Shown here one piece after another: positions 1 to 64,000 of a DNA stretch of 64,000 bases. A program made the position numbers and the translations under genes. The stretch lies in contig NZ_CP166840.1 of assembly GCF_041346925.1 (NCBI RefSeq), positions 558,001 through 622,000 on the forward strand, read 5' to 3'. The notes below the pieces were generated by a model. It made no database searches and was not told the DNA's origin. It saw nothing but the letters and a program-made list of their open reading frames with translations. The stretch's first letter is position 1, and each line of letters begins with the position of its first letter. This DNA comes from Agaribacterium sp. ZY112. Lineage in GTDB: Bacteria > Pseudomonadota > Gammaproteobacteria > Pseudomonadales > Cellvibrionaceae.

Positions 1-324
1 AGATTGTGCCGCAGCAAACACACTTGAGTCTATTGAAGCAAGTGCCATTACCAAAATATAGAACGCGCCATTCCCCAAGTAAATACGAAAAATGTACCTG
101 CGGCCCTTACCGACAAATAAACTTACTGCGGAAAAAACACCCGTTAGAACATATGAGCCCAGCGCCACCTTTATTAAAAACGGATCTTCTGAGCCGGATG
201 ATACCGGCTTAAACAACTCTCCACTTTCACCCGCCATCATGAGCAACTGATCTTCAGGGAGAAGAAACCCAAGGCCCGAAAATAGTATGCTGACTGATAG
301 AATGAGAAATTCGCGCATAGTCAT
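1..324 (-). CDS. integron cassette protein, membrane (3' end outside window)
   Basis: The minus strand is open from the window edge to an ATG at 324, giving at least 108 residues beginning MTMREFLILS. Two hydrophobic segments are visible (about residues 5-22 and 50-70), and a third begins near residue 88, so this is a small inner-membrane protein. No family was recognised. The ATG overlaps the core site of the attC upstream (323-329), so the leader is almost absent. It is the last cassette in the window, and its own attC lies beyond position 1. A short plus-strand ORF over the same bases is a shadow. Confidence 0.6.
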   Translation of the reverse strand, partial: MTMREFLILSVSILFSGLGFLLPEDQLLMMAGESGELFKPVSSGSEDPFLIKVALGSYVLTGVFSAVSLFVGKGRRYIFRIYLGNGAFYILVMALASIDSSVFAAAQS

Positions 325-448
325 TTAACGCCCCGCTAAGGGGCCGGAACTGTGATGGTTGATTTTGTGCTATTAAAGCACAAAAACGACCAGCGCAGTG
401 GAGGTCCCAAGCAGCTTTAGCTGCTTAACCTTGAGCGGCTTGTTAAGC
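323..448 (-). repeat. attC site 1
   Basis: Imperfect inverted repeat of 126 bp. On the gene strand it opens with GCTTAAC and closes with GTTAAAT. It is nearly identical to the attC at 5616-5741. The central hairpin arms are TTTTGTGC and GCACAAAA. Confidence 0.9.
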
Positions 449-814
449 TTAGATGGTAGCTACCACTACTAGACCAATTACTGGAGCTATTAATAATGCC
501 AACAAGAAGCGCCATAACGCGCCTAGATTACGAGGCACAAACAAACCAATTAGAGCCCCAAGAATAACTAACACTGCATAAAAGAAAAACCCCATTACAA
601 AGCCAGCTGAAACCATGCTTGGCTCGTTGGACGGGATAAGAAAATCCCCTATAACGCTAATAAGCATAAACAAAACAAAGGGCAGAACAGAACCTAGCAC
701 AGGGAGTGTTAGATAACGTTTCGTTGGGATTTTTATGGAAATGTAAATTAGAGCTAAGGGCAGCCCAAACTCTACTAGTACTGCTGCGATCGTTAGGTAG
801 ATATCTAAATACAT
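449..814 (-). CDS. cassette protein, four-helix integral membrane protein
   Basis: A 121-residue protein that is almost entirely hydrophobic, with about four predicted membrane segments (roughly residues 5-25, 35-55, 68-90 and 98-120) and short polar loops. No motif or family was recognised. The gene fills its cassette, whose core sites at 819-825 and 442-448 are reverse complements of each other. Expression probably depends on read-through along the array. Function unknown. Confidence 0.7.
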   Translation of the reverse strand: MYLDIYLTIAAVLVEFGLPLALIYISIKIPTKRYLTLPVLGSVLPFVLFMLISVIGDFLIPSNEPSMVSAGFVMGFFFYAVLVILGALIGLFVPRNLGALWRFLLALLIAPVIGLVVVATI

Positions 815-818
815 GAGA

Positions 819-950
819 GCTTAACGCCGCAATCAGCGGCAGACTAGTTGTTGATTGTTTTGTGCGACAATGGCGAAGCCATGCACAAAACGAGCGACGG
901 CTAGGCTGTCCTAGCCACGAAGTGGCTATTGCTGGATTGCCTTGTTAAAT
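819..950 (-). repeat. attC site 2
   Basis: 132 bp, running from ATTTAAC to GTTAAGC on the gene strand. The central stem is TTTTGTGC/GCACAAAA and an extra stem lies near 899-928. Confidence 0.88.
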
Positions 951-952
951 TT

Positions 953-1267
953 TTAGTTAGACGAGAAGTCTTGATAAATGTACTGAACCTTCACGTTCTC
1001 CCCTGCAGGAGGACAAGCACTAATAGCCACAACAATCTCAGCTCCCGTTGTCGCGGCAGCCAACAACAACGAATAGTTAGCCTTACCAATTTCTGTGTTT
1101 ATTGGGAATGAATAATAGGGAGACCCACTACAATCTGAGGTTACCAACTTGAAATTGATTTTCTCACTTGTGCTAGATGGGTAGATACGACTAACAGTCC
1201 CTTTAACCGGTATTGCTGAAGCTATTGAGCAAACTGTCAATAAGAGTGTAAATAAAATTATTCTCAC
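953..1267 (-). CDS. cassette protein, small secreted protein (two-Cys family)
   Basis: 104 residues with a GTG start at 1267, supported by GGAG six bases upstream. Residues 1-18 form a signal peptide (cut near SIASA), so the product is probably periplasmic. The mature part shows the order strand, Cys (SDCSG), a small-residue helix (SLLLAAATTG), a VV strand and a second Cys (SACPP). The same order occurs in the cassettes at 2742, 7391 and 8252, suggesting one divergent family. The two cysteines may form a disulfide. Function unknown. Confidence 0.72.
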   Translation of the reverse strand: MRIILFTLLLTVCSIASAIPVKGTVSRIYPSSTSEKINFKLVTSDCSGSPYYSFPINTEIGKANYSLLLAAATTGAEIVVAISACPPAGENVKVQYIYQDFSSN

Positions 1268-1290
1268 TTAATACTCCGATATATATGCAA

Positions 1291-1420
1291 ATTTAACGCC
1301 TGCCTTAACCGGCGGGAACGTAGTTATTGATTTTGTGCCAGCGTAGCTGAATAGCACAAAAGAAACAACGCAGTGGACGTCCAGCCAGCTTGCTGGCGAG
1401 GGTTGAAGGCTTTGTTATTT
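1291..1420 (-). repeat. attC site 3
   Basis: 130 bp, AAATAAC to GTTAAAT on the gene strand. It is nearly identical to the attCs at 2047-2177 and 4887-5016. Confidence 0.9.
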
Positions 1421-1435
1421 GGCGGGCCACAATGC

Positions 1436-1642
1436 CTACCTCGTTTTATTTTGGGTTTGCTTAGCTTCGATCTTTGCTCTTTTAGAGCTGATGCTAGTTG
1501 TAAGCTTATTTTGTTCTATTTCGTTAAGGCGGTTACGTATAGCCTTTAAGCGATCGTCGTCTTTACTCTTCGATTTGAGTGTCTGAACGATAAATATTAA
1601 TAGTGGTATTCCGAATGCGAAAATTGCAGCCCAAAATAGCAT
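1436..1642 (-). CDS. cassette protein, single-TM protein with charged tail
   Basis: 68 residues: one N-terminal membrane helix (about residues 2-20) followed by a very basic, probably coiled-coil tail (heptad-like run around residues 28-45). An AGAAAG-type ribosome-binding site precedes the ATG at 1642. The design is a membrane-anchored short helix; no family was recognised. The cassette is complete, with core sites at 1414-1420 and 1670-1676. Confidence 0.6.
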   Translation of the reverse strand: MLFWAAIFAFGIPLLIFIVQTLKSKSKDDDRLKAIRNRLNEIEQNKLTTSISSKRAKIEAKQTQNKTR

Positions 1643-1669
1643 TATCTTTCTTCTTTCCTAGTTGTAGCC

Positions 1670-1763
1670 AAATAACACCGCAATAGCTGGTGGAGCTTTG
1701 CGTGGTAAAGTGAGCTGAAAGCGAACCACGCAATGCGGAGTCCAGCTGATTACCTTGTTGGGG
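1670..1763 (-). repeat. attC site 4
   Basis: 94 bp, among the shortest here. It runs from CCCCAAC to GTTATTT on the gene strand, with a central stem built on TGCGTGGT/ACCACGCA. Confidence 0.85.
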
Positions 1764-2046
1764 GCTAGCGGCAGGAAAAACCAGCTACTAGCACCTTGGC
1801 GAAGCGAAAGCGCAGCCCACGGTTAGTTTAATAGTGAAAGATTACCGAAGCCTAAGAATAAATGCACTCACTTAGTGGCATACCACCGCCATAACGCAAA
1901 TGTGGGCATCACGCGATAGTGAAGATGGCACCAGAATAACACTGCCGAGATAGCAATTTAATGCTTAGTTAAATACCGTGTAACTACGAAAGTAGAAGGC
2001 ATTAAAAGAACGCACATTACTGACCAAAAAAAGAATTATCGACCGC
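1764..2046. other. ORF-less integron cassette
   Basis: About 280 bp between two attC sites without a plausible ORF on either strand. It is bounded by core sites GTTGGGG (1757-1763) and CCACAAC (2047-2053), which differ from perfect complementarity at one base, so it is probably a real cassette. It could carry a promoter or small RNA, or be a decayed gene. I saw no clear promoter or terminator. Confidence 0.55.
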
Positions 2047-2177
2047 CCCACAACGCCTGCCTTAACCGGCGGGAACGTAGTTGTTAATTTTGTGCCAGCG
2101 TAGCTGAATAGCACAAAAGAAACAACGCAGTGGACGTCCAGCCAGCTTGCTGGCGAGGGTTGAAGGCATTGTTAGAT
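2047..2177 (-). repeat. attC site 5
   Basis: 131 bp, ATCTAAC to GTTGTGG on the gene strand. Close copy of the attCs at 1291 and 4887. Confidence 0.9.
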
Positions 2178-2624
2178 GCAGTGCCCGTTTAGGAACCTAG
2201 GGTTGGATAGTGCCTGCTCATAATCACTGCTCCTATAGAATGGCCAAACGGACTGATCCCCTGTTGGCTTATCATGACCTGCTGGCTGGCGAGGGTAAGC
2301 GCCTAGGGTTAAGATCTTGAGCAATGTATTTTTAAGAGAAGCAATAGGCCACTCATATTCAAGATTACTGTGAAGAAACAGGATAAATCGGATGATTACC
2401 CTTCTGCTCTCTTTCGAATCAAAGCCCCAACCTGGATCAGTGAGCTTATGCTTACGAAGGTCACAGTAATAGTGCCAAACGTCACAATATATCTGATTGA
2501 TAGCCTCGTCTGATTCGAAGTCTATTTCATTGTACGCATCATCGTAGTCAAAGTTATTAATCTTTCCTTGTAGGAAATCTCTTAATAATTGCGCGTATTG
2601 GTCTCGCTGATTTCTTTCGATCAT
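2172..2624 (-). CDS. cassette protein of unknown function, acidic and aromatic-rich
   Basis: 150 residues with no signal peptide or membrane helix. The N-terminal half is acidic and rich in Asp, Tyr and Trp; the C-terminal half contains a Pro-rich stretch. The TAA stop lies inside the outer repeat of its attC (2171-2177), so gene and recombination site overlap. No convincing ribosome-binding site precedes the ATG at 2624. No family was recognised; a cytosolic accessory protein is all that can be said. Confidence 0.65.
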   Translation of the reverse strand: MIERNQRDQYAQLLRDFLQGKINNFDYDDAYNEIDFESDEAINQIYCDVWHYYCDLRKHKLTDPGWGFDSKESRRVIIRFILFLHSNLEYEWPIASLKNTLLKILTLGAYPRQPAGHDKPTGDQSVWPFYRSSDYEQALSNPRFLNGHCI

Positions 2625-2630
2625 GGGGGC

Positions 2631-2741
2631 ATCTAACGCAGAGTGCAGCGGCAGTTTGTAGAGTGGCTTTTTGTGCTAGCATAGCGACCAGCACAAAAAG
2701 AGCCACGGAACAAACTGTCCGACTGGCACGTATTGTTATAT
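2631..2741 (-). repeat. attC site 6
   Basis: 111 bp, ATATAAC to GTTAGAT on the gene strand, with a long stem around CTTTTTGTGCT/AGCACAAAAAG. Confidence 0.88.
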
Positions 2742-3086
2742 TTACTTAGACAAACTAATTGAATGGACATGACAGTAATCAGTACGTGAAGTACCATCCC
2801 ATTGAATACCCGATTGCCCGCCAATAACGACTTTACTTCCGCTATGATAAGCTGATAAAGCGATACTCAATGCCTTTTCTATGCTTTGACTATCTGCAGT
2901 GATAAAGTAACCAGATTCGCAACCCGGCACCGAATCCGACACGCTAATTCTCACATCCCCATCTGCTTTACCATAATGATGTGTGTCAATACGTGTAATT
3001 GTAGTCGAAACGCCAGACACATATGTAGCAGCGTTTACGCTCACCGGGAATAACAAAATAAGTAAATAGTAAATCTTAAATTTCAT
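2742..3086 (-). CDS. cassette protein, small secreted protein (possible DUF5992-like)
   Basis: 114 residues from the ATG at 3086. This start is chosen because it begins the signal peptide (MKFKIYYLLILLF, cut near VNAA); an in-frame ATG six codons upstream is possible and sits closer behind GGAG. The mature protein has VSGVSTTITRI, a PGCESGYF motif, a helix ALSIALSAYHSG followed by a KVVIGG strand, and a final Cys near HVHS. The order matches the other small secreted cassette proteins at 953, 7391 and 8252. It resembles proteins I remember as DUF5992; that assignment is tentative. Confidence 0.7.
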   Translation of the reverse strand: MKFKIYYLLILLFPVSVNAATYVSGVSTTITRIDTHHYGKADGDVRISVSDSVPGCESGYFITADSQSIEKALSIALSAYHSGSKVVIGGQSGIQWDGTSRTDYCHVHSISLSK

Positions 3087-3108
3087 GTATAGGTACATCT
3101 CCATTTAA

Positions 3109-3229
3109 ATATAACGCCGCGTTAACGGGCCGTAACGTAGTTGATAAATATGTGCTATTTAAGCACATATTAAGCGACGCAGTGAAGGTCCAGCCAGCTT
3201 GCTGGCGAGCGTTGAACGCTTTGTTAGGT
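3109..3229 (-). repeat. attC site 7
   Basis: 121 bp, ACCTAAC to ATATAAC-complement on the gene strand. It is nearly identical to the attC at 7709-7829, including the central stem AATATGTGC/GCACATATT. Confidence 0.9.
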
Positions 3230-3610
3230 TACCGAGGTCAAAGCTTCATTCACGAAGTTAGCTTCCAAGCCAACACCAGCAGGTGACTTAAAAAATACCT
3301 GAGTCATACCTATTTGAGGTAACGAATCTGTCGTGAAGCTTATATCAAGCTCGGTTAGTTTTTGAAGCATTTGCTTCAATCCAGTCAGTTGAAATGCAAT
3401 ATGATCAATGTAGCTAGGTTTACTGGTTGAATAATGTTCTTCGCTTTCAGTTAAATGAATCACTGCTTTATCGTGTGCGTACAACCAGTAACCGCATCTA
3501 GAAAAATCCGGTCTAAAGCCCACTTCTAAGTTAAATACTGTACAAAAGAACGTTTTTTCTTTTTCAATAATACGTTTAGGTGCACTTATATTTATGTGTT
3601 CTATATGCAT
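3224..3610 (-). CDS. cassette protein, VOC/glyoxalase-family
   Basis: 128 residues matching one vicinal-oxygen-chelate unit: the opening MHIEHINISAP carries the first metal-ligand His, YIDHIAFQLTG is the second beta-alpha unit with another His, and FKSPAGVGLEANF carries the terminal Glu. Members act as lyases, dioxygenases or antibiotic-binding proteins, usually as dimers; the substrate cannot be told here. The IS3-family element inserted directly upstream leaves only about 12 bp of leader, so its transcription is probably altered. Confidence 0.75.
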   Translation of the reverse strand: MHIEHINISAPKRIIEKEKTFFCTVFNLEVGFRPDFSRCGYWLYAHDKAVIHLTESEEHYSTSKPSYIDHIAFQLTGLKQMLQKLTELDISFTTDSLPQIGMTQVFFKSPAGVGLEANFVNEALTSVT

Positions 3611-3647
3611 AGGGAACTGGTCTTACACACAAAAAGTAGACACCGTA

Positions 3648-4517
3648 TTAAGCGCACTCTTCGTAATAATATTGTTCATATTCAGCGGGACTAGCGTAGT
3701 CAATCGATGAATGTTTTCGTACTCGATTGTAAAACATTTCTATATATTCGAATACGCTCGAATATACCTCTTTAAAATTTCGATACGATTGACCGAATAC
3801 TTCTTCGACCTTCAGCCGAGAAAAGAATGACTCCATGGCTGCATTATCCCAACAGCTGCCTCGGCGGCTCATACTTGGTGTGATATTCGCGTCATGCATA
3901 GCAAGTACGTATTCGCTTGAGCGGTATTGCACTCCTTGATCTGAGTGAAGCAGTAAATCTGGCTCACACTGACGACTCGCAGTAGCCATATTCAGAGCGT
4001 CCATAATCAATTGTGTCGTCATTGTTTTGTCGAGTGACCAGCCTATAATTTTTCTTGAGAACAAGTCCATGATCACCGCCAAGTAAACATGGCCCCCTTG
4101 AATCGGAATATAGGTAATATCGGAAACCCACTTCTCATTAGGCCTTAATGCGGTGAAGTCGCGATTTAGTATGTTGGCCGACACGTTGTTGATGGTTGAT
4201 CCGTCAGGGCTATATCGGAAGTTTTTACCGTTTCTTGCCTTTAAACCCGCTTCAGACATCAATTTAGCGACATGATTAACCGAGCACGCAATACCGGCTT
4301 CGTTTAGCTCAAGCGTCAAACGAGGAGCGCCATAGCGGGCCTTAAGTCTTGAAAATGTGTCGCATATTGCATCGCGGACCAGCTCTCGATATTCCTGCTG
4401 GAAACTAGGCTGGCGGACACGCCATTTATAGTAGCCAGATCGACTGACCTTCAACCACTTGACCATTTTCTTGACTGAAAACTCATCCCTAAGCGATTCA
4501 ATATAGGCATACCTCAC
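3648..4517 (-). CDS. IS3-family transposase OrfB (DDE integrase core)
   Basis: 289 residues. The N-terminus is a helix-turn-helix region (SRSGYYKWR), followed by an rve-type catalytic core: WVSDITYI supplies the first Asp, LLHSDQGVQYRS the second, and NAAMESFFSRLK the Glu. The C-terminal YNRVRKHSSI is typical of the family. The first codon is GTG and overlaps the end of OrfA by four bases. It is probably made as an OrfAB fusion through the frameshift site at 4547-4553. It looks intact. Confidence 0.92.
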   Translation of the reverse strand: MRYAYIESLRDEFSVKKMVKWLKVSRSGYYKWRVRQPSFQQEYRELVRDAICDTFSRLKARYGAPRLTLELNEAGIACSVNHVAKLMSEAGLKARNGKNFRYSPDGSTINNVSANILNRDFTALRPNEKWVSDITYIPIQGGHVYLAVIMDLFSRKIIGWSLDKTMTTQLIMDALNMATASRQCEPDLLLHSDQGVQYRSSEYVLAMHDANITPSMSRRGSCWDNAAMESFFSRLKVEEVFGQSYRNFKEVYSSVFEYIEMFYNRVRKHSSIDYASPAEYEQYYYEECA

Positions 4518-4831
4518 CAGTTTGGCTTGCTGAAGTATGCCGTCGCCTTTTTTAGGAATTCATTCTCTTCTTTTAGGTCGGAGATCTGGCGTTTTAACGC
4601 ACGCACCTCTTCACTTTCTTGTTTTGAGTAATCCACACCACCCACCGTATTGAACTGTTTATCAGATAGTCGCTTATATTGACGTCGCCAATTGTAGATC
4701 TGCCCAGGGTGAATACCCAATTCTCTAGCGACCTCGGCAGCAGAAGTGTCGGGGCCCTCGGATCGGCGCACAGCCTCTCGACGAAAATCTTCGGTGTAAT
4801 GGTTGTATTTGTTCTTCGTTTTCTTGGTCAT
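4514..4831 (-). CDS. IS3-family transposase OrfA (helix-turn-helix)
   Basis: 105 residues with an N-terminal HTH_Tnp_1 domain (YTEDFRREAVRR, then AAEVARELGIHPGQIYNWR) that binds the element ends, and a leucine-zipper-like C-terminus (VRALKRQISDLKEENEFLKK) for multimerisation. On its own it is usually a regulator of transposition. It is full length with no disruption. Confidence 0.92.
   Translation of the reverse strand: MTKKTKNKYNHYTEDFRREAVRRSEGPDTSAAEVARELGIHPGQIYNWRRQYKRLSDKQFNTVGGVDYSKQESEEVRALKRQISDLKEENEFLKKATAYFSKPNW
4547..4553 (-). other. programmed -1 frameshift site A-AAA-AAG
   Basis: The minus strand reads CTA AAA AAG in the OrfA frame, a canonical X-XXY-YYZ slippery heptamer. 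After a -1 slip the frame is open into OrfB without a stop, giving an OrfAB fusion. This mechanism is well established for IS3 elements; its use here is inferred. Confidence 0.8.
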
Positions 4832-4886
4832 AGTTAAACCTCATCAGGTGGGAATGAGGTGTCTACTTTTCGTGGGTAACTCGGGG

Positions 4887-5016
4887 TGCTAACGCCTGCC
4901 TTAACCGGCGGGAACGTAGTTGTTGATTTTGTGCCAGCGTAGCTGAATAGCACAAAAGAAACAACGCAGTGGACGTCCAGCCAGCTTGCTGGCGAGGGTT
5001 GAAGGCTTTGTTATAT
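4887..5016 (-). repeat. attC site 8
   Basis: 130 bp, ATATAAC to GTTAGCA on the gene strand. Near copy of the attCs at 1291 and 2047. Its left-hand core site does not pair with the attC of the VOC cassette (see findings). Confidence 0.9.
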
Positions 5017-5595
5017 TTTTTTTACCTTCACTGCGGTTCCTGATGCGACAACGAACAGCATAGATTTACCGCCACCAGAAAACTCATTGTAATCTAGGTC
5101 TACTGCTATCACTGCGTTAGCGCCAATCGAATAAGCCTCTTTTCGTAGCTCGCTTAATACCGTCTTTCGAGCATCGCGAAGCACACCTTGAGTTGCTTTA
5201 CTTCGACCTCCTACGATATCGCGTACACCTGCAAATAGGTCTTTGAAAATATTCATGCCAAATGCACATTCGGCCGTAATAATTTCGATCCGCTCTTCTA
5301 TCTCGAGATCTGGGGATGTTTCAGTTGTCAAAACGATATCTTGAAGCTCATTTTCTGAGAGTGCTTCAAGCTCCCGTGATTTTTCATGCCTTTTTCGATC
5401 TTCTGCTTCCTGCGCTTTTCGATCAAGCACCTTTTTTAGGCACGGTGCACAATAGCCATCAGATAATTCCTTCTCGTCGAAGTTCTTACCGCATTTTGCG
5501 CACGGAGGGGTCTTCTTATTGATGCAAGACTTGCATGTGCCATTTTTAAGCTCTAGCAACCCAAAGCTTCCTTTGCATTCTTTACATTTTGCCAT
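5011..5595 (-). CDS. cassette protein, zinc-ribbon plus YbjQ (UPF0145) domain
   Basis: 194 residues from the ATG at 5595; a GTG two codons upstream is possible. The N-terminal third carries paired CxxC motifs (CKECKG, CKSC, CAKC, CAPC), predicting two small zinc ribbons, followed by a charged helical linker. The C-terminal half matches the YbjQ/heavy-metal-binding fold: [10 protein letters not shown], then [20 protein letters not shown], then a FVVASGTAV strand. YbjQ proteins form pentamers of unknown role. The fusion of a zinc ribbon to YbjQ in a cassette suggests a cytosolic metal- or stress-related protein; that is inference. Confidence 0.78.
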
Positions 5596-5615
5596 TGGCA
5601 CTCACTCTATCGAAA

Positions 5616-5741
5616 ATATAACGCCCCGCTAAGGGGCCGGAGCTGTGGTGGTTGGTTTTGTGCTATTAAAGCACAAAAACGACCAACGCAGTGGAGGTCC
5701 CAAGCAGCTTTAGCTGCTGAGCCTTGAGCGGCTTGTTACCT
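5616..5741 (-). repeat. attC site 9
   Basis: 126 bp, AGGTAAC to GTTATAT on the gene strand. Near copy of the attC at 323-448. Confidence 0.9.
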
Positions 5742-6128
5742 ACTTGGCTCGTGTGGAAGGTTAATGCTTAGCTTTTGATAGTTACAGGGCTGACAGTTGT
5801 ATGTAACGGAGAAATTGTAGTTGACGAAATAGCTGATGAATTGCGCTAGTTTAAGGCCAAACTTGAGTAGAAACTTGTAGTAAATAAACATAAAGAATAC
5901 GAGGTGTCCAACTACCTCCATAGCCACAAGTTTAGACATGATCGTTGAATCGATTTTTGCTTGAGCTTGAGAGGCGAAATGAAAGAACGCCTCGTTGAGC
6001 ATGTAGCTTACAAAGTAAACTGGTAGTGATATGAACAATACAACAACCACGATACCTGCTACATCAATCTTGCTTGCAGAAAGGCGTATAGATCGTTTGG
6101 CTTTGTTGTGGCAGTTTGGGCAATTCAT
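5736..6128 (-). CDS. cassette protein, zinc-ribbon membrane protein
   Basis: 130 residues. It begins MNCPNCHNKAKRS, a CxxC knuckle, and ends with YNCQPCNYQ, a second CxxC, so a four-Cys zinc site may be assembled from the two ends. Between them are two clear membrane helices (about residues 23-44 and 67-92). The topology puts both cysteine pairs on the same, probably cytosolic, side. No named family recognised. Confidence 0.7.
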   Translation of the reverse strand: MNCPNCHNKAKRSIRLSASKIDVAGIVVVVLFISLPVYFVSYMLNEAFFHFASQAQAKIDSTIMSKLVAMEVVGHLVFFMFIYYKFLLKFGLKLAQFISYFVNYNFSVTYNCQPCNYQKLSINLPHEPSR

Positions 6129-6136
6129 GGAGTGGT

Positions 6137-6279
6137 AGGTAACGCCTTGCTAAACGGCGCACATTGCGTAGCTGGTTTTGTGCAATAATTTGCGAAGCAA
6201 ATGCACAAAAGAAGCGTAGCAATGGGCGTCCAGTGGAGGCCACTTGTGGCCGGAACGATGTTTGAGCAACTTGTTAGGC
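6137..6279 (-). repeat. attC site 10
   Basis: 143 bp, the longest attC here, GCCTAAC to GTTACCT on the gene strand, with the central stem TTTTGTGCA/TGCACAAAA and an extra stem at GAGGCCAC/GTGGCC. Confidence 0.88.
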
Positions 6280-6726
6280 TTTTTGCACATATTCATAGTC
6301 AAGTGCATCTCGTTCGAACCACTCCATGCCTCGACTTCCTTCGCATAAGGCATGTGAAAATCTCATATCAGAGACTTTATTTAGAGCTGCGCCTTTACCA
6401 AAATACTGATTTTCGTCCCCTGACAGGTCGACCCCAGGATATCCGAACTGCCTAAATTTATAAGACTCATTTTTATGTAGGGCTCGTATTTCTGATTTAT
6501 TTTTCCAGGGATACGCCAGGGACACCAAGCCCACTTTCTCAACGGGCAGCTCATATTTGTAAGCTAGACTCTCAACAACAAGATGGTGAAACAAAGAATC
6601 GTTAAACTCTTCCCATGGATCATAGCAAATTAGCTCAACACTTGAAGTGTGCGGCCATATTGAATCCAAGGCGCTCGCGAAATTCAACATAATTTCTGAT
6701 ACGGTTTTTTCTTTAATGGAGCACAT
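6274..6726 (-). CDS. cassette protein of unknown function
   Basis: 150 residues, soluble, with no signal peptide or repeats. It is rich in Trp, Tyr and Glu (YDPWEEFNDSLFHHL; GSRGMEWFERD). The TAA stop lies within the outer repeat of its attC. Core sites at 6273 and 6740 match, so the cassette is intact. No family recognised. Confidence 0.65.
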   Translation of the reverse strand: MCSIKEKTVSEIMLNFASALDSIWPHTSSVELICYDPWEEFNDSLFHHLVVESLAYKYELPVEKVGLVSLAYPWKNKSEIRALHKNESYKFRQFGYPGVDLSGDENQYFGKGAALNKVSDMRFSHALCEGSRGMEWFERDALDYEYVQKA

Positions 6727-6739
6727 ATCTTTGAGTCGA

Positions 6740-6860
6740 GCCTAACGCCCGCATAAGGGGCCGGAACGGAGTTGTTTAAAGTGTGCTATTAAAGCACACT
6801 TTAAACGACGCAGTGGAGGTCCAGCGGCGAATGCCGCGAACTTTGATGCGTTTGTTATGC
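6740..6860 (-). repeat. attC site 11
   Basis: 121 bp, GCATAAC to GTTAGGC on the gene strand; central stem AAAGTGTGC/GCACACTTT. Confidence 0.88.
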
Positions 6861-6861
6861 A

Positions 6862-7272
6862 TTACTCTCCATACTTGCTAACGAAGCGAAGGTGATCGAG
6901 AGAGATGTTGGAAAGATTAGTAGATGGCCCAAAGGCTGATACAGACCAATTACTCTCGTGTTTAGCTGCATATACGATATAAGAGTTTCCCTTTTCAAAT
7001 ATGTACGAGCAGCCATATGCTTCAGAATACCAATCGGTCGTAAGTGTACTAGCGGAGCCCTTGAAAGTTCGAATCGGCTTTAAAGTTGCTCGTGATTCAT
7101 CATCTTTCTTTTCGACATCAAGAACCGTGACGAAACCGATGTAATCCGCGTTTTGAAACTGCCACTTTATATTTGACTTAATGCTTTTCTGGTGTTTCTG
7201 TAAGACAACAGAACATGCATGGCTAGCTTGCCATAAACCGAAAGTCATTATTAAAAAGGCGAGAAATCTCAT
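6862..7272 (-). CDS. cassette protein, secreted, TIMP/netrin-like
   Basis: 136 residues with a signal peptide ending at SHA, so the mature protein would start with Cys, as TIMP/NTR domains do. The pattern of an N-terminal Cys, a strand ADYIGFVTVLDV, then a TFKG segment, a second Cys in YGCSYIF and KGNSYIVYAA matches bacterial TIMP-like OB folds. ASHAC is a poor lipobox, so a soluble periplasmic protein is more likely than a lipoprotein. The ATG lies about 11 bases inside the cassette and has no ribosome-binding site. Confidence 0.68.
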   Translation of the reverse strand: MRFLAFLIMTFGLWQASHACSVVLQKHQKSIKSNIKWQFQNADYIGFVTVLDVEKKDDESRATLKPIRTFKGSASTLTTDWYSEAYGCSYIFEKGNSYIVYAAKHESNWSVSAFGPSTNLSNISLDHLRFVSKYGE

Positions 7273-7276
7273 AGAT

Positions 7277-7389
7277 GCATAACGCCAAGTTAACCTGCTG
7301 GAGCGGAGTTGGTTGTTTTTACGGTAGCGTAGCGTGAAACCGTAAAAACAAGCGACGCAGCGGAGGTCAGGTTGAACTTTTTGTTATAA
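7277..7389 (-). repeat. attC site 12
   Basis: 113 bp, TTATAAC to GTTATGC on the gene strand; central stem TTTTTACGGT/ACCGTAAAAA instead of the usual GTGC type. Confidence 0.88.
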
Positions 7390-7390
7390 G

Positions 7391-7690
7391 TTACTTAACT
7401 TCAATCGTGATAGTTTGACAAGACTCATCATCGTACCAAACCAAAACATCCAAATTTTGTGCTTTAGCAAACAGGAGAGTTGATAAATATGCATCGCTAT
7501 TTGGAGCCAATTTAATCCACTTGCAGGAAGTCTGTGTTGGAATTAAAGTAAATACAGAAACGTATTGATCAACACTTGGATGACTAGACGATACCGATCT
7601 AATCTTGTTTACTTTCCCCGCTTTGCTAATTGTCTCAGCTACCGAAAAGGAAGCAAAAAAAACTAAAAATAGAACTGCATATTTAGACAT
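7391..7690 (-). CDS. cassette protein, small secreted protein (two-Cys family)
   Basis: 99 residues with a signal peptide (residues 1-18, cut near SVAE). GGAG lies about 10 bases before the ATG. The mature part has the shared order: QTSCKWI (Cys), STLLFAKAQN helix, LDVLVWYDD strand, SCQTI (second Cys), final strand. Probably periplasmic with one disulfide. Function unknown. Confidence 0.7.
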   Translation of the reverse strand: MSKYAVLFLVFFASFSVAETISKAGKVNKIRSVSSSHPSVDQYVSVFTLIPTQTSCKWIKLAPNSDAYLSTLLFAKAQNLDVLVWYDDESCQTITIEVK

Positions 7691-7708
7691 TTTTGAATCT
7701 CCATTGAC

Positions 7709-7829
7709 TTATAACGCCGCGTTAACGGGCCGTAACGTAGTTGATTAATATGTGCTATTTAAGCACATATTAAGCGACGCAGTGAAGGTCCAGCCAGCTT
7801 GCCGGCGAGCGTTGAACGCTTTGTTATAC
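7709..7829 (-). repeat. attC site 13
   Basis: 121 bp, GTATAAC to GTTATAA on the gene strand. Nearly identical to the attC at 3109-3229. Confidence 0.9.
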
Positions 7830-8133
7830 GAGCACTTGCCTAGCCTTAAGTTGGCAGGCTGGTTAATAAAACATGCCCCAATGACCTGCCCGAGCGCCTC
7901 AGCGCGATACACTGAACCAGATTAACGGTATTTCTAGAATAGTAATTTAAAGTAGATCAAATGGCACTGACACAAGTGGGCTTTGCTGATGTTAAAACAG
8001 AGCGCCTACGGAACTGAAAGAAAAGTATTAACTTAGAATTTGGTATTTAGGCCGTAGATGTCGTGATGGGTATTTTTTTAGCTTAGAGGCGATGAGCCTT
8101 AGCTTAAGCCCACGATCAAAAATGCACCGTAAC
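7830..8133. other. ORF-less integron cassette
   Basis: About 300 bp without a plausible ORF on either strand. The core sites (GTTATAC at 7823-7829, GTATAAC at 8134-8140) are perfectly complementary, so this is a genuine cassette. I see no clear terminator or tRNA-like fold. A regulatory RNA, a promoter carrier or a decayed gene are all possible. Confidence 0.6.
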
Positions 8134-8251
8134 GTATAACGCCGCATTTAGCTGCACCGTAAGTGGAGCCTGATTTTGGCATACAATTGAGCGAAGCGAA
8201 ATGCCAAAATTAGGCGGAACTTACAGTGTCAGATAGAATGCTTTGTTATAT
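8134..8251 (-). repeat. attC site 14
   Basis: 118 bp, ATATAAC to GTTATAC on the gene strand; stem ATTTTGGCAT/ATGCCAAAAT and outer arms around CACTGT. Confidence 0.85.
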
Positions 8252-8596
8252 TTATTTCAGCACGCTAAACCAACGCAAAATTGGTGAGTTATGAATAGGG
8301 TCGCAGTCGTCGAAACTCGAAACTTTCACACTTTTATCTGTAGCCAATGCGCTTAAAGCCACAGAGCACATAACATTACCTACAGATTTATCTAAATATA
8401 CTATGCCTCGTGTTTTGTTAGTGCACGCACTAGGCAACACGGAATCAAAATAGATGACACAATGATTTTGAGCAAAATCAGAGGTTTGTGAATAGCCACC
8501 GACTTCTGTTACCTTTTTAATTATGCCATCAAATCTTTCTCCGAACGCCAGCCCGCTGAAGACAGAAACTGCTAATACAAATACAACCTTTATCAT
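8252..8596 (-). CDS. cassette protein, small secreted protein (Cys family)
   Basis: 114 residues with a signal peptide (residues 1-19, LAFGE). The mature part contains FDGIIKKVTEVGGY, Cys residues in NHCVIYF and SACTNK, the CSVALSALATDKSVKV helix-strand and FDDCDP. The last part aligns by eye with the proteins at 953, 2742 and 7391. Likely periplasmic. GAGG lies about 13 bases before the ATG. Function unknown. Confidence 0.7.
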   Translation of the reverse strand: MIKVVFVLAVSVFSGLAFGERFDGIIKKVTEVGGYSQTSDFAQNHCVIYFDSVLPSACTNKTRGIVYLDKSVGNVMCSVALSALATDKSVKVSSFDDCDPIHNSPILRWFSVLK

Positions 8597-8626
8597 CTTG
8601 ATTTATACCTCGAATTATCCAAATAA

Positions 8627-8720
8627 ATATAACGCCTAAAGCAGCGGCCGTAGTGTAGGCGCGAAGCGCCGAAACGGAGGTCCAGCCCCGAAGGGGCGAT
8701 GCTGGCTTTACTTGTTATGT
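8627..8720 (-). repeat. attC site 15
   Basis: 94 bp, ACATAAC to GTTATAT on the gene strand. Short form, with stems GGCGCG/GCGCC and CCCCG/GGGGC near 8659-8697. Confidence 0.82.
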
Positions 8721-9067
8721 GATTGCTTTGGTTCACTTAGTGCTCCACTGAAAATATCCACGACAACTGGGCTAGCATAATGTTGAGACGGAATTTTTTT
8801 AGGAAAATCTCTAAATATTAGGTACTTTCCTTCGTCCAAGTACACGAATATTTGATAGTACTTACTATCAATGTATTCTTGTTTCGTAACTTCACTCGAT
8901 GGATTTCGCAACTTAAATGATTGATAAAAATATGGTCGCGCTATATCTATAGCACTCTCAACTGATATTGCGAACCCATTTCTTTCGGCGCCCATATATA
9001 TAGGGCTTCCAGCATGACTGAAAGATGAAATTAAGAGAATAAGTAACACCAATATCTTGGATTTCAT
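8708..9067 (-). CDS. cassette protein, secreted, unknown
   Basis: 119 residues from the ATG at 9067, chosen because it begins a signal peptide (MKSKILVLLILLISSFSHAG) and AGAAC precedes it; an upstream in-frame codon lies inside the attC. The mature protein has an AISVESAIDIARPYF segment and a YYQIFVYLDEGKYLIFRD strand pair, recalling small PepSY-like folds, but no family is certain. The stop codon lies within the attC. Confidence 0.68.
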   Translation of the reverse strand: MKSKILVLLILLISSFSHAGSPIYMGAERNGFAISVESAIDIARPYFYQSFKLRNPSSEVTKQEYIDSKYYQIFVYLDEGKYLIFRDFPKKIPSQHYASPVVVDIFSGALSEPKQSHNK

Positions 9068-9085
9068 TTTTCGTTCTCGATTTTC

Positions 9086-9203
9086 ACATAACGCCGCCGT
9101 CACTGGACAGCGGTCTGTAGTTGTAATTTATGTTAACGAAGCGGCAGCGAAGTGCATAAATTGCAACGAAGGACTGCTGTTCCGGTGCACGGCTTTGTTA
9201 TAC
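9086..9203 (-). repeat. attC site 16
   Basis: 118 bp, GTATAAC to GTTATGT on the gene strand; central stem AATTTATG/CATAAATT. Confidence 0.86.
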
Positions 9204-9842
9204 AAGTCTTCCAGATACAGCTTCAAGGAACATATCTCCCGCTTTAGTTCTCACCAGAATCCGTAAATTTTTATGTTCTGGTGTATTTATTACATCAGCT
9301 AATTTTAATTGACATAATAATGTACAAGAATTACTCCAAGGTTGAGGCGAGGAATCGGGATAAATAACCCACTCATCAACTAGATCTTGCGCTCCATGCT
9401 GATGATATTTTGAGTATTCTGTTCGTGAAGTAATTGAATCAAGCAAAATAGCATCGTCTCTACCTAGATTTGATAATGTATTTGAAAAGCTTGGATTAAT
9501 TGGCTTATTTGATAGTTGGCATGATAAAAGGTTGATCCACATTTCACTTAAGACTTCATCAGTTTCTTTTGATGCTTCATCTAACGCAACAATAAAACTT
9601 TTAGGGTGGTCAAGCGGTTCAATTTTATCAACTTTACTACATGCCCTTTCTAGAGCATGCACAGCTAATGCTTTCTCAATAGCCACCATATTATCAAACC
9701 GCTGCCTAATATATCTCCCCAAGCCATCCGTAGTTTCTGTCACTGGCGCAATCAACTTCTGGAAAGTCTTCAAACTAACATCCGTTGCTTGTAAATACAC
9801 TTCTTCAGGCACTTTTTCTGCAAGTTTCTCTAAAGCTGACAT
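9198..9842 (-). CDS. cassette protein, possible Abi-alpha (DUF4393)
   Basis: 214 residues, cytosolic. The order of segments (Gly/Arg helix near TTDGLGRYIRQRF, a long helix AIEKALAVHALERA, then SEMWINLLSC, then a C-terminal strand-rich part TKAGDMFLEAV) resembles the DUF4393/Abi-alpha proteins, some linked to abortive phage infection. AGGGA six bases before the ATG gives a good start. It is the largest cassette gene in the array. The assignment is from memory of the family pattern and needs a profile search. Confidence 0.72.
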   Translation of the reverse strand: MSALEKLAEKVPEEVYLQATDVSLKTFQKLIAPVTETTDGLGRYIRQRFDNMVAIEKALAVHALERACSKVDKIEPLDHPKSFIVALDEASKETDEVLSEMWINLLSCQLSNKPINPSFSNTLSNLGRDDAILLDSITSRTEYSKYHQHGAQDLVDEWVIYPDSSPQPWSNSCTLLCQLKLADVINTPEHKNLRILVRTKAGDMFLEAVSGRLV

Positions 9843-9865
9843 CGATTTCCCTAAGATGATTCTTT

Positions 9866-9969
9866 GTATAACGCCCGGCTCAGCTGCCGGAACGGAGTTG
9901 ATTAATATGTGCTATTAAAGCACATATTAAACGACGCAGTGGAGGTCAGACTGCAGCCGCTTGTTATGA
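9866..9969 (-). repeat. attC site 17
   Basis: 104 bp, TCATAAC to GTTATAC on the gene strand; stem AATATGTGC/GCACATATT. Confidence 0.88.
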
Positions 9970-9980
9970 GCTCTGGCACA

Positions 9981-10340
9981 TTACTTTGAAGCAACGACGA
10001 CAAATATTACAAAAGCCATTACAGCTACAAAAAAAACTGAAATGTCCCTTATGATTGTTATTCGGTCTTTTCGTATGGCCTGTTTTTCGACGAGAATCAT
10101 TTCTTCTTCTGACAAAGGGTTGGAAACTTTAACCTCATTTCCTTCCGCCAAACTTAGCGCTTCTCTGTGTTGTGATTCGACTAACACCCATACGCCATAT
10201 GTACGCTGCCCCCAGATAAACCTGTTTGGGTGATGACCAACTCTGGATATCCCGACAAAAGAAGGTATTCCTTCCCTTCTCAATAAGCGAGCAAACTTAT
10301 TTGCTCTATTCGGTGTCATAAAGTCGACGACTAGCTTCAT
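9981..10340 (-). CDS. cassette protein, DUF2007-like with C-terminal membrane helix
   Basis: 119 residues. The N-terminal 65 resemble the small DUF2007 signal-transduction fold: MKLVVDFMTPNRANKFARLL, REGIPSFVG, then YGVWVLVESQHREALSLA. A charged segment follows and then one membrane helix (about residues 98-117), so the domain would be tethered to the inner membrane from the cytosolic side. The role is unknown even in characterised genomes. Confidence 0.68.
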   Translation of the reverse strand: MKLVVDFMTPNRANKFARLLRREGIPSFVGISRVGHHPNRFIWGQRTYGVWVLVESQHREALSLAEGNEVKVSNPLSEEEMILVEKQAIRKDRITIIRDISVFFVAVMAFVIFVVVASK

Positions 10341-10352
10341 ATCTATGACGGC

Positions 10353-10469
10353 TCATAACGCCCGGCTCACCAGCGCCCAAACCGGAGAGCTTTTTGTGGT
10401 AAAGTAAGCGCAGCGCAACCCACAAAAAGAGCGCAGGTTTGGGCGTCTGCGTGGAGCCGCTTGTTAAGT
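10353..10469 (-). repeat. attC site 18
   Basis: 117 bp, ACTTAAC to GTTATGA on the gene strand; stem CTTTTTGTGG/CCACAAAAAG and arms GCCCAAAC/GTTTGGGC. Confidence 0.88.
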
Positions 10470-10871
10470 GCTGACCCACTCAGGGCTAACTCCTGAACGC
10501 AAATAGCCATAAATTCTTACGCCATCATTGTGCATGCAATAAGGTACACCAGATTGCCGCAATGCCGTTATTAATAATTGAGTGTTATCTTCTATTTCCG
10601 GTTTAACCAAAGCCCCTTTAGGGCGACAGATTAAAGCTCTAATGTTAAGCCACTCAATTTGCTCGCAAGCACCCATGACATGATATAGGTCAGAATCCCA
10701 GTAATCCGGGCTTGGCTCAGTTTCATCTAAGTCTTTACGTTGAAAATCTAGAGTAAACTCGATTTTCTGAAACTCTTTAAAAAGGCGATCCCATTTAGTG
10801 TTGTTTAGAACACTAGAAATATTTTCACGCTCAATATATCGCTTCAATTTCGATTTAGTATCTAGCTCCAT
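10464..10871 (-). CDS. cassette protein, possibly DUF6678-like
   Basis: 135 residues from the ATG at 10871, which has AAAGAG about seven bases upstream; a GTG six codons earlier lies in the attC edge and is less likely. The segment NNTKWDRLFKEF near residue 20 and the later CMHNDGVRIYGYL recall the DUF6678 family, a soluble protein of unknown function often found in cassettes. No catalytic motif is visible. Assignment tentative. Confidence 0.65.
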   Translation of the reverse strand: MELDTKSKLKRYIERENISSVLNNTKWDRLFKEFQKIEFTLDFQRKDLDETEPSPDYWDSDLYHVMGACEQIEWLNIRALICRPKGALVKPEIEDNTQLLITALRQSGVPYCMHNDGVRIYGYLRSGVSPEWVST

Positions 10872-10887
10872 ACTCGACTCTTTAGGC

Positions 10888-11007
10888 ACTTAACGCCGCT
10901 ATAAAAGGCCGGAGCTGTGACGATTGTTTTGTGCTATCAAGCACAAAACGAGCGTTGCAGCGGAGGTCCAGCCAGCATGCTGGCGATTTTTGATCGCTTT
11001 GTTATGC
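10888..11007 (-). repeat. attC site 19
   Basis: 120 bp, GCATAAC to GTTAAGT on the gene strand; central stem GTTTTGTGCT/AGCACAAAAC minus one base. Confidence 0.88.
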
Positions 11008-11358
11008 ATTTTTTAATGCCTCAACCAATAAAGGTTTAGTGTGCTTCTCTACGGGATCACAGCCATCTTGATGATCATATTCGCCCTGGTCAAATGCCTC
11101 ATATATTGCGTAGCAAGGCTCTACCAAAGGAGCTTTGTTTTCCATTATATAATCCAGCATTACAGGCCAAACACCGTTAATCGCAAAATCCGCATCGCTA
11201 AAAGATATTTGACCACTCATAAAGCCTTTAGCAAGATAAATTGAAACCAAATTAAACAGCTCGGGAAGTTCAATATTCATCTCACTTGCGCAAGAATGAT
11301 AATCTCCATTTTCTTCTTTATCCGCTATTATTTTATCGATAAGTGTTTCAATTTTCAT
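11002..11358 (-). CDS. cassette protein, small acidic protein of unknown function
   Basis: 118 residues from the ATG at 11358; the upstream in-frame start lies inside the neighbouring attC and is rejected. Strongly acidic, mostly helical (IETLIDKIIADKEENGDY; FNLVSIYLAKGF), with a His/Asp-rich stretch YDHQDGCDPVEKH near the end. Soluble, no family recognised. Confidence 0.65.
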   Translation of the reverse strand: MKIETLIDKIIADKEENGDYHSCASEMNIELPELFNLVSIYLAKGFMSGQISFSDADFAINGVWPVMLDYIMENKAPLVEPCYAIYEAFDQGEYDHQDGCDPVEKHTKPLLVEALKNA

Positions 11359-11364
11359 TTTGAT

Positions 11365-11462
11365 GCATAACGCCTCAAACACCGGCTTGGTGAAGTTGGC
11401 GGCTTTTTTGGTACAAAAAAGGTGACAGCTTTACCAAGTCCGCGTGCTTTGACTTGTTAACC
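11365..11462 (-). repeat. attC site 20
   Basis: 98 bp, GGTTAAC to GTTATGC on the gene strand; arms ACTTGGT/ACCAAGT and stem CCTTTTTTGTACC. It belongs to the first cassette of the array. Confidence 0.86.
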
Positions 11463-11468
11463 ACTTGG

Positions 11469-11855
11469 CTACTCACGACACATACCTGTGGGCTCACCAT
11501 GTTTAAATTTCACCTTCCATTCACCGTAATCATCGCCAGTGAGTTGGAATGCAATTGTAATTTCGTTGCTTTCTATATTTTCTATTTCAAGCCACAATGG
11601 ATACCAATCTGGGCTATCTATTCCGAGATCGCGATGCTGCCCACTTTCTGTTAAGTATGATTGGGCAAGTTTTATGTAGGACTGCAATCCAGAATAGACT
11701 TCACAGACCTTATCTTTAGAAGATTCTCCAAGACCCCAGATCTCTACAGGCACCATGAACTCAAAGTCGTCTATTTGTGTAATCCAATGCGAGGGACTGT
11801 TTGGATGACGAAACAAACACTCTATGTTCTTGTAGCTTACTTGTTCTAGTTCCAT
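11469..11855 (-). CDS. first cassette gene, unknown soluble protein
   Basis: 128 residues, acidic, with several Trp in beta-like segments (FMVPVEIWGLGE; WYPLWLEIENIE; DDYGEWKVKFKHG). No signal peptide or membrane helix. This is the promoter-proximal cassette, so in a normal integron it would be the most strongly expressed. Its core site at 11869-11875 pairs exactly with its attC outer repeat at 11456-11462. No family recognised. Confidence 0.66.
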   Translation of the reverse strand: MELEQVSYKNIECLFRHPNSPSHWITQIDDFEFMVPVEIWGLGESSKDKVCEVYSGLQSYIKLAQSYLTESGQHRDLGIDSPDWYPLWLEIENIESNEITIAFQLTGDDYGEWKVKFKHGEPTGMCRE

Positions 11856-11868
11856 AACTTTGCTTGGT

Positions 11869-11922
11869 GGTTAACAATATTATTAAGTCGATAAATCCAT
11901 GTTTAAACACAGATAAATCCAT
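11869..11922 (-). other. attI-like site at the head of the array
   Basis: The core site GTTAACC (minus strand of 11869-11875) opens the first cassette. Just beyond it two direct repeats, GATAAATCCAT at 11890-11900 and 11912-11922, lie 22 bp apart, with a few further matching bases. Known attI sites have a simple core site flanked by direct integrase-binding repeats, so this is a plausible attI. No integrase gene adjoins it. Confidence 0.45.
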
Positions 11923-12158
11923 ATTTCACGCTCTTTAGCTAGCGCTCACTTTGCCTACGTAGGCAGTTACCCCTCACTTTACCATATTTTATTTTTTCAT
12001 CACTGCGTGAAAGGCGGATCGCTCCTGCATATCACTATCCACAGCTTTTTAGGTATCTATTTCTTTGCCCAAAAACAAAAAAGGCCCGCTAGCTAAACGC
12101 TGCGGGCCATTAAAGTGGAATAAGACTTATAAAGCCCGACCTAAGTCGGGCAAGGTAT
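11876..12158. other. junction between cassette array and polysaccharide locus
   Basis: About 280 bp without a gene. It holds the attI-like repeats, a perfect 14-bp palindrome TGCCTACGTAGGCA at 11952-11965, and the terminator of the GH86 gene. An integrase gene would be expected here, but I find no remnant of one. Confidence 0.6.
12077..12109 (-). terminator. Rho-independent terminator after GH86 gene
   Basis: On the minus strand, GGCCCGC and GCGGGCC arms are followed by TTTTTTG, about 50 bp after the stop codon. Confidence 0.85.
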
Positions 12159-15100
12159 TTATTGTGCGGTGAAGGTCATCTTATCGAAGAACCAGTGCCA
12201 CTTAAGAGTAGAACCTGTTGCTTCAACACGGATGGTGTGCTCACCAGCGCTAATAGCTAAGCCACTAGCAACATCATGTTCAACAAATACGTTGAGGTTA
12301 TTACCAGTGATCTCAGTTTCTGCTACAGCAACACCGTCGATGTAGATTTTCGCAGCACTATCACCAGCTTCCATTGTAGAAGCGATAAAGCTTAGGTCGT
12401 ATACACCATCAGCTGGGAAGGTAACGCTATAGTCAGCCCAACCACCAGTTAGGATATGATCAGCAAAGGTGGTTGTCCCCCAGAAAGTACGAGTAGTGAA
12501 ACCATCTTGAGTACCACCTGTTTGAGCGAAGCTTTCGCCCTCAACAACAATTGGCTGACCAGGGTTGCTTGAAGGTGCAACACTTGGCTCTACTGAAGGC
12601 TCAACGCTGGGCTCTACCGAAGGCTCAACACTTGGCTCTGGGCTAGGCTCAGAGATAGATACAAGGTTTAGACTTAGCTTGTCAGCATTCCACTGCCATG
12701 CTGAAGCACCCTGGCTCTGTACACGTAGAGTGTAAGTACCAGCAGCAATCGCTACGTTAGAGGCAACGGTTTGTGCTTCATAAGCTTCCCAGCCGCCAGT
12801 TTGGCTTAGGCCAGAAGAAGCGATCTCCACACCGTTAAGGCTTACTGCAACACCTAGCTCACCAGTCATTGGCGAAGCAACATCAAGAACAACGTTGTAA
12901 GTACCAGCTTGTGCAACTGTTACAGTGTATTCGGCATAGTCGCCTGAGGTGTTGTAGTTAATAGTGCCGCCATTAACGTTAAAGCCATTAATGGTATCAC
13001 CACCTACTGCAGCGCCATCACGGCCTGTGTTTGTATAAGCTTCTAGCTCAACCACAACACTGCCACCAACAGGAGGCGTGCTAGGTGAAGTTGAAGGCTC
13101 AACACTTGGCTCTACTGAAGGCTCAACGCTAGGCTCTACCGAAGGCTCAACACTTGGTTCTACCGAAGGCTCAACACTTGGCTCTACTGAAGGCTCAACG
13201 CTAGGCTCTACCGAAGGAATAGGGCTAGGAGTTGGGCAGTTAGGAGCACAAGCTGAAGCTTTCAATAACTGAAGACCAATCTTATCGGCATTCCACTGGA
13301 AGGCGCCAGGTGCACCAACAGATAAGATGCGTACAGTGTGAGTACCCGCACTAGGGATATTAATTGCGTTACTTATTACCGTCTCTACATGTGCATCCCA
13401 GCCAGCTGTGATAGCTAGTGGAGCAGATGCATTACTAACGCCATCGATAAGAACTTCAATACCAGAGCTCTCCATCGCAGTACCGTAACTTAGAGCAAAC
13501 TGGTAAATACCTGCATGTTCGAAGTTCCAAGTAAAGTCAGCCCAGTCACCAGTTTGGTTGTAGTTAATATTGCCAGCAGCCGTATTCACTTCAAAACCAC
13601 CAGTAGAACCACCGGTTTCGTCAAAGCTCTCGGCTTCACGCCATACCATAGTTCCTTGAGGGTTAACTACCTCAACAGAAACCGTATCGTTTAGCAGTGT
13701 GCCGTCGATGGTACCAGTGATGGTTGTAGTACCTTCGCTTAGGGCTACGATGTCATTACCAACCACTTCAGCAACAGCAGGGTTGCTTGAAACGTATTTC
13801 ACGTCCTGTAAAGAAGCGTTAGAAGGCTGAATATTTACCTGAATAGGTAAAGAATCACCGTTAGGCATCAAAGTACTTTCAGGTAGTAGCTCAATGCTAT
13901 CTGGCATCAATACTTCTAGGTTTACGTTAACACTGGTACGAATGCCGTTACTGGTCTCAGCTGCAACCATAACCGAACCTTCGCCTTTAGCAATCAAGTT
14001 ACCGCTTTGGTCAATTTCAGCCAAAGAAGCAGGGCTTACAGACCAAGTAACTGAACGATCAGGAGCATGAATTGGGCGAACAGCAACACTAAGCTGCTTC
14101 TCAGAACCAACATAAAGCGTACTAGGTACACCAACAATCGCCACGCTATCTGGTGTTAAAGCACTCACAGTAACAGTGGTATTTGTAGTTACGCCACCTG
14201 CAGAAGCAGTAATAGTAGTGCTACCAACACCGGTACCTGTTACAACACCGTTAGCATCAACAGATGCAACGCTTGGGTTGTTAGAGGTCCAAGTAGCAAC
14301 TTTGCTGCTTGCGTTAGCAGGAGCATAAGAAGCCGTGATCGCTTGTGACTTAGACACTTTCAAGTTAAGGCTACTTTCAGCAACACTAAGACCTGTTACA
14401 GCAACTTCTTCAGCAGCTGTTGAACGCTCGATATCGGTATCAAAATCCCAAACCTGAATCGCCATTGAAGCCAATTGGCCAGCAGGCAAGAAGCTGAATT
14501 CAACAACGTTGTTGCCGTCTGCAGCTAGGTATTCAACAGGGAAAGGGAATTCCAAAGTAGAAAGGATAAGACCGTCTTGGCCTTCACCACGCAAGTCGTT
14601 ATCAAGTGCAACTTCGTTACCATTGATGGTTAAGCTTGAACGCTCAACACCGCTTTGGCTGAAGTGGCTAAGGAAGTAAGCACCTGTAATACGCAATTGA
14701 GCTTCACCTTTAGCAGGCTTAGTCACACCATTTACGTAAGCAGTAATGTTTGAACCGTTGGCGTCAACACGATGAGGTGCTGCTGCAGCTAGAGGCTCAG
14801 CGCTGTACTTAGTTTCGTTGTTGTTAAACGAAGGATTGATTGCGCTAGCGTATTCGATATCAAGAATAATGGTTGCATCCGCGCCCACTACTAAAGACTC
14901 TGGCAAAGAAGCTAGGCTGGCATCAGCCATAATTGGCTTACCTGTACCATTGCTTACATTGTTATCAGTATCGATTGCTTCGTCTAGGTAAAGGTGACGC
15001 ATTTCAATACTCTGAATTGCATTGCCATCAATACCGGCCCAGCTCAAATCAACTTCTGTATCAACGGTTTCCATGCTGTTAACGATAACGTACAAGTGGT

Positions 15101-16694
15101 TTTCACCATTTTGATCGTTGTTGTTAACGTAAGCATCAACCTGAATATCACGGTCGCTTGAGTAGGTATCAATACGAGTACCTTCAACATCACGCCACAA
15201 TTCATACCAGTGGATCGTAGGGTTAAAGTTCCAAGTACAGTTCGTGTAAGCATCTGCCGTTGATTCACAAGTGCTGTAATCACGATCTAGGATAGACTGG
15301 CTATAAGGCTGTTCTTTGCCCAAATCACCCCATGCACCTTTTACAACAACAAAAGGTAAAGACATAGTGATGTAGTCAGGACGCTCCAAGAACTGCATCT
15401 GCATTTGTGAGAAAGGCTTTAACTTTTCCCAGCGCATACGAGCGCGGTCAATAGTCGTACCTTGAGTCTGATAAGAGCCCGTTACAGAACCAAATTCTGA
15501 AACGATGACTTCTTTCTTAGGACCAGGCACCATCTTGTCGTCGTACCACTCAAGTAAATCCATTACAGCTTCACTGTGAGTACCAGTACGTACGCTGCCG
15601 CCTTGAGTGTTCCATAGAGGCCAGTCATACAAGTGAATTGAGTAAAAATCCATGTTTTCGCCAGCGGTGTCTAGGAATTGCTTCCAAACCACATCCCACT
15701 GGTACCAGTCACGACTTGTTGCGCTGTCGTTCATGGTTTCTGAAGGACCAAACACTTCGTTGCGGATACGATCTTTTAATACTTGATTGTCGTCGCTATC
15801 GGCACCGTAGAACGCAGTCAACAAGGCTTCACCCTGTAAACGTGGCGCACCAAAGGCGGTCGCATCACCTTTATGGAAATCGTGTAGGCCCCAAGTCATA
15901 CCACCAACTTTAGGTGCTTTATCACCTAGCTTTTCACGAATGGTATCGGCCATCACGTTGTGGTAGCGGAATAACTCTTCCCAAGTATTCACGTGACCTT
16001 CAGGGCCCGTGGTGTTCATTTGCATGTCTGGCTCGTTCACAACTTCCCAGTAGTGAGGCATAGGAAGTTTGGCATCATCGCCAACATCACGCAGATAAGC
16101 TTCTTCTAGGAATGCAGCAACCCAGTCAGAGGTCTGCTCCATCGTGCGCGGACGCCAAGGGTTTTCAGACTCTTCCGCAGCGGTAAACCAACTGTAGGTA
16201 GACCAGTTAGGAAAAGCGGGGTGAGGCTGAGTCGCACCGATCATGTAGTCTGTGCGATCAAAGTATTCTTGTGCATCTTCATACTTGCTTTGAAGATTAG
16301 CGTGGTAGCCGTCAACCTGTGTATTTAGGCTTTCGCGGCTGAACTCATCAAGGTGCCCCCAAGGGAACACATCGTCAGCTGCAGGTGGGCGAGTTGTATC
16401 ACCTTCGGTTTGTTTGAAGTAGTACATAGAGGTACCCGCATCGCGGCCGAAGCTCACGCCGAGTTCCATTAAGTAGTCTAACTTCTCTTTTTCGCCGATA
16501 AATTCGTTTTCGATAGGGCTAGCGTGCATGGTAATACGGCGTTCACGTTCAAACTGGTTTGCGCCATTTACAGAGTGTTTCACGTTGGCATTGATATCTA
16601 CCTGAACCTTGGCCGCAGCAGAAGTGGCCATACCACTTGCAACAACAGAACCAATGACAGCAGCTAAAAGCGCCTTTGGATGCTTGATATACAT
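12159..16694 (-). CDS. secreted multi-modular GH86 beta-agarase/porphyranase A
   Basis: 1511 residues from the ATG at 16694, chosen because GAGGG precedes it and a signal peptide (to about residue 28, SAAA) begins there; the open frame extends 26 codons further. GH86 enzymes cut beta-1,4 bonds in agarose or porphyran. The catalytic domain (about 30-620) has WEVVNEPDM with acid/base Glu221 and VIVSEFG with nucleophile Glu400. Three Ig-like Big_2 domains follow, then three CBM6-type modules, each pair joined by PSVEPSVEP linkers; the ladder is encoded by a 24-bp tandem repeat (13087-13215, 12577-12640). Secreted. Its paralogue lies at 46973-51541. Agar versus porphyran specificity cannot be settled by eye. 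Confidence 0.92.
12577..12640 (-). repeat. 24-bp coding repeat, second linker of GH86 A
   Basis: Short run of the same 24-bp unit encoding PSVEPSVE, between the second and third CBM6 modules. It is homologous to the longer run at 13087-13215 in the same gene. Confidence 0.75.
13087..13215 (-). repeat. 24-bp coding repeat, first linker of GH86 A
   Basis: About five copies of a 24-bp unit encoding PSVEPSVE between the first and second CBM6 modules. Copies differ only at silent positions. Such runs change length by slippage or recombination, which would vary linker length. Confidence 0.85.
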
Positions 16695-17009
16695 ATGTCC
16701 CTCAACATTATTTTTATTTTCAGAGCAATTACTTGCCTGAGGCATAGAGCGGGTCTTTGACCTCTTCTCCACTCACCGAGAGCTCGGTGTCCGACTCCTT
16801 ACCAGCTCGCCTTCCTTTATTTTTATGCTGCTAGCTGGCTAATGCGGTACATGCAAAGCATGGTGTATTACCGCGTGAACATTTCTAATCCCACCGAAGC
16901 AACACCGCACCTCAACGATAAAAGAAATTTGATCAGGCCTTATACTAGACCTCTTAACAATGGCGTCGAGTATGAGTTTTTATTTAGGTATAAGACACTC
17001 GCCCATAAA

Positions 17010-17023
17010 TGTAATCGTTTACA
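17010..17023. promoter_or_regulatory. LacI-family-type operator palindrome
   Basis: TGTAATCGTTTACA is a near-perfect dyad with a central CG, the usual form of LacI/GalR-family operators. It lies about 320 bp upstream of the GH86 start. No LacI-family regulator is present in the window, so its partner would be elsewhere. Confidence 0.4.
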
Positions 17024-17324
17024 CAAAAAGCCCCAACTAAAGCGCCAATTTTTAGAACCCAGTTCTCAATTCCATAAGCCTTATTATTTAAAATTCACAA
17101 ATGTAGTTATAAATAGAGTGCATATATCATTTTGGAATAAGCAAAAAAGGCATAGCATGCCATGTGACCAATTAAGACTAAAGGCAAGTAAAAACCATAC
17201 TAAAGAATTACAAATAATTGACGTAAATACGCAATTAGCGTCGTCTTTTGCAAAATGCGAACTGTGAAGACTTGCTTAAAAAAAACAAGAAAAACGCATA
17301 GAAGGGAGTAAATATAAAGTGCAC

Positions 17325-17362
17325 AAACAGAGAGGACGAATGATGATTCCCCCCTCTCTGGC
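17325..17362 (-). terminator. possible terminator of the GH16-GH117 operon
   Basis: Eight-bp stem CAGAGAGG/CCTCTCTG with a long loop and a weak T-run, 16 bp after the oxidoreductase stop. Weak evidence. Confidence 0.4.
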
Positions 17363-17377
17363 TCAATATTGAGCAAA

Positions 17378-19666
17378 CTATAAAATATGTAATTCAAATA
17401 AAGCAGCCGGAACCGTCGCAGAGGGGTGTTCCAGTTCGATCGCTAGATAGTCTGTATTAATAGGCTTATCAAATAGCTGAGTGTTAATAGATTGATAGTT
17501 GCTCCGCTTTTCACAAACGACACTGCCATCGGCCAATAGCACTCGATAGTTCTGCACGCAATATGGGATTTGTGTTTCAGGATGCTGCATTAATACGGTT
17601 TCAAGTGCATGATCACTGTCTGTATCAAAAAACAGTTTCAAGCCTTTAAGCTCAACAGGCTGCGGCCAACGCAACTCTAATTTAGGCTGTTTATCGCTAA
17701 AATCGGCAACCCATGCATTACTTTTTAGCCAAGGTCGTAAGTGGCCGTTTTTAAGAGAATCAAGCTCAAAGGCATTGAGCGCGGGTGTAAATTGCAGCGC
17801 TAAGTTCTGGCCCTTAGGGCGGCGCTCGGGCGTCCAGAATTCAAACTCTTCAAGACCAGAGTTTTCTGGTACACGCTGTTTACCATCATTACTAACCGCT
17901 TTATGAACCTTATTAAGTACACTCATCGTGCCTGTAATTAACTGCTCCGAAGTGGCTAACTGAACCTTGTCATTGGCCATAAAACAAATAAAAGCGTAAG
18001 CATCTTGCGCTAACTCTACGCCGCTAAAATCAGCATGTAAGTTTTGCTCACCGGCCTCAAGTTCTAGCTCAATCACCGCAAGTGTGACATCTGGTGTATA
18101 GTTTTCGGCTTTGGAGCTGATGCGTAATTCACAGCGCACGCTGGTGCCCTCATCAGCTCGGGCACTTAAAGACAGCGAAGGGGCCTGACCTTCACTCAGC
18201 GGTACAAGTTGAGCAATACTCTGCTCAAGCGATAAAAATTCTGAAGATGCAGTATAGCCGGCCAAGGCTAAGGTGCTGCTAGCGCTTAAGCTTGCTTGCG
18301 CAACCAAGTTGTTACTAGTATCCAGTGCAACACCCGCCAAACCTTGGCCATTTATCATTAAACGCTGCTGTAATTCAGCCATATTATCTGTGGCTAATAA
18401 ATCCACAGGTTTAAGCTCTTTTTCAACGCACAGCGCTGCAGCTTCACCCACGGCTTGACCACCGTGAGCACAAGTAATCATCACTCGAGTTGAACCAAAA
18501 GCCATATGGCTTGCACTGATAATGCGGCCAGCTAAATACAAATTCTCGATATCACGGCTTACAAAACAACGATAAGGTATTTGATACACACCTTTAGAAT
18601 GGAATTGTGAACAAGCAGGTTTGTCGCTGTAAATACCTTCGGAAGGATGGATATCGATAGCCCAACCGCCATAGCTCACAGCATCATCAAACTGCGTTTG
18701 CTCAACAATATCTTGCTGCTTGAGCATGTACTGGCCCTCAAAGCGACGACTCTCTCGCTTACCAGGAACGGTGCCCACCCACTCTAGAGTTAGGTTTTCT
18801 ACATCTTCAAATTTACCGCTGTTTTTAATGTAATCCCAAATACCGTAAACGATTTTCCACAGCTCAAATTTAATATCTTCACTTTGGTGAATGGTATCGA
18901 GTATGCCTCCGTATTCTAGCCACCAGAATTTACAACCGCTGTCATCACCGTGAATATTTTTACAGCGGGGAATTGCCGCTATGTCTTCGTGTTTATATGC
19001 AAATTCCGGCGCGGTATAGCTCACAGGCTTATCCATACGCTTGCTGTAGAAAAACAAGGAGTGACCGAGTAAATCTTGACTCGGTTCTTCGTTAGCCAGT
19101 AATTCACCAAACTCTTCGCGGGCTTCTGCACCAATGCGAAAGGCCGCACCAGCACCAAAGGCCATGACACCATCACCACTGGCATCACAAAATATAGGGG
19201 CAGACAATTTATAGTGTATGGAGTTCTGGCTACAGAAGGCTTCAACACTACTTATGTTGTTTTCATCTTTTTTATTAACCTGATAAACGCTGGTGTTTAA
19301 CAACAGGGTAATGTTCTCTTCCGCATAAATTTTATCTAACAAGACGGTATCGAAAATAAGAGCATTACCATCTTTGTTACGTTTAAGATTTTCTAACATG
19401 ATCTCATCAATCACACCGCCCTCGCGTGACCAACGATTGTTATTACCCATATGAGAAGTGGCGCCTAGCGCCCACAATCTAACCTCACTTGATGCATTAC
19501 CACCAAGTACAGGTCGATCCTGAACCAATACAACCTTAGAGCCTGCTCGCGCTGCACTAATGGCTGCACATACACCGGCAAGACCACCACCAACAACGAC
19601 AAAATCACAATTTAATTCTTGCTCTTTGTTTGAGCGGGCAAGACCGCTAAATTTTTCAATAATCAT
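17378..19666 (-). CDS. FAD-dependent oxidoreductase of the polysaccharide locus
   Basis: 762 residues with no signal peptide, so cytosolic. The N-terminal Rossmann motif is VVVGGGLAGVCAAISAARAG (about residues 23-42), followed by VVLVQDRPVLGGNASSEVR; APIFCDASGDG and YLAGRIISASHMAFGSTRV are further FAD-contact segments of the FAD_oxidored (PF12831) type. The last 250 residues look like an accessory beta-sandwich domain. Such proteins occur in PULs and may oxidise an unusual sugar; a role with 3,6-anhydro-galactose or its oligosaccharides is inference. It is the last gene of the operon, four bases after the GH117 stop. Confidence 0.85.
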   Translation of the reverse strand: MIIEKFSGLARSNKEQELNCDFVVVGGGLAGVCAAISAARAGSKVVLVQDRPVLGGNASSEVRLWALGATSHMGNNNRWSREGGVIDEIMLENLKRNKDGNALIFDTVLLDKIYAEENITLLLNTSVYQVNKKDENNISSVEAFCSQNSIHYKLSAPIFCDASGDGVMAFGAGAAFRIGAEAREEFGELLANEEPSQDLLGHSLFFYSKRMDKPVSYTAPEFAYKHEDIAAIPRCKNIHGDDSGCKFWWLEYGGILDTIHQSEDIKFELWKIVYGIWDYIKNSGKFEDVENLTLEWVGTVPGKRESRRFEGQYMLKQQDIVEQTQFDDAVSYGGWAIDIHPSEGIYSDKPACSQFHSKGVYQIPYRCFVSRDIENLYLAGRIISASHMAFGSTRVMITCAHGGQAVGEAAALCVEKELKPVDLLATDNMAELQQRLMINGQGLAGVALDTSNNLVAQASLSASSTLALAGYTASSEFLSLEQSIAQLVPLSEGQAPSLSLSARADEGTSVRCELRISSKAENYTPDVTLAVIELELEAGEQNLHADFSGVELAQDAYAFICFMANDKVQLATSEQLITGTMSVLNKVHKAVSNDGKQRVPENSGLEEFEFWTPERRPKGQNLALQFTPALNAFELDSLKNGHLRPWLKSNAWVADFSDKQPKLELRWPQPVELKGLKLFFDTDSDHALETVLMQHPETQIPYCVQNYRVLLADGSVVCEKRSNYQSINTQLFDKPINTDYLAIELEHPSATVPAALFELHIL

Positions 19667-19670
19667 TTAA

Positions 19671-20843
19671 TTAAATTCCACGTTTCTTACGCTGCTCGGC
19701 AGTTAAAGCTTGAGCAAAATAGACTTCTGGGTCGTGAACCACATCGGTTTCATGACAATCATTCTTCTCACTGTTTTGCAGTAAGTTACAATCAAAACGA
19801 GCTAGAAAACTGTATTTCGTTGTTGGGTCTTTTTTATCAGCCATATGACTTAGCCCCCAACTAATACCAATACCGTCGCCAGTATCGTCAAACGCATCAG
19901 CAATATAAGGGCCTGCCGCGATAGGCATAAGCTGTGTAACGGACGCGAGATTAAAATTCACTCCGTCCTTACTATATTGAATCGTATTACTTTCATTACC
20001 GTTGCGAATGGCTAAGGCTGCGATACCTTCTTTAAAAGGGAAATAACACGTTTCATGGCCCGAGTTTAAAATCGGATTTAAACTATGTTTTTCAAAAGGG
20101 CCATGTGGGTTATCTGCTATCGCCAAACCATTACCAACAAGATAATCGGGTCTGTCACCATAAGCTGACTTGTAATACAGATGGATCTTACCTTTATAAA
20201 CCAATAGGTATGGATCATGAATGGAGAATTGATCCCAGCTACCCGGCTCTCCATTTTCTACAACGATTTCCCCTGTCGCTGTCCAAGGGCCTCGTGGGCT
20301 ATCAGACCAAGCCATTGTCACTGGACAATGATCGCCTTTAGTACCGCTGGCTTCCATAAAGGCTTGGTAATACAAATAATAACGGCCTTGCCAAACAAGA
20401 ATATCGGGCGTAGAAATCGAACGCCAACCGAGCTCAGGTTTGCTTGGCCGTTTTACTGCGACACCCTGCTCTTGCCAATGTAGGCCATCTTTACTTGTAG
20501 CGTAGAAAATATCCGCTAAATCCCAATCCATAGATGGAATGTCATCTGTACATTGTTCCGCACCACGTGGCGGTAACGGCGTGTGGCGCTTGGTGTACCA
20601 AACGTAATACAAACCATCAATTTTAATGATCTTGGAAGGATCTCGGCGGCTTACAGTGCCGTCGCTGTTGCTATAATCTAAGCCTTCAACGCGGGTATAT
20701 TTAAAGCTTGAAAATAAATCATTATCTTCGGGCCTAGGCGTTTGATAATTTTCATATAAACGCTGCATCGCCGCACTTAAAGGCCTGTCGGGTTTCGTTT
20801 GTGGAATATCCCAGGGAAAAGCGCCCTGCTCTAGCTTACTCAC
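19671..20843 (-). CDS. GH117 alpha-1,3-(3,6-anhydro)-L-galactosidase, copy B
   Basis: About 390 residues. The GTG at 20843 is the chosen start: GAGG lies six bases upstream and the gene overlaps the preceding stop by eight bases, implying translational coupling. GH117 enzymes remove non-reducing 3,6-anhydro-L-galactose from neoagaro-oligosaccharides. The five-bladed propeller signature is visible: RRDPSKIIK (putative base Asp), YYVWYTKRH, SWDQFSIHDPYLLV, then NPILNSGHET, whose His is the putative acid. No signal peptide, so probably cytosolic. It is roughly 65% similar by eye to the neighbouring copy A. The KPDRPLSAAM opening differs from characterised SdNABH-type enzymes and may mark another clade. 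Confidence 0.85.
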   Translation of the reverse strand: MSKLEQGAFPWDIPQTKPDRPLSAAMQRLYENYQTPRPEDNDLFSSFKYTRVEGLDYSNSDGTVSRRDPSKIIKIDGLYYVWYTKRHTPLPPRGAEQCTDDIPSMDWDLADIFYATSKDGLHWQEQGVAVKRPSKPELGWRSISTPDILVWQGRYYLYYQAFMEASGTKGDHCPVTMAWSDSPRGPWTATGEIVVENGEPGSWDQFSIHDPYLLVYKGKIHLYYKSAYGDRPDYLVGNGLAIADNPHGPFEKHSLNPILNSGHETCYFPFKEGIAALAIRNGNESNTIQYSKDGVNFNLASVTQLMPIAAGPYIADAFDDTGDGIGISWGLSHMADKKDPTTKYSFLARFDCNLLQNSEKNDCHETDVVHDPEVYFAQALTAEQRKKRGI

Positions 20844-22047
20844 TGCTAACCTCACTTAGCTCATCGATAGCACGCTGACGGCACTGAGACTGTTGCTCTT
20901 CACTCAAACTCTGTGCAAAAAATACTTCCGGCGCGTGAATCACATCGGTTTCTTTCATATCTGTGTTGCTGCCTCCCTGTACAAGGTTGCAATCAAAACG
21001 CCCTAAATAACTATGCTTAGTTGTTGGATCTTTTTTATCGGCAAAGTGACATAGGCCCCAGCGTATGCCTTTACCATTTTTAGTATCAATAAAGGCCTCT
21101 GGATTATAAGCTTTGGCACCAACGGGCATCATTTGTGTGACAGAGGCAATCTTAAAATTCACACCATCGGCTGACCATTGGATCGTATTAGTTTCATTAC
21201 CATTGCGAATGGCAAAAGCAGCAATGCCTTCTTTAAACGGAAAATACGTTGTCTCGTGCCCCGAGTTTAATATGGGATTTAAGGGGTGTTTTTCAAAAGG
21301 CCCTAGAGGGTTATCGGCAATAGCCAAACCATTAACACAAAGGTATTCAGGTCGGTCGCCAAAAGCGGCTTTATAATAAAGAAAAATCTTTCCATCACGG
21401 ACTAATAACGACGGGCCATGAATGGAATATTGATCCCAAGATCCTGGCTCTCCGTTTTCGATAATTTCTTTATCAATTCGAGTCCAAGGTCCGTCTGGGC
21501 TATCCGCACTGGCCATAGCGACAGGGCAGTTATCCCCCTTTAACATGCTTGGTTCATTAAAAGTCTGATAATAGAGGTAATAACGCCCTTGCCAACAAAG
21601 AATGTCTGGCGTTGCTACTGAGCGCCAGCCAAGCGTAGGTTTATCTGGCCGATTAATAGCAACACCCTGCTCCTGCCAAGTAAAACCATCTTCGCTGGTG
21701 GCGTAAAAAATATCGGCAAGGTCCCAATCCGTAGACGGAACAGTGTCACTGCAATGTTGCGCACCACGCGGAGGAAGCTCAGTATGCCTTTTGGTATACC
21801 AAACATAATAACGGCCATTGGCTTTAATTATTTTCGAAGGGTCACGACGGCTAATACAACCGTCATGCCCTCCATAATCTAAGCCTTCGAGTTTTGTGTA
21901 CTTAAAACTAGTAAATAGATCATTGTCTTCAGGGCGCGGACTTAAGTAGTTGTCGTACATACGCTCCATCGCCTCACTCAAAGGCCTGTCCGGTTTACTC
22001 TGGGGAATATCCCAAGGAAATGACTTAAACTCTGTCTTAGTTGGCAT
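20836..22047 (-). CDS. GH117 alpha-1,3-(3,6-anhydro)-L-galactosidase, copy A
   Basis: 403 residues, no signal peptide. Same signatures as copy B: FPWDIPQSKPDRPLSEAM at the start, RRDPSKIIK, YYVWYTKRH, SWDQYSIHGPSLLV and NPILNSGHET. One difference is HGPSL where copy B has HDPYL, removing an Asp; since GH117 uses several acidic residues at this blade, copy A may differ in activity or substrate. It starts 11 bases inside the end of the symporter gene, so the two are coupled. Confidence 0.85.
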   Translation of the reverse strand: MPTKTEFKSFPWDIPQSKPDRPLSEAMERMYDNYLSPRPEDNDLFTSFKYTKLEGLDYGGHDGCISRRDPSKIIKANGRYYVWYTKRHTELPPRGAQHCSDTVPSTDWDLADIFYATSEDGFTWQEQGVAINRPDKPTLGWRSVATPDILCWQGRYYLYYQTFNEPSMLKGDNCPVAMASADSPDGPWTRIDKEIIENGEPGSWDQYSIHGPSLLVRDGKIFLYYKAAFGDRPEYLCVNGLAIADNPLGPFEKHPLNPILNSGHETTYFPFKEGIAAFAIRNGNETNTIQWSADGVNFKIASVTQMMPVGAKAYNPEAFIDTKNGKGIRWGLCHFADKKDPTTKHSYLGRFDCNLVQGGSNTDMKETDVIHAPEVFFAQSLSEEQQSQCRQRAIDELSEVSSE

Positions 22048-23773
22048 TTGTTATTTCACCTACCAAGTTGTTTTTTTGATTAGCACTGTTTTTTTGATTG
22101 GCGCTGCTCTTTTGATTGGACCTGTTCTTTAGAAGCAAGGCTATACCTACAAGTAATATTAAAGCGCCCATAGACGCCACAACCAACGCGCCTTTTTCAG
22201 CAACCGCCGATAGGGATAGCATAATCACGCCTGTTGCGCCTATGCCCATAGCAATCACTTTTACGCCGTGATAATTATCACCCTCGTGATCCGCGCTAAG
22301 CTCAGAAACTTTCTCTACTTCTAACTTTTCAGCAACAATGGTTTCATAGTTTTTATAACACTGAGGCACACCACGCTTACGCGCAATAACTTCAAACACA
22401 GTAAGGATAACAACGGGCGTTAATACACCAAGTAACATTTCTTCGGCTCGATCAAGCTTAAAGTCAAACAGTACAGGCGATAAAAACTTGAAATAAGCAT
22501 TGATGCTAAGGGTCACAATACTGGTGGTTAAGATATTTCGACCGGTCTGATATTTAGAAAAAAGAAGCCAAATTGGCGGTAAAAATAACGCACCGCCAGT
22601 CAGCGCCGCCATCGTCATCACCACCTCAACAACGCCGCCCATTAATGGCACCAATAGAGCAACCCCTATCGTTACCATACCCAGACATATCGTCGCCATT
22701 CGACCAAAAAACACCATCGACTTTTCTGATGCCTGAGGTTTAAACAAGCGATATACATCGTTAGTTAAGACGCCCGCTGTGATATTTAAGGCAGTGTTAA
22801 TAGAGCTTGAGGTTGCGAAAATCATACCGCCTAGCATCAAACCCAACATACCGACAGGCAGCACCTCTTTACACATCAACAAATAAGCGCCTTCATCAGC
22901 ATTACCACTTAGATCGGGGTTAACCGTACGATAAAGCATCGGAGCTAACATCCAAACCAAAGGGCTAATACAATACAAAGCTGAGAATAACCAACCTACT
23001 TTCTTGGCATCTTGCGGTGAAGCCACGCTGGTGTAGCGCTGAATATAGGCCCAGTTACCAGCAATAAAGAAAAGATTGTAGAGGCCAAAGGCAAAAATAA
23101 AGGTCCAGGTATATTCACCGTTTGTTAAGTTAAAGAAACCTTCTGGAGCCTTTTCAACAAAAGTAGAAAAGCCACCTACATGATCAAGTGCTAGAGGCAC
23201 AACAATTAATACTGCGGCTGTTAAAACAACAAACTGAAGTATGTCGGTAACAATAACCGCCCATAAACCGCCCACAGCGGTATAGAGCAGAATAATAATA
23301 CCTAGCGCCACAACGGTTAGCGTTATAGGAAGGCCCGTACTGACCTCAACTATTTTCGCAACAGGGTATAAAAAAGCGCCTGTAGAGAAAGTGGCAATGC
23401 TTAAGAAAATAACGGTGTAGGTTTTTTGAACGGATCCACCTACTCGTTCTTTAATATATTGTGCAGCGGTTAAGGTTTTTGTTTTTTGCCAACGAGGCGC
23501 AATAAAAAATCCGATTAATAAACCGGCAATACACATGGTCCACTGTATCGTTATTGCGACCCAACCCGAGGTGTACGCAATAGAGCCCCAAACAACAAAA
23601 GTACCCGCCGAGAAAAAGCTCATAAATAGAGACAGGCCACTCATCCACCAGGGCAATGCCCCTCCGGCGGCAAAAAACCCACTCATATTCTTACCGGAGG
23701 ATGAAAAGCTAGTGCCGCAAACAACAACCAAGATGGTAAAAATGGCGATGACGCCAAGATCGATACTACCCAT
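22037..23773 (-). CDS. sodium:solute symporter (SSS family)
   Basis: 578 residues with about 13-14 hydrophobic helices across residues 1-530 and a Ser/Gln/Lys-rich repeated tail. The segments GMSGFFAAGGALPWWMSGLSL and TAAQYIKERVGG are typical of SSS transporters, which import sugars with Na+. The context suggests import of galactose, 3,6-anhydro-galactose or neoagaro-oligosaccharides across the inner membrane. It follows the GH16 gene in the operon with a 62-bp gap. Confidence 0.88.
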   Translation of the reverse strand: MGSIDLGVIAIFTILVVVCGTSFSSSGKNMSGFFAAGGALPWWMSGLSLFMSFFSAGTFVVWGSIAYTSGWVAITIQWTMCIAGLLIGFFIAPRWQKTKTLTAAQYIKERVGGSVQKTYTVIFLSIATFSTGAFLYPVAKIVEVSTGLPITLTVVALGIIILLYTAVGGLWAVIVTDILQFVVLTAAVLIVVPLALDHVGGFSTFVEKAPEGFFNLTNGEYTWTFIFAFGLYNLFFIAGNWAYIQRYTSVASPQDAKKVGWLFSALYCISPLVWMLAPMLYRTVNPDLSGNADEGAYLLMCKEVLPVGMLGLMLGGMIFATSSSINTALNITAGVLTNDVYRLFKPQASEKSMVFFGRMATICLGMVTIGVALLVPLMGGVVEVVMTMAALTGGALFLPPIWLLFSKYQTGRNILTTSIVTLSINAYFKFLSPVLFDFKLDRAEEMLLGVLTPVVILTVFEVIARKRGVPQCYKNYETIVAEKLEVEKVSELSADHEGDNYHGVKVIAMGIGATGVIMLSLSAVAEKGALVVASMGALILLVGIALLLKNRSNQKSSANQKNSANQKNNLVGEITNAN

Positions 23774-23835
23774 AATTATTCTTCTTTATTAAAAAAATCG
23801 CCCTCCCCTAACGGTTCGGGCGCAACATCCAAGGT

Positions 23836-25107
23836 TTAATCTTTAGGGGTGTAATAACGCACCCAGTCAACTTTCATACTCGTGCCATCAATGGCATCGG
23901 TAACTGGCCCTGCTATATCCACTTTTAAAATCGCTAAACTGAAAAGCATGGTGGTCTCACTAAAACAAACATCGTTACGCATTTCGTGAAAAAGCTCACC
24001 GTCTTTATAAAAACGAAAATAATCTTCATCCCACTGCAGGCCAAAGACATGCCACTGAGTTGCGTAATCTGATACCTCTTTCGCGGCATCAAACTCTGTT
24101 AGCTCGATCCAATCTTTACCATCGTGATATTGAATTTTGTAGTCGGCAATTAGGTTTCGATACTTGCCTTTTTCAGCGCCAAACTCTTGTAACCAACCAT
24201 TAGCAAACTGTACAGCGCCAATTTCCTTGGCTTCATCCCAGTTTAATTCCAACAGTTTGGGACCGTCTTTCTTAGACACCCACCGTGTTTCCATGCGGCC
24301 ATCAATGGCGAACGCCTCTTCTGACGGAAGCTTGTTATAAATACCATTTGTTTTTAGTGAGGTATCTTTCGCAAGTGCGTGATTCACTAATGTACTGTCG
24401 TACTCTGCGTCTAAGGCTTTGGGATAGCTATCCGACGGGGCAAAGACTCTAAACTCACTAATATGCAAAGAAGATGGGTTACTTGAGATTAAACGCAGCT
24501 TTTTCGTCTTAATAGGTTTTTCAAGGGTAAGGTGATGACCCGGATCACCATCTAAGGTGTGATGTAACTGGTTATCGTGATGCATTTTTTTGCCATTTGG
24601 CAAAGTCCACGTATCTGTCCAGTTATGGATATTGCTATTGATGATATTTGGGTAGTGCCCCTCGTTCACATCAATTTCACAAGCTTTTTGCCCCTCTTTG
24701 ACACCTTGTTTGGGCCAAAACCAGAAGCTGTTATTGGTGCCGTAAGCCTCGGCATATTTCATACGCGCTTCGTAATAGCCGTAATGGAAGGCACGTTTAG
24801 ACCAAATATTACCCGTCGTCCAAGGCTGGCTGTCGTCAATGCGAGTTTCTTTTTTGGCCAACAAATGTAAAACACCATCCTCGACCTTGGCATTATCTCG
24901 CCAACGGCTGCTTAAGACCCATGGGTTTTCGGTAGCGCCATTTTGACTAACCCAGTTCTTATCAAGCTGCTTATCGGCATAGTTAAACTCATCAGACCAC
25001 TCTAGATCCCAGTTACTTAAGTCGATGCTTTGCTTGTCTGCTTGGGCAAAATTAACACTTAAACTCAAGCCAACTAAAGCCAGTGCTGTTAAGGTTTTAG
25101 TGCTCAT
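23836..25107 (-). CDS. secreted GH16 enzyme with inserted F5/8C-like module
   Basis: 423 residues with a signal peptide (residues 1-23). GH16 enzymes of this kind cut beta-1,4 bonds in agar, porphyran or carrageenan. The catalytic motif is ACEIDVNEG, with Glu144, Asp146 and Glu149 in the bulged ExDxxE form. The GH16 fold is interrupted after HNWTDTW: about residues 180-345 hold a discoidin/CBM32-like segment (LHISEFRVFAPSDSYP, AFAIDGRMETRWVSKK, then KLLELNWDEAKEIGAVQFAN). GH16 resumes at QWHVFGLQWDEDYFRFYKDG. The second GH16 at 30910 lacks this insertion. The shared motif lies 34 bp before the ATG, and the gene leads the operon. Confidence 0.88.
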   Translation of the reverse strand: MSTKTLTALALVGLSLSVNFAQADKQSIDLSNWDLEWSDEFNYADKQLDKNWVSQNGATENPWVLSSRWRDNAKVEDGVLHLLAKKETRIDDSQPWTTGNIWSKRAFHYGYYEARMKYAEAYGTNNSFWFWPKQGVKEGQKACEIDVNEGHYPNIINSNIHNWTDTWTLPNGKKMHHDNQLHHTLDGDPGHHLTLEKPIKTKKLRLISSNPSSLHISEFRVFAPSDSYPKALDAEYDSTLVNHALAKDTSLKTNGIYNKLPSEEAFAIDGRMETRWVSKKDGPKLLELNWDEAKEIGAVQFANGWLQEFGAEKGKYRNLIADYKIQYHDGKDWIELTEFDAAKEVSDYATQWHVFGLQWDEDYFRFYKDGELFHEMRNDVCFSETTMLFSLAILKVDIAGPVTDAIDGTSMKVDWVRYYTPKD

Positions 25108-25140
25108 TAAATGGCGCTCCGCTTATTTACTTTTTTATTA

Positions 25141-25166
25141 GTGTTTCGACTTCTCTAATTGACACA
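25141..25166 (-). promoter_or_regulatory. shared inverted motif upstream of GH16 gene
   Basis: TGTT-N14-TGACAC, one base away from the TGTC-N14/15-TGACAC motif found upstream of the receptor, lactonase and GH86 B genes. Confidence 0.4.
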
Positions 25167-25204
25167 AAGAATAAGGGAGCTATTGAGCTAAAGTGATTTA
25201 AGGC

Positions 25205-25825
25205 ACGAAATGGCTAGTACTAATCACAGCAGACGTACCCCATAGTGAAGCCATAGCTAGAAAAGCAAAATGGGCGCTTAAAGGGTTTCTGAGGTAGGAA
25301 TACCGAAGCAAGCCTATAGGGATATATTTACGGCGCCTCTGAATAGATCGACTTAAACACCCACGACCACACTGAAAATAAAGCGAAATCCCAACAATAA
25401 AAACTAAGCAATGTCCTACAGCAGGCTGCAACGCACCACACAAGGTCTTCCATAATAGAGCCAGAGCTAGAAAAGCAAAGTGGGCGCTTAAGTCGGTCTA
25501 TAAAGGGTTTCTGAGGTAGGGATACCGAAGCAAAGCCTATAGGGATATATTTACGGCGTCCCTGAATAGATCGACTTAAACACCCTCGACTACACTGAGA
25601 ATAAAGCGAAGTCCCAACAATCAAAACTAAGCAACGCCCTACAGCAGGCTGCAACGCACCACACAAGGTCCTCCATAATAGAGTCAGAGCTAGACAGCAA
25701 AGTGGGCGCTTAAGTCGATCTATAAAGGGTTTCTGAGGTGGGGATACCGAAGCGAAGCCTATAGGGATATATTTACGGCGTCCCTGAATAGATCGACTTA
25801 AACACCCACGACCACACTACAAATA
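25205..25825. repeat. three tandem copies of a 222-bp repeat
   Basis: Three copies with period 222-223 bp. The segment GCCTATAGGGATATATTTACGG-type recurs near 25312, 25535 and 25757, flanked by AGGGATACCG and CGGCGTCCCT arms that can pair. Two short ORFs inside it merely follow the repeat and are not called. It fills most of the gap between the GH50 and GH16 genes. A related element occurs at 59478-59537. Confidence 0.85.
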
Positions 25826-25883
25826 AAACACTGCCCTCGAGCACCAAACCATGGCACCACAATGAGCAGCGTATCCTGCCAAT

Positions 25884-28211
25884 TTATTCACCGAACCTGC
25901 GTTCATAAAGCGTTTCATTGAGCTCGGTAACGGCATCAACCAAAGGTTGATAGGGGATATCGGTTGCCGCTACAAAACCTACGTTGTAATTCTCACCATC
26001 ATAAGCACGACCCGTTAACGGTGAATCGATATATTGAAACCAATGTGTACCTACGTAATAAGGATTATCGAGTGCACTGTATACATAGTCTTGATATTTA
26101 CGGCCGCGATCCGCTTGATCTTCAGCGTGCAACAAACCCGGATTTAGCAAACCAGAATCCATAGAACCATTGTGGAACTCACCAATAATGCTCGGCATAT
26201 CCAAATCCTCTAGGAAGGCCCAATAACCATCATTGATAGACTCGCGATAGTAGTTGTAACTCATCACATCCACATACTGAGCGGCAGCGGCTCTAACTTC
26301 TGGTGTCATTGCCCAGTGAGCAAAACGAGGCCCCATATACATATGATTAGGCATAGCTTTACTTAGCTCGGCATCAACCTGCTTAAAGTAAGAGTCGGCA
26401 TAAATAAATAACAAGTCAGATAGATCGGCAAGTAAGGCCTTATTATCGAGACTCTCTAGCTCAAGACCTTTAGCAAAATCAGCCCACGATGCCTCGTCAA
26501 CAGCCCACGCCTTATTTAAGCTGGCAATGTTTTTATATTTCGCCTTCATTTTATCGACAAACACCGCTTTTAATGGGCTCTGTGCAGCATCAAGCTTTAA
26601 ACCGTTGATCGCAATACCGTAACGAAGAGCCGGACTGCCCTCAGTGCCCCAACTTTTTTCGTTGTCGATAAACACCCCCACACACCAAGGGTTGTCTTGA
26701 ACCTCGTCGGCAATCTGCTTAACCGTCGCTTTAACTCGCTCGCCAAATACTGGGTCAAAAGGATCCGGCATCGGCCCCCAATAATCATTAGCACTGCTCA
26801 CTGTTTTAAAGTCACCAATAATCCAACCATTAGCAAAATACGGAAGCCTATCCATTTGGTAATAACTTGGATCGACCCAGTTGCCAAAAGAAGTAAAGCC
26901 CCAAGTGTGCATACGCTTAATCGTCGTATCACGCCACTGACTCATCAGCGCCTGCTCATCCTGCGTGCCAAATTTTCGTGCAAGGTTGGCGCGGTAAAAA
27001 CTGAAAGTTTCACCACGCTCTATAGCGCCGATGTGAACCTCACGGCGATAACCAAAACTAGCTGCCTCTTCGCTATTGTAATCAGGCAACCAAGTAAACA
27101 TATTAGCCCTAAGCTCTGAACTTACTTTACGTGTTGGCCACGCCTGTTTAGGCACACGATTCAAACCAACAGAATCTTCTGGGGTATCGTCATCAGCTTT
27201 GCGTTCAGGAATTAGACTGTGATCAAAGTCGTAACCGGTGATGGTTGAGGTATTCGCCATACGAATATTGGCAATGCCGTTAGACCAAAATAAATAGCCC
27301 TCGGGATCAACCAGAGACCATTTACCATCAATTTTTTCAGTTCGGTAATAGCCCGTCGCTTCAAGTTTAGGACCCGCTAACCAGCCATTATATTTGGAGC
27401 GCCCCTCAAGTGGCTTATCACGTAGGGCCGCTTGCTCTTTCTTAGAGATCTCAAGCAGTTCATCAAGACTGTGTACTTTATCAGGGAAGTCAATCTTGGC
27501 ATTTTGCCCAAATTGATCCACCAGACCGTGCAAATAATGCTCTTCCACGAACTGCTGGCTGAGCACACGTACATTATCAAGAATTAAACGCTTATCATCC
27601 GGTACAGCCATAACCTTAATGGCCACTTCAGTGATTGCCGAAGTGTCTAAGCCTTCTTTATTGCCACCACGCCAAATAGTCTGCACATAATCCCCCTGCC
27701 AGCTAGCAGGGTTGTTTCGCATACCTGTATTTACTTGTAGCGCAGGAACATCTAATTCAATTAAATAACTCAGATCGGACTCAGCCGGCACCACAACATT
27801 ACGCAAATGGAAATTGCCCGCACTGTCATAGACGTAGATATATATGTGCGTTGACGTGCTCTGAGGATTATAAAGATCAACGGCAAGACTAGGGTGCTCT
27901 ACTTGAGAAAAATCCCAAGGCTTAACAGGCTTCAAAGAGAAAGAGGCCGTATCCACCTCGGAACTCGCCAAATGAATATCATAAGCGTGGCCACTGGCGT
28001 TTTTAATTATTTTCGCCGTCGCATGACTTAAAGATACACTCTTGCTATCTTCACCGCTTTCAAAATCTAACAGCGTTGCCTGCTTCTTATGACTGGCCAC
28101 CTGCACGGTCTTGGCCGTTTCTTTCCCAGAACATGCAGAAAAGATAAGTGCTGTAGCGGGAATGGATACGATCGCTAGGGCCGTTAATACCCTTTTAGTT
28201 ATTGCTGTCAT
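25884..28211 (-). CDS. GH50 exo-beta-agarase lipoprotein
   Basis: 775 residues from the ATG at 28211, chosen because it opens the lipoprotein signal (lipobox FSAC, Cys at residue 27). An in-frame ATG 18 codons upstream is less likely. GH50 exo-agarases release neoagarobiose. An N-terminal beta-sandwich module (about 40-220) precedes the (beta/alpha)8 barrel. FIDNEKSWG carries the putative acid/base Glu518 and IIGEFHNG the nucleophile Glu678; their 160-residue spacing matches Saccharophagus Aga50D as I remember it. Probably anchored to the outer membrane. It is the last gene of the sigma/anti-sigma operon. Confidence 0.92.
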   Translation of the reverse strand: MTAITKRVLTALAIVSIPATALIFSACSGKETAKTVQVASHKKQATLLDFESGEDSKSVSLSHATAKIIKNASGHAYDIHLASSEVDTASFSLKPVKPWDFSQVEHPSLAVDLYNPQSTSTHIYIYVYDSAGNFHLRNVVVPAESDLSYLIELDVPALQVNTGMRNNPASWQGDYVQTIWRGGNKEGLDTSAITEVAIKVMAVPDDKRLILDNVRVLSQQFVEEHYLHGLVDQFGQNAKIDFPDKVHSLDELLEISKKEQAALRDKPLEGRSKYNGWLAGPKLEATGYYRTEKIDGKWSLVDPEGYLFWSNGIANIRMANTSTITGYDFDHSLIPERKADDDTPEDSVGLNRVPKQAWPTRKVSSELRANMFTWLPDYNSEEAASFGYRREVHIGAIERGETFSFYRANLARKFGTQDEQALMSQWRDTTIKRMHTWGFTSFGNWVDPSYYQMDRLPYFANGWIIGDFKTVSSANDYWGPMPDPFDPVFGERVKATVKQIADEVQDNPWCVGVFIDNEKSWGTEGSPALRYGIAINGLKLDAAQSPLKAVFVDKMKAKYKNIASLNKAWAVDEASWADFAKGLELESLDNKALLADLSDLLFIYADSYFKQVDAELSKAMPNHMYMGPRFAHWAMTPEVRAAAAQYVDVMSYNYYRESINDGYWAFLEDLDMPSIIGEFHNGSMDSGLLNPGLLHAEDQADRGRKYQDYVYSALDNPYYVGTHWFQYIDSPLTGRAYDGENYNVGFVAATDIPYQPLVDAVTELNETLYERRFGE

Positions 28212-28275
28212 TGTTATTCTCAAATACTTTATTAACACTGCATTAGTGTCTTCAAGCTTAAGCATGACACATCAG

Positions 28276-29832
28276 CTAAAGCCGATTGTTTTCAACAAGG
28301 GATTTAATCGCCTCTTGATCTAGGGCTGAATCAAAAATATAAACCTCATCCAAAGAGCCGCGAAAGAACTTGTTTTCTTTATAAGGATTATCAAAGGCGA
28401 TATTACGCCCCATAACTAAAGGCTTGCTGCGAGGGTGGTTAATATCTGTATTCACTCGCGTAATACTTTTATGGGGTGTCGCTTCGAGCTCACCATCAAT
28501 GTAGATTAGTACATGGGTTGAAAGATCCACAGCCTCGCCACCAAAAAGCACAATGGCTACGTGGTGCCATTGTTCATCACGCAAGTCGCTATCGCCAACA
28601 ACAACGCCCTCAGCAGTACCAATGCGTATCCGCCCAAGCGGTCCGCTAACATCCAAAGGATTTATAGAAATCTGCCATGCATTTTGTTGATCATGCAAAC
28701 CCCAACTTAAAATACCAAAGCCTTCGGAGACAGAAAAATCTTTGGGCACTTTGACCCAAAAAGCCACCGTACGTGGCTTATTGCCACCAATGCCGGGAAA
28801 CTCTGTCGCCAACCAATTATCGCGACCATTGAAATAAATCGCTTGTTGAAATACGCCGGTGACAGGTTTTGGCGCAGGTGCGGCATGATTCAGTGTTTTC
28901 ACTTCGGCACTAAAACACTGATCGGCAATTCCTGGCCCCCGACAGCGGTAACGACCACCCTCAGCTTGATCTAGTTGCCAATGCATATAAGCAGGAGCGT
29001 CGCTGCTTGTCCCTGGTAGTGTGCGCATAAAACGCTGTGGCTGACTCTCTATCTGAGCCACCTGCTGCTCAAGGTCAAAAGCACGAGCCTGATCTTTGAC
29101 TAAATATTCAAACTCCTGCTTATCAGATGCACGGACTTTAACCTCGCCGTCAAGCACGTGGACTTGCGACTCCCCCTGCGAATCAACAGACACGCCAAAT
29201 TCTGTACCCAAATCAACAATATAAGAGCTCGGAGTATCAACCTTAAAACCTACAGCCTGCTCGGGCACACGGGCAACCAAGCTACCTCTATTTAAAATAA
29301 TATGAGCATAGGATTTAAGATCGAGTTCAACCGGAGCCTCTAATACTAAAGTGACTCCATTTTTAAGACTGACTTCGGCGTAACCTTGATCCAAATGAAA
29401 AGGGCCACGATAAATACTCTGACCTTTTTGTAAGGATTTGCTGCCAGTACTCACCGCCGTTAATTTACTAATACTGCCCAATTCACGCTGCAAGTAGCTC
29501 GCATCAAAGATGAACAAACCCATAATCAAAACCGCACATGCGGCTAGCCACGGCACAAAACCACGAGCATAAGACTTAGGCCGAATACTACCTTGCTCAC
29601 CACTTACGGTATCGGCACTTAGCGCTCGCTCCTCAATTCGCGCCTGTATGCCACGCATAAATGCCTTATCGCCCTGAGTAAGCAAAGCGTGTTTTAGTTG
29701 TCGCTGCCAAGCCCTCTGCTCGACCAAATACCTCAGCAGCTCAGGGTTTTTATCACAGGCTTCAAGCAAGGCATCGTCAACATCTAAGCCTGCCAAGTAG
29801 TCGGCGACCAACTGTTCTTCACGCTTATTCAC
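28276..29832 (-). CDS. FecR-type anti-sigma factor with C-terminal LamG domain
   Basis: 518 residues from a GTG at 29832, chosen because AAGGAG lies six bases upstream and the start overlaps the sigma-factor stop by eight bases. Residues 1-90 form a cytosolic sigma-binding part, 91-109 are a single membrane helix (FVPWLAACAVLIMGLFIF), about 130-235 a FecR domain (ILNRGSLVARVP, VDLGTEFGVSV, VHVLDGEVKVR), and 330-518 a LamG/concanavalin-like domain (YFNGRDNWLATEF, WHHVAIVLFGG, FRGSLDEVYIFD). The topology puts FecR and LamG in the periplasm, where LamG could bind a saccharide. The pairing suggests saccharide-controlled release of the sigma factor; ligand and mechanism are inferred. Confidence 0.88.
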   Translation of the reverse strand: MNKREEQLVADYLAGLDVDDALLEACDKNPELLRYLVEQRAWQRQLKHALLTQGDKAFMRGIQARIEERALSADTVSGEQGSIRPKSYARGFVPWLAACAVLIMGLFIFDASYLQRELGSISKLTAVSTGSKSLQKGQSIYRGPFHLDQGYAEVSLKNGVTLVLEAPVELDLKSYAHIILNRGSLVARVPEQAVGFKVDTPSSYIVDLGTEFGVSVDSQGESQVHVLDGEVKVRASDKQEFEYLVKDQARAFDLEQQVAQIESQPQRFMRTLPGTSSDAPAYMHWQLDQAEGGRYRCRGPGIADQCFSAEVKTLNHAAPAPKPVTGVFQQAIYFNGRDNWLATEFPGIGGNKPRTVAFWVKVPKDFSVSEGFGILSWGLHDQQNAWQISINPLDVSGPLGRIRIGTAEGVVVGDSDLRDEQWHHVAIVLFGGEAVDLSTHVLIYIDGELEATPHKSITRVNTDINHPRSKPLVMGRNIAFDNPYKENKFFRGSLDEVYIFDSALDQEAIKSLVENNRL

Positions 29833-30400
29833 CGCCCTCTCCTTCTGCTGCACTTTTTATACAATCCTTTAGCCACTGACGCGCCCTATGTAAGCGCATC
29901 GTCACCGTTGAATGTTTAACACCCAGTTTTTCCGTGAGCTCTTTGACAGCCCACCCTTGCAAATAGTGCATTCGTATTAGTTCCTGAGCCTCATGACTTA
30001 ACTTCAGTAAGCAGGCTCTTAAGGCCGTACCGTGATATGACTCCAATTCACGCTCGTCCAGCTCTTGCTCTTGCTCATCGATCAGCGCCTCTAAACGGCT
30101 CGGACAACTAGGCTCCATACGCCTCTGCTTGCGGTGATGATTGCGCAGCAAGTTGTGGGCTATTCCACAAAGCCACGCAGAAAACGAAGCGCTGTCTTCC
30201 AGTTCATCAAGCTTATTAAAAGCCAATACAAAGCTCTCTTGAGCAATATCATCCACATCGTGAGCAAGGTAGGTACGCGCAGCAATAAAAGCGCGCAGCT
30301 TATTTTGCTGCAGACTCACAAGCTCGGTAAAGGCGGAACTATCCCCACGGCGAGCAGCAGTAATCAGACTGCCGTAATCGGGTTTTAGTTGTTTAGTCAT
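29825..30400 (-). CDS. ECF-type RNA polymerase sigma factor
   Basis: 191 residues from the ATG at 30400; a TTG seven codons upstream would also be in frame. Region 2 shows ARRGDSSAFTELV and DDIAQESFVLAFNKL; region 4 shows LIRMHYLQGWAVKELTEKLG and HSTVTMRLHRARQWLK. It directs RNA polymerase to a small regulon and is probably held inactive by the FecR-LamG protein encoded just downstream with an eight-base overlap. The shared operon with a GH50 agarase suggests control of agar degradation and likely autoregulation. Confidence 0.92.
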   Translation of the reverse strand: MTKQLKPDYGSLITAARRGDSSAFTELVSLQQNKLRAFIAARTYLAHDVDDIAQESFVLAFNKLDELEDSASFSAWLCGIAHNLLRNHHRKQRRMEPSCPSRLEALIDEQEQELDERELESYHGTALRACLLKLSHEAQELIRMHYLQGWAVKELTEKLGVKHSTVTMRLHRARQWLKDCIKSAAEGEGGE

Positions 30401-30413
30401 GTACCTGCCATAT

Positions 30414-30677
30414 TCAATCAATCAGCCACGTCTTTACCTTAGCACTTTCGCTAAAGAAGGCCTTCAGGCCCAGCACTTGATTTACACCTTCCCAACTAGT
30501 GTTTACAGGCACTCGTTTTGACACTCTCGTTACAGCCCCAGGTTTAGAAGCCCTTGTTAAGAGCCCCTCTTTTAGTCGCACTCTTTCAGTGAGCGGCTCT
30601 GACACATTGAAACTCAAGTAGGCGTTAACGGCGATTAGCACAAGCCCAAAACCCCAAAAATGAAAACCAAAATCCAT
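30414..30677 (-). CDS. small single-TM protein upstream of the sigma factor
   Basis: 87 residues with one N-terminal membrane helix (MDFGFHFWGFGLVLIAVNAY) and a basic C-terminal tail. It ends 13 bases before the sigma-factor ATG, consistent with one operon. No family recognised; the ORF may be spurious, as it occupies part of the promoter region. Confidence 0.35.
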   Translation of the reverse strand: MDFGFHFWGFGLVLIAVNAYLSFNVSEPLTERVRLKEGLLTRASKPGAVTRVSKRVPVNTSWEGVNQVLGLKAFFSESAKVKTWLID

Positions 30678-30909
30678 TTACCAGCCCAAACAATTGAAAG
30701 GCGAAAACTCATAAATATTCAAAGTCGCCCAAAAAATACAAGCCGTAGCAAAACATAAAAGTGAAGATGAATTATCTCAAAATAAATAAATAAAAATCCG
30801 ATACGAGTAAGCACAAAATTTATTTTAGATAGAAATTTTAAAAACATTACTTCATGAAAATGGATTTTTGGAGTAACTAAAAACATAATAAAAACACTAG
30901 GACACACCT

Positions 30910-33219
30910 ATGAAACTACCTAGATTAAAATATCTGGCCGTCGCCACGACAGTACTCTTACCATTTAGTGTTGACGCACTTGCCTGCGACGTACCCACTC
31001 TAGAAACTGAATTACCTTTAGAAAATAGTCGCGTAGAACATATCTACGATCTTAGCTGTGCCGATACTGTAAATATCAGCTATACCCCTCAAATTGACGC
31101 TAGCTTGCCAGATGGTACCTTTCTAAACCTCTACTTTGATGTCACTACATCTGGTGTCAGCGAACGTATTGGCTATCGGGAACTAATGACCCCTATCGCA
31201 GCAGAGGCAATTAGCTTTTCCGATGTCGATGGTGATAGCTTAAAAGTTATTATCAAAGCTGAAAACACCGTTGGCCAAATGGCGGTAGATATTTCTATCA
31301 CCGAAAGTGATGGCAGTGGCGGCGATGATCCGACAGCCGTAACCGATATAACCATTACCCCTACCAGTCTTACCGCTAATGTTGGTGAGACTAAATACGT
31401 TACAGGTGCCGTGGTCCCAGCCACAGCAACAAACAGAGGCCTGTGGTTTGAAAGCAGTGACGAGAGTGTCGTTACAGTCACCTCTTCAGGCGAAATAGCT
31501 GCCGTAGGCGCAGGTAGCGCAACGATTACCGCAGTCTCCTCTGAAGGCTATTTCCGCGCAGATGCATCTATTGTCGTGTCTGAAGCTGATTTCCCAGTTT
31601 ACGACAAAGTCATCGACTTAAATGAATTTGATCTCGTTTGGAATGATGAATTTGACTACGACGACGATCAGCTTGAACAGAAGTGGATATCTCAAAACGG
31701 CGCAACAGAAAATGAATATGTTTTATGTAGCCGCTACCGCGATAACGCCGTTGTCGCTGATGGCATACTTGAATTAAAGGCAATCAAAGAAACTCGCGAT
31801 GGCCAAGATTGGACCTGCGGAAACATCTGGACCAAAGACACCTTTAAGTACGGTTATTTTGAAGCGCGCTATAAATATGCCGGTGCGACTGGTACCAACA
31901 ACTCCTTCTGGTTATGGCCAAAAAATGGCGTAAGCGGTGGACAAAAAGCCTTTGAGCTCGATATTAACGAAGGCCACTATCCGAATGAAATCAATACGAA
32001 CATCCATAACTGGACTGATGTAGCTGGCGATGGCAGTCACCCTCAAAGCCCTCAACCGCGCAGCTATCCAGAGTATGATTTTGCAGAGGAGTGGCACACC
32101 TACGGCCTGTTATGGACCGAAGATAAACACGAGTTTTATCTTGATGGTCAGTTAATGCGTGTTGAAGAGCACAGCCTTAACCACGCTGAAACCAATATTT
32201 TATTAAGTCTGGCCATTCTAAAATGGAATATCGCAGGCGCTGTAACCGATGCGATTGACGGCACCAGTATGAAAGTGGATTACGTACGCTATTACGAAGC
32301 CAAAGACGCTGGTGTAGAACCTCCCATTACAGACGAGTGTGTTATCTACGAAACTGAGCTATTGGAACTGACTCAAGAGCGCTACGACCTTGTATACGAT
32401 CTCACATGTGCATCGACCGTCGATATCAGCTTCACTCCAGATGTAGACCCCACGCTACCAGACGGCACCTTTATGAACATCTACTTTGATGTGACCAATA
32501 ACGGCGTCACCGAGCGTATTGGCTTCCGTGAGCTTGCGGCCCCATTTTCAGGTGACGAGATTCGTTTCGAAGATGTTGCTGGCGATAGCTTAAAAGTGAT
32601 TATCAAGGCTGAAAATATCGAAGGTAAGATGGCTTTTAAAGACGTTTCAATTAAAGGCCCTGCGATAGATGACTCTGGAGATATCGCGGTAACTGGCGCA
32701 AGCATTGACCCAAGCACGCTAGAACTTACTGTTGGCGAAATGCTACAAGTCACAGGTTCTGTGATCCCTGCCGACGCAACTGATCAAGCTGTATGGTTTG
32801 AAAGCAGTGACGATACTGTTGCTACGGTTAACGCCAGTGGTGAAGTCTTAGCCATTAGCGCAGGTACAGCTACCATCTCCGTGGTGACCAATGACGGCCT
32901 ATTTACTGACGATGCCACTCTCACGGTTAGCGCCGAGGTCGAAGCTTCACCTGAAGCATCTCCAGAAGCCAGTGCCGAGCCATCACCTGACGCAAGCCCG
33001 GAAGCCTCGCCAGAAGCGAGTCCTGAGCCGTCTCCAGAAGTCAGCTCGGCGCCATCTCCTATGGCCAGCCCAGAAGCTTCTCCAGAAGCCAGCCCCGCCC
33101 CCTCTGAAGCACCGCAAGAAAAGTCTGAGAGTGGTGGTGGTTCTTTTGCATTCGGTGAACTTGGCTACTTAGCAGCTTTATGCGCTATTGCATTTTGGCG
33201 CAGAAGAAAAACCTTTTAA
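30910..33219 (+). CDS. multi-modular GH16 enzyme with GlyGly-CTERM-like tail
   Basis: 769 residues with a signal peptide (to about residue 24). Order: an unrecognised ~105-residue module A (26-130) with two Cys, a Big_2 domain (140-225), GH16 (235-460), a second copy of module A (about 470-580), a second Big_2, a Pro/Glu/Ser-rich linker, and a C-terminal GGGS-hydrophobic-RRRK tail. The GH16 motif FELDINEG puts catalytic residues at Glu349, Asp351 and Glu354. The tail fits the GlyGly-CTERM/rhombosortase sorting class, so the enzyme is probably processed at the surface. Divergent from the sigma-factor operon. Substrate is agar or carrageenan-like; specificity not settled. Confidence 0.88.
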   Translation: MKLPRLKYLAVATTVLLPFSVDALACDVPTLETELPLENSRVEHIYDLSCADTVNISYTPQIDASLPDGTFLNLYFDVTTSGVSERIGYRELMTPIAAEAISFSDVDGDSLKVIIKAENTVGQMAVDISITESDGSGGDDPTAVTDITITPTSLTANVGETKYVTGAVVPATATNRGLWFESSDESVVTVTSSGEIAAVGAGSATITAVSSEGYFRADASIVVSEADFPVYDKVIDLNEFDLVWNDEFDYDDDQLEQKWISQNGATENEYVLCSRYRDNAVVADGILELKAIKETRDGQDWTCGNIWTKDTFKYGYFEARYKYAGATGTNNSFWLWPKNGVSGGQKAFELDINEGHYPNEINTNIHNWTDVAGDGSHPQSPQPRSYPEYDFAEEWHTYGLLWTEDKHEFYLDGQLMRVEEHSLNHAETNILLSLAILKWNIAGAVTDAIDGTSMKVDYVRYYEAKDAGVEPPITDECVIYETELLELTQERYDLVYDLTCASTVDISFTPDVDPTLPDGTFMNIYFDVTNNGVTERIGFRELAAPFSGDEIRFEDVAGDSLKVIIKAENIEGKMAFKDVSIKGPAIDDSGDIAVTGASIDPSTLELTVGEMLQVTGSVIPADATDQAVWFESSDDTVATVNASGEVLAISAGTATISVVTNDGLFTDDATLTVSAEVEASPEASPEASAEPSPDASPEASPEASPEPSPEVSSAPSPMASPEASPEASPAPSEAPQEKSESGGGSFAFGELGYLAALCAIAFWRRRKTF

Positions 33220-33248
33220 GACAAGCAGTCCCTCAACTGTGAGCCTTG

Positions 33249-33276
33249 GCCCTTAGTGCAAACTAAGGGCTTTTTT
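33249..33276 (+). terminator. Rho-independent terminator after GH16 gene
   Basis: GCCCTTAG/CTAAGGGC stem with a 6-base loop followed by six T, 30 bp after the stop codon. Confidence 0.9.
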
Positions 33277-33657
33277 ATTGCTACTAAGTGACGCGCAAAA
33301 CAGGCCAATAACGATTTACCCCGTCTACTGTTACCCCACCCTACTGGCTGCTGAAATAACGTCATTCTAAGCATAGTCGTGTGTTTAAACCGCCTACTTA
33401 AGGGCGTTGTAGCGAAACAGCTATAGACCTTCATGGCACGTTTTGCAGTACGTTTCCCTCCTATTTATAACTTTTTTATCTATCAATCCAGGAAAAGCAA
33501 CACAAGTCTTCTTATATGTATTGACTTTGTGTCATTTCCTTAGACAAGCAACACCAATAAATAAGGCATAGATGAAGGAACACATGCTGATGCGTTTAAT
33601 AAGCATAAGCTAATGTATTGCAATAATAAATAAGAACAACTAGTTATAGAGTTTGAG
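33277..33657. other. intergenic promoter region of the PAS-AraC gene
   Basis: About 380 bp without a gene. It holds a TTGACT at 33521-33526 and, overlapping it, a TGTGTCA...GACA inverted site (33528-33546) with a shorter spacer than the shared motif. A minus-strand ORF crossing the terminator is a shadow. Confidence 0.45.
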
Positions 33658-34401
33658 ATGATTCCCAAAGCCGATTTTGATCCACATAAAATTTTAGAAC
33701 CAATCAACATTGGTAATTTCTTAAGTTTTTATGAGTTATTTGAAGAAACACTCTTCTGGATAAAGGACACCCAAGGCCGCTTTGTTCATGCTAACCGGGC
33801 TCTGTTAAACAATCTTAAGGTCAAATCTGCTGAAGAAATAATCGGTAAAGATGACACTCATATCACGGGCATTAAACTAGCACGCTCAGTTATGGAAGAT
33901 GACCAGAAGGTATGCCATGGTGAACCTGTTAAAAATCGTCTGGTACTCAACAAAAATAAGCAAGGTGAATTTTCTTGGTTTATCACTAATAAAATCCCCC
34001 TTAAAAATAAGCACGATAAAACTGTCGCTATTATGGGAATATCCATACCCATGGAACAATTTCCTTATACAACCCACCGCATGGAGTCGCTGCTAGCTCC
34101 TCTGCAATATATTATAGAGAACTACAACCAAAAGATCTCGATAGAAAGCTTAGCTAGTATCGCTTGTATTTCGGTAAGTGCGCTTGAACGACGCTTCAAA
34201 AAATACTTACAGAAAACACCAAGCCAACTTATTATTGAAATACGCTTGGAAAAAGCGCGTCTTCTTTTAAAGCAAACTAAATCCCCCATCACCAATATTG
34301 CTGAAGAAACTGGATTTTATGACCACAGCAATTTCACCAAACGTTTTGCTGAATATTTTGGCATGACTCCCATAGAATACAGATCAGAAAATAGCTTTTA
34401 A
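33658..34401 (+). CDS. AraC-family regulator with N-terminal PAS domain
   Basis: 247 residues. A PAS-like domain (about 22-125) shows LFWIKDTQGRFVHANRALL and EIIGKDDTHIT; the AraC double helix-turn-helix follows (about 145-247) with SIESLASIACISVSALERRF and ITNIAEETGFYDHSNFTKRF. The PAS part would sense a small ligand, unlike the cupin domain of most AraC proteins. Cytosolic. It sits among the polysaccharide genes, so it probably controls some of them; targets unknown. Not obviously autoregulated. Confidence 0.88.
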   Translation: MIPKADFDPHKILEPINIGNFLSFYELFEETLFWIKDTQGRFVHANRALLNNLKVKSAEEIIGKDDTHITGIKLARSVMEDDQKVCHGEPVKNRLVLNKNKQGEFSWFITNKIPLKNKHDKTVAIMGISIPMEQFPYTTHRMESLLAPLQYIIENYNQKISIESLASIACISVSALERRFKKYLQKTPSQLIIEIRLEKARLLLKQTKSPITNIAEETGFYDHSNFTKRFAEYFGMTPIEYRSENSF

Positions 34402-34497
34402 TAAACTCATCCACAATTAAACAAAAAAGATTTAACAATCTATCCCTACTATAGACAGGCAATATAACCCTGCTTCTATCTAAATAACAAACACCAT

Positions 34498-34527
34498 AAA
34501 AAAACCCCGGCAGTAAACTGCCGGGGT
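34498..34527 (-). terminator. Rho-independent terminator after the receptor-lipoprotein operon
   Basis: On the minus strand, ACCCCGGCAG/CTGCCGGGGT arms with a TTTA loop, followed by TTTTTTT. Confidence 0.92.
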
Positions 34528-34599
34528 CAAGCGTGGAGAGTTAACGCTACTACGCGCTAACTTATTCTTTAGTTCAATAGGAATGGTGGACTATTGACA

Positions 34600-36753
34600 C
34601 TAAGGAATTTCAATTAAACGCACATTATCGATATTGTATTGTCTATCCAATTCCGCGAAGTTAAGATTCAACACCATAGTTTCAGCAGACCAATCAACAT
34701 CGGCGGTACGCCCATATTCTTCTGTAATTAATACATCTGTATTTACTTCTGAGACACCCGCTGTAATATCACTATGAGCTTCTACGACATCTGCGCCGTT
34801 ACTTAAGTTTACAGTGAATACAGAAGAGCCTGAACCGGTGACATCTGATGAGCCAACAACCACAATATAACGACTACCTTGCTTCACAGCACCCGCGCTA
34901 ATAGGTAAAGACACGCTAGTCACACCGGAAGAAGCCGTGGTTACCTGCAACTTGTTATCACCAGCAACATCGACAATATCAATCGTGCCATTAGTTACTA
35001 CAATATCGGCAATATCACCATCAAAGGTACCCACATCATCGACAAGCACATCGCTTGCAACCTGATCAATAAAGCTATATTCAACAAGAGCAAGATCATC
35101 GTAATAGGTTTCTGAACTAGCGCCTGAAAGATACTGACCAATACCAGGGCTCATCGATTTACCAACCTCATCAGGGAAGTTCCCCCATGAAAAAGTATTC
35201 ACTATGCGTGTATCGGCCACCCATTTGCCAAGCTCTTGATCAGGGTTACGTATGCCTGTAGTCCACAAACCATCATTCACATTAGTGATTAAAGGGAAAT
35301 AAGTTCCTGGGTGAGAAGCACCATCATGCAATACTTGCATGTTATACCAATGAGAAAGCACATATTTTTTATCTGCTTGAACGATAGCAAGACCATTAGT
35401 TATCTGTTGGCGACATTGATCACCTACCATACGTAAACCTGCATTACCGGTACGCGCCGCATCGGTAGTTACTTCAGCAACAGCACAATTCCAGTTATGC
35501 ACAGCACCAATAAAACCACTCACAGCGGGTGCGCCACCTAGATCAGCAGGGTTTTCAAAACCAGGTTCGGCATAAACAGTAGGAATTTCATCCTCCTCTA
35601 CCGCCTCAGTTACAACATATTTATCTAGCTCATTGGTTTTTTCACCCGTCACATTAATAGTGAGTGTTACAAAGCCATCGGACACATTGTCTTTATCATC
35701 CTTAACCTTATAAGTTACCTCAACCGAATAAGTGCCTTCAGGCTCTACATTTTGAAAATAAGCATGGGGGTTTACATTTAAATTATTTTCTTCGGCACTC
35801 ATATTGTAAGGAAGCGCATCACTACCTTTAAGCTGAGCATCAAAAATAACAATAGCATCACCTTCTCGGTCGTAAATACCATCGGCTAAATCAAAAGCAG
35901 TAATGGCTGCCGTTTCTGACACCGATACTTCTGGGAAATAATCCTCAATAACTGGAGTCTCTGGAATATCTTCCACACCAAAAACATCAACCTTTAACTG
36001 TCGAGTAACCGTATTATGACCATCATAAATATCATAGCTGTAATTAAAAGTGGTAATAACACCAAGTGGTAAATCATTTTTAATAGCAGAAATATCGGCA
36101 ACAAAACTATAGTCACTAGTAATGCTTGCAGGCATATCAATTAAGTTACTTTCATCCACAACCAAATTAACAGCACTTAGTACATCGTGTGCATCGCCAT
36201 CAGTCACATCATCCAATAAAGGAATAACCGCTTGGGCGTCCCCCTTGGTATAACCTGCACTTAGATCCCCTTCAAAATCAGGAATGAAGTCTTCACCAAT
36301 AATATTCACTGTTAAACTACGAGCAATCGAATCCTTGCCATCACTCACTGTATAGCTATAAGCAACCGTATGGGTTTCGCCTGAATGTAGGTCTTGAGAG
36401 TAATCAAGAGGCCTTACACCAATTCGTACATCACTTACGTCGAAACCTTTACTATCATCCCCCCGAGTACGCTCTAGATTTTGCGTATAAAGAATATCTC
36501 CCTCAGCATCAACAACACCATTTTGCAGATAAAAAAGCGTGTAGCCTGCTTTTTCATGAAGATTAAGGATCGCATCTGCAGGTACTTGAGTATAAGCACC
36601 ATTAGGCGGATCTAACTGCTCTTGCCCCATAAACGGAGCCGTATTTGGAATATCTTCTGGACCTTTTTTATCATCACTGCCACCGCATGCACTTAAGCTA
36701 GAGGCAATAACAACCCCTAATAAATATCCGGATGATTTTTTAAATGTTTTCAT
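34600..36753 (-). CDS. surface lipoprotein paired with the TonB-dependent receptor
   Basis: 717 residues from the ATG at 36753, chosen as the start of a lipoprotein signal (lipobox LSAC); an ATG four codons upstream is possible. The first two thirds hold three cadherin-like or Big-type beta-sandwiches (YSYTVSDGKDSIARSLTVNI; FNYSYDIYDGHNTVTRQLKV; VEVTYKVKDDKDNVSDGFVT). The rest contains a galactose-binding-like module with several Trp (HNWNCAVAEV; LSHWYNMQVLHDG). It follows the TonB receptor gene by about 65 bp. It is probably an outer-membrane saccharide-capture protein filling the role of SusD without its fold; that is inference. Confidence 0.8.
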   Translation of the reverse strand: MKTFKKSSGYLLGVVIASSLSACGGSDDKKGPEDIPNTAPFMGQEQLDPPNGAYTQVPADAILNLHEKAGYTLFYLQNGVVDAEGDILYTQNLERTRGDDSKGFDVSDVRIGVRPLDYSQDLHSGETHTVAYSYTVSDGKDSIARSLTVNIIGEDFIPDFEGDLSAGYTKGDAQAVIPLLDDVTDGDAHDVLSAVNLVVDESNLIDMPASITSDYSFVADISAIKNDLPLGVITTFNYSYDIYDGHNTVTRQLKVDVFGVEDIPETPVIEDYFPEVSVSETAAITAFDLADGIYDREGDAIVIFDAQLKGSDALPYNMSAEENNLNVNPHAYFQNVEPEGTYSVEVTYKVKDDKDNVSDGFVTLTINVTGEKTNELDKYVVTEAVEEDEIPTVYAEPGFENPADLGGAPAVSGFIGAVHNWNCAVAEVTTDAARTGNAGLRMVGDQCRQQITNGLAIVQADKKYVLSHWYNMQVLHDGASHPGTYFPLITNVNDGLWTTGIRNPDQELGKWVADTRIVNTFSWGNFPDEVGKSMSPGIGQYLSGASSETYYDDLALVEYSFIDQVASDVLVDDVGTFDGDIADIVVTNGTIDIVDVAGDNKLQVTTASSGVTSVSLPISAGAVKQGSRYIVVVGSSDVTGSGSSVFTVNLSNGADVVEAHSDITAGVSEVNTDVLITEEYGRTADVDWSAETMVLNLNFAELDRQYNIDNVRLIEIP

Positions 36754-36819
36754 TTTAAACACCATATTCTTTTAAAGCCCGAGGCAACTCATCACATCGG
36801 GCACAATTATTATTAGAAA

Positions 36820-39800
36820 TTAGAAGTTCACACGAACGCCAAGACGATAAGTAGTACCGACCTTATAGTTGTAAACGGTACGATCTTTGGTCACGTTATC
36901 ATTCTCAAGCGGATTACCTTCGTCATAGCCGCTATAGACAACCTGATCATTTTCACCAAGGCCTTTAACAATTGGCAGTGTTGAGCTGGTGAAATATTGA
37001 CGATAAGCAGCATCTGTTAAGTTAATTGCCTGGAAAGTCACATCGATATAATCATTAACGTTATAGGTCGCACTTAAATCTAAGGTATCGCGCCCTTCAT
37101 TCCAGAGCATGCCTTGCTCCCAACTACGACCGCGAACATGAGCCCCTTTATTCCAGTCTCTATCAACCAAAGAATCGGTTGAACCACGATAGCTCAAGCG
37201 TACTTGATGCCCATCCTGCTCCCAAAAACCCGTTAGGTTGTAGGTGTGCTCCGGGGTATCAGGTACCGGGACGCTGTATTCATTGCCCCAAGCATCAACG
37301 AGTTCTTCACCTTCATTAGCTTCATATTTACTTTGTTGATAGGTGTAGTTAGCACTCATACCTAAACCACTTAAGAAATAACCAGGGAGGAAATCGTAAG
37401 CCTGACTATAACCAAGCTCTAAACCGCTAATACTCGCGTCCTGAGCATTTTGAACTTGAATAACGGTTGGCTTAGCGCACAGATCTCTTAAGTCGTTACT
37501 AAAGCGAGTTGAATCACCGACTTGATTGAAAAAGTCTGTGGTTGCCGTTAATGGCATACAACCTTCCAAGCCATAGTTACCTGATGCACTATCATTTTCA
37601 TCAACATTAATTAACAATGTATTTGGATCTAGGCCATTCTCTTCTACGGCGTCAAAACGAACGTCGGTGATATAACTGAGACTGGTTTGAGCATCGGTAA
37701 AATTACTCATGTCCTTGTGGAAAACAGCCGCGCTCACCATACTGCTATCATTGAAATACCACTCATAACTTAAATCGAGGTTATTAGAGGTAAGCGGCTC
37801 AAGCTTGGTGTTATACATATCTACAGAACCTACCTGAGGACTGCTGCCCCCCCAATAAGCACCGTTACGTACTGTAAAGCCCGCACGCGTATCCTCAAAC
37901 TCTGGACGTGTCATGGTTTTTGAAATCGCTGCACGAATAACCATGTCGTCATTAAGGGCAAAGTTCACATTTAAACTCGGCAGAATATTTGTGTAGCTAT
38001 GGCTATCTTCTACAGCCTCAGAAAGCGAAGTACGATCTAGCTGATTAGCAACGGTAAAGTCACTCACTACTGTGCCTTCACCGTTCCAGGTGATATTAGT
38101 AGGGCTATTGGCATCTGTATAATCCCAGCCATTATTGCGGCTAGTATCAACGTAAGCATAACGCCACATACTTAACCAATTAATAGGTGGCGCCTGCGTA
38201 TCGTTATCTGGGTTATCATCCATTAACAAATCAGCATATTGCGCGTATTCAGCATCGTAACAATTACCGTCGCCCTGAATGCGGGTCCACTGATCTGGGT
38301 TGATGTCCCACGTTTCAGTTGCAGGATCAAAAGTCGTACCTTGGCTAGTATCCCAACCAATACCATCTACACGCTGCCATTTACGCTCGAAATCTTGGAA
38401 GACAGGCGCGCCCTCTTCAGTTGTTGCCACGGCTTGTGGAGCACGACAAGCATCTAAGCCCATCTCATCGCCAAAGCGAAGCTGGCGCATGTAGACAAGA
38501 TCAAATTCACTTTCGTTAGCGTTGCCATCATAATCATGGAAGGTGGCGCCAGCATAACCTTCGGCCTCAATCTCAGACCTCACATAACGCACACCAATAT
38601 CACCTGTGAGGCGATCATCCATAAATGCAAAATTTTGCTTTAAATATAAAGCCCCAGTATCAAGCTGCTGGCTACGGGTATTTAAATCATTAGAAACACG
38701 AAATACATCTGGAGTACCCACCACCATGTTAAAAGCTTCTTCAACATCAATAGGTGTCCAGCCGTAGGTTGTGTTAGAACGACCATAACCCAGGGTTTCC
38801 ATAAAGTTATCGTAAGCAAGACCAGGGCCCGCGATAATGTTTCCGCGAATACCATCAAGCGAACCACCAGGTTGAGCAATGATATTGCCCTCTTCATCAC
38901 GAATAGGGTCTTTTACACTGGACGAGCCAAAGCTATAACTTTGGTCATCAACACTTTTTTCTCGACTTGTTGCTTTTAAACCAAATTCAGTCGTAGTTAA
39001 AAAGCCCATATCTAAATCAAGGTCAAAATCGACCTGAGCCTGAATCCACTCATCCTCAACGGTTCTATCGGTTTCAGATATCGAGCCCAAATGAAAAGCG
39101 GCGCTATCAGCAGGATTAAAGCCCGTATGTACTGTGTTATCCCACCAATCACGAAGTATGTCGCCATCCTCTTCATAATCACCAGAGTCTTGCTCGCCAT
39201 AATCAATCAAGCTTGTGCCCGCAATCACCGTATATTTATCACCATTGCTGGTATAACCGGTTGGCTGGATATTGGTGCCCGCTTCAGCCAACAGCACATC
39301 AGTGACCTGAGTGAAGTTCTGCATATTAGTCCAAGCATTTGGTAGGCTCTCGGATTTACTTGATGAATAACCCGCCCGGGCAGACATCCTCAAGTTATCC
39401 ATAAGCTCTTGATCTAATTCGAGTGACAAAGCAAAGTTTTTATTTTTAGTACCGCCCTCCGAGCGACGAAGATCACCAATACCACCACGCGAAATTTTTT
39501 GCGTCATAGTCATTGAATCCGTATCGACTCTATACCAATCGGCTTGAGGGTCTGAATAAGGAGCTGGCTGGGCACGCCCATCATAATCAAACTGAGAAAA
39601 CTGTACGCCCTCTACAAAGTTTGCATCAGGCCCGGGATTACGACTTAGCATAGAGTCAGAGCTTCGCTCTTGGGTCTGCTCGCTATAAGTCACATTAAAC
39701 ATTAATTCTGTTTTATCGCTTGGAGCCCACTGAACACCTGCATTGACGCCTGTTCGATCACTTGTGTTTTGGTGCAATTCATAAGCGACACTTGAGGGCT

Positions 39801-40560
39801 CAATAGCGCGAAAATCACTGATCTGGTTACCATGTTGATCCGTTGCAACCTGTATGGACTCACGTGATTCGACCCAATCTTCGATGCGTAACTGATCTTT
39901 ACGATAGGTATTGGTTTCATCGTAAACCGTAGCAGTAACACCTAGACTGTCATTAAGGAATTTCTTTGAAAGAGAAACTTGTAATTTATGATCAAGCTCT
40001 TCAGCAAAGTCGTTATATCGGCCTTGAATAGTACCGGTCATAACGTCGTTAGCCTGATCAAGAGGACGTGTAGTTACAAGGTTGACACTTGCACCAAGCG
40101 AGCCTTCATCGTGGTCCGCACTTGGGGTTTTAACAACCTCCAACTTCGATAAGATATCAGAAGAGAAAGAGCTTAAATCTACGCCCTGGTTAAAGTCGGT
40201 TGAGGTCAGTGCAACACCATTAAGAGAGATCTGGTTCTGGGTGGAAGTAGCACCACGAACCGTAATTTGTGAGCCTTCACCATCGCGACTAACAACCGTT
40301 ACACCGGTTACACGACCAAGAGAGTCGGCAATGTTTTGGTCCGTGGTCTTACCCATATCTTCGGCATTAATTGTATCGACAATATTCTTAGCTTCACGCT
40401 TATCATCGATAGAGCGCATCATAGCGCCTTTAATACCGGTTACGATCAGTTCTTCTTCCAGTCCTGTAGTATCATCTTGGGCTAGAACGGAACCACTATT
40501 GACCGCTAAAACTGCCGCTGATATAGCAGACACTTTAAAGCGACGAGAGATGTTAGACAT
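36820..40560 (-). CDS. TonB-dependent outer-membrane receptor
   Basis: 1246 residues from the ATG at 40560, with GGAG seven bases upstream. Signal peptide to about residue 27, then a plug domain opened by EELIVTGIKGAMMRSIDDKR, DSLGRVTGVTVV and SQITVRGA, in the Caulobacter-type TonB-receptor style, then a long beta-barrel ending YKVGTTYRLGVRVNF with a terminal Phe for assembly. This class imports large saccharides. In this setting it would take up agaro-oligosaccharides released by the GH86, GH16 and GH50 enzymes. Co-transcribed with the lipoprotein downstream. Confidence 0.92.
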   Translation of the reverse strand: MSNISRRFKVSAISAAVLAVNSGSVLAQDDTTGLEEELIVTGIKGAMMRSIDDKREAKNIVDTINAEDMGKTTDQNIADSLGRVTGVTVVSRDGEGSQITVRGATSTQNQISLNGVALTSTDFNQGVDLSSFSSDILSKLEVVKTPSADHDEGSLGASVNLVTTRPLDQANDVMTGTIQGRYNDFAEELDHKLQVSLSKKFLNDSLGVTATVYDETNTYRKDQLRIEDWVESRESIQVATDQHGNQISDFRAIEPSSVAYELHQNTSDRTGVNAGVQWAPSDKTELMFNVTYSEQTQERSSDSMLSRNPGPDANFVEGVQFSQFDYDGRAQPAPYSDPQADWYRVDTDSMTMTQKISRGGIGDLRRSEGGTKNKNFALSLELDQELMDNLRMSARAGYSSSKSESLPNAWTNMQNFTQVTDVLLAEAGTNIQPTGYTSNGDKYTVIAGTSLIDYGEQDSGDYEEDGDILRDWWDNTVHTGFNPADSAAFHLGSISETDRTVEDEWIQAQVDFDLDLDMGFLTTTEFGLKATSREKSVDDQSYSFGSSSVKDPIRDEEGNIIAQPGGSLDGIRGNIIAGPGLAYDNFMETLGYGRSNTTYGWTPIDVEEAFNMVVGTPDVFRVSNDLNTRSQQLDTGALYLKQNFAFMDDRLTGDIGVRYVRSEIEAEGYAGATFHDYDGNANESEFDLVYMRQLRFGDEMGLDACRAPQAVATTEEGAPVFQDFERKWQRVDGIGWDTSQGTTFDPATETWDINPDQWTRIQGDGNCYDAEYAQYADLLMDDNPDNDTQAPPINWLSMWRYAYVDTSRNNGWDYTDANSPTNITWNGEGTVVSDFTVANQLDRTSLSEAVEDSHSYTNILPSLNVNFALNDDMVIRAAISKTMTRPEFEDTRAGFTVRNGAYWGGSSPQVGSVDMYNTKLEPLTSNNLDLSYEWYFNDSSMVSAAVFHKDMSNFTDAQTSLSYITDVRFDAVEENGLDPNTLLINVDENDSASGNYGLEGCMPLTATTDFFNQVGDSTRFSNDLRDLCAKPTVIQVQNAQDASISGLELGYSQAYDFLPGYFLSGLGMSANYTYQQSKYEANEGEELVDAWGNEYSVPVPDTPEHTYNLTGFWEQDGHQVRLSYRGSTDSLVDRDWNKGAHVRGRSWEQGMLWNEGRDTLDLSATYNVNDYIDVTFQAINLTDAAYRQYFTSSTLPIVKGLGENDQVVYSGYDEGNPLENDNVTKDRTVYNYKVGTTYRLGVRVNF

Positions 40561-40756
40561 CGTTGAGCTCTCCATCTGGATTTTATTGTTTTATTAACAG
40601 CCCTTCTCGTATTTTTATGAATATCACGGATAGGGCTTGCTGGACTACAGCAGAGTAAAACAGGAGGACTTAGACGACTTGTAGAATTTCAGCGTTTTGA
40701 GAATCAATAGCAGTATTTAAAATTGTCAAGACATACATATATATGTTAATGGGGGC

Positions 40757-40782
40757 GTGTCAAAAGCACCGATAATTGACAC
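40757..40782 (-). promoter_or_regulatory. shared inverted motif upstream of TonB receptor
   Basis: TGTC-N15-TGACAC (also readable as GTGTCAA/TTGACAC), about 200 bp upstream of the receptor ATG. It could alternatively be part of the end of the lactonase gene. Confidence 0.45.
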
Positions 40783-40806
40783 ACCTTTCAACACAAACTT
40801 AACAAG

Positions 40807-42024
40807 CTACTTATACTTATCAAATGCAAGGATATTTGAAGGTTTAATTAAACCCGACTGGCTAAACAAGTAATTCAACTTACCAGTACCTTGATCTCGA
40901 TAAAAAACAGATATTGAGTCAGAGAAGGTATTGGCAACCAACAAATAGTTTTGATCGCTAGAGAAGTTAAAATCTCGAGGATGCTCACCAAAAGTAGAAA
41001 TCGACTGAACAAATTTTAATCGCCCATCATTGGCGATATTAAAAACCTTAAGGCTATCCTCACCTCGAACTGCAGCATAAAGAAAGCGTCCGTCACTAGA
41101 GATTCGTATGGCTGACGATAAATCCCTTTTTTTATCAGCAGAACTAGAAACCTGATCAACTAATAAACGGTAGCTATCTGCCAATGAATAAACCGCATTT
41201 TCATCAGGGACAACAAGAGTAATACTATTGCTCAACTCATTTAATACATAGACGTAATCTAATACCGGATGAAAAGCTAAATGCCTTGGCCCCGATCCCT
41301 TAGGCAAGCTAAGTCGTTGACGAGGTTTTAATTTATCCGTTTTTCTTGTTAACGCCTTGTCACTCAACTTAGCAGCATCAAAAACCAACAGCTCATCTGT
41401 CGCTAAATCTGCTACCAGTAGGCTAGAAGAATCTTGACTCCAGTTTGCATAATGAATATGTGAGGGCCTTGAAACCCCACCTAAGTTTTTCGAATTATTA
41501 AAGTACGCCGATTCATTTATTTCCGAACCTGAAGACGACATCGAAAACAACTCAAGATCACCTGAACGGTAATTACTAACAGCTAATTGTTTTTGATCAG
41601 AGCTTAGCGCTATATGACAGGCACTGATGCCCTTAATGTCTTTTTTATCAACAAGATCGAAGCCAGCCTTATTATTAGACCAACTAAAGTGGGCCAAGCT
41701 ACTTCTTTTATGCTCATCAACACTAACAAGATAAAGATGATTTTGATTCGCACTTAAAGACATATAACCGGGCGATCTTACATTCGCAACAAGCCCATCA
41801 TCGCGCAACTCATTGCTTTCCAAATCAAGAGTTAAGCGCCTAACCCCCTTGTCATCAAAATTCCCCAAAAGGAAAGCATATGTCTTGTTTCCACTATCCA
41901 AGCTTTCACTCACCGAATCAGACGTTGCACAGGAAGAAACCAGAAGAGGAAATAAAACACCTATTAAAACACCCCTAAATAGAGACTGCTTTACCTCAAC
42001 GAACTCTTTTAACAGTTTCAACAT
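40807..42024 (-). CDS. lactonase-like beta-propeller lipoprotein
   Basis: 405 residues from the ATG at 42024; AGAGGG nine bases upstream lies inside the longer frame, so this start is preferred. A lipobox (SSCA) follows a hydrophobic stretch, predicting a lipoprotein. Seven repeats with motifs such as HIALSSDQKQLAVSNYRSGDLELF, PRHLAFHPVLDYVYVLNELSNSI and RISSDGRFLYAAVRGEDSLKVF match lactonase/6-phosphogluconolactonase propellers (PF10282). It may open an aldonolactone formed from anhydro-galactose or galactose; activity unproven. It has its own upstream motif and terminator context. Confidence 0.82.
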   Translation of the reverse strand: MLKLLKEFVEVKQSLFRGVLIGVLFPLLVSSCATSDSVSESLDSGNKTYAFLLGNFDDKGVRRLTLDLESNELRDDGLVANVRSPGYMSLSANQNHLYLVSVDEHKRSSLAHFSWSNNKAGFDLVDKKDIKGISACHIALSSDQKQLAVSNYRSGDLELFSMSSSGSEINESAYFNNSKNLGGVSRPSHIHYANWSQDSSSLLVADLATDELLVFDAAKLSDKALTRKTDKLKPRQRLSLPKGSGPRHLAFHPVLDYVYVLNELSNSITLVVPDENAVYSLADSYRLLVDQVSSSADKKRDLSSAIRISSDGRFLYAAVRGEDSLKVFNIANDGRLKFVQSISTFGEHPRDFNFSSDQNYLLVANTFSDSISVFYRDQGTGKLNYLFSQSGLIKPSNILAFDKYK

Positions 42025-42101
42025 ACAAACATACCCTCTACTCAATGAATTACTAATAATGCCCAACACTCGATCATCTAACGAATAAACAACTCACTTA
42101 A

Positions 42102-42126
42102 TGTCTTAAACACTGATTTTGACACA
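42102..42126 (-). promoter_or_regulatory. shared inverted motif upstream of lactonase gene
   Basis: TGTC-N14-TGACAC, about 80 bp upstream of the ATG, immediately beside the sulfatase terminator. Confidence 0.45.
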
Positions 42127-42128
42127 TT

Positions 42129-42165
42129 AAAAAGCCAGCCCCTTTAATAAGAGGGCTGGCTTTTT
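42129..42165 (-). terminator. terminator after sulfatase operon (bidirectional)
   Basis: AAAAAGCCAGCCC and GGGCTGGCTTTTT arms around an AT-rich loop. The A and T tracts let it act on both strands; it separates the sulfatases from the lactonase gene. Confidence 0.9.
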
Positions 42166-42186
42166 GAAAGCGATGTTCTTAGCTAC

Positions 42187-43644
42187 TTATTTGATAATCA
42201 TAGGTGGTTTAGCTTCAGAAGCTTCAACACTTTCTTTATATAGTTCATCAAAGAATGCTTTTCGACGCTCTAGATAGGCCATATTCTGAAGCTGGATATT
42301 TCTAATATTATCTTTATTCCACTCATTCCATAATGCAGCCAACTTAGCTTGCTTTTTAGGGTACTGACCAATCAAGTTCGTGCTTTCATAAGGGTCTTTT
42401 TCTAAGTCATAATAAGCGTGGCCTACATCAGGAAGAGGCTGTCTTATATACTTAGCATCTATTGTGCGTACAGCCCACAAGTTTTCAGCTTCTTCTAGAC
42501 GCCAAAACAACGCTTCATGCGGGGATCCTTTTTTACCTTCGCTAACATAAGGCGTTAAATCCACACCATCTAATTTCGCGTCCTTAACATCGGCACCTGC
42601 CAAAGCCAAGGATGTTGCAGCAATATCTAAAGCAGATACCAAGCCATCAAAACGCTGCCCTTTTTTAATCTTATTTGGCCAGTGCGCAATAAAAGGAACA
42701 TGTACACCACCCTCGGTCAACGCTACTTTGCCATAACGATAAGGACTGTTGTCAGCCCAGGTATAATCTGGCCACCACGAATAAGGATAAAGCCCGCCGT
42801 TATCACTTAAGAAAAAGATAAGCGTATTATCAAACTCTCCATTTTTCTTTAAGGAGTCAATCAACATTTGAATGCCGTCATCCATCGCATCAACCATGGC
42901 CGCGTATACTCGACGCTTTTCATCCTTAATATGCTTGTATTGATCTATGTAATTCTGAGGAGCTTGCAATGGTGCATGCGGTGCGTTGTAACTCACATAC
43001 ATAAAAAAGGGGTGGTCTTTTTTACTTTGCCTATCGATATATTTAGCCGCATCACGACTCAATGCGGTAGTCAGATATTCATCAAACTCAGCGACTTGGC
43101 TGTTGCGCATAATAGGCAATAAATAACCAGTACCACCTACTGTTGTCTCGTGAGGGAAATATTGGTGGCCACCATCGAGAAAACCATAAAAATAATCAAA
43201 ACCTCTCTGGTTGGGCTGAAAATGCGGAGCACCTCCAAGGTGCCACTTACCAAAAACCGATGTGTGATAACCCGTTTCTTGCAAGCGTTTAGCAAAGGTC
43301 ATTTCTGTTAAAGGCAAGCCCATATGTGGATCGTAAGGTGTATAAGAAATATTATTCTCCATACCAAAACGCTGCTGATAACGGCCCGTTAATAACCCAG
43401 CTCTAGAAGGTCCACAGTATGGATGGGTAACAAAACCGTTTTCAAAAATCACACCATCTTCAGCAAGCTGATCAATGCTCGGTGTTTGTATCTCCGTTTT
43501 ACCAGTAAAACCTACATCGTTGTAACCCAAATCATCCGCCAAAATGACAACAATATTGGGGCGCTCATCTTTAGCTAGAACAAACCCAGAAATACACAAA
43601 AGCACGCTGGCCGTAAATAGCCTTAATTTAGTTAGACGCTTCAT
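42187..43644 (-). CDS. secreted S1-family sulfatase A
   Basis: 485 residues with a signal peptide to about residue 24. The formylglycine motif is CGPSRAGLL with Cys77 (C-x-P/S-x-R); upstream VVILADDLGYND gives the metal-binding Asp pair, and VFGKWHLGG carries the Lys/His of the active site. It removes sulfate esters, probably from sulfated agar such as porphyran. A formylglycine-generating enzyme is needed and is not in the window. Follows sulfatase B by 11 bp. Confidence 0.9.
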   Translation of the reverse strand: MKRLTKLRLFTASVLLCISGFVLAKDERPNIVVILADDLGYNDVGFTGKTEIQTPSIDQLAEDGVIFENGFVTHPYCGPSRAGLLTGRYQQRFGMENNISYTPYDPHMGLPLTEMTFAKRLQETGYHTSVFGKWHLGGAPHFQPNQRGFDYFYGFLDGGHQYFPHETTVGGTGYLLPIMRNSQVAEFDEYLTTALSRDAAKYIDRQSKKDHPFFMYVSYNAPHAPLQAPQNYIDQYKHIKDEKRRVYAAMVDAMDDGIQMLIDSLKKNGEFDNTLIFFLSDNGGLYPYSWWPDYTWADNSPYRYGKVALTEGGVHVPFIAHWPNKIKKGQRFDGLVSALDIAATSLALAGADVKDAKLDGVDLTPYVSEGKKGSPHEALFWRLEEAENLWAVRTIDAKYIRQPLPDVGHAYYDLEKDPYESTNLIGQYPKKQAKLAALWNEWNKDNIRNIQLQNMAYLERRKAFFDELYKESVEASEAKPPMIIK

Positions 43645-43655
43645 ATTATTAATGC

Positions 43656-45095
43656 CTATTTTTTATCCCAGTAATTATCCATTCTTTTAATCGCAGCCCC
43701 TTCGTATTGACGCTTTAGCTGCCATGCAGGACGCTCCAGTTCCAGCTCCCATTCAAATAACTTTTGATAAAGCATGGCGGTCATATCTGGCTTAGCTGCT
43801 GCTAAATCATTTAACTCAGCAGGGTCCTCTGCGATGTTGTAAAGCTCAGCTTGCCTATCTGGAAAGCGCAGCAATTTCCAATCACCGTGACGCACAGCTG
43901 CCCGAACTTCCTTTTTCCAGTATAAGTAGTCATGAGGATCACCTTTATCTTTTTTAGTGATATAAGGTTTGAGATCAACCCCATCAGTATTAGCCAGTTT
44001 GTTTTGTTTTACACCTGCAGCTGCCGTAAAGGTTGGCAACAAATCAAGGAGGGAAATAGACGCATCAAACTGCGTGCTAGCCTTGGTGACTCCAGGCCAC
44101 CTCATCAAAAAAGGCACACGAATACCACCTTCAAGGTGATTCGCCTTAGTGCCACTTAAAGGCTGGTTGTTTGAAGCGTTCTGATCACTGGGGCCACCAT
44201 TGTCATTGGTAAATACAACCAAGGTATTTTTATCAAGATCTTCATCTTCTAAGGTTTGTAAAATACGGCCAATGTTTCTATCCATATTAAGCATCATAGC
44301 TGCATAAATTTTTCGTATACCTTCAAGCTTAGGAAACTTCGCCAGATCTTCCGGCATAGCCTGCATCGGAGCATGAGGGGCTGTTAACGATACAAATGCA
44401 AACCAAGGTTGTTTTTTATTACGCCTGATAAAAGCAATACTGGCATCAGCAAGTGCATCGGTGAAATACTGCGGGCTTTCAGCATAAGTACCTATGCCTC
44501 GTTCTAAAAAATCTTCCGGCCGATGATTGAGATTGCTGTCACTAAATGGAAAGTAACTGCGTGCGCCACCACGCATACCATAGAACTCATCAAAGCCACG
44601 ATTCATAGGGTGAAAACGATCGGCATTACCTTGATGCCACTTGCCAAAAAGTGCGGTGCGATAACCTTGTTCCTGAAGGTAATTAGCAATCGTTTTTTGA
44701 TCAAGAGGAAGCCCCATATCATCACCAGTTGTACCTGAAACGCTCATATAGCCAGGCACATTGTTCTCTTCATATCCAAAACGCTGCTGATAACGTCCAG
44801 TCAATAAACCCGCACGCGAAGGCCCACACACCGCTGCACTCACGTAAGCCTGCTTGAAGACAGTACCTTCTTTGGCCAGCGCATCTAAATGAGGAGTGCG
44901 AATCTCTGTGCTACCGTGAAAACCAAAATCGGCGTAACCGGCGTCATCGCTAAGAATAAATAAAATATTGGGGGTTTTATGCAGCTTCTTGCTGCCCTGC
45001 TCAGGCTCAAGCCCTCCCAAAGCCAAACTAGAAAGACTGCTAAAACTAAAAAGAAGTAAAACAAACAGTGCCTGGGCAGGTCGATGAATCTGCAT
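43656..45095 (-). CDS. secreted S1-family sulfatase B
   Basis: 479 residues from the ATG at 45095, chosen because a clean signal peptide starts there; an ATG 23 codons upstream with AGG six bases before it is an alternative. Motifs match sulfatase A: ILFILSDDAGYADFG, CGPSRAGLL with Cys90, and ALFGKWHQGNADRFHPMNRG. The two copies are roughly 40% alike by eye and probably act on different sulfation positions. First gene of a two-gene operon. Confidence 0.88.
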   Translation of the reverse strand: MQIHRPAQALFVLLLFSFSSLSSLALGGLEPEQGSKKLHKTPNILFILSDDAGYADFGFHGSTEIRTPHLDALAKEGTVFKQAYVSAAVCGPSRAGLLTGRYQQRFGYEENNVPGYMSVSGTTGDDMGLPLDQKTIANYLQEQGYRTALFGKWHQGNADRFHPMNRGFDEFYGMRGGARSYFPFSDSNLNHRPEDFLERGIGTYAESPQYFTDALADASIAFIRRNKKQPWFAFVSLTAPHAPMQAMPEDLAKFPKLEGIRKIYAAMMLNMDRNIGRILQTLEDEDLDKNTLVVFTNDNGGPSDQNASNNQPLSGTKANHLEGGIRVPFLMRWPGVTKASTQFDASISLLDLLPTFTAAAGVKQNKLANTDGVDLKPYITKKDKGDPHDYLYWKKEVRAAVRHGDWKLLRFPDRQAELYNIAEDPAELNDLAAAKPDMTAMLYQKLFEWELELERPAWQLKRQYEGAAIKRMDNYWDKK

Positions 45096-45281
45096 TGCCG
45101 AACAAACCTTATCGCTTAATAACAGCAACAACTGTAGAGCCAAAACCTCAGCTTCGGCCTCCATTATCCTGATCTTAAAGCGATAAAATTATGAAGCTAA
45201 GGCACTTTTACGAGCCTGCAAGCGTAAGTGAGCGCAAACTTATAAAAATACAAGCGCATAGAACTAAGACGTGGGTTTTCG

Positions 45282-46622
45282 TTAATCTGGCCTTTTAGCA
45301 AGCTGGTAATCGCCGGGGCTTAAGCCGGTATATTTCTTAAAGACAGAACTGAAATAATTCGAGTTGTTAAAACCTACCGCAAACGCAGTATCGGTCACGC
45401 TGTGCTGAAGCAGCATAGCTTTGGCTTTTTCTATGCGCAGGGCTGTTACATATTGGTTAATGGTTAGCCCCTGCTCCTTCTTAAAACTGCGCATAAGGTA
45501 GGAGCTGCTCACAGCTAAGCTCTCGGCCATTTGCCCAATATTGATGTGCTCACAATAAGCATTCTGTATATAGCTTCGCGCTTTATCAACCAAGAGCTGG
45601 CTTTTGCTTTTAGGTAGTTGTGCGAGCACCGCACCAAGCTCTAAGGCCTCGTCTCGTGCAAACTGCTTAAGCTGCTCGGCATTGAGACTTGTATTAACCG
45701 CCTGCATGCTGGAAGCATTCCTTTGCAGCATGCTGTTAGCATCAGCACCGGCATGAATAGTGGAGTCCGTTAGACGGTTAAGCAGCTCCCTTACCTTGAG
45801 CTTATAGAGATCAAGATTACCTTGTGAACTCAGCTGTAACTGAACCAATAGCTCGTCAACATCAGCCATATCAATGTCATTACGCCGTGTAATAGCCAAC
45901 TGCAGCTCTTCTTTTAGAAGCTCAGCCTGCCCCTTACTTTGACGAATATCGATATAAACAGCACAGGCCCAACATGCAGCGGTCAGTACCGAGCCGATGT
46001 AATACAACCAATAGCCATTGTTGATAAAAGCACTGCCCACCTGAAACAAGGCAAATAACAAACTGCCGGCAATAAATAACAGCGCTACCGTATCTCGTTC
46101 GTTGCTAATCTGACTATAAAGCAGGTAACAACAAGGTAAAAACACGACAACAGCAATATATAAAAATACGGCGCGCTCCGCTAAAAGTGCACTGACATCA
46201 AAAGAGAGCCATGCTGACCACGAAGGCGAGAACAGCAAGTTAAAATGACTAACATCAACGTTAAACACGTAAAACGCCGTTATTAGCAAAGCCAACACAA
46301 ACGGCGTCACATACTGAAAACGCTTAAGCCTATGCCCAGCTTGCAATGCAGTCGCAATCACCATACAGGGAATAGCCAAACACAGAAGCACTGCAACACG
46401 AGAATACAGCAAATACGAAAAAACCGCGTCGTGGCTATACCCTTGTAAAAAGCGCCCAGCCAAATAAAGCGTATACGCCGCGAGAAACACAATATGAAAG
46501 CTAAAACCCCGCAATAGGCGCTTACCCTCAAAGACAAAGTAGATAAGCACCACGATCAACAGTTGCGCTGATAACAAAGGGAAGAAGGTGTAATGTAAGA
46601 CGTTGTCGGGTAATTCAATCAT
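45282..46622 (-). CDS. membrane-anchored AraC-family regulator
   Basis: 446 residues. About seven hydrophobic helices occupy residues 10-230 and resemble a sensory membrane module; a helical linker follows, then an AraC DNA-binding domain (about 345-446) with INIGQMAESLAVSSSYLMRSF and SVTDTAFAVGFNNSNYFSSVF. The membrane part could sense a periplasmic signal directly, without a kinase. It lies between the sulfatases and GH86 B and probably controls nearby genes. Targets unknown. Confidence 0.88.
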   Translation of the reverse strand: MIELPDNVLHYTFFPLLSAQLLIVVLIYFVFEGKRLLRGFSFHIVFLAAYTLYLAGRFLQGYSHDAVFSYLLYSRVAVLLCLAIPCMVIATALQAGHRLKRFQYVTPFVLALLITAFYVFNVDVSHFNLLFSPSWSAWLSFDVSALLAERAVFLYIAVVVFLPCCYLLYSQISNERDTVALLFIAGSLLFALFQVGSAFINNGYWLYYIGSVLTAACWACAVYIDIRQSKGQAELLKEELQLAITRRNDIDMADVDELLVQLQLSSQGNLDLYKLKVRELLNRLTDSTIHAGADANSMLQRNASSMQAVNTSLNAEQLKQFARDEALELGAVLAQLPKSKSQLLVDKARSYIQNAYCEHINIGQMAESLAVSSSYLMRSFKKEQGLTINQYVTALRIEKAKAMLLQHSVTDTAFAVGFNNSNYFSSVFKKYTGLSPGDYQLAKRPD

Positions 46623-46872
46623 GGATGGCGGAAGTACAAAAATTACATTGTAATATAAATGTAGCTAGCATAATTTTTAGGCGCATAAATCCGAGTGGTA
46701 AATTTCCCTCTGTTGGACATGTATTCCTGTTTATTGGTGCACGCATTTAATTCCGCGTCTAGTTTTAACCGTATCGCTCTTTCACATTCATGCGATCGCG
46801 ATATACCTACCTCCCTGTGCACGACCGCCATGGATGGCGGAAGTACTGGAAATGCAGGAGCAATTTCCATGT

Positions 46873-46903
46873 AAAAAACCCGCGACTCTTGCGAGTGGCG
46901 GGT
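46873..46903 (-). terminator. Rho-independent terminator after GH86 B
   Basis: On the minus strand CCCGCCACTC/GAGTCGCGGG arms, with a GCAA loop and TTTTTT. A smaller hairpin (46949-46968) lies between it and the stop codon. Confidence 0.9.
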
Positions 46904-46972
46904 ATAAGAAGTGGGTATCTTACAACACCCTATCAAGCATTCGTACAGCCCGGTTTTACGCGGGCTGTGTTT

Positions 46973-49900
46973 TTATTGCGCAGTAAAACTGAAACTATCT
47001 AAGAAGAAATGCCACTTCAATCTTGAGGCCGTGGCTTCAATACGAATGGTGTGTTCACCCGCGCTGATGTTTAAGCCTGAAGCAATGGATTTCTCAGAGA
47101 ATATGTTCAGGTTATTACCGTGAACAGGCGTTTCGGCCACTTCAACACCATCGATATATATTTTGGCATTGGAGTCGCTTTGCTCTTTAGTAGAGGCAAC
47201 AAAACTTAGGTCATAGGTACCGCTTTCAGCAAAGTTCACCGTGTAATCTGCCCAAGCACCCGTTAGCACGTGATCAGCAAAGGTAGTGGTGCCCCAGAAA
47301 GTTCGAGTTGTGAAACCGCCTTGAGTACCACCTGTTGCAACAAAGCTTTCACCCTCAACCATAACGCTTTCGCCGCCACCTGTTCCTGGTGACATTGAAG
47401 GGCTAGGTTCAGGACTTGGGCTCGCACTTGGTGAAGGTGATGGGCTAGGTTGAGTTACGGTCACCGATTCAAATACAACATTGTCGGCATTCCACTGCCA
47501 CGATGAACTTCCCCAACTTTGTACACGCAAGGTGTAGGTTCCAGCGGCAATGCTAACATCACGCGCGACTACATTTTGTTGGTAGTTATCCCAGGCACTT
47601 GTAGCTGCTAGGGTAGACGAAGCAATTTCAGCACCGTTAAGGCTAAGCGCAACACCTAGCTGGCCTGTCATTGGAGAACCGGCATTCACAATAATGTTGT
47701 AAGTGCCTGCTTCAGCAAAGCTCACGCTGTATTCAGCCCAGTCTCCGGTGGTATTGTAGTTAATACCGGATGCGGTTTGGCCAAAACCAACAACACTGTC
47801 GTAATTAATGGCTGCGCCGTCTTTACCTGTATCGCTAAAGCTTTCTAGCTCTACCACAACGTCATTACCAGGCAAGCCTACAGATGGGCTGGGTGAAGGC
47901 TCAGAGGACGGACTCACACTAGGGCTAGGTGATGGACTTGGACTCACTGCCGGGCTCGGACTCGGCGAAGGTGAGACCATCATACTTGGACTAGGTGACG
48001 GACTCGGTGAAGCACTAGGGCTCGGTGATGGACTTGGGCTAGCAGGAAGCGAAGGTGACGGGCTCGGGCTTGGACAGTTAGGTGCACACGCAGATGCTTT
48101 TAATAGTCTTAGGCCAACTTTATCAGCATTCCACTGCCACGCATCTGCCAAACCTACCGATTTAATACGAATAGTATGAGCACCCGTACTAGAGATGTTA
48201 ATCGCATTACTAACAACAACTTCGGTGCGTGAATCCCAGTCGCTGGTATTTGCTAGAGCTGCAGCACCATTACTTACACCATCAACAAGTACTTCAATAC
48301 CTGCATTGTCTTGGTTAGTGCCATAAATCATCGCAAACTGATAAATACCAGCGTGCTCGAAATTCCACACATATTCAGCCCAATCTCCGGTCTGGTTATA
48401 GTTAATTTGATCGCCTTCCTCGGTAAGCTCAAAACCACCTGCGGCGCCACCTGTTTCATCAAAGGTTTCAGCTTCACGCCACTGCATCTCACCCTGAGGG
48501 TCAACTACTTCAACAGCAACAGTGTCACTAATCTGAGTACCTTTAATCGTGCCGGTAATCGTCGTTGTACCTTGTGCTGTAGCAACAATATCGTCACCAA
48601 CAACCGAGGCTACATTTTCGTTAGAACTGGTCCATTCAATCTCTGTTAAAGACGCGTTAGATGGTGAGATGCTTACTTGAACAGGTAGCGAATCGCCATT
48701 GGGCATCAAGGTAGTTTCAGGTAATAAGCTTAGTGCTTCAGGCATTAACAACTCAGTATTAATACGTACACTTGCGCTAATTCCATTACTGGTTTTTGCT
48801 GCAATGGTGACAGAACCTTCAGCGTGAGCAGTAACAACACCATTGCTATCAACAGTTGCAATAGACTCAGGTGTTGCCGTCCAAGTGACCGTTCGATCAG
48901 GTGCATGAATAGGACGAACAGCAGCACTTAATTGTTTTTCAGAGCCGACATACAATGTGCTAGGCACACCAACAATCGCAACACTGCTTGCAACAAGCTG
49001 GCTAACAGAAACTGTGATTTCGTCACTAATTGAACCGTCTTTGCTTACAGCAGTAATAGTAGTAGAACCAACATTCGTGCCTGTAACAACACCGTTAGGA
49101 TCAACAGAGGCAACATTAGGGTTAGTTGAAGTCCACGTAACTAATTTGTTAGATGCATTTGCAGGTGAGAAGTTTGCTGTCAACGCTTGTGATTTAGTAA
49201 CTTTTAAATCAATGCTATTTTCAGCAACATTAAAGTCAGTTACAGCAACACTATCTGTAGCAGGGGTTGAGCGAGTGATGTTTTTATCAAAATCCCAAAC
49301 CTGTATAGATACAGAAGCTAGCTCACCAGGAGGTATTAAGCTGAACTCAATATTGTTATTGCCATTATCCGCAAGATATTCCGCAGGGAATGGGAACTCA
49401 AACGTCGCAAGCACATTACCTGTTTGACCTTCACCGCGAACATCGATATCAATTTCAACATCGTGACCATTCACTTTTAAATAAGAGCGATGCAGATTCG
49501 CCTCAGTCCAGTGACCAATAAACATATTACCGGTAATTCGCAACTGAGCTTCACCATTAGTAGGCTTAGCAACACCGTTAACTTCTGTATTAACGACACT
49601 ACCACCCATATCCACACGATAAGGTGAGGTATTACTTAAAGGTTCACCAGCGTACTTGGTCTCGTTATTGTTAAACGCAGGATTAATAGCGCTTGTATAT
49701 TCAATATCGATAACAATGGTTGAGTTTTCTGCCACCACCAAAGACTCAGGTAAAGAAGCTAGTTCAGCTTCGGCAAGAATTGGTTTGCCTTTACCATTAG
49801 CAGCATTGCCATCACCGTCGACATTTGCATCTAAATAAAGGTGACGAGTTTCAATACTCTTAATGCTATTGCCACTAATACCGGCCCAACTTAAATCAAT

Positions 49901-51541
49901 GTCAGTATCTTCTGCGTGCATGCTATTAACAATAACGTATAGATGGTGCTCACCATTTTGGTCATTATTATTTACATAAGCGTCAACTTGGATATCGATA
50001 TCGCTTGAGTAAGTATCAATACGAGTACCTTCAATATCACGCCATTGTTCAAACCAATGAATCGCGGCATTAAAGTCCCACTTACAATTAATAAACGCGG
50101 CGTCAGTTTCTTCACAGGTACTGTAGTCGCGCTGCAATAAAGATTGCGCATAAGGTTCTGTTTTACCACGATCACCCCAACTGCCCTTCACTACGATAAA
50201 TGGCAGTGACATGGTGATGTAATCTGGGCGCTCTAAGAATTGCATTTGCATAGACTGAAAGGCTTTAATTTTTTCCCACTTAGCGCGGAATAAATCAACG
50301 TTTTCGCCAGTGTCCATATGCTCGCTGTTAATGCCACCAAATTCAGAAACAATCACTTCTTTCTTCGGACCTGGTACCATTTTGTCGTCGTACCACTCAA
50401 GCAAGTCCATCACGGCTTCAGTATGAGTACCACTGCGAGTAGTCGGTGTTCTCTCCGGCCAACCAACCCAGTCATAGGTGTGAATAGAATAGAAATCCAT
50501 ATTCTCACCAGCGCTATCGAGGAAACCCTTCCAAACCACATCCCACTGATACCAAGCTCGTCTTGTATCACTGTCGTTCATGGTTTCTGAAGGGGCAAAA
50601 ATTTCATTGCGAATACGATCTTTTAAAGCCTGATTATCCGCTGTATCCGCACCATAAAAAGCCGTTAACAAGGCGTCGTTTTGTAAACGCGGCGACCCCG
50701 TTGCGGTTGTATCACCTTTATGAAAATCGTGTAAACCCCAGGTCATACCGCCCACTTTAGGCGCTTTGTCGCCAAGCGTTTCACGAATAACATCGGCAAC
50801 CACATTGTGATAACGGAATAGCTCTTCCCATGTACTCACATGACCTTCATGACCGGTCGTGTTCATTAGCATGTCGGGCTCGTTAACTACTTCCCAATAA
50901 GCTGGCATTGGCAACTTAGGATCATCACCTGTGTCGCGTAGGTAAGCCTCTTCTAACCAAGCTGCGTACCACTTTGCGGCCTGCTCCATAGTACGCGGTC
51001 GCCAAGGGTGCTCTGAATCCAAAGCCGCACCAAACCAGCTATACGCCGACCAGTTAGGCATCGCCGGGCGCGGTTGAGACGCCATGACCATGTACTCAGT
51101 ACGATCAAAATATTCTTGTGCATCTTCGTATTTGTTTTGCAAAGCCCAGTGATAGCCATCGACATTGCTGTTTAAGCTCTCACGACTAAATTCATCTAGA
51201 TGGCCCCATGGAAAATAATCATCTGCTTCAGGCGGCTGTTCAGGATCACCTTCAGTTTGACTGAAATACCACATAGGGGTACCCGCATCACGACCAAAAT
51301 GAACACCCAACTCCATGACATAATCGAGCTTTTCTTTTTCACCAATCCATTCATTTTCAATCGGTGATGCGTGAATAGTAATACGGCGTTCACGGCCAAA
51401 CTGGTTGGCCCCGTTTACGCTGTGTTTAACGTCAGCATTGATATCGACCTGTACGGCAGCAACGGCGGAGGTAGAGACACCACCCGCAACAACAGCACCG
51501 ATAAAGCCACTTAACAGTGCTTTAGGATTTTTTTTAAACAT
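46973..51541 (-). CDS. secreted multi-modular GH86 beta-agarase/porphyranase B
   Basis: 1522 residues with a signal peptide (residues 1-28) and GAGGAA upstream of the ATG. The layout mirrors GH86 A: catalytic domain with WEVVNEPDM (acid/base Glu221) and VIVSEFGG (nucleophile Glu400), three Big_2 domains, then three CBM6-type modules. Its linkers are Ser/Pro/Ala-rich (PSPSPSPS) rather than PSVEP. The catalytic domains are very alike, so a duplication is clear; the linkers and promoter have diverged. Secreted; acts on agar or porphyran. Confidence 0.92.
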   Translation of the reverse strand: MFKKNPKALLSGFIGAVVAGGVSTSAVAAVQVDINADVKHSVNGANQFGRERRITIHASPIENEWIGEKEKLDYVMELGVHFGRDAGTPMWYFSQTEGDPEQPPEADDYFPWGHLDEFSRESLNSNVDGYHWALQNKYEDAQEYFDRTEYMVMASQPRPAMPNWSAYSWFGAALDSEHPWRPRTMEQAAKWYAAWLEEAYLRDTGDDPKLPMPAYWEVVNEPDMLMNTTGHEGHVSTWEELFRYHNVVADVIRETLGDKAPKVGGMTWGLHDFHKGDTTATGSPRLQNDALLTAFYGADTADNQALKDRIRNEIFAPSETMNDSDTRRAWYQWDVVWKGFLDSAGENMDFYSIHTYDWVGWPERTPTTRSGTHTEAVMDLLEWYDDKMVPGPKKEVIVSEFGGINSEHMDTGENVDLFRAKWEKIKAFQSMQMQFLERPDYITMSLPFIVVKGSWGDRGKTEPYAQSLLQRDYSTCEETDAAFINCKWDFNAAIHWFEQWRDIEGTRIDTYSSDIDIQVDAYVNNNDQNGEHHLYVIVNSMHAEDTDIDLSWAGISGNSIKSIETRHLYLDANVDGDGNAANGKGKPILAEAELASLPESLVVAENSTIVIDIEYTSAINPAFNNNETKYAGEPLSNTSPYRVDMGGSVVNTEVNGVAKPTNGEAQLRITGNMFIGHWTEANLHRSYLKVNGHDVEIDIDVRGEGQTGNVLATFEFPFPAEYLADNGNNNIEFSLIPPGELASVSIQVWDFDKNITRSTPATDSVAVTDFNVAENSIDLKVTKSQALTANFSPANASNKLVTWTSTNPNVASVDPNGVVTGTNVGSTTITAVSKDGSISDEITVSVSQLVASSVAIVGVPSTLYVGSEKQLSAAVRPIHAPDRTVTWTATPESIATVDSNGVVTAHAEGSVTIAAKTSNGISASVRINTELLMPEALSLLPETTLMPNGDSLPVQVSISPSNASLTEIEWTSSNENVASVVGDDIVATAQGTTTITGTIKGTQISDTVAVEVVDPQGEMQWREAETFDETGGAAGGFELTEEGDQINYNQTGDWAEYVWNFEHAGIYQFAMIYGTNQDNAGIEVLVDGVSNGAAALANTSDWDSRTEVVVSNAINISSTGAHTIRIKSVGLADAWQWNADKVGLRLLKASACAPNCPSPSPSPSLPASPSPSPSPSASPSPSPSPSMMVSPSPSPSPAVSPSPSPSPSVSPSSEPSPSPSVGLPGNDVVVELESFSDTGKDGAAINYDSVVGFGQTASGINYNTTGDWAEYSVSFAEAGTYNIIVNAGSPMTGQLGVALSLNGAEIASSTLAATSAWDNYQQNVVARDVSIAAGTYTLRVQSWGSSSWQWNADNVVFESVTVTQPSPSPSPSASPSPEPSPSMSPGTGGGESVMVEGESFVATGGTQGGFTTRTFWGTTTFADHVLTGAWADYTVNFAESGTYDLSFVASTKEQSDSNAKIYIDGVEVAETPVHGNNLNIFSEKSIASGLNISAGEHTIRIEATASRLKWHFFLDSFSFTAQ

Positions 51542-51849
51542 AGATTCCTCAGAATTATTAATTATTATTCCGTGTGTACTGATTGAGTCATAACTAACTC
51601 AAGCGCCATAAACAGCTAATGCGCTTATATTGAGGAGGAAAGACCGTTTATATAGCACATAAGCGGTAACTGAAAACTAACAATAAAACACTTAACAAGG
51701 AGTTAAAAAAACACATCACTTACTCAGCCCAAACTAAAAACAAGTAAACATATATGCGTAAAACAGAAACAACTCTTATCAAGCGAAGAAAATACAGGTA
51801 AATATCAAAGCCTAAGTGCTTAAAGCAGGCATCACTCCTCAAAAATGAA

Positions 51850-51874
51850 TGTCTCAAGATCACATCAATGACAC
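51850..51874 (-). promoter_or_regulatory. shared inverted motif upstream of GH86 B
   Basis: TGTC-N15-TGACAC, about 310 bp upstream of the GH86 B start. Confidence 0.42.
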
Positions 51875-52078
51875 GAAATTTATTAATAAAACCGAAAAAC
51901 CACACTTAAGTCTTAACAAAAATGCAACTAAATAATTAAAGTTAAAACTAGAAAAATCATCACACAGAAAAAAACGAGAACAAGATCGCAAAAGCAAAGA
52001 TCAACACGAAATAATAAGAGGGATAGGCAGGTATATAAATTAATAAAAAAATAAACTAAACGCATATAAAACCAAATA

Positions 52079-52113
52079 TTTAAACCGTTTTAAACGTGAT
52101 AAAACGGTTTAAA
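52079..52113. promoter_or_regulatory. perfect AT-rich palindrome
   Basis: Arms TTTAAACCGTTTTA and TAAAACGGTTTAAA separated by seven bases. It could be a terminator for the TlpA gene, although no T-run follows on that strand, or an operator. Function not clear. Confidence 0.5.
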
Positions 52114-52181
52114 AAAATGAATAGAGCGACAAAATAAAACATCACAGACTACGACTCATTCATCACCTAATAAGCTTGTTA

Positions 52182-53135
52182 TTAGTTAACTAAGCCCTTT
52201 AATTTTCTTAAGGCTACGTTTTTATCTGCAAAATCATGAATACGGCCTAACTCCTCACCTGAGCGAAAGACGATCAATACAGGAAAGTCTCTTATTTGAT
52301 GATCAAAGAATCTTAAATTACTCTGGTCTATCTGAGCGGGTATTTTAAGATGATACTTAGCAACAAATTCATCTAGATCCGACTGACCAGTCCAAAGCCG
52401 ACTTGCAAGAAGCAACCAATTTACCTTAGTTAACTCTTTAGATTTATATGCTTGTTCAAGAAACTCCGCAGAGGAACGGCAGTTATTCGCCATCTTTGGC
52501 CGTGTATCTTCAAGGTACCAGTCACACCATGTTGCAGTAAAAAGAACCACACTCACGTCATGAGCACTCTCGCTAAACAGCGGCGGTATCGTAGTTTCTT
52601 TATCTGGGGATGGAATTGCTGCAAGGCTGCCCGAGCTTAAAATAGAAATCTTTTGATCAATATCCGCATCAGCGGCATACCCCTTATGAACGATACGCCC
52701 TTGTGCATCGATCAGTATATGTAGGGGAGTGCCTAAGAGATCCAGCTCTTGAGCAAGCTCACCATGTTTATCTACAAGTACAGGCATCGTTAGAGATTGC
52801 CTACGCATAAGATCTTTAATATCACTATTAGAGTCATTCAAGCCCACATTAACGGCTATCACTTCTATATCTTGCCCTACGTTACGATAGGTCTGTTCAA
52901 AGTGAGGCATTTGAGCAATACAGTCCTTACACCAAGTCGCCCATAATTTCAGGTAAATAGGCTTACCCTTGGCAACGTCTTTTAAGCTAAGCCTTTTGTT
53001 TTCTAAGGTATAGAGTGAAATATCTAAAGCTGATTTAGCCTGCGCATATGAAGCAGCGAAAAGAAACATTGCCGGCAACATTGCAAATAACAAGCAACCG
53101 GTAAGTGATGTACGCCGAAAGAAGCTTAAGACCAT
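52182..53135 (-). CDS. TlpA/ResA-like thioredoxin with two thioredoxin domains
   Basis: 317 residues, signal peptide to about residue 34. First domain: LWATWCKDC (Cys69, Cys72) with a cis-Pro region at LGTPLHILID. Second domain: LFTATWCDWYLED keeps only one Cys of the pair, so it is probably not redox-active in the usual way. Periplasmic; probably reduces disulfides. Divergent from the LysR gene with a 129-bp gap. Not obviously tied to polysaccharide use. Confidence 0.82.
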   Translation of the reverse strand: MVLSFFRRTSLTGCLLFAMLPAMFLFAASYAQAKSALDISLYTLENKRLSLKDVAKGKPIYLKLWATWCKDCIAQMPHFEQTYRNVGQDIEVIAVNVGLNDSNSDIKDLMRRQSLTMPVLVDKHGELAQELDLLGTPLHILIDAQGRIVHKGYAADADIDQKISILSSGSLAAIPSPDKETTIPPLFSESAHDVSVVLFTATWCDWYLEDTRPKMANNCRSSAEFLEQAYKSKELTKVNWLLLASRLWTGQSDLDEFVAKYHLKIPAQIDQSNLRFFDHQIRDFPVLIVFRSGEELGRIHDFADKNVALRKLKGLVN

Positions 53136-53264
53136 GAGTATCTCCCAATAATAGAGTTTTAATGTCAGGGCTTATTATCAACACGATCAGCAATGCGAAA
53201 AATAGCTTTAATGGAATATCAAAAGTGAATATTATTCATTAATACTTAAGCCAGAGAGACTAAA

Positions 53265-54212
53265 ATGGATACCTTCAACCATTTACAGATGTTTGTTTTG
53301 GTCGCCGAACAAGGCAGCTTTGCTGCAGTAGCTAAGAAGCTTGGTGCAGACCCATCAACCATCAGTAAAGCTATTCTGAATCTGGAGCAACGCTTAGGCC
53401 TACAGCTTTTTCAGCGCACGACCCGAAAGATCAACATCACTGCAGAAGGACGAGAGTACTTACTGCACGTCAAAAGCATGCTTGACGATTTAAATGCGTG
53501 TGAACAAAGGTTAAAGCATCACACCAGCTCACCTAGTGGCAGCCTAAAGATCAACGCCCCCGTATCTTATGGACGCTCTTACTTACTGCCCCTAGTGCCT
53601 GAATTTTGTAAACGCTACCCTGATATCAAACTCGACATTCATTTCGATGATGCGTATGTCGACATAATAGAACACGGCTACGATGTGCTTATTCGTACAG
53701 GAACGCTTCAGGAAAAACGCATCGTGGCTCGCCCTTTAAGCTCCATGGATTTTGTAACCTGCGCAGCACCTGACTACCTTAAATCACAAGGAGTGAAACG
53801 CTTAAAAAGCTCCATGTTAGCCAACTATTCTTGGATTCGTTTTCGCTTTAAACAAAGCGGAAAATTAATGCCTATTCTCTCCCTAGAAAATGGCCAACTG
53901 ATCCAACACGATGTTAATCAAGATTATTTAGTTGATGACGGCGAAGCAATGGCTGAGCTGTGTGCTGCAGGACTGGGTTTAAGTCAATTCCCTCACTTTA
54001 TCGCCCGATCTTATATTGAAGAAAAGAAAATCGTTCCAGTCTATAAGTCTTTTAAGCACCCTACGATGGGCGTACATGTAATGTATGCCAAACGAGAACA
54101 CCTACCTGAACGAGTACGTGTATTTGTGGATTTTTTGAAAGAAAAAATTGAATCACTTGGAGAAACAACAGAAGGGACATGGGCCTTAAAATTAAAACCC
54201 ATATCTACTTAA
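53265..54212 (+). CDS. LysR-family transcriptional regulator
   Basis: 315 residues. N-terminal winged helix-turn-helix: FVLVAEQGSFAAVAKKLGADPSTISKAI, then a substrate-binding domain (about 90-300). The overall style is that of DmlR/CrgA-type regulators. It is divergent from the TlpA-like gene, so that gene is a likely target by the usual LysR arrangement. Confidence 0.9.
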   Translation: MDTFNHLQMFVLVAEQGSFAAVAKKLGADPSTISKAILNLEQRLGLQLFQRTTRKINITAEGREYLLHVKSMLDDLNACEQRLKHHTSSPSGSLKINAPVSYGRSYLLPLVPEFCKRYPDIKLDIHFDDAYVDIIEHGYDVLIRTGTLQEKRIVARPLSSMDFVTCAAPDYLKSQGVKRLKSSMLANYSWIRFRFKQSGKLMPILSLENGQLIQHDVNQDYLVDDGEAMAELCAAGLGLSQFPHFIARSYIEEKKIVPVYKSFKHPTMGVHVMYAKREHLPERVRVFVDFLKEKIESLGETTEGTWALKLKPIST

Positions 54213-54242
54213 ATATCGACCTAAACAATGAAGGCCTAAAAA

Positions 54243-56453
54243 TTAATCTTCGAGAGCAAAGTCAAGCTCTTGCAAGTCTTGAGAATTAGGCCCTACCAGT
54301 AGGGTAAATTTACCGGCATCAATACGCGGCTTTAAATCGCGACCTATATAAGCTAGCTTAGCTTCGCTTACCTCAAACTCTACCCACTGGCTTTCTCCAG
54401 ACTTAAGAGTTAACAGAGAAAAATCAATCAGCTCTTTAAAAGGTCGAGTTACTTCAGCTACTTTATCACGTAAATACAGCTGTACGGTTTCTCTCGCTTC
54501 TGCTCCACCTGTATTCTTTACTTTTACTTTCAACGTTAAACTAGAATCACGTTTCATAGTGCTAGCACTCAAACTCGGCTTGCCATAAGTAAATTCACTA
54601 TAACTTAGACCAAAACCAAAGGCGTAAAGTGGTGTCGTTGGCACATCTCTATAAGTAGTGGAATAACGATTGTCATCGGCGCCGGCATTAAAGCTGTGGC
54701 TGGTTGCTTTGTAGTTATAAAAAATCGGCACTTGGCCCTGATGATAAGGAAAGGTAATCGGCAAACGGCCAACAGGGTTAAAGTCGCCCGCAAGTATTTC
54801 GGCCACGGCTTCCCCGCCTGTTGAGCCTGGCATCCAAGCCTGTAATAGCGCGTCTGTATTTTTTGCAACGTGCGTTAATACATAAGGGCGCCCAGTCACC
54901 ACAACGGTGACCATCGGTTTACCTAGTTCTTTCAGGGCTGCCAATAATTCTTCTTGTAAGCCTGGCAAAGTCAATGAAGCCGTACCGCCGCCCTCACCGC
55001 TCATCCATTCCTGCTCGCCAACAACGGCAACAATCATATCGGCCGCTTCTGCAACAGCCAACGCAGGCTCAATGAGTTCTACTCCGGCATCGTTAAAACC
55101 ATCAAAACGCACACCCTCAGCATAACTTAGCTCAGCCTGACCTTTAAAGCGCTTGGCTAAACCTTGATAAATACTAACCACTTCATCCGGCTGACCTTTA
55201 GCAGCCCACCAACCCAATAAATCTTTTTGTGCTTTTGCCATAGGACCGATGACGGCAATTTTTTTAACTGAGCTATCTATTGGTAAAACCTTGTTGTCGT
55301 TTTGTAACAGAACCATCGATTTTAAAGTTATGTCTTTAGTCTCTTGCCAGTTACGCTCCGACAACAACTCACTTTGCTCACGCTCAGCATTAAAAGCCGC
55401 ATAAGGTTTATCAAGTAAGCCGGCTTGCTGTTTTAAGCGCAGAACACGGCGCACAGCATCGTCTAAGGATTTCTCGCTGACCAAACCTGCCTTTACCAAT
55501 TCAGGCAAGCGCTGCACATAGTGCTGAGAAGTCATGTCCATATCAAAACTTGCGGCCATGGCCTGCTGTACGGCATCGTCTTTATCAGCTGCAACACCAA
55601 TTTTTATTAGGTTGGGAATCGTTTCCCAGTCTGTCATTAATAAACCATCAAAAGCTAATTCACCTCGAAGTACATTCTGCATTAACCACGTATTGGCTGT
55701 TGCTGGCACACCATCGTAAGCGGTATAGGCCCCCATAACACTGCTAACACCAGCATCAATAGCCGCCTTAAAAGGAGGAAGGTGAATCTCACGCAGCTCG
55801 CGCTCACTTAAATCACGAATGTTGTAGTCACGACCAGCCAGTGAGGCGCCATAACCTGCAAAGTGCTTTACCGTAGCTAGAATATTTTCATGCTGCTCAC
55901 CACTTTCTTGAAGACCTCGTACACGCGCTTCGGCAATCAAAGAAGCAAGATAAGGATCTTCACCAGCGCCTTCAAGAATACGCCCCCAACGAGGATCACG
56001 GCTGACATCAACCATAGGTGCGTACGTCAGTTGAATGCCTGCCGCACGCGCCTCTCTGGCGGCAACAGCTGCGCTATTGCGTATAGCTTGTAAATCCCAA
56101 CTGGCGGCTTCAGCTAAGGGCACCGGTGCAATCGTGCGATAACCGTGAATCACATCTTCTTGAAATAGAATGGGTAAGCCACTGTGGCTTTCTTCTACCG
56201 CGACTTTTTGTAGGGCAAGATTATTCGCCACGCCATTAGCTTTAATGACAGAGCCAACTTTACCCTCACGAATAAGCTGCAGCTGCTCTTCTGTGGGCTC
56301 ACCTTCTATAGGGATTAGACTTAACTGGCCTGCTTTTTCCTCCAAGCTTAAGGACATCAGTATATTTTCAATTTGCTCTTGTGGAGTTTCAGAAAAAGCG
56401 GATGCCGAAACCCCCAGTAACAAACAGCAAGCCAAACGTAAACACTTACACAC
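54243..56453 (-). CDS. secreted GH3 glycosidase (BglX-like)
   Basis: 736 residues from a GTG at 56453, preferred because GGAG lies six bases upstream and the signal peptide begins there; an ATG 16 codons upstream is also in frame. GH3 motifs: LPILFQEDVIHG, TVKHFAGYGAS and LLMTDWETIPNLIKIG, whose Asp is the nucleophile; the middle alpha/beta domain and C-terminal fibronectin-III-like domain (RETVQLYLRD) follow. Family members are beta-glucosidases, but galactosidases and others occur; this locus suggests a galactan-related substrate. Periplasmic. Converges on LysR. Confidence 0.9.
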   Translation of the reverse strand: MCKCLRLACCLLLGVSASAFSETPQEQIENILMSLSLEEKAGQLSLIPIEGEPTEEQLQLIREGKVGSVIKANGVANNLALQKVAVEESHSGLPILFQEDVIHGYRTIAPVPLAEAASWDLQAIRNSAAVAAREARAAGIQLTYAPMVDVSRDPRWGRILEGAGEDPYLASLIAEARVRGLQESGEQHENILATVKHFAGYGASLAGRDYNIRDLSERELREIHLPPFKAAIDAGVSSVMGAYTAYDGVPATANTWLMQNVLRGELAFDGLLMTDWETIPNLIKIGVAADKDDAVQQAMAASFDMDMTSQHYVQRLPELVKAGLVSEKSLDDAVRRVLRLKQQAGLLDKPYAAFNAEREQSELLSERNWQETKDITLKSMVLLQNDNKVLPIDSSVKKIAVIGPMAKAQKDLLGWWAAKGQPDEVVSIYQGLAKRFKGQAELSYAEGVRFDGFNDAGVELIEPALAVAEAADMIVAVVGEQEWMSGEGGGTASLTLPGLQEELLAALKELGKPMVTVVVTGRPYVLTHVAKNTDALLQAWMPGSTGGEAVAEILAGDFNPVGRLPITFPYHQGQVPIFYNYKATSHSFNAGADDNRYSTTYRDVPTTPLYAFGFGLSYSEFTYGKPSLSASTMKRDSSLTLKVKVKNTGGAEARETVQLYLRDKVAEVTRPFKELIDFSLLTLKSGESQWVEFEVSEAKLAYIGRDLKPRIDAGKFTLLVGPNSQDLQELDFALED

Positions 56454-56595
56454 AACAGACTCCGTAGTTATTATTTTATTGAAACGATAAAGATAGAACA
56501 CTACACAAAGACATTTAGAATGACTACAAGATCACTCATAATTTATAACAGCTTTTGACACTCAATAAAAAATCAATTGGAAAACTAACAGGCAT

Positions 56596-56629
56596 AAAAA
56601 AGGCGGACTCAGCAAAGCTGGCCCGCCCC
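56596..56629 (-). terminator. terminator after rapA
   Basis: GGCGG/CCGCC outer arms and AGC/GCT inner arms on the minus strand, then TTTTTT. Confidence 0.85.
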
Positions 56630-56646
56630 ATATAAAACGCCAAACA

Positions 56647-59280
56647 TTAAGGCTTATTAGTAACGATCATTCTAATAGCGCTTAATTGAAGGTGACTTTT
56701 TTCTTGTAAAGCGTGTTGCATGGCTTCGCTTTTTAACTCCAACTTAATAATATCGGCATCATTGACCGTTTCATTTTTTTCGGACAGTGAGCGGACACGC
56801 TGAAGCTCAGTATCGAAGTGCTCACGTAAATTCTTTAAAGCATCATCCACTAATACCTGCTTGGGCACTTCAGCGTATTTTTCAGCTTGCTGATAAAAAC
56901 CAGTGAGCCGCTCTTTTTGGCTTTTGATGATTTTTCGAGCCAGCTTTTTATCCACTTTATGCAAAGTAGTCTGCAGCTGCTCTTCGCTTAACATTGGCGC
57001 TAAATCTTTCTCGGCCAATTCACTGCTGACACTACGCACACTGTAGCGGGTGAAAAAAGGTAATAGTTCACGAGCAAATTCACTTTGAATAACCACATCA
57101 AAGCTACACTCCATAAGTACTTTACCTGGAGGCAATTGACGACTTGGCAACATAGCGACACAGGCAGAACCTAAATCACCCTGTTTTAACAATTCCCACA
57201 GGCCTAATACAAAAGCGTGATCCCAACTCATAAAGACGATGTCTTCACGCGCATTTGCCAAGGCGCGATCAAAGCAAAGCTCGACACCTTCTGGTGGAAT
57301 ACCTGGCAATACAGGAATCATCATATTATCGGCAGGAATTAATGAATAGCGCCCAGCACCGAGATCTTCAAAATGGAAATGCAGTAAATCAGATGCCTCT
57401 TCGATAATCGCCAGCGGAGTTTCCTGCTCAAAGGCACTGATGCTCTGCGCCAGGGTATCGGCTTGCGGCTGACGACAACTGTTAAGCTCTAACAGAGCAT
57501 CGCGACCAGAGTGAATGTCTGACAATAGCGCGTCAACTTTTTCTTGGGCTTTTTCTATTAGCTCATCTGTCAGTGCTTCGTCTTCACCCGGCCAAAATTC
57601 ATCGTGAACAGCACCTGCAGCTGCATTTTGTTGCTCAACACAATCGAGCACATCGTGATACCACTGCCAGAGTTTGCGGTTGTCACAATACTCCGAGTTT
57701 TCTGCAATAGGCACGTGAATATTGACGTCACTCTTTTGCCCAATACGATCGAGACGACCAATGCGCTGCTCTAATAAGTCCGGGTGATCTGGTAAATCTA
57801 AACACACAAGGTCATGGCTAAATTGGAAATTACGACCTTCGCTGCCTATCTCTGAACACAATAATACTCGTGTGCCATCTTCCATATCGGCAAAATAAGC
57901 TGCCGCTCTATCGCGCTCAACTAAAGACATTTTTTCATGGAACACGGCCGAATCGATGCCGTGTTTTTGCCACAAGAAGCTTTCACATTCAGCAACTTGC
58001 TCCCTGTCATTCATAATCACCAATACTTTATCTTTGGCTTTTTCTTTTAAGAACGTTGCCAACCAATTAAAGCGGTCTTGCCACTCCGGGCCGTCAACCT
58101 CATGAGCATGAGCAATACGTTCAGGGAAACCGGCCACAGCCGTTCGAGCATTGCGGAATAAGGTACGCCCTACTCCGTGACAATCGAGCAGCTCGGAAAT
58201 AAGAGCCTGATCATCGAGTTTACTGTCTAGTGAATATAACTGACAAAGCTCAGCACGACTATCTGGCATAGCACGCAGCAAAGTATTTAGTTTTTCGTAA
58301 CCTTGCTCTTCTTCTTTAAGCGCTTCAGCTGAACTGTACTTATCTGGATCTAATAGTTTTAAGCGCGCAAAGTGGCTATCAAAACCCAACTGTTCTGGAG
58401 TAGCAGTCATTAACACCAGATTTTGAAAAACTTCTGCCATTTGTTCTAAGGCGATAAATTCTTTGTCGTCTTGCTGAATATGATGGGCTTCATCAATAAT
58501 CAACAAATCAAAACCAGCTTCCAATATTTCTTCGCGCTCTAAAGAAAGCGCCCAGTGCGGTAGCAGATGAATTTGCGCACCGTTAAAGTCGTGATCTTCT
58601 TCGTTATAAAGCACTGGGCTAATTCCAAAGCGACGAATCAATTCAACTAGCCACTGCACCTGTAGCGCAGGAGGAACGGCGATTAAAACTCGGGCAACAC
58701 GCTCTTGTTTAAGCAAACGAGAAAGAATCAAACCCGCTTCAATGGTTTTACCCAAACCCACTTCATCAGCAAGTAATACTCTTACTTTTTCAAATTCACA
58801 GGCCGTTTTTGCAACATAAAGCTGGTGAGGAATAAGATCAGCGCGAGCGCCCAATAAACCATTTAAACGCGAGGCATTTAAGCGCGCCATGGCTAAGTCA
58901 AAACTGCGGCGGAAGTTGAACCAGCGACGCCTATCTATTTGTCCCATTAACAACCGCATAAACGGTTGGTTAAGTTTTACTTCGGGGCTTAGCTGAGTTT
59001 CTACAACAAGTTCATTCTCACTGGTCTCATAAATCAACAAACCGTTTTGTTCGTGTACGGCTTTAACGATATGGGTATTACCCGCCATATCACTTATTTG
59101 TTCGTCTTCGTGAAAGTGAATCCGAGTAAGTGGCGCTTGCTCGATGGCATAGTGGCGTTCACAATCGCCAACAGGGAAAAACAGGTTTACGCTACGACCT
59201 TCGATCGCTACAACCAATCCCAGACCAAGTTCGGGTTCAGAATCGACCACCCAACGTTGGCCTTGTACAAATTCAGACAT
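56647..59280 (-). CDS. rapA: RNA polymerase-associated ATPase RapA
   Basis: 877 residues (the E. coli protein has about 968). RapA uses ATP to recycle RNA polymerase. N-terminal Tudor-like region with GQRWVVDSEPELGLGLV, then the SWI2/SNF2 core: LADEVGLGKTIEAG (Walker A), LLIIDEAHH (DEAH), LMTATPEQ, SEIGSEGRNFQF and EQRIGRLDRIGQ (motif VI). Cytosolic. Single gene with its own terminator. Confidence 0.95.
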   Translation of the reverse strand: MSEFVQGQRWVVDSEPELGLGLVVAIEGRSVNLFFPVGDCERHYAIEQAPLTRIHFHEDEQISDMAGNTHIVKAVHEQNGLLIYETSENELVVETQLSPEVKLNQPFMRLLMGQIDRRRWFNFRRSFDLAMARLNASRLNGLLGARADLIPHQLYVAKTACEFEKVRVLLADEVGLGKTIEAGLILSRLLKQERVARVLIAVPPALQVQWLVELIRRFGISPVLYNEEDHDFNGAQIHLLPHWALSLEREEILEAGFDLLIIDEAHHIQQDDKEFIALEQMAEVFQNLVLMTATPEQLGFDSHFARLKLLDPDKYSSAEALKEEEQGYEKLNTLLRAMPDSRAELCQLYSLDSKLDDQALISELLDCHGVGRTLFRNARTAVAGFPERIAHAHEVDGPEWQDRFNWLATFLKEKAKDKVLVIMNDREQVAECESFLWQKHGIDSAVFHEKMSLVERDRAAAYFADMEDGTRVLLCSEIGSEGRNFQFSHDLVCLDLPDHPDLLEQRIGRLDRIGQKSDVNIHVPIAENSEYCDNRKLWQWYHDVLDCVEQQNAAAGAVHDEFWPGEDEALTDELIEKAQEKVDALLSDIHSGRDALLELNSCRQPQADTLAQSISAFEQETPLAIIEEASDLLHFHFEDLGAGRYSLIPADNMMIPVLPGIPPEGVELCFDRALANAREDIVFMSWDHAFVLGLWELLKQGDLGSACVAMLPSRQLPPGKVLMECSFDVVIQSEFARELLPFFTRYSVRSVSSELAEKDLAPMLSEEQLQTTLHKVDKKLARKIIKSQKERLTGFYQQAEKYAEVPKQVLVDDALKNLREHFDTELQRVRSLSEKNETVNDADIIKLELKSEAMQHALQEKSHLQLSAIRMIVTNKP

Positions 59281-59591
59281 ACAGTTCCAATTAATTTATT
59301 AATACTCGCGCTCCATCCAAGGAGCGATTTCGCATCTTTAGCATAGACACCGCGCTCAATGCTGTGCCCTTAATCATTTTCCAAAGCCAGTTTAGTGCTT
59401 TGTAGCGTATAGCTATTCAATATTGTGCAAAATTTTGGCATTACACTTTATGAGATCACTGAGCTATTTGCTATTGCGGGACGTCAGCCGCATGGAGGCG
59501 GCTGACGAGCCTATATAGATATATTTACGGCGTCCCCAAAAAGCAAAAAACTAAGCGATCGAACTACGAAGCAGCAAACCCCTAGCACACC
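59281..59591. other. gap between rapA and ygiQ with a repeat element
   Basis: About 310 bp with no gene. It holds the rapA upstream region and, at 59478-59537, an element with GTCAGCCGC/GCGGCTGAC hairpin inside GGGACG/CGTCCC arms. Confidence 0.6.
59478..59537. repeat. REP-like element
   Basis: GGGACG and CGTCCC arms enclose a hairpin and the segment GATATATTTACGGCGTCC, shared with the tandem repeat at 25205-25825. Likely a dispersed genome-wide repeat or terminator-like element. Confidence 0.65.
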
Positions 59592-61748
59592 TTATTTACG
59601 TGAGCGCTTAGAAGTAGAGCGTCGACCTGCAGGGCGCTTCGCTGCAAGTGGGCGCCTCGCGCTACCACGTCGAGAGTTTTTACTTTTATCCGCTGGCACC
59701 AATGACTTTTCACCATCACCAATTAAATCATGGCGACCCATCGCTTTAAATTCTTCACGCAAGAGATCCCAGTTTTTCTCATCGTGAAAACGCAATAATG
59801 CTTTTTGGAAACGGCGTTGTTTTAAATTACGGGGCGTATGCACACTGCCTTTTTTATAACCCACCTTCTGTAAAGGATTTTTTTCGGAGTAGTACATCGC
59901 TGTTGCCAAAGACATAGGCGAAGGATAAAAAGTTTGAACCTGATCTAAACGATATTTATTTTTCTTTAACCAAAAGGCTAAATTAATCATATCCTCGTCT
60001 TCACAACCAGGATGTGCGGCAATGAAATAAGGAATCAAATACTGTTTTTTACCTGCCTGCTTACTGTATTTATCAAACAGGCGCTTAAACTCATGAAAGG
60101 TATCGATACCCGGCTTCATCATTTTATTAAGCGGGCGCTCTTCAGTGTGCTCAGGAGCAATTTTCAAATACCCCCCCACATGGTGGGTCACCAGCTCTTT
60201 AACATATTCTGGATCTTTTACGGCTAAGTCATAACGCAAACCTGAAGCAATCGCGACTTTTTTAATACCTGGGATCGCACGCGCCTTACGGTAGAGCTTG
60301 GTGGTTGGACTGTGATCAGTCACCAGGTTTTTGCAAATAGTTGGGAATACACAACTCAAACGACGACAATTTGCGTGAATTTGTGGATCCTTACAATTCA
60401 ACATATACATGTTGGCTGTCGGGCCACCTAAGTCACTGATCTGTCCGGTAAAGCCTGGAGTCTTATCACGGATGGCTTCTAGCTCGGTCAAAATACTCTC
60501 TTCAGAGCGGCTTTGAATCACCCGGCCTTCATGCTCGGTAATCGAACAAAACGAACAACCACCAAAACAACCGCGCATGATATTGACCGAGGTTTTAATC
60601 ATGTCATAGGCAGGAATCGTCGCGTCGCCATAGGCGGGATGCGGTACACGCTGATACGGTAAAGCAAAGACCGCATCCATCTCATCCGTTTCAAGAGGAA
60701 TCGGTGGGGGGTTGACCCAAACTTCACGAGTACCGTGTTTTTGCACAATAGTTCGAGCGTTCTGGGGGTTGCTCTCTAAGTGCAATACTCGTGAAGCATG
60801 GCTATACAGAGCCTTATCATTACGCACTTTCTCGAATGACGGAATACGAATAACCGTATGGCTCTCATCCAAATCATGCTTGCGTTGCAAAGGCATAGGA
60901 ATAATACGAATGGCCTCTTCTGGCACCTCATCCGCAACTTCACCAGCATTTGCCGAGCTCTTACAATCGCTATCGCCCATGCCATCCATTGCATAAGGGT
61001 TGGGAATAGCATCAATATTTTTAGCCCAATCAATACGACTGGAATCGACCACCGTCCATTCGTTGGGTACTTCTTTTTTTATCACCGCTGTACCGCGAAT
61101 ATCTTCCAGTTCACGTACATTTTCACCCGCAGCTACACGCGCAGCTAGTTCAATAATGGCACGCTCGGCATTGCCGTATAAAAGAATATCAGCACCAGAA
61201 TCGATTAACACTGAACGACGAACTTCATCGCTCCAATAATCGTACTGTGCAATGCGCCGTAAACTCGCCTCAATGCCACCAATAACCTGAGGTACATCTT
61301 TATAGGCTTCGCGACATTTTTGCGCGTAGACAGTGACGGCGCGATCAGGGCGCAAGCCACCTTCATTGTTTGGGGTGTAAGCATCATCGTGACGAACACG
61401 TAAGTCAGCCGTATACCGGTTAATCATCGAATCCATATTACCGGCGCTAATGCCAAAAAACAGATTGGGCTCACCAAGTACCTTGAAGCTTTCGACGTCT
61501 TTCCAGTCGGGCTGGGCGATCATGCCGACCCTAAAGCCTTGCGCTTCGAGTAAACGGCCAATCAGTGCACCACCAAAACTTGGGTGATCGACATAGGCAT
61601 CGCCATTAATGATGATGACATCGCAGCTATCCCAGCCAAGTTCATCCATTTCCGCCCTGCTCATAGGTAAGAAAGGCGCGGGTTCAAAGCACGAAGCCCA
61701 GTATTTTGGATAAGACAATAAGTGCGGAGCTTTATGAATGTCGGCCAT
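59592..61748 (-). CDS. ygiQ: YgiQ-family radical SAM protein
   Basis: 718 residues. An N-terminal B12-binding-like region precedes the radical SAM core, whose cluster motif is CFGGCSFCS (CxxxCxxC). [20 protein letters not shown] and [18 protein letters not shown] match YgiQ. The C-terminus is very basic. Role unproven, though the family is widely conserved. Cytosolic, single gene, divergent from tcdA. Confidence 0.92.
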
Positions 61749-61918
61749 GGAGTTTCTATTAGCTGGAAAACGGTCGCCATTCTACCTGAGCCGAGCCGCC
61801 GAACCTAATACACTAAGGCTCTAAATGCGATTAATTTAACTGTCATTACAAACTATAGAGCTCTTGTCGCTAGCTCTTTTTTAGGATACAAAGCGCGCAA
61901 GAAAATAGCAGGTTCAGC

Positions 61919-62716
61919 ATGATCGACGAAGATTACCAAATGCGCTTTGGCGGTATAGGCCGCCTTTACGGCACACAAGCACAACAACAGCTCGCTAAAG
62001 CCCATATGGCGGTTATTGGCCTTGGTGGGGTTGGCTCTTGGGCTGCCGAAGCGCTAGCACGTTCGGGCATCGGTAAACTTACCTTGATTGAACTTGATGA
62101 CATCTGTGTGACCAACAGTAATCGACAACTACATGCGCTAAGCGACACGGTTGGACAAAATAAGCTTGATGTTATGGCTCAACGCCTAAAGCTGATCAAC
62201 CCTGCGATTGAACTCAACTGCGTGCACGATTTCTTAACACAACGCAATGCGGCTGAGCTTATCGACGGTGATGTCGATGTCATTATCGATGCCATTGACT
62301 CAGTCAACGTAAAAGCGAGCTTAGTGGCTTATTGTATTCGCAGTAAACAACGACTGATTTGTGTGGGCAGCTCGGGCGGTAAGAGCGATCCAAACCAAAT
62401 TGATGTTTGTGATCTTGGCCATACAGAATACGACCCGCTATTAGCCAAGCTACGCAATCAACTTTATCGCCATCATAAATTTACACGAACAAGCCGCAGA
62501 AAATTTCGCGTAGATGCAATCTATAGCCGCGAAGCCATTGTTTACGCCAAGCCCGACGGCTCTGTATGCACAGATAAAAAAGCCATGATCGATGGCGTCA
62601 AACTAGACTGCGCTGGGGGCTTAGGCTCTTCGGTAATGGTGACCGGCAGCTTTGGTTTTTCTGCCGCAGCTCGCGCTGTTTGGCGCTACCTTGAACAGTG
62701 TTCAAAAACCAAATAA
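61919..62716 (+). CDS. tcdA: tRNA threonylcarbamoyladenosine dehydratase TcdA
   Basis: 265 residues (E. coli about 268). ThiF/E1-type fold with AVIGLGGVGSWAAEALARSG as nucleotide-binding loop and DVIIDAIDSVNVKASLVAYC. It makes the cyclic form of t6A at position 37 of ANN-decoding tRNAs. Its 3' end overlaps the convergent TatD-family gene by 15 bp. Confidence 0.93.
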   Translation: MIDEDYQMRFGGIGRLYGTQAQQQLAKAHMAVIGLGGVGSWAAEALARSGIGKLTLIELDDICVTNSNRQLHALSDTVGQNKLDVMAQRLKLINPAIELNCVHDFLTQRNAAELIDGDVDVIIDAIDSVNVKASLVAYCIRSKQRLICVGSSGGKSDPNQIDVCDLGHTEYDPLLAKLRNQLYRHHKFTRTSRRKFRVDAIYSREAIVYAKPDGSVCTDKKAMIDGVKLDCAGGLGSSVMVTGSFGFSAAARAVWRYLEQCSKTK

Positions 62717-63490
62717 CTGCTTACAGTTAGCCATATTAGATCGAAGTAGGTGCTCACTCTCTTCGCCGCGCAATTCGGCGATATAAGCAGCAATTGCGGG
62801 CAGCTGCTCGGGCGAATTACGCTCATTATTAGCCAGCCAACTTGGACTCATAGCTGGCGCATCCGTTTCAAGCAGCACAGCCTCTAAAGGCAAAGCGCGC
62901 ACAGCTTCACGTAATTTGTGAGCGCGCTTGTGAGTCACGGCAGCACCGATGCCTAAATGAACGCCAAGCTTAAGCCACTGCAAAGCCAAATCCTTGCTGC
63001 CATAAAAACCATGTATCACAACACCCGCGCTTAACTTTGCTTCTTTAATAAGCTGCATTAATGGCCCATGCGCTTTCACACAATGCAAAATTAATGGCAG
63101 CTGCAAAGCGCGAGCAAGATCAATATGCACTTGCAGTACTTGTCTCTGGCGCTGCATGTCTGGGCCCTTTAAGGCATCCAAACCACACTCGCCAATGGCA
63201 ACACAGCGTTGAGCCCTTGCCGCTTGTTCTAACTGCTCATACAAAAACGCCATCTCGCTTGGTGCAGAATCCAAATACCAAGGATGCCAACCCACGGCAT
63301 AAGACCACTCTTTATATTGCTCGCATAAGTTATCAAGTTTGGGCCACTGCCTCGCTTCCACCCCCGGCAAAAGTAGATGCGCCATACCTTGTTGCTGACA
63401 ACGAACCCAAAGTGCATCTCGATCTTGCTCAAATGCGTCAAAATCAAAATGGCAGTGGCTATCAATCAAAGTTGGCGCGTAAGTGCCCAC
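62702..63490 (-). CDS. TatD-family metal-dependent hydrolase
   Basis: 262 residues, probably a GTG start at 63490. Metal ligands are visible: LIDSHCHFD (HxH), AIGECGLD (Glu), PLILHCVKA (His), VIHGFYG (His) and LLETDAPAM (Asp). Family members are nucleases or deaminase-like hydrolases; this one looks like the YjjV group, but the exact role is not settled. Overlaps tcdA by 15 bp. Confidence 0.9.
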   Translation of the reverse strand: MGTYAPTLIDSHCHFDFDAFEQDRDALWVRCQQQGMAHLLLPGVEARQWPKLDNLCEQYKEWSYAVGWHPWYLDSAPSEMAFLYEQLEQAARAQRCVAIGECGLDALKGPDMQRQRQVLQVHIDLARALQLPLILHCVKAHGPLMQLIKEAKLSAGVVIHGFYGSKDLALQWLKLGVHLGIGAAVTHKRAHKLREAVRALPLEAVLLETDAPAMSPSWLANNERNSPEQLPAIAAYIAELRGEESEHLLRSNMANCKQLFGF

Positions 63491-63598
63491 CTAACGTTCT
63501 CCGTACATTGTTCTAGACTGAGTTTATGCGAAGTCGACTTTATTTGCTTCGCCTCCGTGCTTTAGACGGACTTAAGCACATACATTGATAGCGAGCTT

Positions 63599-64000
63599 AT
63601 GAGCGCACTCATTAACGAACAACTGTATAACATACTTATTGTCGAAGACGACCCCGTCAATATCGACATTATCGTTGATGCCTTAACAGGTCGTTATCGC
63701 CTGTTTGTTGCCAAAAGCCGGGCAAAAGCGCTGGAAATACTCAGCCATAAAGAAATGCACTTTGTACTCTTAGATGTAGGCCTACCCGATGGCAACGGTT
63801 TTGAAATTTGCCATACCGTGATTGAGAACGAGCAAAATTACGGCTTGCCAGCCATTATTTTTATGACGGGCATGGATAATCCTGCTGACGAAGCTCGAGG
63901 TATAGAACTTGGGGCTCGCGATTACATCACCAAGCCGATTAATAATGTTGTGCTTAGAGCTCGAATTAAATTACAAGCTCAAATGCTGCGCCAAACTGAA
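63599..64000 (+). CDS. response regulator (3' end outside window)
   Basis: At least 134 residues. Receiver domain: ILIVEDDP (Asp17, Asp18), phosphorylatable Asp59 in LLDVGLPDG, Thr in FMTGM and Lys in YITKP. The end LKLQAQMLRQTE-like helix suggests an output domain (often GGDEF) beyond the window. ATG at 63599; divergent from the TatD-family gene. Confidence 0.9.
   Translation, partial: MSALINEQLYNILIVEDDPVNIDIIVDALTGRYRLFVAKSRAKALEILSHKEMHFVLLDVGLPDGNGFEICHTVIENEQNYGLPAIIFMTGMDNPADEARGIELGARDYITKPINNVVLRARIKLQAQMLRQTE

What the first reader, a model, noticed from the sequence alone, without database searches (positions are those of the whole stretch)
28276..30400. Sigma factor with a membrane FecR anti-sigma carrying a LamG sensor, in the agarase operon
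An ECF sigma gene overlaps a gene encoding a FecR anti-sigma factor fused to a periplasmic LamG domain, which is followed by a GH50 agarase. LamG domains often bind saccharides, so the pair could sense agar fragments in the periplasm and release the sigma factor, unlike the usual TonB-receptor-linked FecR systems. Such FecR-LamG fusions are, as far as I recall, known mostly from Planctomycetes and related groups.
Basis: partly seen in the sequence, partly recalled or inferred. Interest (0 to 1): 0.75.

Follow-up and report, generated by a model that had tools for sequence, protein, structure and literature searches.

The report
Likely agar-sensing sigma/anti-sigma pair
A bacterium that carries agar-digesting genes has a gene-switching protein and a membrane guard protein with a sugar-binding-type outer domain, a design otherwise seen mainly in Verrucomicrobia and Planctomycetes, that together probably switch those genes on.

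Summary
An ECF sigma gene (30400..29825, -) overlaps by 8 nt a gene (29832..28276, -) for a one-pass membrane protein with cytoplasmic helices, FecR and LamG; a GH50 agarase follows. Full-length orthologues were found in 12 other Gammaproteobacteria, 11 with agar genes beside them. New here: (1) a two-part promoter-like sequence, TGTGTCA-N15/16-ACAC(T/C)(T/A)A or close to it, lies before the first operon gene at 12 of 12 of those loci and, in the window, before the sigma, GH50, GH16, TonB-receptor, lactonase and AraC genes; (2) a second sigma/FecR-LamG pair of this genome, beside a GH29-type gene, has another motif, GAAACA-N12-GCGACA, found in this genome only before its own sigma and enzyme genes; (3) a tree places the agar clade among Verrucomicrobiota; (4) the Gly-Thr bond where E. 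coli FecR self-cleaves is kept, but LamG replaces the receptor-contacting end; (5) in more distant relatives that slot can hold LamG, NPCBM, CBM96 or CBM6. Best reading: a carbohydrate-sensing anti-sigma factor controls an agar regulon without a TonB transducer. Ligand binding and sigma release are inferred. A new variant of a known kind.

The parts
29825..30400 (-). ECF sigma factor, TIGR02989 type (191 aa, ATG 30400)
28276..29832 (-). FecR-LamG one-pass membrane protein, presumed anti-sigma factor (518 aa, GTG 29832)
   Evidence: AlphaFold2 model mean pLDDT 86.3
29614..29832 (-). cytoplasmic anti-sigma region, residues 1-73, four helices in the model (residues 72-90 are of low confidence)
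   Evidence: 33% mean identity between gamma orthologues over residues 1-88
29491..29559 (-). transmembrane helix, residues 92-114
   Evidence: helix in model; best Kyte-Doolittle window 2.30 at 91-109
29137..29388 (-). FecR domain, residues 149-232
   Evidence: Pfam PF04773
29203..29208 (-). Gly209-Thr210, position of the E. coli FecR self-cleavage bond (Gly181-Thr182)
   Evidence: 34 of 34 proteins of alignment A3 keep GT
28306..28827 (-). LamG domain, residues 336-509
   Evidence: Pfam PF13385; fold match to AbnA domain 4
30496..30526 (-). candidate sigma promoter of the sigma/FecR-LamG genes
28243..28272 (-). candidate sigma promoter of GH50
25138..25167 (-). candidate sigma promoter of GH16 and the genes after it
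40754..40784 (-). candidate sigma promoter of the TonB-dependent receptor; this copy is palindromic
42098..42127 (-). candidate sigma promoter of the lactonase gene (ACATTAA in place of ACACTAA)
33527..33557 (+). candidate sigma promoter of the PAS-AraC regulator gene
51850..51874 (-). weaker match, 309 bp before the second porphyranase-like (GH86-type, label recalled) gene
25884..28211 (-). GH50 exo-beta-agarase-like protein
23836..25107 (-). GH16 enzyme; weak F5/8 type C match (under Pfam's cut-off) inside it
22037..23773 (-). sodium:solute symporter
20836..22047 (-). GH117-like enzyme, first copy (71% identical to the second)
19671..20855 (-). GH117-like enzyme, second copy; best PDB hits 4u6d, 4u6b
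17378..19666 (-). FAD-dependent oxidoreductase
36820..40575 (-). TonB-dependent receptor, no STN domain found
40807..42069 (-). lactonase-type beta-propeller
33658..34401 (+). PAS-AraC regulator

Best explanation
It is a dedicated ECF sigma factor with a membrane anti-sigma factor whose periplasmic sensor is a LamG (concanavalin-A-like) domain. Without agar, the N-terminal helices hold the sigma factor at the membrane. Agar or sulfated-agar oligosaccharides enter the periplasm through STN-less TonB receptors and bind LamG; the change passes through the FecR domain, probably self-cut at Gly209-Thr210, and lets Prc-like and RseP proteases remove the periplasmic part and free the sigma factor. 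Sigma then starts transcription at TGTGTCA-N15/16-ACACTAA-like sites before its own gene, GH50, GH16-symporter-GH117-GH117-FADox, the TonB receptor, the lactonase and the PAS-AraC gene: a self-amplifying agar regulon. Shown from sequence: architecture, conserved linkage, the shared motif and its place, no STN found in the linked receptors tested, the conserved Gly-Thr, the presence of RseP and Prc homologues. Inferred: that this sigma reads this motif, anti-sigma (not pro-sigma) action, ligand identity, proteolysis, sigma release.
For: Linkage: of 143 other family genomes, 9 hold a full-length orthologue; all 9 have sigma before it and GH50 after it, and 8 of 9 hold the whole set GH16, symporter, GH117-like, FADox, sigma, FecR-LamG, GH50 (the ninth contig is 9157 bp long). 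Within the family the close GH117 subfamily (64% identity or more) occurs in the same 10 genomes, window included, and in no other of the 144. Psychrosphaera and Agaribacter have the set too. Motif: present before the first operon gene at 12 of 12 orthologous loci, three of them fetched after the motif had been noticed; GTGTCAN{15,16}ACA occurs 8 times in the window against 0.81 expected, reached by 0 of 100 shuffles; TGTCAN{15,18}ACACTA occurs 5 times in the 4.28 Mb genome, 3 of them before sigma, GH50 and GH16. Sigma link: the second pair has its own motif, GAAACA-N12-GCGACAWW; 2 of 2 genome-wide hits lie before its sigma and its GH29-type gene, and 2 of 3 in G045. Sensor: LamG is the best conserved part between ten gamma proteins (69% mean identity; FecR 67%, linker 48%, anti-sigma region 33%, TM 26%); its nearest single-domain PDB fold match is domain 4 of the arabinanase AbnA (5hon); of 42 more distant relatives scanned the slot holds LamG in 15, NPCBM in 7, CBM96 in 3, CBM6 in 1. 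No TonB transducer: no STN in the window receptor or in 3 of 3 linked receptors tested.
Against: No binding, expression or proteolysis data exist here. The looser motif GTGTCAN{15,16}ACAC is not enriched over whole genomes: 194 matches against 190 for the reversed control over 20 genomes (106 against 83 in the 10 carriers), so only its placement is informative, and the window sites helped to define it. It was not seen in place at the five verrucomicrobial loci scanned (L055-L058, L063; one match in L057, wrong strand). The TonB-receptor copy is palindromic and GTGT...ACAC is partly so, which leaves room for a DNA-binding regulator. The Colwellia orthologue (51% identity) sits with a sulfatase and no GH50 in its 21.6 kb locus, so the ligand may be a wider or sulfated galactan. 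The three other same-genus genomes searched lack the gene. Outside the agar clade the gene after FecR-LamG is often no obvious enzyme: L069 has a PEP-CTERM protein, L077 a passenger-repeat protein and L063 a protein without Pfam match. At least 16 of the 42 distant FecR proteins show none of the four modules. TIGR02989 is passed by only 0.55 bits. Many LamG domains bind proteins, not sugars (general knowledge).
Confidence: 0.65

Rival explanations
1. The sigma/FecR-LamG pair controls the agar genes, but LamG does not bind sugar; it contacts another envelope protein (for example the STN-less receptor or a lipoprotein) or peptidoglycan, and the signal reaches it second-hand.
For: LamG domains are versatile (general knowledge); a TonB receptor leads the operon at three Gilvimarinus/Marinimicrobium loci and carries the motif in the window.
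Against: The same slot in some relatives is filled by sugar-binding module families (NPCBM, CBM96, CBM6), and the neighbouring enzyme differs between subfamilies: GH50, GH29-type or sulfatase, though not every relative has an enzyme there.
Confidence: 0.2
2. TGTGTCA-N15/16-ACAC is the binding site of another regulator such as the PAS-AraC protein, and the sigma factor controls few genes.
For: The receptor site is a perfect palindrome; a PAS-AraC gene lies beside the cluster.
Against: The sigma gene is present at all 12 other loci, while no relative of the PAS-AraC gene showed among the neighbours seen there (loci of 9 to 22 kb). The right half is asymmetric (ACACTAA-like, without the TG that a TGACAC palindrome needs) in 16 of the 17 copies aligned. 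The second sigma pair shows the same layout with a different motif.
Confidence: 0.1
3. FecR-LamG acts mainly as a pro-sigma (activator), as E. coli FecR does, so loss of it silences the regulon.
For: E. coli FecR N-terminal fragments activate FecI and its N-terminal 59 residues are essential for ECF activity (PMC9249621 and PMC7406223, passages).
Against: The N-terminal region is weakly conserved (33%), and the sigma factor is TIGR02989 type, only 26% identical to FecI over 155 columns. Neither decides the matter.
Confidence: 0.15

Closest known systems
E. coli FecI/FecR and other cell-surface signalling pairs (PMC9249621, passages read)
   Same: ECF sigma gene next to a one-pass FecR protein; profile comparison aligns the two up to residue 253 here and 225 of E. 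coli FecR (probability 75, E 2.5e-5), with the Gly-Thr self-cleavage bond at the same place
   Different: The C-terminal part that receives the receptor signal is replaced by LamG; no STN in the linked receptors tested; sigma is of the TIGR02989 group
Clostridium thermocellum SigI biomass-sensing sigma factors with RsgI anti-sigma factors (PMC4711584, abstract and section list read)
   Same: Several paralogous sigma factors activated by extracellular polysaccharides, each with its own promoter consensus before its own sigma gene and enzyme genes. That RsgI carries outer carbohydrate-binding domains is recalled
   Different: SigI-type sigma and RsgI-type anti-sigma of a Gram-positive; not FecR-based
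ECF sigma/anti-sigma pairs of Bacteroides glycan use (PMC10766802, passages read)
   Same: ECF pair controlling glycan degradation in a Gram-negative
   Different: They frequently regulate SusC/D-type TonB transporters; no LamG sensor is described in the passages seen
ECF52/ECF53 sigma factors with fused anti-sigma and predicted carbohydrate-binding domains (PMC10766802, passage read)
   Same: Sugar-binding modules in a sigma/anti-sigma system
   Different: Sigma and anti-sigma are one protein, discussed there for Actinobacteria; computational prediction only

Membership tests
FecI/FecR cell-surface signalling system | ECF sigma gene adjacent to a FecR-domain protein | tested here: met
FecI/FecR cell-surface signalling system | one TM segment, N-terminus inside | tested here: met
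   prediction only: helix 92-114, best hydrophobic window 91-109, 3 K/R in the 20 residues before and 2 after, so a weak charge signal; in the window protein a stretch near 425, inside LamG, also passes 1.6. 8 of 10 gamma proteins keep a Cys pair in the outer linker
FecI/FecR cell-surface signalling system | Gly-Thr self-cleavage bond | tested here: met
   bond position conserved, 34 of 34 of alignment A3; cleavage itself not tested
FecI/FecR cell-surface signalling system | C-terminal domain that contacts the receptor's signalling domain | tested here: not met
   hhalign with E. coli FecR stops at FecR residue 225 of 317; LamG follows instead
FecI/FecR cell-surface signalling system | linked TonB receptor with an STN domain | tested here: not met
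   no STN in the window receptor or 3 linked receptors (the L067 frame lacks its first residues, which one search shows to leave no room for STN); two STN domains in the genome, both far from here and not identified
TIGR02989 sigma factors (Rhodopirellula/Verrucomicrobium family) | score over the curated cut-off | tested here: met
   125.1 against 124.55 bits, marginal; second sigma of the genome 138.2; 12 of 12 aligned sigmas match at E up to 1e-20, cut-off not shown for each; over the cut-off in 0 of 14 control genomes
RsgI-type carbohydrate-sensing anti-sigma factors | outer carbohydrate-binding module (recalled) | tested here: inconclusive
   LamG fold, nearest single-domain PDB match AbnA domain 4; binding untested
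RsgI-type carbohydrate-sensing anti-sigma factors | SigI-type sigma partner | tested here: not met
   partner is an ECF sigma

The most novel reading that the evidence does not exclude
FecR anti-sigma factors with interchangeable sugar-binding outer modules (LamG, NPCBM, CBM96, CBM6) form a large, undescribed class of carbohydrate receptors in Verrucomicrobia and Planctomycetes, each wired by its own promoter code to its own sigma gene and target genes; agar- and GH29-linked members crossed at least twice into marine Gammaproteobacteria, where they replace TonB-transducer signalling in agar use.
Probability: 0.45. Interest if true: 0.78.

Novelty: new variant of a known kind. Interest (0 to 1): 0.63.

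Why it matters
How agar-degrading bacteria sense agar was not described in the listings and passages I saw. This gives a concrete candidate sensor, sigma factor, promoter sequence and gene list that can be tested in cultured carriers such as Gilvimarinus agarilyticus. It also suggests how Verrucomicrobia and Planctomycetes (Planctomycetes have large sigma-factor and sulfatase families; PMC4807772, passage) may match regulators to polysaccharides: by swapping the outer module of a FecR anti-sigma factor. Two pairs with separate promoter codes in one genome could be useful as orthogonal sugar-responsive switches.

Tried and rejected
A single-protein scan of genome contigs found nothing; the alignment scan did. 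The idea that the motif marks a large regulon genome-wide was rejected: no overall enrichment. G007, which has a GH117 relative (54%) but no FecR-LamG, was looked at as a control; its GH117 genes lie in a different operon and no motif is found in 16 kb, so it is only weak support. A classical TonB-transducer FecR was rejected. An even class-wide sample found no other carrier at E up to 1e-15 (0 of 368 others), although 12 carriers are known from other calls, so the gene is rare and clade-limited in Gammaproteobacteria. Base composition gave no clear sign of recent arrival (sigma-FecR-LamG 47.6% GC, window 44.0%). Literature searches: FecR, LamG and sigma factor gave 1 paper and FecR with LamG 6; by its title PMC10434189 is the only microbiological one, and its passages name the two words in separate table rows. 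ECF sigma, FecR and agarase: none. Verrucomicrobia, anti-sigma, sulfatase and ECF: none. GH117 with two Zobellia locus names: none. PMC5943477, PMC7406223 and PMC4807772 were seen in passages only and mention no FecR-LamG protein there. The 2021 ECF re-classification paper and the 2012 Planctomycetes comparative paper are not held, so an earlier mention there cannot be excluded. VIA-align was not available.

Full report
What is there. On the minus strand an ECF sigma gene (30400..29825) overlaps by 8 nt the gene of a 518-aa protein (29832..28276) with FecR (residues 149-232) and LamG (336-509) domains. An AlphaFold2 model from 34 aligned proteins (mean pLDDT 86.3, pTM 0.68) shows four N-terminal helices, a long helix at 92-114 that is also the most hydrophobic stretch, a beta FecR part and a LamG sandwich; residues 72-90 are of low confidence. 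The start codons are my refinement (Shine-Dalgarno AAGGAG and alignment with orthologues).

Neighbours. GH50 follows (775 aa from the revised start; 772.9 bits to agarase 4bq2), then GH16, a sodium symporter, two GH117-like genes, of which the second has as best solved relatives 4u6d and 4u6b (over 500 bits) ahead of the anhydro-galactosidases (about 220 bits or less), and an FAD oxidoreductase. Farther off lie two porphyranase-like genes (GH86-type by recall), two sulfatases, a TonB receptor in which no STN is found, a lactonase and two AraC-type genes. The substrate is therefore probably agar or a sulfated agar such as porphyran, not plain agarose alone; that is inference.

Conservation. Of 144 family genomes (own included) the protein search hit 19, but only the own genome and 9 others hold full-length orthologues (E of 1e-162 or better); the three other same-genus genomes have none. 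In 9 of 9 the order sigma, FecR-LamG, GH50 is kept, and in 8 of 9 the whole seven-gene set is in view (the ninth contig is short). A genome-contig scan with the alignment gave 506 candidate stretches, 399 relatives, 80 kept as 79 loci. Psychrosphaera keeps GH50 directly downstream, Agaribacter has it about 6 kb away, and Colwellia has a sulfatase there and no GH50 in view. An even sample of the class found a match in 0 of 368 other genomes. The close GH117 subfamily (64% identity or more) occurs in exactly the 10 family genomes that carry the FecR-LamG orthologue, own genome included; one further genome (G007, 88% complete) has a 54% relative and no FecR-LamG.

Promoter. Reading the upstream regions showed TGTGTCA followed 15-16 nt later by ACAC(T/C)(T/A)A. 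It, or a close variant, lies before the first operon gene at 12 of 12 other gamma loci: two (Psychrosphaera, Agaribacter) have ACA but not ACAC, and Colwellia has GGTGTCA. Three of the 12 (L129-L131, before a TonB receptor that leads the operon) were fetched after the motif had been noticed, but these three are close relatives; three others (L027-L029) are near-copies of each other. It also precedes a GH2-type gene (Pfam) that is beside GH50 in one Gilvimarinus and on another contig in a second. In the window GTGTCAN{15,16}ACA has 8 matches at 7 places, against a mean of 0.81 in shuffles, reached by 0 of 100. Six places lie in sense before sigma, GH50, GH16, TonB receptor, lactonase and PAS-AraC; the seventh is 309 bp before a porphyranase-like gene. 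From the end of the motif to the start codon is about 30 nt for GH50, GH16 and lactonase, about 95-100 for sigma and PAS-AraC and about 180 for the receptor. The tighter TGTCAN{15,18}ACACTA has 5 matches in the genome, 3 of them here; by a binomial this has P about 3e-5, but the pattern was shaped partly by these sites, so this is a description and not a test. Genome-wide the looser GTGTCAN{15,16}ACAC is not enriched: summed over 20 genomes 194 against 190 for the reversed control, 106 against 83 in the 10 carriers. It was not found in place at five verrucomicrobial loci.

The second pair is the best control. The only other FecR-domain protein found in this genome is also a FecR-LamG next to a TIGR02989 sigma, followed by a gene of the alpha-L-fucosidase family PF01120 (GH29 by recall); the same trio exists in G045. 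Comparing the two gave GAAACA-N12-GCGACAWW before sigma and before the enzyme gene in both genomes. A genome search with a spacer of 12 to 15 found 2 of 2 hits at those two places in the own genome and 2 of 3 in G045, the third with spacer 14 elsewhere; the pattern came from these four sites, so the news is the near-absence of others. Two pairs in one genome, same layout, different motif: this links each motif to its own sigma factor.

Mechanism. E. coli FecR Gly181-Thr182, the self-cleavage bond (PMC9249621, passages), falls on Gly209-Thr210 here by two alignments and is kept in 34 of 34 proteins of alignment A3; a loose LGT pattern is found in 83 of 89 FecR-like frames of the loci. That review says self-cleavage is not essential in the FecR and FoxR systems, so the bond supports kinship more than mechanism. 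The profile alignment to E. coli FecR ends at its residue 225 of 317 (probability 75, E 2.5e-5), before the part that receives the receptor signal; LamG stands there instead. Prc-family proteases and RseP exist in the genome, as in most bacteria. LamG and FecR are the best conserved parts between ten gamma proteins (69% and 67% mean identity, against 48% linker, 37% juxtamembrane, 33% anti-sigma region, 26% TM). The nearest single-domain structural match for LamG is domain 4 of arabinanase AbnA, a structure 'in complex with' a ligand whose name is cut off in the listing (5hon, TM-score 0.65 by target). I scanned 75 of the 89 FecR-like frames of the loci. In the nearer set (A3: 33 of these plus the window) 33 of 34 have LamG. 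In the 42 more distant ones Pfam finds LamG in 15, NPCBM in 7 (one of them under Pfam's cut-off when shown), CBM96 in 3, CBM6 in 1, and none of these four in at least 16. The CBM6 case is in a MAG labelled Emcibacter. The simplest reading is that the outer slot takes sugar-binding modules.

Origin. In a quick maximum-likelihood tree of 76 proteins (74 of the 89 frames, 15 being dropped for length outside 430-620 aa, plus window and own paralogue), the ten agar-clade rows form one group (support 100), inside a 19-row group with 9 Verrucomicrobiota (99) and a 38-row group with 28 Verrucomicrobiota (98). The own paralogue and its Gilvimarinus partner join a Prosthecobacter protein (92, not starred) elsewhere. 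Pseudomonadota need at least two changes on that tree. PF04773 matches, of any architecture, number 17 in the Luteolibacter, 11 in the Blastopirellula, 7 in the Haloferula and 3 in the Rubritalea genome searched.

Compared with what is known. It works like the polysaccharide-sensing SigI/RsgI pairs of Clostridium thermocellum (PMC4711584, abstract) and shares its membrane core with FecR. It is not a full member of the FecI/FecR system, since the receptor-contact domain and the STN receptor were tested and not met. One review of bacterial hemicellulase gene control, which treats ECF pairs (PMC10766802, passages), has no mention of FecR in its main text; FecR with LamG gave no relevant paper in the held library. 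The central ECF classification paper is not held.

Verdict. The architecture and the regulon signal are well supported from sequence; sensing of agar by LamG is a good but untested inference.

Noticed in passing
L036:8797-12646 (own genome, C1 about 2271296-2275145) and L037:6819-10588 (G045): A second sigma/FecR-LamG pair followed by an alpha-L-fucosidase-family (PF01120) gene, with its own motif GAAACA-N12-GCGACAWW before both units.
   Followed up: yes
L121:202-2481: In a Phycisphaerae MAG one open frame encodes sigma regions 2 and 4, FecR and LamG together: a possible fused sigma/anti-sigma/sensor.
   Followed up: no
L122:9509-11566: A MAG labelled Emcibacter has a sigma gene and a FecR protein ending in CBM6.
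   Followed up: no
window 25200-25880: The long gap before GH16 holds about three diverged copies of one stretch (around GTCGATCTATTCAGGGACGCCGTAAATATATCCCTATAGGCTT, seen).
   Followed up: no
window 449-11855: A run of small, mostly minus-strand frames (about 120-290 aa), possibly a gene-cassette array or other mobile region.
   Followed up: no
L053:11697-14632 (-): In Agaribacter a 962-aa frame between FecR-LamG and GH50 also has a TGTGTCA...ACA site 47 bp upstream, so it may belong to the regulon.
   Followed up: no
L058:6574-9015, L063:11550-13997, L056:6254-8731: Secreted-looking proteins of 813-825 aa sharing an SGIYP stretch near the start lie beside verrucomicrobial FecR-LamG genes; the one scanned (L063) has no Pfam match.
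   Followed up: partly
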